This document shows, piece by piece, positions 1 to 23,869 of a stretch of DNA of 23,869 bases. Source of the stretch: Hydnum rufescens UP504 (Eukaryota; Basidiomycota; Agaricomycetes; Cantharellales; Hydnaceae); assembly GCA_014904985.1 (NCBI GenBank), contig MU128963.1, positions 1 through 23,869 on the forward strand, given 5' to 3'. The notes beneath the pieces are model-generated. The model made no database searches and was not told the origin of the DNA. It saw only the letters and a program-made list of their open reading frames with translations. Both the position numbers and the translations under genes were made by a program. The number at the start of each line of letters is the position of its first letter. The first letter of the stretch is position 1.

Positions 1-300
1 TTCCTCTTTCAGGCGCTCGATAAAGTCATCGGATAAGAGCCTGGTAGGAGCATTGACGACACCTCGAAACATGATAATGCGATCATCCTGGACGGTGCAA
101 GATACTTCCACCATCTGAGGTACGAGCCGATTAAGTTGGACTAACCGTGGATGTGTGACCTAGACTGGCGGCACGATTGGGCTCGCCTCGCCAGTAGAGC
201 AGCAATTCTTCCATGTCGAGTCGTATCTCGGCGTGTTTTTGGTGAACACATCTTGGTCGGGGTACGGCCCATACTCAGCTGAACGCTTCATACCACTGAA
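1..300 (-). pseudogene. Partial unrecognised coding stretch, runs off the left edge
   Basis: Read on the minus strand from 300 to 1, one frame is open for 100 codons except for a single in-frame TAG near 160. It reads as sensible protein on both sides of that stop, for example VFTKNTPRYDSTWKN before it and MVEVSCTVQDDRIIMFRGVV after it. The gene continues beyond base 1. Upstream, around 313-375, there is a GT...AG stretch that could be an intron, so the true exon border is uncertain. I do not recognise the family. The TAG could be a real lesion or the edge of an intron I have not resolved. No start codon is assigned. Confidence 0.35.
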
Positions 301-650
301 TACGAGATAGAACAGTCTAACTAAAATGCATATGTGATATTATGTAATACCCAACAGTCTAGGTAATCATACCTGTTGTTGCATAGGCTGCTCAAAGAGG
401 GCTGGGTCGCAAATTGATCACTGCCTCGCGGGTGTTAGTCAATCGTACCACAGGCGATCATCTTTAAACGCGGGCAATCCATCAGTTAGAGTGCACTCTT
501 GCATCGTGGCATCGACCTGCTGAAGCCAGCAGACATGCGCAAAGTGTATATTTTAGGTATGCCATCTCCTTACAGACCAGTAATTCGCGTGGAACAAAAC
601 TATTTGGCCCTCGCGACAGAGGCTACGTGCAACGGTATTCACAAATAGGT
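301..650. other. No gene recognised between flanking gene remnants
   Basis: This stretch may hold upstream exons of the minus-strand fragment or of the NACHT remnant. No open frame, repeat or RNA gene stands out by eye. Confidence 0.4.
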
Positions 651-1690
651 CCACCCCTCGATCAAGCTAGCATGGGGAGTCATCGCATCAGCGTATCAGG
701 TACGACCAGAATCAAGTTTTGTTTCTGCATGCTCTCTGACTGATGTTCCATTAGATCTCTTTTTCCCAGAGTGACCGAGATGCCAAAGTGATGGGTTTAG
801 TGCAGACTATGGAAGATAGCTGCTTCTTTGCCGATGAAACCGAGGAGTTGAAGAGACGCTCGGACAGAGATCAAGACATCATCAACCAAATACTGCGCCA
901 GGTAATGGAATGCGCGTATTTCATCCGGGACTATTTCAGGGACGAGTCCTTCAGTATGTGGGAATCGCATGTTCTCCTCCGTCCCAAGACTGATCACCCT
1001 GGCCACAGTCAAACGCGCTGTGAAGTACACAGTTTCTCTTGTGGACGCACGGATCGATACCTACAAGACGACCCTGAAGGCTCCGACAGAATCTGATTGA
1101 TCATGCCAACATGCAATGTACTGTCGTTGTGTATCGCGTCTTTGATGCCGTTCCTGAAGTTAGTAAGCTTCCATGTCTTCAGTCAATATCTGCATTCTGA
1201 GGTGCTCCACAGGGGACTTGCAAGTGCTCAGCGAACTAAAATACGCCCTGGAGGCCCATCACGATCTGGATAAAGAGTGCTTCCGAGGTACACGTACCGA
1301 GATCATCGACGCTATAGTGCGTTGGGCTGTTGGAGCGGATGCACTGTCATTTGATTCGAATGGCTCAGAAACATTGGGTTCTAATGACGTGTGTTTTGGT
1401 TGTGTGGCACGGCGGGCGTGGGCAAGTCCTCGATCCTTCGCTCATGCGCGAAACGCATTTCTGAACTCGGACGCAAGGGGTCGTACTATGGCTTCAACAA
1501 AAATAAACCCCTTGCAAACCTGACCAACCTGTTCAGCACAATCGCTCGAGACCTCGCTGAGCTCGATGACCCCACAGAAGCAGCGCCTTATCAATGCTGT
1601 CAAGCAAGACATCGCGATACGAACAAGCGATAACTGCAAATTGCAGTTCCGGCACTTCATCATTGCATCATTCGAGGATGATAAGCCCCG
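651..1690 (+). pseudogene. Decayed NACHT-type NTPase (NLR-like), N-terminal region and P-loop
   Basis: A short exon (IKLAWGVIASAYQ, ending at 699) is joined by a 55-nt intron (700-754, CTGAC branch motif) to LVQTMEDSCFF...ECAYFIRDYFRDESF. That is the conserved N-terminal region preceding NACHT domains in agaricomycete proteins. It is followed by the pre-NACHT motif CFRGTRTEIIDAIVRWA (near 1278-1328) and then by the Walker A motif GTAGVGKSS at 1406-1432. Past the P-loop, STIARDLAELDDP and KQRLINAVKQDIAIRTSDNCKLQF match the usual linker before Walker B. The reading frame changes near 960-1010, 1385-1394 and 1566-1575. Walker B, the helical domain and C-terminal repeats are not recognisable. Family members are thought to act in fungal non-self recognition or cell death. 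This copy should be non-functional. Family assignment is by motif recall. Confidence 0.72.
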
Positions 1691-2128
1691 CTGGGGAAGC
1701 CCACTCCATCGATCCATCGACCGGAGGATTTGCCAAGCAGCTGCAATAATTAGTATATACCACTGAGCCCCTAGAAAAGGCCGATAAGACGCGAAAGGCA
1801 TTGGTACACCAGCTTCAATTCTTTCTCTCGTCCTGGGATCTTCGCATGCCATATTACACACAGATACGGTCTACATGTCGAATTTAACTAGGCAAGGCAT
1901 TCGTGGCATATCTGTCTGTAACCGCCGGTCACACGCCAGTAGGTCACAGGGCACAGTGTCCAAATTTTGTCCCGAGGCTAATAGACTGATGAAGAAATGC
2001 AGCTTCCTCTTCGAAATAGCCGGGAATAGTCTTGTTCACCGTCAATGGGGGTGTGTCATTCCTCCAGGTACATCCTCTTTCCTTTCCTTTTTCATCACTC
2101 GTTCAAACAAGCTATACTGAACTGAAAG
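1691..2128 (+). other. Junction between two decayed genes, no intact gene
   Basis: The first part may be degraded downstream NACHT sequence. The second part (about 1990-2067) may be an upstream exon of the lactonase remnant, with a GT...AG stretch at 2068-2128 that would fit an intron. Neither is clear enough to annotate as a gene. Confidence 0.35.
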
Positions 2129-2688
2129 ATGCCTGTGCCATGTGCCAGTGCAACCCCCCCCCTAACGGCCTCTTTCAGATCGTCCTCGAACAAACTATTG
2201 GGAGGATACAATCCATCTCTCCCGCCATCGAAATCGAACTCGGGGCTCAAGTAACAGTCCACCCTTCCTCTTCATGACGACACGCGACGCTACGCCTGCG
2301 CACAAGGGCTATGTCGCTGCCTTTGCGCTCACATCGGATGGCCTCCTCTCATCCCGATCCTCGGCGTCCGATCCATATTCAACATTATATTCAGGTGAGT
2401 TGGAGGCGGATGTAGAGCCTCTGCACCGGTATGAGACGCCAACAAGTGGAGCGAAGCGAAGGCGAAGGCGATCGAGATTACGCCCTATTCAGTTTCCTAT
2501 ACCTTGGTCGAGACTGGGAATGGGGACATGGGGACGGTGATGGCATGGAGTGGATTGCACTCATGGATGACGAGCAGGGGTATGTGCATGTGCTCAAATA
2601 CAATGTGCAAAGCGAATCATTGAAAGGGCTTCGTCGTGTGCAGCTTGATGCAAGATCACTGGCTAGTCATGCTGTCATAGCTAGTTGA
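2129..2688 (+). pseudogene. Decayed seven-bladed propeller lactonase / carboxy-cis,cis-muconate cyclase-like gene
   Basis: Successive segments in changing frames match the C-terminal half of the fungal lactonase family (6-phosphogluconolactonase / carboxy-cis,cis-muconate cyclase-like). They are PPPNGLFQIVLEQT near 2149-2200, SPPFLFMTTRDATPAHKGYVAAFAL from about 2256, RYETPTSG near 2430-2455, and GMEWIALMDDEQGYVHVLKYN ending in SHAV at 2680. In the family these are the HPNG...YVVLEQT, FLFATTR...KGYV, TPTSGGKANA and final WVALTD...GWV blades. At least two frameshifts are needed, one near 2245-2256 and one after TPTSG, so the gene is broken. A working homologue would be a beta-propeller enzyme of aromatic-acid or sugar-lactone metabolism. 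The assignment rests on remembered motifs. Confidence 0.55.
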
Positions 2689-2760
2689 CTTGAATTATGA
2701 GCATATTCTTAGAAATTGGAACAGGTATCGAAGGATTTTGGGGCTATAGCATGGCATCGT

Positions 2761-4415
2761 TTAACAGAAACTCCATCTACACATGATGGACATCGAGGTT
2801 CTCTGATAAATTGCGTAGGCCCATGAAGCTAGCGACACAACAATTGCAGCCGGGAGGACGAATGGTGCTGAAGGCGGGAGAGCCCTAACCATAGCAGCCG
2901 CGCGACCGATAACCTTTATGGTAGTATCGACACTGAGATGTTTCCATATCATGCTTTGTCATTCAGGTCTACAGGATAGGACGATGCCCACAGACCCGGA
3001 GGATTAGGACGGTCGCTTGCAAGATCTGTAACGACATGCGTCATCAGGGCTCGAGATTCTGTCGACTTTAGACACTACACTCAAGAACTCGATTAGTCTG
3101 AACAATTGTCGCGACGACTGACGCAAGATGTGCCTGATGGTTTGGGTCATTAGAATTCCAGACGTTGACGATGTCATATGAATGACCCTAATGCATTCAT
3201 CAAGGCGGATGCCATTAAAGGTTCCAGAGAACATACAACCCCAATACTCTATAGAAATGAAAGGTGTGCATGAGGGGTGTTTCTCAAAACGCACGCACTG
3301 TCGCCCAACACTGCAAGATATCGCATAGAATAGGAACGCCAGACAAGTAATAGTGAACAGACTGGACTCACTGAATCGATGTTGAGATCTTTGTTCCGAG
3401 ACTACCTCTTTGAGCAACAGCGGAGAGCCAGCCTCCAAGATTCGGTTGCTCTGATTCAAAAGGAGCCCCGCCCGTCGTTGTCTGGGTTTTCGGACCCGCC
3501 TTTGTGGGAATATCCATGATAGAGGTCACGGTGAGGTTGATCGGTACTCGATCGTCGCTGGAAATCAGATTCTATCAGTGTGAGAATAGACGTCCAACCA
3601 ATAGCATAGACTAGAAACCTCGGTCCATGTATGTCGATTGCTTGCTACCACGTTGAGGGACTTCCCGCAGCTGGCTTTGATGGCTTCCATAGCAGTCTCT
3701 TTGGTCCAACGCTCCCATTCGACTATGTTAGTACCAACGGACCATGCGCGAACACTCTTCTTTCGCATCGCAAGCTGGTTATACTTCAGTGATTGGAAAT
3801 TGGGATACGGGATGATACGTTCCCAGCAGTCAGCATAGAGACACCAGTTTCAAGAGAACCTATCAATATACCCTTGTTGGCAAGGTCCTGCAAGAGTATC
3901 CCATCTCCTTGCTCAAAAACTTGACCTCCAGAAAACGGGGATCTCGCAGCACAACCTAGAGCCATGAGAAATCACAATTTCATGGGGGTACACTGGATAA
4001 AAGGCAATGTTACACGCACCAAATAGCATGGAGCCTGTCTTTGAGCTCCCTCCTGCGTTCCTCCTCTTGATGAACTCTTGGGTCGTTCGAAGATTCTCGA
4101 TATCTCCACCAACGAATCCTTGTGAATCGTGTAGAATGAGTCAATGGTTATCATCAGATGTGAGTTCATGATCAGTATCGTGTCGAGTGGCATGATCATC
4201 GGAGGTTCTCTATCACATGCATTGGGATCAAGTAGTGTGAGATCTCAGGAAGCAACGAGCACGCACAGTGAGGTTTTTGGCGCGGAATACTGCATTGATC
4301 AAAGAAGATTCTCCCACTCCTGACGGTGGATGTTCTACAGAGAGTGAGATGTACGGAAAGGATGCATGGCTCACTTCACCCACAACGAGAACACTAAACC
4401 TAACGACCCTACTTG
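2761..4415 (-). pseudogene. Decayed G-domain (AIG1/HSR1-like) GTPase with C-terminal hydrophobic segment
   Basis: Read from right to left, RFSVLVVG (about 4410-4385) is the first beta strand. GVGESSLINAVF (about 4326-4290) is the G1 loop, in which the essential Lys appears as Glu. LILHDSQGFVGGDIENLRTTQEFIKRR (G3 DxxG at 4131-4117) follows. After it come ERRRELKDRLHAIW, a frame-changed SGGQVFEQGDGILLQDL, and a helical stretch at 3768-3565 (SVRAWS...AIKASCGKSLNVVAS). A C-terminal part at 3459-3004 contains YWGCMFSGTFNG and LDECIRVIHM, and 2952-2761 holds the hydrophobic PFVLPAAIVVSLASWAYAIYQRT. This order matches agaricomycete 'G domain-containing' proteins. Several frame changes and the altered G1 make it a pseudogene. 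It is transcribed in the opposite direction to the NACHT and lactonase remnants and to the intact GTPase at 5288. Confidence 0.62.
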
Positions 4416-5287
4416 AGCACTGACAGGGGTATAAATGACGAACGTAGCATACCGAGAATCGTCTAGGAGAGAGTCGGCGGTGGGTCTGAGCCCCAGGGAG
4501 TCGTGCTATGCGCTGGTAGGATTTGTTGATGCTGATGGTTGAACTATCACAGTCTGGCTCGAAGTTTCAGTACCTGGATCAGTCGAATCCACAGTATAAG
4601 AACTAGCTGCGCACGATCCGGTGGCCCAAACGGGGAACTTGAAGAGCGGCATTATTGGCTAACAAATGGAATGCAGCGACGGTTTGATTGTAGGTGCATC
4701 CAGAAGACACGCTGAGGCCTCGTGCACAGTCTGATTCATCAGAATGGAAGGCGCCCGAACGAGAGGTGGATCCTCGCGAATCAGTCCCGTGAAGGGGAAT
4801 AACGACTACTGCCCCGATTGGTACGTGTTTGACCAGAATCCATCCTAGTCACTCAGACAAAATCAGGTTGTCCTGTGCACAGGAATAATCTGGGCAGCTC
4901 TCCATTGCTTTACAGCAATCAGTTGAATGTGCGAATGAGTGACCCAAAATGCATCAAATCTAGGTCCGGCAACATCCTTGACCATCAAAGTTGAGAGAAG
5001 ATGAAAGATGTACAACCGTTAGGAAGCAGATAACAACATGAGTCTCCGTGTTGCCTGGTTCGATGTTGCCAGATCAGACCGTGGTGGTAGGCCATACCTG
5101 TCCCCAGAAGGGCCCTATCTCGAGGAAGCGGCCATGGAGGTTTCTCGGATTAATCAAGTTGACATAACCGGAATGCTCTTGCTGCATGCCTGGCTTGTGA
5201 CATTTTGTAGCATGTGCACGAATGTATTTACAATAACATTGACACACCACCTACACCCACTGACGCCTTCTCTCTCCTCCGTCAACC
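4416..5287. other. Region between two divergently oriented GTPase genes
   Basis: No convincing gene is seen. A 92-codon frame beginning at 5038 has no recognisable motif. Its last part is antisense-like, low-complexity sequence overlapping the 5' leader of the downstream gene. A TATA-like GGTATAAATG lies at 4428-4437. The pyrimidine-rich stretch just before the ATG at 5288 is typical of fungal promoters and leaders. This interval should hold the promoter of the GTPase at 5288. Confidence 0.4.
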
Positions 5288-6623
5288 ATGTGGAAATCTA
5301 TCGGCAAGCATTTTAAGCTCCCCAACAAACTCTCCAAGAAAGAAGTCCCCGATGGAACCAAGGCCAGCAGGCGCTTCAGGGTCCTTATACTTGGACCGGC
5401 GAACGCGGGAAAGACCACTCTGCTCGAACGACTAACTGACAGCCCTGCTGGCGCGAGTATTGTGACCCGGAACGGAAAACGTGTAATTACTACAGATGTT
5501 CGAGCTCAGTAGAGATGCTGTTCTAATTCATCCCTTTATCTCTCAGATCAAGGAGGTCCCCAGGGGATATGATCAAGTAAGACCCATCCTATCAAAGGCA
5601 CGCTGTGGTTACTTACATTTTCATACCATCTAGCGAGGGATCCACACCATCGGTGATGAAATCACTTTCAAATCAAACCCTGATCTCGTTTTCCACGACT
5701 CTGGTGGTTTCGAGGCAGGAGGGGTCGAGGAGGTCGAGGCCGTCTGGCAATTTATTCGAAAGCGCTCGTTAGCTTCACCTTCACAGCAGTTGCATGCAAT
5801 TTGGTGTGTTTACATGTTGGTTCATACACCTTCACACTTGGACTCATTGATTGCTCCAGGCTCTGCATCCCAACCGATAATGACAGGCCCTTTGGATTCC
5901 TGCAGTCAGGCTTTTTCTCCGAGCCCACAGGATCAGGTATGTCCCATGAGTTGCAGCATTCAATCCTTTCTCTTATGCACTGGTCCATGTGTATGTTCAG
6001 TGCCTGTGATCGGGATTTTCACCAAGCTGGATGGAAGAAAGACGAAAATTATGACTGAAGTTCTCGGCCCTGCTCCTGATCCATCCGATTTCCTCAATTG
6101 TGTCCCGGAGGTGGAGCAGAAAGTGGCTGAATTTGTTAATGGACTCGAGACACAATTTCGGAACCAGCAATACCCACCTGCTGGTTTTCTCAGGGTTGGA
6201 AGTATGTATATTCTATCTAAGCACCAATTTTTCACAGTTAATTTTGGCTTATAGAGATGCATGAAGTTACTGAGCAGAGCATAGCATCATGCACCCAACT
6301 TCTTCGAGTCACTATGGATTCGCTTCCTGATGAGACCCAGAGATCATTGCTTTACCTCACGGTTTGGAAAAGAAACCGCCGGATTCATACCATATATGTT
6401 TTACAGCGGTGAGTGTGGATGTCCAATAGATTGATAGTGACTAACAGTCATGTTTATCTCATAGAGTCCTTGGTGGTGAAGTTGAAGGTACTGTCTCAAG
6501 CTGTATCCATGAGATGATGGTACAATTTGACTATGTACAGGGAACATTATGATGAAAGTTCCAGGACCTGGGGAAGATGAAGAATCCCAGTTATGTGCAG
6601 ATAAAGGGTTCAGGATTCTCATG
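5288..6623 (+). CDS. G-domain P-loop GTPase, first eight exons
   Basis: Proposed exons are 5288-5482, 5547-5576, 5634-5803, 5860-5936, 6001-6201, 6255-6408, 6465-6487 and 6541-6623, which give 311 codons in one frame with no stop. All seven introns are GT-AG and 53-64 nt long. Several carry good branch motifs (CTAAT in the first, TGACTAAC in the sixth). G1 is GPANAGKTT near residue 37, G3 is HDSGG in KSNPDLVFHDSGGFEAGG, and G4 is TKLD in VPVIGIFTKLDG. LHAIWLCIPTDNDRPF between them is typical of the agaricomycete G-domain family. The first donor (GTAATT at 5483) was chosen because it keeps frame; GTAGAG at 5509 would not. The family likely acts as nucleotide-dependent switches, with unknown partners. 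Exon 8 ends in phase 0 at GTGAGT, leading straight into the intron-like array. Exons 7 and 8 contain no CpG, unlike exons 1-6. Confidence 0.75.
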
Positions 6624-9600
6624 GTGAGTGACTGTACAAGTTGTGAGCAATGTATTGATTGTCTCATGCTGCAACTGCAACAACTGGTGATACATCATTG
6701 GTTTGTTGGATGGCATTGACAACATAGGAGGTATAGCCACAGACTAACATGTGGTCCACAATGACTGACTTACATGTTTCTTTGTGGCATTTATAACATA
6801 GTTGGTCAGTCTGGATCTCCAAATTTCATACATGGTGTCTGGCTCATGTATTTTTTGGTGCCACTGGGAATGCAGTGTGTGAGTGGATCTCCCATGATTG
6901 GAGATATGGTCATTCCCTGATACAGCTTTTGCTGGAATTGACAATGCAGGGGGTGAGTTTGCATCTCTTAGTTAATGTGAGGTTGCTGGGTGTATATCTA
7001 TTGGTGGCATGGATAACATAGCATGTGAGTATGCATCACCCACCTTTGGATCCACACTGTCCCTGGCTGATATATCCCTTTGTGACATTGATACTGTAGG
7101 AGGTAAGACTGCATCTCACAATTTGGTATGTAGTCACTACCTGATGCAACATTTGGTGGTATGAACAACATAGAATGTGGGTTGGCTTCCTTTACTATTT
7201 GATGTGTGATGACTGACCCATAGCTCTTCTGGTGGCATCAACAACACAGGATGTAGGTCTGGATGTCTTGGGATTTGATGCTTAGTTGCTGACTGACAAA
7301 CCTTGTGTTGGCATTCACAATGTAGTATGTGAGTGTGGATTCAATATGAGGTCCATGGCTGATATATTATTGGATGGGATGGGTAAAATAGGAAGTAAGT
7401 CCATATCCCTGAGAATTCATGGGTGGTTTCTGGCCAGTGCATCATTTGGTTGCATGGATAATGTAGTATGTATGTCAGAATTTCCTATAAGTTAGCATGT
7501 GTTTGATGTGTGGCTGGCTAATACATTGTTTGGTGACACAGATAATGCAGGATGTAAGTCTGGATTGCCTCCACCTGAATGCACTGTCACTGTATGACAC
7601 ATCACTGGATTATATCAACAATCAAGAATGTGGGCACCCATGCAATTTTCTGTGATAATTGGCTGATCCATCTTCTGGTGGTATTCACCATGTAGCTGGT
7701 GGGCAGCTTTTTTACAATTTCAACCACAGTCACTGACTGATACATTAATGGGTGGTATTCACAATGCAGGGTGTGAGTCTGCATCCCCCACTATCATTAG
7801 TTGCTAGCTGATATATGCTTCAATGCCATCAACAATGTAGGATGTAAGTCTGGTTCTCCTCAATGCAATACACAAGTGCCAGCTGACATTTCTTTGTCTG
7901 ACATGAACAATGTAGGAAGTAAGACAGGATGTCCCACAATTTAATGCATGGTCACTATCTGATACATTGTTTGGTCCCATGAAAAATGTAGCATGTAAGC
8001 TCAGATCTCTTGTAATCAATGTGGGATCACTGGCCAATATATTCTTTGTTAACATTAATAATGTAGCATGTAAGTTCTGATCCCTGCCACCTTGCTGCAC
8101 AATCACTGGATGACATACAGTATTGCTGGATGACATTGACAACCTAGCTAGTAAGCCTGGCTTCATTTTGATTCAGTATGTGGTGATTGGGTGACTCACC
8201 AATGGGATCAACAATGTAGCTGGTGGGCCTATGACCTTGCACAATTTGATGCAGGAATTGCTGGATGATTCATCATGTGCTGGCATTGACAATGTAGGAA
8301 GTGAGTTGCATGTCCTATCTGGTGTATTGTTGGCTGATACATTACCTGGGGGTGTCAAAAATGTAGGAGGTATGTTGAGATCTCAGGAAATATGATGTGA
8401 CATCACTGATGCATTGCTTGGTGGCATGGTTGATGCAAGGTGGTAAGTTTTCATTTCCCACCATCCATTGCATGGCCCTTGGTTGATATACCTTGGGGTT
8501 ACATTGTCATGACAGTATGTAAGTCCAGATCTCATACTGATCAGTGCGTGATTTCTGCCTGATTCATCTTCTGGTATCTGCAACACAGAGGGTAGGTCTG
8601 GAGCTTTGGATTGCATACCAGACTGATTCATCTATTGGTGGTGTTGATAACATAGAGAGTAAGATGAGGTCTGTTGGAATTTAACACAGGGTGCCTAGCT
8701 GATAGATTGGTTGGCTGCTTGAACACTGTAGGATGTAAGCCCATATCACCCCCTACCTGAGGAGTGGTTAGAAGTTGACACATCTTTGGGTGGGATTGAT
8801 AATGTAGGAAGTAAGTGTGGATATCCTTGAATTTGATGTATTGTCCCTTGGTGATTCATCTTTTGGTGCTGTTGACAACCTAGGGTGTAAGTGTTGATGT
8901 GTTTGCATTCAATTCATTTTCCCTTGCTGATTCATCTTTTGGTGCCATTGACAACATAGCTTGTAAGTGTGGATGTGTTCAAATTCAATGCATTGTCCCT
9001 TGCTGATTCATCTTTTGGTGCTGTTGACAACATAGCTTGTAAGTGTGGCTGTGTTTGAATTCAACCCACTGTCCCTTGCTGATTCATCTCTTGGTGCCAT
9101 TGACAACATAGGATGTAAGTGTGGATATGTTAGAAGTCAATACATTGTCCCTTGCTGATTAATCTGTTGGTGGCATTGACAACAAAGGGTGTAAGTGTGG
9201 ATGTGTTTGAATTCAATGCATTCTCCCTTGCTGATTCATCTTTTGGTGCCATTGACAACATAGCCTGTAAGTGTGGATGTGTTAGAATTCAATGCATTCC
9301 CCCTCACTGAGTCATCTGTTGGTGGCATTGACAACATAGGATGTAAGTGTGGATGTGTTAGAATCCAATCCATTGTCCCTTGCTGATTCATATTTGGTGA
9401 CATTGACAACTTAGCATGTAAGGATGGATGTGTTAGGATTCAATGCATTGTCCTTTGCTGATTCATCTTTTGATGGCATTGGAAACATAGGATGTAGGTG
9501 TGGATGTGTTGGAGTTCAATGCACTGTCCCTTGCTGATGCATCTTTGGTGGCATTGACAACATAGGCTGTAAGTGTGGATGTGTTTGAATGCAATGCATT

Positions 9601-12352
9601 GTCCCTTGCTGATCCATCTTTGGTGGCATTGATAATATAGGGTGTAAGTGTGGATGTATTTGAATTCAATGCATTTTCCCTTGCTGATTCATCTTTTGGT
9701 GCCATTGACAACATAGGATGTAAGTGTGGATGTTCAAATTCAGTGCATTGCCCATTGCTGATTCATCTTTTGGTGGTATTGACAACATAGGGTGTGAGTG
9801 TGGATGTGTTAGAATTCAATGCACTGTCTTTTGCTAATTCAGCTTTTGGTGGCATTGACAACATAGCTTGTAAGTGTGGATGTGTTCAAATTCAATGCAT
9901 TGTCCCATGCTGATTTATCTTTTGGTGGCATTGACAACACAGCATGTAAGTGTGGATGTGTTTGAACTGAATGCATTGTCCCTTTCTGATTCATCTTTTG
10001 GTGGCATTGACATAGCTTGTAAGTGTGGATGTGTTCAAATTCAATGCATTTTCCCTTGCTGATTCATCATTGATGGAATTGACAATGTAGCTTGTAAGTG
10101 TGGATGTGTTCAAATTCAATGCATTTTCCCTTGCTGATTCATCTTTGATGGAATTGACAATGTAGCTTGTAAGTGTGGATGTGTTCAAATTCAATGCATT
10201 TTCCCTTGCTGATTCATCTTTTGGTGCCATTGACAATGTAGGATGTAAGTGGATGTGTTCAAATTCAGTGCATTGGCCATTGCTGATTCATCTTTTGGTG
10301 GTATTGACAACATAGGGTGTGAGTGTGGATGTGTTCAAATTCAACACATTTTCCCTTGCTGATTCATCTCTTGGTGGCATTGTCAACATAGGGTGTAAGT
10401 GTGGATGTGTTCAAATTCAATGCATTGCCATTTGCTGATTCATCTTTGGTTGCATTGACAACACAGAATGTAAGTGTGGATGTGTTATAATTCAATGCAT
10501 TGTCCCTTGTTGATTCATCTTTGGTGGCATTGACAACATAGGGTGTATGTGTGGATGTGTTCAAATATAATGCATTTTCCCTTGCTAATTCATCTTTTGG
10601 TGGCATTAACAATACAGTTTGTAAGTCTAGATGTGTTGGAATTCAATACATTTTCCCTTGCTGATTCATCTTTTGGCACCATTGACAACATAGCTTGTAA
10701 GTGTGGATGTGTTTGAATTCAATGCATTTTCCCTTGCTGATTCATCTTTTGGTGCCATTGACAATGTAGCATGTAAGCATGTGGATGTGTTCAAATTCAA
10801 TGCATCACCCCTTGCTGATTCATCTTTTGGTGGTATTGACAACGTAGGGTGTAAGTGTGGATGTGTTTGAATTCAATGCATTGTCCCTTGCTGATTCATC
10901 TTTTGGTGGCATTGACAACATAGGGTGTAAGTGTGGATGTGTTTGAATTCAATGCATTTTCCCTTGCTGATTCATCTCTTGGTGGCATTGTCAACATAGC
11001 CTGTAAGTGTGGATGTGTTCAAATCCAATGCATTGTCCCTTGCTGATTCATATTTTGGTGCCATTGACAACATAGCGTGTAAGTGTGGATGTGTTAGACT
11101 TCAATGTATTGCCCCTTGCTGATTCATCTTTTCATACCATTGACAACATAGCTTGTAAGTGTGGATGTGTTTGAATTCAATGCATTGTCCCTTGGTGATT
11201 CATCTTTTGGTGCCATTGACAACATAGTATGTAAGTGTGGATGTGTGTAAATTCAATGCATTGTCCCTTGGTGATTCATCTTTTGGTGCCATTGACAACA
11301 TAGTATGTAAGTGTGGATGTGTTTGAATTCAATGTGTTGTCCCTTGCTGATTCATCTTTTGGTGCCATTGAAAACATAGCATGTAAGTGTGGATATGTTT
11401 GAATTCAATGCATTCTCCCTTGCTGATTCATCTTTTGGTGGCATTGACAACATAGGATGTAAGTGTGGATGTGTTAGAAGTCAATGCATTGTCCCTTGCT
11501 GATTAATCTATTGCCATTGACAACATAGGATGTAAGTATGGATGTGTTAGAATTCAATGCATTGTCCCTTACTGATTCCTATTTGGTTCCATTGACAACA
11601 TAGCATGTAAGTATGGATGTGTTGGAATTCAATGCATTGTCCCATGTTGATTCATCTTTTGGTGCCATTGAAAACATAGCATGTAAGTGTGGATGTGTTA
11701 GAATTCAACCCACTGTTCCTTGCTTATTTATCTTTTGGTGGCATTGACAACATAGCTTGTAAGTGTGGATGTGTTAGAATTCAATCCATTGTTCCTTGCT
11801 GATTCATCTTTTGGTGGCATTGACAACATAGGATGTAAGTGTGGATGTGTTAGAATTCAATGCATTTTCCCTTGCTGATTCATCTTTTGGTGGCATTAAC
11901 AACATAGTGTGTAGGCATGGATGTTTTGTAACTGAAAGCATTGTCCTCACTAACCCATCTTCTGATGGTCTTGACAATGTAGGATGTAAGTCCAGATGTC
12001 CTGCAATTAAATGCATCACCCCTACTTATTCCTTTGTTGGTGTCATTCCCAATGCAGCCAGTATGTTCAGATGCCTTAGTATTCAATGTATTATTGCTTC
12101 CTGATGTCCCACCTGGTGGTTTTGCCCACATAGGAGGTCTGCCCACATCTCTCACTCCTTCATTCATGATCTCTCAATCACTTTCTTGGTGGCATGTATG
12201 CCTTAGGATGTATGTCTACATATCTTAATATTCAGTCTGTGGTCCCTGGCTCATACACATTTTTCTGATATTTACAATTCAGCTTGTGAGTAATGCAATT
12301 ATATTCTGCTCTCCAACTGCACTCCTTACAATTTCATTTGTCACAGGATAAT
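6624..12352 (+). repeat. Tandem array of 76 intron-like units separated by single-codon (3-nt) exon candidates
   Basis: The modal unit is 76 nt: a 73-nt GT...AG segment plus 3 nt. The consensus begins GTAAGTGTGGATGT, contains CTGATTCATC about 30 nt before the end, and finishes TTGACAACATAG. First bases of the 3-nt intervals: 6728, 6802, 6876, 6950, 7022, 7100, 7174, 7250, 7326, 7392, 7467, 7551, 7627, 7696, 7770, 7841, 7916, 7992, 8067, 8148, 8220, 8298, 8367, 8440, 8516, 8589, 8656, 8732, 8818, 8884, 8960, 9036, 9112, 9188, 9264, 9340, 9415, 9491, 9566, 9641, 9717, 9791, 9867, 9943, 10016, 10091, 10166, 10242, 10316, 10392, 10467, 10542, 10618, 10694, 10770, 10848, 10924, 11000, 11076, 11152, 11228, 11304, 11380, 11456, 11529, 11604, 11680, 11756, 11832, 11908, 11983, 12058, 12134, 12207, 12283, and a 6-nt one at 12347. 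Every interval is preceded by AG (AAG at 7626, 8439 and 9187, otherwise YAG) and followed by GT. Whether these splice is inference. Confidence 0.9.
8821..11907 (+). repeat. Homogenised core of the intron-like array
   Basis: About 41 units here are highly alike, mostly exactly 73 nt plus 3. Units before 8821 and after 11911 keep only the splice-like signals and scattered similarity. A young, homogenised core with older diverged edges is the usual outcome of unequal crossing-over or gene conversion in tandem arrays. The 3-nt interval is mostly GAT, CTT, GGT or CAT in the core; the last T belongs to the TGTAAGT block shared by most units. Confidence 0.85.
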
Positions 12353-12495
12353 GTAAGTCACATCTAATGTGGGAACCCCAAATCAGTCTATCGCATTGCA
12401 ATATTAATCATTACACACCTGTGCCTTCATCCTATCTGGTATATATTGTCAATCCTCCCTTCCAACCTTATCCCTATCTCACATGGGCTTATTAG
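12353..12495 (+). other. Candidate last intron after the array
   Basis: The 6-nt exon candidate at 12347-12352 is followed by GTAAGT at 12353. The next AG at a reasonable distance with a pyrimidine-rich approach is ATTAG at 12491-12495, giving a 143-nt intron, longer than the others. An earlier AG near 12388 would give an intron of under 40 nt. The choice is tentative. Confidence 0.3.
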
Positions 12496-12591
12496 GTGCT
12501 CAAATATGCAGGGGAGCAAAGCCTGTGTGCCCTTCCTCAAACTGTTGGTCAGTTTAGGTTTTCATTAATTTTCCACCTCCAGGGCATCTAA
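12496..12591 (+). other. Candidate terminal exon of the array-bearing GTPase gene
   Basis: If splicing uses ATTAG at 12495, the phase-0 frame carried from 5288 through every 3-nt interval stays open here for 31 codons (VLKYAGEQSLCALPQTV...) and stops at TAA 12589-12591. The predicted protein would then be 311 + 77 + 31 = 419 residues. This tail does not resemble the C terminus I expect for this GTPase family. The frame match has a one-in-three chance of being accidental, so this is only a hypothesis. Confidence 0.25.
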
Positions 12592-12626
12592 GCATTCATT
12601 CTAGCAATCACAGTCTCTCTCATCCA

Positions 12627-12899
12627 ATGATAATTTTCAATATCTGGTCTTTATTTGTTGTCAGTGTTGAGACTAATTATAAGTGCACAGGAGATTGCTT
12701 ATCTTGGCTTGTTAAACTAGTGGTCATCCTTTGGATTCGGGGGAGAAGGAATGTAGATTTGCCTGATGAACACAAAACAAAGCATACTGCTAGGTCTATC
12801 CAGGAGCAGATCAAGCATGATGAAGGTTTCCAGGGATCTGCTTCATTCAATATTCCAAGGAAACTTGCTAAGCTCATTGATGAATATACAGCATTGTAG
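12627..12899 (+). CDS. Short hypothetical reading frame, unrecognised
   Basis: A 90-codon frame ends at TAG 12897. Its second half (RRNVDLPDEHKTKHTARSIQEQIKHDEG then FNIPRKLAKLIDEYTAL) is hydrophilic and has a protein-like composition. The first half contains a hydrophobic stretch, SWLVKLVVILWIRG. It could be part of a larger spliced gene or the true 3' end of the array-bearing gene through other splice sites. No family is recognised, and the region is AT-rich and CpG-poor, so chance is possible. Confidence 0.2.
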   Translation: MIIFNIWSLFVVSVETNYKCTGDCLSWLVKLVVILWIRGRRNVDLPDEHKTKHTARSIQEQIKHDEGFQGSASFNIPRKLAKLIDEYTAL

Positions 12900-14006
12900 G
12901 CATTGTGTGCAATCCCTGTATCAACAGTGATGTCCTCCAATTTCATTGTGCTCAATCCTCATCTCTGACAGGCTTTATAATCAATTGACATCATCTGTCT
13001 CTCAAGTGGAGATTGTAAGCTGGAGTTGTAGGTGATGAATTGTAACAACATTACATGTAATACATCAAGGTTGAAATTGTGGAGATAAGACCCAAAGTCA
13101 TATGGGCTGCAATTGCAGATCTGTGGATCCATGCAACAGTGCAATTCCACCCACTGTAAGCAGGATGATTATGAATCAATCCAACTACAGTCTGTGTCAT
13201 TAAGTTGAGGACAAAGGAGGGGATCACAGAATTAATCTGAGTGTTCAGGTTCAAGTGGAGTAGGTCTTTTGGAACAGGGGGAAATTACTGTGAGCCAACA
13301 AAGCTCAAGCAATTAAGTGAAGATGTGTATTCTTGTCAAATTACCACACCCTAAGGATCTCCTCTTGAGGCCTTAGTCTCACTGTAGTTAGAATTTGCTT
13401 TTTGCAGTGAGAAATCACCCAGGGACCAACAGCAATTCAAAGAGCTTCAAACTGGAGGGAGGGGGAAGACTACTTGATTTTGTGCCTCATGCACCTAATA
13501 TACATTCCAGACCACAATTCAATTGATGACAAAAAATTTGGAGATAAGGGAAGCATAAAGAAAAAGAAATGAAGTCAAAATCTTCAAAACTGGTGGAGAT
13601 ATTCATAAATCAAGTTACACAAAAGGAGAATTAACCCTTTACAAGCCATTCCTCCTTTGAAACTGGACAGATTCCCTTAATAAATGGCAGAATAGGTCAC
13701 CCTGAGCCTCATCTTCTTCAGACAGGTGGATGGAACCAGATTGTTGTTTGTAATGGTGGACCTAAGGGAGATGGCCTGGCAACTGAGGAGGGATAAGGGA
13801 AAGTATAAATATTGGGGGGAAACAATTGGCAGCAGCAGCAGGGGAAAAAGGGAGTGGGAACCAAAAATGGAAGTCGTCATGTGTGATGGTGGGGGAGTGG
13901 ATGATCAGAAAGGAGACATTCTTCAGGCAGGTCAACCACATTGACTACCTATGTTAGGTATCAAATCTGTGCCATGAGTTGGTACCTAAGTAGGTCCTAC
14001 AATACT
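12900..14006. other. AT-rich, CpG-poor sequence without recognisable genes
   Basis: Short frames occur on both strands but none carries a motif or persuasive codon structure. No RNA gene or tandem repeat is seen. There is a purine-rich stretch around 13780-13870. Confidence 0.5.
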
Positions 14007-14116
14007 GGGGCCCCACTAGGGCCCAAATCCAAAGTTAAAGAGCAGTTTCAATGCAATGGAGCCCAAATGGGGCCCAAGTGGACACATTCAAACTGTCTGC
14101 ACCAATGGGGCCCAAA
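14007..14116. repeat. Cluster of GGGCCCAA motifs
   Basis: Four GGGCCC palindromes, three of them followed by AA, occur within about 110 bp (GGGGCCCC, AGGGCCCAAAT, TGGGGCCCAAGTG, TGGGGCCCAAATG), together with a related GGAGCCCAAATG. This lies immediately outside the left arm of the foldback. It may be a diverged short tandem repeat; its function is unknown. Confidence 0.45.
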
Positions 14117-14180
14117 TGTGTGAACTTGTCCCAAATCCACAGTGGCACAAGCAGAACCCAGATCTCTATTTTGTTCTAAG

Positions 14181-14880
14181 TTATTGCTGTTTTGGAAATA
14201 GTTAGCCAAAATTGTTTCTGAAAAAAAAAAGCCCAAAAAGGCATGAAAACTGTAACACTCCTTATGCTGCCAATATAGACCTGTTTGCTTCAAAAACAGA
14301 TGCATTGGACTCATGTGATTTCATTCTACCTCACAAGCCTAAGTATGAGTCATTCTGGCCTGTTTTGCTGTTTTTGCTTGCTTGGGCCTGTAACCTCTCC
14401 ACCATTCCTAATATGGTTCAGAATCCTTTCATTTTTAAATATGTTTTTCCTGCCCTCATAGTCAAGCAGAATCTACAATCTCAGAATTTTGGGAATTTAT
14501 TTCATATTCCAGTGAAGTAGAAGCACCTGCCATAAGTCTATTTCAGTTCACTAAAATATGAAATAAATTCCTAAAATTCTGAGATTGCAGATTCTGCTAG
14601 ACTATGAGCACAGGAACAACATATTCAAAAAGGAAAGGATTTTGAGCCATATTGGGAACAGTGGAGAGATTACAGGCCTGTGCAAGCAAAACAGAAAAAC
14701 AGGCCAGAATGACTTGTACTTAGGCTTGTAAGGTAGAATACAATCACACAAATCCAATGCATCTGTTTTTGAAGTGAACAGGTCTATATTGGTGGTGTAA
14801 AGAGCATTACAGTTTCATGCCATTTTTGGGAATTTTTTTTTGGAAACAGTTTTGGCTGACTATTTCCAAAACAGCAATAA
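14181..14880. repeat. 700-bp foldback: long inverted repeat with short loop
   Basis: The left arm is about 14181-14516 and the right arm about 14547-14880, with a 30-nt loop. The outermost 30 bases pair with a single mismatch (TTATTGCTGTTTTGG... against ...CCAAAACAGCAATAA). Pairing is maintained through the arms to ...GTGAA / TTCAC... at the loop. Position sums stay near 29061-29063, so the arms are almost indel-free overall. A transcript would fold into a roughly 335-bp hairpin. No transposase and no obvious target-site duplication are seen next to the arms. It could be a foldback or MITE-type transposon, or a hairpin source of small RNAs. Confidence 0.85.
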
Positions 14881-15960
14881 ACCTACTGTAGTTTACAAGA
14901 TACAAGATATCACATGCAAACAGAACAATTCATGCATCATCCCCAACTAACTCCTCAAGAGCATTAAGAGCAGCTAGGAATGCAATGTATTGCAGCACAG
15001 GAGCATCCTCTAATTCCCCATCTTCATCCCATCCAAGTTTGCAGCATCTGAGACCCTATCAGCAGCCTTGCCTGTCAGTGAGTTTGCCCCAGGGGACACA
15101 GGCTCATGCAGTGTCTGAATCCCACCATGACAAAGGGGAGGAGGCCACTCAGGAAGATTCATCCAGCCCATCTAGCCATCACTGTAATATAGTGTGTTAC
15201 ATAAGGGAGTTTGGACTCAAAAGTCATGTATATATGGCAGATGCCAGGATTGAATAAGTAACTCTTTTGCCTGGTATAGAAGAAGGGTTGGGAGCTCCAA
15301 TGACTGTCAAATAAAAATCTGGTTTGGCCAGTGTGTAGATGGGAGACTGTATCTCTGTTGTTATTCATTGGGTTGGTTCACTTCAATGGTTGATCACACT
15401 CTGCAAGATGTGTATGGTGTTCAGTGGAGAATAGGAAGGGATATGGACTAGCTGTAGTCAATGATATATCATTTGGGATGCTTGTAGAAAGGCTTATATG
15501 TCTGGGATGCTTGTGGAAAGGCTTACACATCATTCGTGTTGTGTTGGTCTGTTTACTGATATTTGTGTATTCTTGTTTATGTTCTCCTGGTCAAAATGCG
15601 GATATCTGTGGGTTATAGACTGGTCAGTGCTTGGTTAGTCTTGTTAGTATGTTTCTTTCTTCTTTCTTCAAAACCTGATATGTATTTCATTATGCTTACT
15701 TTTCCTTGGATGTCCAGCAACTCTAACCTTAGGTCCTGCAACTATCCTTGGCTTTAGTGATTCACGTAGAGGGCTACCAGTGGCTTTGTCTCAACAACCT
15801 TGAAGATGACTTAGCTCCAGATGGCTTATAGATAGACTGTTCTTTAGAGGCAAGCAGAAAAGTTGACAGTGGTTGACAGTGATGATTTCCAGAGAGGAGA
15901 TGATTTTGTGTGGGGATACAGGAAATCTACCAGCTTTTATACCTTTCTGAAGGTGGCTGT
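14881..15960. other. Non-genic stretch with a small tandem duplication
   Basis: A 90-codon Ser/Pro/His-rich frame at 14985-15257 and hydrophobic frames at 15424-15757 have no recognisable motif and are probably chance. Near 15475-15532 a 29-bp unit (GGGATGCTTGTAGAAAGGCT and relatives) occurs twice in tandem. Confidence 0.4.
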
Positions 15961-15987
15961 GTTTAAGAAATATGACTCCCTCATGGG

Positions 15988-16075
15988 TGAGTCATATGTG
16001 AGTCATATGTGAGTCATAGGTGAGAACAAAAGAAAAATAACAAGATGATGTCATAATGTGGTCATAGCTGAGTCA
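15988..16075 (+). promoter_or_regulatory. Cluster of TGAGTCA (Gcn4/AP-1-type) sites at 11-bp spacing
   Basis: TGAGTCA occurs at 15988, 15999 and 16010, exactly 11 bp or about one helical turn apart, and again at 16069. This heptamer is the consensus site of Gcn4/CPC1/AP-1 bZIP factors. TGATGTCA-like, CRE-related words follow (near 16045, 16110, 16120 and 16160). No gene lies directly beside the cluster, so it may simply be a tandem repeat that happens to carry the motif. Confidence 0.4.
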
Positions 16076-16083
16076 TGCATAAG

Positions 16084-16169
16084 GAGAACAAAAGGAATCA
16101 TGAGGGGGTGATGTCATAGTGATGTCATTCATAAAGAGAACAAAAGGAATCATGAGGGGGGTGATGTCA
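16084..16169 (+). repeat. Two copies of a roughly 33-bp motif, about 52 bp apart
   Basis: GAGAACAAAAGGAATCATGA followed by a G-run and TGATGTCA occurs at 16084-16116 and 16136-16169. A weaker relative is at 16021-16053. Together with the TGAGTCA cluster this makes a small satellite-like patch. Confidence 0.6.
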
Positions 16170-16269
16170 CCAATTTGCTGAGCATGTGGAATGCTTGGAG
16201 CATGAGGTCACTGACCATGTGGAGCATTCTGGAGGTGAAATGAAAGGATATCTCCAGTTTTTGGAGATT

Positions 16270-16408
16270 AATTTGAGCATAGTCCAATGGTTAAGGTGTT
16301 TTGTTGCTGGTTGATAATGGGGACAAGTGCATGGGATGGGATTCGATGCAGAAACAGCAGTTTGCATCTGTAATAGACGTTCTTGGTATCATTCGATGCG
16401 GACTTTTA
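16270..16408 (+). repeat. tRNA-like head of a possible SINE
   Basis: TAGTCCAATGGTTAAGG at 16280-16296 resembles a tRNA D-arm / A box, and GGATTCGATGC at 16339-16349 resembles a B box (GGTTCRANNCC). The spacing is about 50 bp, usual for RNA polymerase III internal promoters. A TTTT run at about 16404-16407 could terminate transcription. A clean cloverleaf cannot be drawn, so this is not a functional tRNA. It is best read as the decayed head of a tRNA-derived SINE. Confidence 0.4.
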
Positions 16409-16795
16409 ACAGCTTTCAGGGTGCGGTGGTTCCGAGCAGATCCGATGTAAACTGACAGAGAAATTCATTTTTTACTGATGGGTGTTGATTCTAATAGTAA
16501 TATCGCTCTGTAGAGTTCAGTTTTGATCTGTTCTTCACGTGCTCGATACTGTCAGATGCGAATTTATTATATATTTCTAGGTGTGGTTGTTCCAAGAGGA
16601 TTGAATGCGAACTGACGGAGAAGTTCATTTTTTACTGGAAATCCTGGATTTTGATAGTAAAATTGGCCTGGAGAGTGCAGTTTTGGTCCATTTGACTTGT
16701 GTTTGGTGCCATTAGAAAGGTGTAAATCGTAGCCTTCTAAGTGTTATATGGGCGTACCTCTCCGATCAAAACTGACGGAGTTATAGAATGAATTT
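16378..16795. repeat. Triplicated 160-bp repeat
   Basis: The anchor ACTGAC(A/G)GAG recurs at 16451, 16611 and 16771, exactly 160 bp apart. Copies 1 and 2 also share the sequence before it (GTGGTTCC...GATG / GTTCCAAG...GAATG) and the GTTCATTTTTTACTG and AGTTTTG(A/G)TC blocks after it. Copy 3 is partial and more diverged. Local CpG content is higher than in the DNA on either side, suggesting a different age or origin. It directly follows the tRNA-like head and could be the body of the same element. Confidence 0.6.
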
Positions 16796-17732
16796 GATTT
16801 CCACACATAGCTGTAATGAATTTCATAATTGGTCATGTGATTGTCCAAAGGCTGGGAGTGGTGTGATTTCACGTTTTCTGATACTGGATGTTTTTATCTT
16901 CCACACTGGACCTCTATGCCTAGCGAGAACCATGAACCTTTGATTCTGTCTCTGCCTCTACTCATTCTATTGGGCTATCTGGCTGGCTTATCTAGTGGCC
17001 ATTAACTACTAGTCTTCCCTGGATCTTGGAGTTGCACCTACAGACCCAAATAGGGAAACAGTGAGTAGAACCCTGTTCTTCTTGCTGACCTGCCCTTCTC
17101 TCCTTAGGTAGTGACTGTGCCACTTGGCCAGTCACTACATCATACCTCTTCACCATTATCCCCATTCCCTCACATCCTTTTCTCCTGTGCTCAGGGCGAA
17201 GACAGTGCTTAGCCCTGTGTGCAGCTCCTCCACCCAAAGCCAGTGCTAAGGGTGGTGTGATTACCCTTTCACCTTCTTATCCCCTTATCCCCTCCCATCT
17301 GGCTCCCAACCTGTCAACTTTGCTTTGTCCAAGTACAACAACAAATGCCCTCCTGAATCTGGGAGGCATTTCATTACAATCACTCCCAAGAATTGCTGAT
17401 GAATGCCTCTGCCAAGCCTCCACCAAATCATACAGGTGATACAACTCTAGTAATGCAAAGAACTTCACCTGTGCATCTATCAGAATGAGGCTAATTCAGT
17501 CAACCCCTATCATGACAGCCAAATGTAGATTACATACCATGAGAAATAGCATATGTGCACTGTGTGGCAGAACATTAGGTGATAAACCATGTGCATAAGT
17601 TAGAGAATTCAAGTTGTGATCTATGTCAAACTAGCTCCTATTATTGACTTAGCAGTTGGGGACCTCTAAGGTCCCTTTTGGCATAGTAAAAGCCAACCTA
17701 AGAGGTCAAAAGTAGTGTCCCTATAGTGGTAT
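16796..17732. other. Non-genic stretch, nothing recognised
   Basis: Frames at 16992-17237 and 17257-17468 are short and motif-free. CpG is scarce. No repeats are obvious apart from the tract that begins at 17733. Confidence 0.45.
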
Positions 17733-17766
17733 AATAGGCAATCCAAATCTGGTTCTGGCAGACACC
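17733..17766 (+). repeat. 34-nt near-exact match to the copia pol gene downstream
   Basis: Bases 17733-17766 match 21936-21969 at 33 of 34 positions. The only difference is A at 17760 against G at 21963, a CpG-to-CpA change. The downstream copy lies in the integrase-RT linker of the copia element. Neither flank extends the match. Confidence 0.75.
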
Positions 17767-17980
17767 CACCTAATGCACCCTCAAAAAGGTACCTCTTAGG
17801 TGGGTTCTGGTTGCATTGGCCTTTGACCTAAGAGGTGATTTTTACATAGGCATGTCTAGGCAGTGTCTAAAGGTGTTCAAAAGATGAAAAATTTCTAAGT
17901 CCCTATAATAGGTGCACCTATCTGTGCCTGCCACAGCCACCACTCCCAGGCTTTTAACTATTTGATAGGCATTCTGGGGT

Positions 17981-18182
17981 TGATTTAGGCATGCCTAAAT
18001 CAGTTGTGTCTAATGATGTCTAGAGCTTAATTATTGACTTTGAATTGAAGAGGCCTATCCAGGGTTGATTTAGACATGCCTAAATCAGTGATGTCTAGTG
18101 ATGTGTAGAGTCAGGTGCTGCTCCAGGGGTTTTACAATGACTTGATGGACACCCTGCAGTTGATTTAGGCATGCCTAAATCA
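17981..18182. repeat. Three copies of a 22-bp palindrome in a roughly 90-bp tandem repeat
   Basis: A perfect 22-bp palindrome with half-site TGATTTAGGCA lies at 17981-18002 and 18161-18182. A one-base variant (TTTAGAC in the left half) is at 18066-18087. Each copy is followed by TGTCTAG-type words and preceded by similar sequence, so the repeat unit is about 85-95 bp. It ends about 70 bp before the 5' LTR. Confidence 0.7.
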
Positions 18183-18253
18183 GCTGTGTCTAGTCATGTC
18201 TAGAGCTTGCTATATCTCATTAGAGTTTCCTGGTGTGTCCATGAGGGCTTAGT

Positions 18254-18575
18254 TGTTGGAGGGCAGCTGGATATGGTATAATGACCTGATGACTTTGTCG
18301 GTGTTGATCGCCCATTTCGTTTATTGTTTCCACCTACTATTCTTGATACCCGGCATTGCTGATTCCTTATATATTACTACATGAGCATTCCGCGCTCCCT
18401 CAGTTCTTTTATCAGAGACTGAGGTTAGCCCTTTTTCTATTCTCTCTTCAATAGTATAGTACCTTACCTGAACCCACTGTAGTTCCGTCGTTCTAGGTAC
18501 TTTATCCAAATCTGAGTTCTTTTATCAGAGACTGAGTTCCGTCGTTCTAGTATATATACGAGTACTCCACCAACA
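18254..18575 (+). repeat. 5' LTR of the copia element
   Basis: It starts TGTTGGAGGGCAG and is proposed to end ACCAACA, giving TG...CA and 322 bp. The first 192 bp align without gaps to the 3' LTR at 23678. TATATATT near 18370 and TATATATAC near 18551 are TATA candidates. A 54-bp partial internal duplication is visible: AGTTCCGTCGTTCTAG occurs at 18481 and 18535. TTCTTTTATCAGAGACTGAG also occurs twice (about 18404 and 18517). The right border is inferred, because the matching part of the 3' LTR is not in the window. Confidence 0.85.
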
Positions 18576-18592
18576 GGTTATGGGCCCATTGG
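18576..18592 (+). promoter_or_regulatory. Candidate primer-binding site
   Basis: GGTTATGGGCCCATTGG directly follows the inferred LTR end, where reverse transcription of a copia element is primed by a tRNA. I did not match it to a specific tRNA. Confidence 0.4.
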
Positions 18593-18634
18593 TCCTCTAA
18601 TTACTAGAACAATACACAGTCCTTCGAACTCACA

Positions 18635-19530
18635 ATGTCCTCAATGTCCAACTCTGACAAACCATCCTCTCGGCTCTATGACATACCAAAGCTCCTGAAT
18701 GACGGTTCCAACTACACCTTGTGAAAATTCTGTATCAGTCAGGTTCTGGAAGCTCGCGGCCTTGCTGGCTACATATCTGGAGTGGAGCAGAAACCAAATG
18801 GATCTGATGCTAAGGCATTGGAGAACTGGACAGTAAAGGACCGGGATGCTCACCTTCAGGTCACGCTCACCCTGGAGGATGTTCCCCTACTTGGTGTAAT
18901 CGACCTCATCGAGTCGAAAGCCATATGGGATGCCCTTTTGTCACGCTATGATGGAAAAGGTCTTCAGAGTGTTGCCTATCTCATGACTAAGGTATTCCGA
19001 AGTCAAATGAGCGACTCTCAAGACCTCCAGATGCAAATAAATGAGCTACGCACCTATGCGAGCAGACTCAGCTCACTTGGCCATCCATTAGATGACAAAA
19101 TGTTCACGGTCACGATAATCCTATCCCTCCCATCCTCATATTCCACTCTCCAAACTGTCATCTCTGCAACCTCGGGCGATAGACTCAACTCCCAGGAAGT
19201 TATCAGTACTATCCTCACTGAAGAACAGCGGAGACATGAGACTGGTGACAAAGCTTTAAAAGCACGCACCGGAAAAACCGGCAAGTCGAACAAGCCAAAA
19301 GGCAACCAACCGATGTGCTCTAATTGCAAGAAGCTGGGCCACACCAAGGAGAAGTGCTGGGCACCTGGAGGTGGTGCCGAGAAGGACAAGGGAAAGACAA
19401 TTGAGAAGGCGAAGGATGAGAAGGCGAAAGTTGCGGACACAAGAGATGAGAGCGACACCCTCGAGATCTTTATCGCCGACATTAGTTCCCATGCTTACAA
19501 GGCCTTTGCGGATAACAAACATAACAATAC
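18635..19530 (+). pseudogene. gag: copia gag with zinc knuckle, one in-frame stop
   Basis: The ATG at 18635 opens a frame reading MSSMSNSDKPSSRLYDIPKL then LNDGSNYTL. It meets TGA at 18722-18724 and continues KFCISQVLEARGLAGYI and on past 19530. Gag of this family normally has Trp or another residue at that point, so the TGA is a lesion. The UBN2-type capsid region (LGVIDLIESKAIWDALLSRYDG, then LRTYASRLSSLGHPLDDKMF) is intact in order. The CCHC knuckle CSNCKKLGHTKEKC begins at 19316 (C-x2-C-x4-H-x4-C, all four ligands present). A Lys/Glu-rich linker follows. The product would package the RNA in virus-like particles. Confidence 0.82.
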
Positions 19531-19901
19531 ATGGATCATCGACTCTGGGGCCTCGGCTCATATGTCCTCTCACCTCAATTGGTTCGAAATGTACAAACCA
19601 ATATTGCCGGCATGGAAAGTGTGGCTAGGTGACAATCGTCACATAGATGCAGTTGGCGAAGGCCAGATTCGAGTTCAACTCGATATTGATGGAACCCGAA
19701 AGGTCAACGGTCTATTTCAGGCATGTTCTATATGTCCCGGACCTGAACGGAAGTCTACTGTCAGTCTGTAAACTTGCCAACGATGGACATGTCACCGAAT
19801 TCGAGGGGAGCAACTGCACTATTCGAAATAAAATGACCCATCAAGTTATTGCCCAAGCCAAACTGGTCAATGGTCTATATATACTCGCGCCTCAATCCTG
19901 A
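19531..19901 (+). pseudogene. pol: copia aspartic protease, frameshifted
   Basis: WIIDSGASAHMSSH carries the DSG active-site triad, with the Asp codon at 19541. Reading in the gag frame holds to DIDGTRKVNG. The expected continuation, RHVLYVPDLNGSLLSVCKLANDGH, lies in another frame starting near 19700, so one indel separates the two. The second frame ends at TGA 19899-19901 just after VNGLYILAPQS. Beyond that stop the same frame continues into integrase, so the stop is again a lesion inside what was one polyprotein. Confidence 0.75.
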
Positions 19902-20227
19902 ATGCAGAAAAGGCAAAAATATCAACCATTAGCGACAATGACCTCCCCATTGCCACTGTTGCCCACGCCTCTAACTCCTCGAAAGCAAGCCTTAATACCA
20001 TGGCATCGCCGACTTGGTCACATAAACACCGACTATGTCCTGCGAATGGTCAAGAATGGCATGGTCAACGGGATGTCACTTGTTCCCAACACGAAAGAAA
20101 AGACTGATGCTATTTGCTCAGCTTGTCTACGTGGGAAACAGACCCGAAAACCCATCCCGTCCAAGACCCAAACTCGTGCAACTGAGGTGCTGGAACGAGT
20201 CTACTCCAATGTGTGTGGTCCGATGTC

Positions 20228-21017
20228 TGTCAGGGCGACACTGCCATCGAAGCCACAAACAGAAAGAGGAAAGAGATTAATTAACCACACGCTATCGCAG
20301 TGGGAATCCTGAGAGATCAAAACTGGTGATCCCCCAACTGCGAAGGGCTATAAATACTATTTCCTGCACACAGCCTCCAACCTTCCAGAGCCTTCCGCCA
20401 TCTTCCATAACCTTTCCGGATCTCCTAGAATGCCAGCTCCACAGCCCCATCAGTCAGCCTCCACAGCCACCATCCACTAAGCTCACTAAGCTGACGCAGC
20501 CGTGTTACGAATCCTGTGCGCACCTCCACATGGCTATGCCCCAACTTCCATATGTATCCCCCTTAGCGTATGTACTTCCAAGGCAGTGTATGCCTGGGTA
20601 CTCCAAAGGTGTCCAAAGTGTCAAATGACCGTAATGACGTGGATGGAGTACAGATTGGGACAGGTGATGTGGATGCAGGGACTGGGGGGTAGAGGAGGAG
20701 GAGGGGGAGTCTGGATTGGCAACTCCATGGACTCACGTGGGGAGCGAGGGAACGACAGGTGCTGACAAGGGCGCCAATGCTGCCACTGGTTGGCTACCCA
20801 GCCCATAGCCCGCTGGCCGAGGCCTGATAGAACAAGGGCAATAATAATAAGAGAAATGCCAATAATGGCAAGGATGACAATAACCCCTGTAGTGAATGGA
20901 GGGATAGAGGAGACAAGAGCATTTGAGGAAGTAGGCGCCATATGATAGAGTCGATGAAGAATAATACTCTGACGGGTAAGTCCTTAGGCGGAAGCAAATG
21001 TCAATTTGATCCTGACA
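20228..21017. mobile_element. Nested solo LTR (TG...CA, 5-bp target duplication)
   Basis: A 790-bp insertion begins TGTCAGG and ends CCTGACA, and is flanked on both sides by ATGTC (20223-20227 and 21018-21022). Removing it with one flank copy rejoins the integrase frame exactly (GPM-STQSREG). TG...CA ends with inverted TGTCAGG and a 5-bp duplication fit a solo LTR of another LTR retrotransposon, left after LTR-LTR recombination. A TATA box, CTATAAATA, lies at 20348-20356 on the plus strand. No coding region of the parent element remains. A non-autonomous DNA element is a less likely alternative. Confidence 0.78.
20621..20941 (-). CDS. Small reading frame with a membrane segment inside the nested LTR
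   Basis: A 106-codon minus-strand frame starts MAPTSSNALVSSIPPF and contains a strongly hydrophobic run (GVIVILAIIGISLIIIALVL) that would form one transmembrane helix. A Pro-rich stretch (TPPPPPLPPSP) follows. No family is recognised. LTRs can contain spurious frames, so expression is doubtful. A second copy of this LTR elsewhere in the genome would show whether the frame is conserved. Confidence 0.25.
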   Translation of the reverse strand: MAPTSSNALVSSIPPFTTGVIVILAIIGISLIIIALVLSGLGQRAMGWVANQWQHWRPCQHLSFPRSPRESMELPIQTPPPPPLPPSPCIHITCPNLYSIHVITVI

Positions 21018-21431
21018 ATGTCTACCCAAAGCCGGGAAGGACATCAGTATTATATGACTATAACGGATGACCACTCTTGTTACTTGTGGGTCTTCTTCTT
21101 GAAGCACAAGAATGAAGTCTTCACCAACTTCAAAGCATGGCTCGCAAGGGCAGAGAATGAGTCTGGCAAACGTCTAAAGCAACTCCGCAATGATGGCGGT
21201 GGTGAGTACGTCTCCTTGGAGTTCCTCAAGTTCCTCAGGGACAAAGGAGTCCACTGGGAGAACACGAACACCAATACTCCCCAGGAGAATGGTGTATTGG
21301 AACGTCTCAATCAAACGCTTAACAACGCTGCCACCTCCATGCTGGAGGATACGGAGCCTCGACTCAGGAAGTCCTTTTGGACATACACTATCAAGCACGC
21401 GACCCTAATCAAGAACTGCCTTCCTACATGA

Positions 21432-22760
21432 GCCCTACCTCCTGACACTACCCCGTATGAGGTATACCATGGGAAGAAGCCATCAGTGGCCCTCCTCCGT
21501 ATTTTTGGCTGCAAGGCATGGGTTCACATACCAGAACATCTACGGGGCAAGTTTGGCAGTAAATCCCACCCTTGCATCTACCTGGGATACACTGAAAACA
21601 AGAAAGCCTTCACACTATATCATGTTGAATCCTGGAAAATTGTGGAGTCGCGCGATGTGGACTTCGAAGAGGAACTGGGCGAGAGAGACCATGTGACCAT
21701 AGAGGTCCCAGATGGTCTCGGTGAAGACGAGGAAGCTGCAGATTCAGGGGGGGAGAATGCAAGGAAGAATTCCGATCCGAATCTAACACTCACCTCGCCC
21801 AATACTCCAGCTCTACCCAGCGACAAAGCCTCTACAGAAGCCACCTCAGATGCTATGCCCATACGTCACTCCAGCCACCAGACTCGAGCACCAACTCGTG
21901 TAGACAAGGATCCTTGGTTTGAACTCACATCATACAATAGGCAATCCAAATCTGGTTCTGGCGGACACCTGGATTCAGTGGGTGATGCTGCCAACATCAT
22001 AACTCACCCAGATGAACCGACATCCTATGAGGATGCAATGTCGCGACCAGAAGCGGACCTGTGGAAACAAGCCTGCGATAGAGAGATCTCTGCCCTAAAG
22101 AGTCTCAGAACATTCGACATAGCCACAAGGCCAGCAGATCGCTGGGTCGTTGGTTCATGGTGGACCTTCAAGTTGAAGCGTGGTCCTGATGGCGAAATCG
22201 TGCTCTACAAAGCTCAGCTTGTAGCAAAGGGCTACTCAGAAGTTCCTGGGGTTGATTTTGATGAAACCTTCGCACTGGCCCTAAAGAAATCATCACTCTT
22301 GGCATTGCTCACATATGCCGCACACCTCGACCTCGAAATAGATCAGATGGATGTTAAGTCAGCATTCCTAAATGGGATCCTCAAAGAGGAAATTTACATG
22401 GAGGCACCACCTGGCCTCTCAATCCCAGATGGAATGGTTTTTCGTCTAAAGAAAACCATCTATGGTCTTCGACAGGCACCGCGCGAGTGGTACAAGTGCA
22501 TTCTCAAGATCTTCTTGAAATTTGACTACAAGCGGAGTGATGCCGATCACTCAGTCTTCATCAAGAATCGAGGCCGGATTATCAATATAGTTGCTGTCTA
22601 CATCAACAACCTGCTCCTATTCTCGAATGACAAAAAGGACATAGAGAAGACAAAAGCAGAGCTTGGTCGCAAGTACGAAATGAAGGACCTTGGAACTGCC
22701 GTTGGTTCCTTGGAATGGAAATCATTCGCAATCGCAACACTTGATCCCTCTCTATCTCAC
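21432..22760 (+). pseudogene. pol: copia integrase C-terminus and reverse transcriptase, YxDD lost
   Basis: After the TGA the frame stays open to 22850. LLRIFGCKAWVHIPEHLRGKF...CIYLGYTENKKAF is the integrase C-terminal region, followed by an acidic, Ser-rich linker. RT begins around WWTFKLKRGPDGEIVLYKAQLVAKGY and DFDETFA, then QMDVKSAFLNGILKEEIYMEAPPG and TIYGLRQAPREWYK. The polymerase box, normally YVDD or YIDD, reads YINN (near 22598-22612), removing both catalytic Asp residues. After YEMKDLG the true path moves to another frame (LGMEIIRNRNT) and meets a TGA at 22742-22744. Confidence 0.85.
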
Positions 22761-23670
22761 AACGTCAGTATATATCTACGATCCTTACTCGTTTTGGCAT
22801 GGAGAATGCCAAACCAGTCAGTTCTCCACTGCAGCTGGGCTCAAACTTGAGAAACAACTGTCAGCAACTGTCGACATCTCTCAGTACAGTCAATGCTCGC
22901 TCTGCTATGTACGCAATGGTGTCAGATCAACCAGTCACCACGTGCAGCTGGGCTCAAACTGAGAAACAACTGTCGCAACTGTCGACATCTCTCAGTACCA
23001 GTCAATGCTCGGCTCTGCTATGTACGCAATGGTCGGAACCCGTCCGGATATCGCCTTTGCGCTGTGCACCCTAAGTCAACACTCATCGACTCCTGGATCT
23101 TCGCACCTCCTGGCTCTTAAATGAGTTTATCACTACCTGCTGGCCACAAAGGACAACCAGCTTGTATTCAGCGGAAGTACCAAAGAAAAGGAACTTATTG
23201 GGTATGTAGACTCAGACTGGGCCTCCGATCCCATAGACCACAAGTCCATCACTGGATACGTCTTCCTACTTTACGGCTCTGCTATCAGTTGGGCCTCGAA
23301 GAAGCAACCCACTGTGGCACTCTCCAGCACCGAAGGAGAGTACATGGCAGCTGCACAAAGTACGCGCAAGGCTGTGTGGTTGCGTCAACTACTTGCTGAC
23401 ATAGGCTGTGATATATCCACACCTACTGTCTTACAGATCGACAACCAATCGGCAATCGCTATTGCTCAAAACCCTACCTTCCATGCCAGATCCAAACATA
23501 TTGAAGTCCGTCACCACTTCGTCCAAGAGAAACTCGTGGATAACATAATCGATCTCACATACATCCTGACAGACAATCAGATTGCGGATGTCCTCACAAA
23601 GGGACTTCCCCTAGTCAAACTCGAGAAGTTTCGCGAGGCCATGGGGATCTCTGCCCCTGCATCCAGCTGA
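22761..23670 (+). pseudogene. pol: copia RNase H region with internal duplication
   Basis: The path reads QYISTILTRFGMENAKPVSSPLQLGSN, then enters a 113-bp tandem duplication (CAGCTGGGCTCAAAC at about 22832 and 22945). It continues SAMYAMVGTRPDIAFALCTLSQHS...HLLALK, is interrupted by TGA 23122-23124, and then is open to the natural stop at 23668-23670. YVDSDWASDPIDHKSITGYVF, ISWASKKQPTVALSSTEGEYMA and IDNQSAIAIAQNP carry the RNase H acidic residues and the typical copia C terminus (HHFVQEKLV...DVLTKGL). Confidence 0.85.
22820..23040 (+). repeat. 113-bp imperfect tandem duplication inside pol
   Basis: The segment from ACCAGTCA...CAGCTGGGCTCAAAC to CTATGTACGCAATGG occurs twice, about 113 bp apart, with small indels. 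Flanking pol sequence shows that the normal gene has it once. Confidence 0.8.
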
Positions 23671-23677
23671 GTGGGTG
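23671..23677 (+). promoter_or_regulatory. Purine-rich tract before the 3' LTR
   Basis: GTGGGTG lies between the pol stop codon and TGTTGG of the 3' LTR. Plus-strand priming normally starts at such a tract. It is short and interrupted by T. Confidence 0.4.
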
Positions 23678-23869
23678 TGTTGGAGGGCAGCCGGATATGG
23701 TATAACGACCCAATGACTTCGTCGGTGTTGATCGCCCATTTCGTTTATTGTTTCTGCCTACTATTCTTGATACCCGGCATTGCCGATTCCTTATATATTA
23801 CTACATGAGCATTCCGCGCTCCCTCAGTTCTTTTATCAGAGACTGAGGTTAGCCCTTTTTCTATTCTCT
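23678..23869 (+). repeat. 3' LTR of the copia element, truncated by the window
   Basis: It matches the first 192 bp of the 5' LTR without gaps. The eight base differences fall at six sites, all explainable as loss of a CpG in one or both copies. The remaining part of the LTR and the target duplication lie outside the window. Confidence 0.93.

Follow-up and report, generated by a model that had tools for sequence, protein, structure and literature searches.

The window analysed here, a stretch of 23,869 nucleotides from the Hydnum rufescens UP504 genome assembly, contains on its forward strand (5288-12899) a GTPase gene modelled with 8 ordinary exons, 75 exons of 3 nt, one 6-nt exon and 3 tail exons. 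These 87 exons are separated by 86 introns, every one of them GT-AG, and form a single frame of 477 amino acids. The 3-nt exons make up 75 of the 87 exons, yet only 225 of the 1434 coding nucleotides. A preliminary description had placed the start of the array at the phase-0 end of GTPase exon 8 (position 6623), with which the gene model agrees, and had allowed for an insert of up to 231 nt, a figure that proved exact (75 x 3 + 6). The gene continues past position 12352 with three further exons and stops at 12899. Its features are the following:

5288..6623, + strand: GTPase part, eight ordinary exons, ending in phase 0
5288-5482, 5547-5576, 5634-5803, 5860-5936, + strand: GTPase exons 1-4
6001-6201, 6255-6408, 6465-6487, 6541-6623, + strand: GTPase exons 5-8
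6624..12346, + strand: array of 76 GT-AG introns with 75 single-codon exons between them
6728..8810, + strand: first block, 29 single-codon exons spelling the peptide ELCGHENDYEYDNLGDEHHLLEEVYRRDE; introns diverged, peptide common to paralogs
8884..11985, + strand: variable block, 42 single-codon exons, 42/42 NNT, with similar introns mostly of 73 nt
12058..12285, + strand: last single-codon exons, P-E-D-L, common to paralogs
12347..12352, + strand: 6-nt exon GATAAT (D-N); P0046 reads PEDL-DN-GSKAC
12512..12547, + strand: tail exon GSKACVPFLKLL (gene model, P0046)
12605..12659, + strand: tail exon opening a short hydrophobic stretch (FQYLVFIC..) (gene model, P0046)
12721..12899, + strand: last exon, stop TAG (gene model); 51 genome matches including itself

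Judged by eye, the hydrophobic stretch is possibly a membrane anchor. A terminal exon D-N-V-S-H-I-stop right after the array was ruled out by P0046, an open reading frame (ORF) of JGI source in which the 6-nt exon is joined to three more exons. The ending D/Y/H-N-V-S-H-I-stop is kept in seven paralogs.

The window protein carries the P-loop GPANAGKTT, of the GxxxxGKT type, and its N-terminus, MWKSIGKHFKLPNK, leads by eye into a P-loop GTPase. In H. rufescens, relatives bear the annotation 'G domain-containing protein', and a Foldseek search with the model of one of them, P0005 (mean pLDDT 73), ranked IRG-type GTPases first, with a TM of about 0.47. Pfam gave no match above its cut-offs, those found staying below. 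On sequence and structural model, the window gene is predicted to encode a P-loop GTPase. Annotated models stop before the array or omit it, P0012 for instance joining GFKILM to DYVSVDSI, and none of 26 named H. rufescens proteins has exon 8 joined to the first array codons. The array gene is missed by gene prediction.

Splice signals and 3-nt spacing of the array

The array had been described as 76 AG-NNN-GT units. The 76 GT-AG introns (6624-12346) are indeed there, but the exons between them number 75, not 76, and all are exactly 3 nt long. The modal intron length of 73 nt (37/76) and the 104 nt of the first intron held as well, whereas the upper limit of 83 nt did not, the range found being 61-81 nt. 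A GTRAG donor opens 60 of the 76 introns and a YAG acceptor closes 73 of them. A branch-site-like CTRAY whose A is followed by 26-33 nt is present in 54, against 3/76 in a control stretch 46-71 nt from the intron end. Run unaided, an intron finder returned 76 introns on the real array and 74 of 75 exons of 3 nt, the one exception coming from a misplaced intron at the array start whose boundary was corrected by hand. In 100 dinucleotide shuffles of the array it chained at most 8 introns, and 11 of 209 exons had 3 nt.

The middle of the array is a tandem repeat of period 76, in which introns are similar or identical among themselves, and the array DNA is depleted in CpG. Both properties would suit a minisatellite lying within one 5.7-kb intron, with splice-like motifs arising by chance and exon 8 joined across the array; the CpG depletion resembles that of silenced repeats, and annotated models that end before the array or skip it, as P0012 does, point the same way. 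However, introns 2-29 share only 58% mutual identity (51% with bodies shuffled), so that copy identity alone does not account for the 3-nt spacing, and yet this spacing and the GT and AG hold almost throughout in ten paralogs. Nothing would oblige intronic DNA to stay in a 3-nt phase.

Indeed, the retention of AG-NNN-GT in relatives, proposed earlier as a check, was borne out among paralogs. Across ten aligned paralogs, no change was seen in 2778 GT cells or in 2796 AG cells, against 14.2% of cells in intron bodies; donor positions 3-6 differed in 6.6% and branch-site candidates in 9.4%. Of 320 exon cells, 309 are 3 nt long, in 10 the codon is missing entirely and 1 is partial. Even C96, which with 46% identity in GTPase exon 5 is the most diverged of the paralogs read, has 16 chained introns and 15/15 exons of 3 nt, and the longest chain among the loci read has 93 introns (C221). 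Exons of other lengths amount to 74 of the 835 chained exons in 14 loci read; 59 of these 74 come from C164, C65, C2, C339 and C123, being a sizeable minority in each. The 2-nt exons in the very homogeneous arrays C164, C65 and C123 might result from an assembly consensus that dropped the variable middle base.

Genome-wide, the paired-site pattern occurred 1067 times with a 3-nt exon, twice with 4 nt and never with 6 nt, compared with 0, 2 and 0 in reversed controls; viral contigs gave 0 matches. GTPase exon 5 was found at 49 places in the genome, window included, and at 42 of them a tail-exon match follows, 2.0-12.9 kb downstream and in the same orientation. At either end of the array, the 3-nt exons of paralogs encode a related peptide, and PEDL is also present in C164, C213, C6, C221, C166 and P0046. 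These data bear on a second alternative, in which an introner-like or otherwise self-multiplying intron inserted in tandem and left the codons as by-products. The middle-array introns are numerous and similar to identical, as introner-like elements are, but among the matches listed (the first of the 1067, in C2, C4, C6 and C9) every one falls in a locus where a GTPase or tail-exon match was also found, the codon between copies is hypervariable with no repeated target site, and the peptide encoded at either array end is a related one. We consider this alternative very improbable. The earlier suggestion of an intron-multiplying repeat kept splice-competent is unneeded, though duplication does seem to have multiplied the middle units.

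Array codons joined in ORFs of sister genes

ORFs of JGI source show single-codon residues fused to the sequence of GTPase exon 8, and one ORF has them fused to the tail exons. All those seen come from sister genes, none from the window's own locus, and the contigs behind them are, we infer, cDNA. P0045 is identical at 51/51 residues to the predicted C339/C123 product after removal of introns 1-4 but with intron 5 retained. The best fits for the others correspond to the removal of 8 introns (P0044), 9 (P0043), 11 (P0042, by a narrow margin) and 28 (P0025), and a joined peptide homologous to the first block is found in P0025 and P0040-P0045. In P0046, 42 single-codon residues are joined to the 6-nt exon and all tail exons, giving a complete 3' end; its variable block, homologous to that of the window, appears spliced. 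A search with the tail region of P0025 found no match besides P0025 itself. P0040 and P0041 end in SRYHID, which the gene model does not account for. The single long intron with a minisatellite is therefore rejected as extremely improbable, since splice sites are invariant in the aligned paralogs and the codons are already joined in these ORFs, P0045 and P0046 contradicting it for sister genes.

Splicing was often incomplete in the sampled ORFs, since five of the eight tail-bearing ones end in a retained intron followed by a stop, at five different places, and P0020 keeps array intron 1. The array might thus be spliced mainly for regulation, with partial splicing yielding truncated GTPases of graded length in which the codons matter little. 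Beyond the retained introns, the first block speaks for this, as it lacks codon-level constraint (see below). In contrast, variation is concentrated at codon positions 1-2, with the introns largely unaffected, P0046 has a complete 3' end, and the retained-intron ORFs are perhaps unfinished nuclear RNA. A mainly regulatory role is, in our view, rather unlikely.

Codon variability and proposed mechanism

In the array middle, variability peaks at codon positions 1-2, and the third position is T almost without exception. Within the variable block, positions 1 and 2 were the two most variable of the 76 columns in 8 of 11 loci, and their diversity was 4 to 54 times that of the surrounding introns, depending on the locus; the highest ratios (38, 51 and 54) came from C164, C2 and C123. 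When both flanking introns of two units were identical, 30 of 41 pairs differed in the codon, never at position 3, compared with 77 of 1231 intronic 3-nt windows, 35 of these 41 pairs coming from C164, C123 and C65, loci with a doubtful assembly. The 684 array codons compared include no stop triplet, which says little because 509 of them end in T. Purifying selection on amino acids was expected in the first block, but none was found in ten paralogs: exon positions vary in 12-15% of cells, no less often than intron bodies, and synonymous variants are 5 of 32 single-step codon variants versus 26% expected. Invariant codons (11/31) are in modest excess over intronic windows (19%). The GTPase exons are constrained, with a median dN/dS of 0.42 over 15 pairs from the 6 intact GTPase models out of 11, automatic boundary transfer having broken the models in the other five loci.

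Taken together, we give a probability of nearly nine in ten that the array is the coding middle of one gene, in which 75 one-codon exons join the predicted GTPase to its tail in a predicted 477-aa product. The preliminary idea of a gene built from about 76 one-codon exons is supported by the related peptide of the paralogs and by the joined ORFs. Some 86 introns are likely spliced out for a single protein with a middle part that varies at the level of individual codons. The short introns would be spliced one at a time, each being recognised across itself (intron definition) through its own donor, CTRAY-like branch site and acceptor, a mode that would tolerate a 3-nt exon; the codons would then be joined and translated as one protein. 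The sequential removal proposed previously is plausible for neighbouring introns, which would have to leave in turn because only 3 nt separate their splice sites. Support is lacking, however, for removal in strict 5'-to-3' order, since P0046 keeps one upstream intron while everything downstream within the ORF is spliced. The product of the window's own gene would presumably be made in full.

Every single-codon exon is in phase 0, so that the gain, loss or skipping of a unit would alter the protein by whole residues. We infer that the array functions as a codon-by-codon cassette diversifying part of a GTPase. Unit duplication, together with change at codon positions 1-2, might serve to vary a recognition-type protein segment. 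It is conceivable, although we advance this only tentatively, that about 50 GTPase genes form a family with codon-resolution diversity, in which each residue of the recognition segment has its own spliced cassette, recombination keeps the introns alike and only positions 1-2 are diversified, possibly by targeted mutation, as a natural stop-free NNT library for self/non-self or pathogen recognition.

If whole splicing and translation are confirmed, the array would offer a sharp natural test of the minimum size of consecutive exons and of splice-site exclusivity, donor and acceptor being 3 nt apart 75 times running. It would also provide a route of protein variation: recombining units would insert or delete entire residues and leave the reading frame intact. 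Moreover, the 4- to 54-fold excess makes the choice between selection and targeted mutation directly testable.

Comparison with known systems

To our knowledge, no gene has a whole protein segment written one codon per exon, and among the matches listed in a full-text literature search no gene of this kind appeared. In recursive splicing with zero-length exons, the acceptor is directly followed by a donor (AG|GT); in the window, 3 nt lie between them in 75/75 cases. Fungal stwintrons are likewise similar introns in many copies, but those described are nested (PMC8469720, PMC9024468), an internal intron interrupting the sites of an external one, whereas the Hydnum introns are consecutive and codon-separated, each unit with its own donor and acceptor. 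Fungal introner-like elements, also similar introns in many copies, are described in unrelated genes (PMC4457414), while the Hydnum introns, among the matches listed, belong to one gene family and have codons between them. Splicing of exons as small as 1-3 nt is shown by the single-nucleotide exon of Arabidopsis APC11 (PMC4674806) and the 3-bp micro-exon of Drosophila homothorax (PMC7392893), isolated tiny exons as opposed to 75 in tandem.

Among gene families, the aphid bicycle genes also form a large family, fast-evolving and recognised by exon-intron structure, but they are insect genes for putative effectors, and their summary description has no single-codon array (PMC9168663). The micro-exon genes (MEGs) of Schistosoma mansoni are described as having exons of 3-81 bp or, by another figure in the same paper, 6-81 bp, mostly 15 bp, with introns of up to 5 kb and secreted products (PMC10526429). 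The window gene shares with them a large number of tiny exons whose lengths are for the most part divisible by three; as in the MEG description, it belongs to a multigene family with variable proteins that is hard to annotate automatically (PMC10526429). Unlike the MEGs described, it has 75 consecutive one-codon exons, introns of about 73 nt, middle units that are tandem copies and a protein that starts with a GTPase. A protein homology search, scoring only the 7999 candidates that shared most words, gave 39 matches with none to schistosome MEGs, the named organisms all being fungal. The polymorphic SmPoMuc mucins of S. mansoni are reported with a 27-bp exon in a repeat of ~1 kb, up to 20 per gene, and proteins of up to about 55 nine-residue repeats (PMC2576457). 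There, too, an exon and its flanking introns are repeated in tandem to give a variable protein region; in Hydnum, in contrast, each ~76-bp unit holds one codon, up to 93 introns are chained and the codon itself is hypervariable.

Codon-sized exons of the GTPase gene

The window had been described, from its sequence alone, as carrying tandem introns each followed by a one-codon exon, and our analysis bears this out. Listing of AG-NNN-GT in the window gave a chain with steps mostly of 66-81 nt, together with some interspersed chance sites. An intron-chain finder, in which exon length was given no preference, placed 76 introns in the array; 74 of the 75 exons measured 3 nt, and 75 of 75 once the first introns had been corrected by hand. 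The same finder chained 2 and 3 introns in two other stretches of the window, and no more than 8 in any of 100 dinucleotide shuffles of the array, versus 76 in the real sequence. The features of the window are as follows.

1200-2700, NACHT/P-loop-like gene (resemblance by eye)
5288-6623 (+), GTPase exons 1-8, ending in phase 0
6624-12346 (+), 76 introns separating exons 9-83, which are single codons
exon 84 (+), GATAAT
exons 85-87 (+), with a TAG stop at 12899
14181-14880, large inverted repeat with three arm pairs of 68, 145 and 154 nt, 83-87% complementary
18254-23869, Copia-like retrotransposon frame (by eye)

The predicted gene has 86 introns, all GT-AG, and a product of 477 aa, in which the array supplies 29 codons common to paralogs, 42 variable codons (NNT in 42 of 42) and a final P-E-D-L. 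Pfam gave no match above cut-offs for the GTPase protein. With the GTPase part of a relative, P0005 (predicted model, mean pLDDT 73), the first structural matches were IRG-type immunity-related GTPases, weakly (TM about 0.47).

Array introns contain almost no CpG (29 in 61,553 nt over 14 loci), yet it occurs in 17 of 761 codons, 8 of them in one locus, C221. In the window, the observed/expected ratio is 0.86 at 1-5300, 0.013 in the array and 0.10 at 12353-18300; the depletion extends from 6624 to about 18 kb, with 16001-17000 less depleted (0.48). The depletion may reflect methylation. The inverted repeat sits in this CpG-poor DNA, downstream of the GTPase gene, and the Copia-like frame ends in two 192-nt direct repeats, 96% identical, the second of which reaches the window end. 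Several paralogous loci also share the DNA that precedes the GTPase gene.

A gene family with the same structure

The finding stands, and reaches beyond the preliminary description to a gene family with codon-sized exons. The 63.2-Mb assembly, in which the window is C55:1-23869, gave 637 array matches, 51 matches to the last exon and 51 to GTPase exon 5, the latter corresponding to 49 places after removal of two overlapping second matches. At 42 of these 49 places exon 5 was paired with a last exon on one strand, 2.0-12.9 kb apart, and 7 were unpaired. Fourteen loci, including the window, were read, and automatic chaining gave 3 nt for 761 of their 835 internal exons. Most of the exceptions (59 of 74) fell within five loci (C164, C65, C2, C339, C123), and three of these five were inspected. 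Exons of 2 nt (CT, GT, TT, AT) were seen in the most homogeneous stretches of C164, C65 and C123 (locus sequences L031, L032, L038, L046), and are perhaps consensus errors at a variable base.

The peptide read from 3-nt exons has a related start (ELYGHENDYEYKAPDNLD..EH.LLEEVYRRD in several loci), a locus-specific middle and often a PEDL end. No stop triplet occurred among 684 such exons of 12 loci, 509 of which end in T and cannot be stops. C96, furthest diverged of the loci read, has just 15 single-codon exons and, at 61% average intron identity, lacks any block of near-identical units; this suggests that the single-codon structure predates the expansion. At C252 (60101-61393), the + strand carries array units and the end of an array, beside or within a minus-strand family member, as an inverted partial copy. 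Near the N-terminus, GTPase exon 1 of the paralogs (L031-L050), and likewise P0006, P0008 and P0012, has another variable repeat (EEVPDEEVPD, TKKSP/TKESR units), whose length varies among paralogs.

Among ten aligned paralogs, splice dinucleotides never differed (0 of 2778 and 0 of 2796 cells), 14.2% of intron-body cells did, and of 320 exon cells, 319 were either intact or missing altogether. First-block codons, with differences in 12-15%, are no slower than introns, and there is no enrichment of synonymous changes (5 of 32 versus 26% expected); both points count against strong amino-acid constraint on this block. The GTPase exons are constrained (median dN/dS 0.42; 15 pairs among 6 intact models out of 11).

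Joined codons in sister genes

Splicing of the array codons is strongly supported by sequences of sister genes that carry these codons joined. Searches with the predicted protein, and with a profile of predicted tails, found eight JGI-source ORFs (P0025, P0040-P0046) whose array residues are contiguous, on contigs 0.9-1.6 kb long; the P0025 tail as query matched P0025 alone, and none of the ORFs found came from the window's own locus. Among the predicted splicing intermediates compared with these ORFs, the one lacking four introns but still keeping the fifth, from loci C339 and C123, agreed with P0045 at 51 of 51 residues. The best fits for P0044, P0043, P0042 and P0025 had 8, 9, 11 and 28 introns removed, respectively, and the ORF end resembled what the first bases of the next intron would encode, exactly in P0044 and similarly in P0043 and P0025; for P0042 the preference for 11 was narrow, with little agreement past the first residue. 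P0046 begins in a retained upstream intron and continues through 42 joined single codons into the 6-nt exon and every tail exon, its differences from locus C6 including whole-codon gains and losses in the variable block. P0040 and P0041 are identical over the tail, and SRYHID ends their ORF after 29 joined array residues; no intron beginning with GT would translate to it, and it perhaps marks an alternative acceptor. Another JGI ORF, P0029, translates its introns without a break, suggesting that no software splicing was applied to this set of ORFs. We infer an RNA origin of the contigs. The array codons would presumably be translated and have a function.

Variable codons between similar introns

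In the middle part of the array, codons differ between units whose introns are much alike. When units with 73-nt introns resembling the consensus were ranked over 76 columns in 11 loci, codon positions 1 and 2 were the two most variable in 8 loci, and their mean diversity was 4- to 54-fold that of introns, depending on the locus. Position 3 was T in 244 of 253 units, and none of these 253 codons encoded isoleucine or threonine. Among 41 unit pairs with both flanking introns identical over 146 nt, a count that wants better assemblies since 35 come from C164, C123 and C65, where consensus errors are suspected, the codon differed in 30, at position 1 in 22, position 2 in 28 and position 3 in none. 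For comparison, 3-nt windows taken from introns and paired by a similar criterion gave 77 differing pairs out of 1231 (no single window exceeding 30%), and the column ranking also holds outside those three loci. Strong diversifying selection with recombination is a candidate explanation, but selection alone would not be expected to leave codon position 3 nearly silent; a targeted mutation process is another candidate.

The genome of H. rufescens UP504 was presented as among the first two of ectomycorrhizal Cantharellales, in a paper whose main text does not contain the word "intron" (PMC7550596). Isolated exons of 3 nt, and even 1 nt, were already known (PMC4674806, PMC7392893), and functional microexons in filamentous fungi were undescribed before 2024, according to the abstract reporting one of 20 nt (PMC11121469). 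Arrays of single-codon exons were absent from the literature matches listed, whose coverage mostly excludes subscription papers. The nearest analogues are the schistosome MEG (PMC10526429) and SmPoMuc (PMC2576457) genes.
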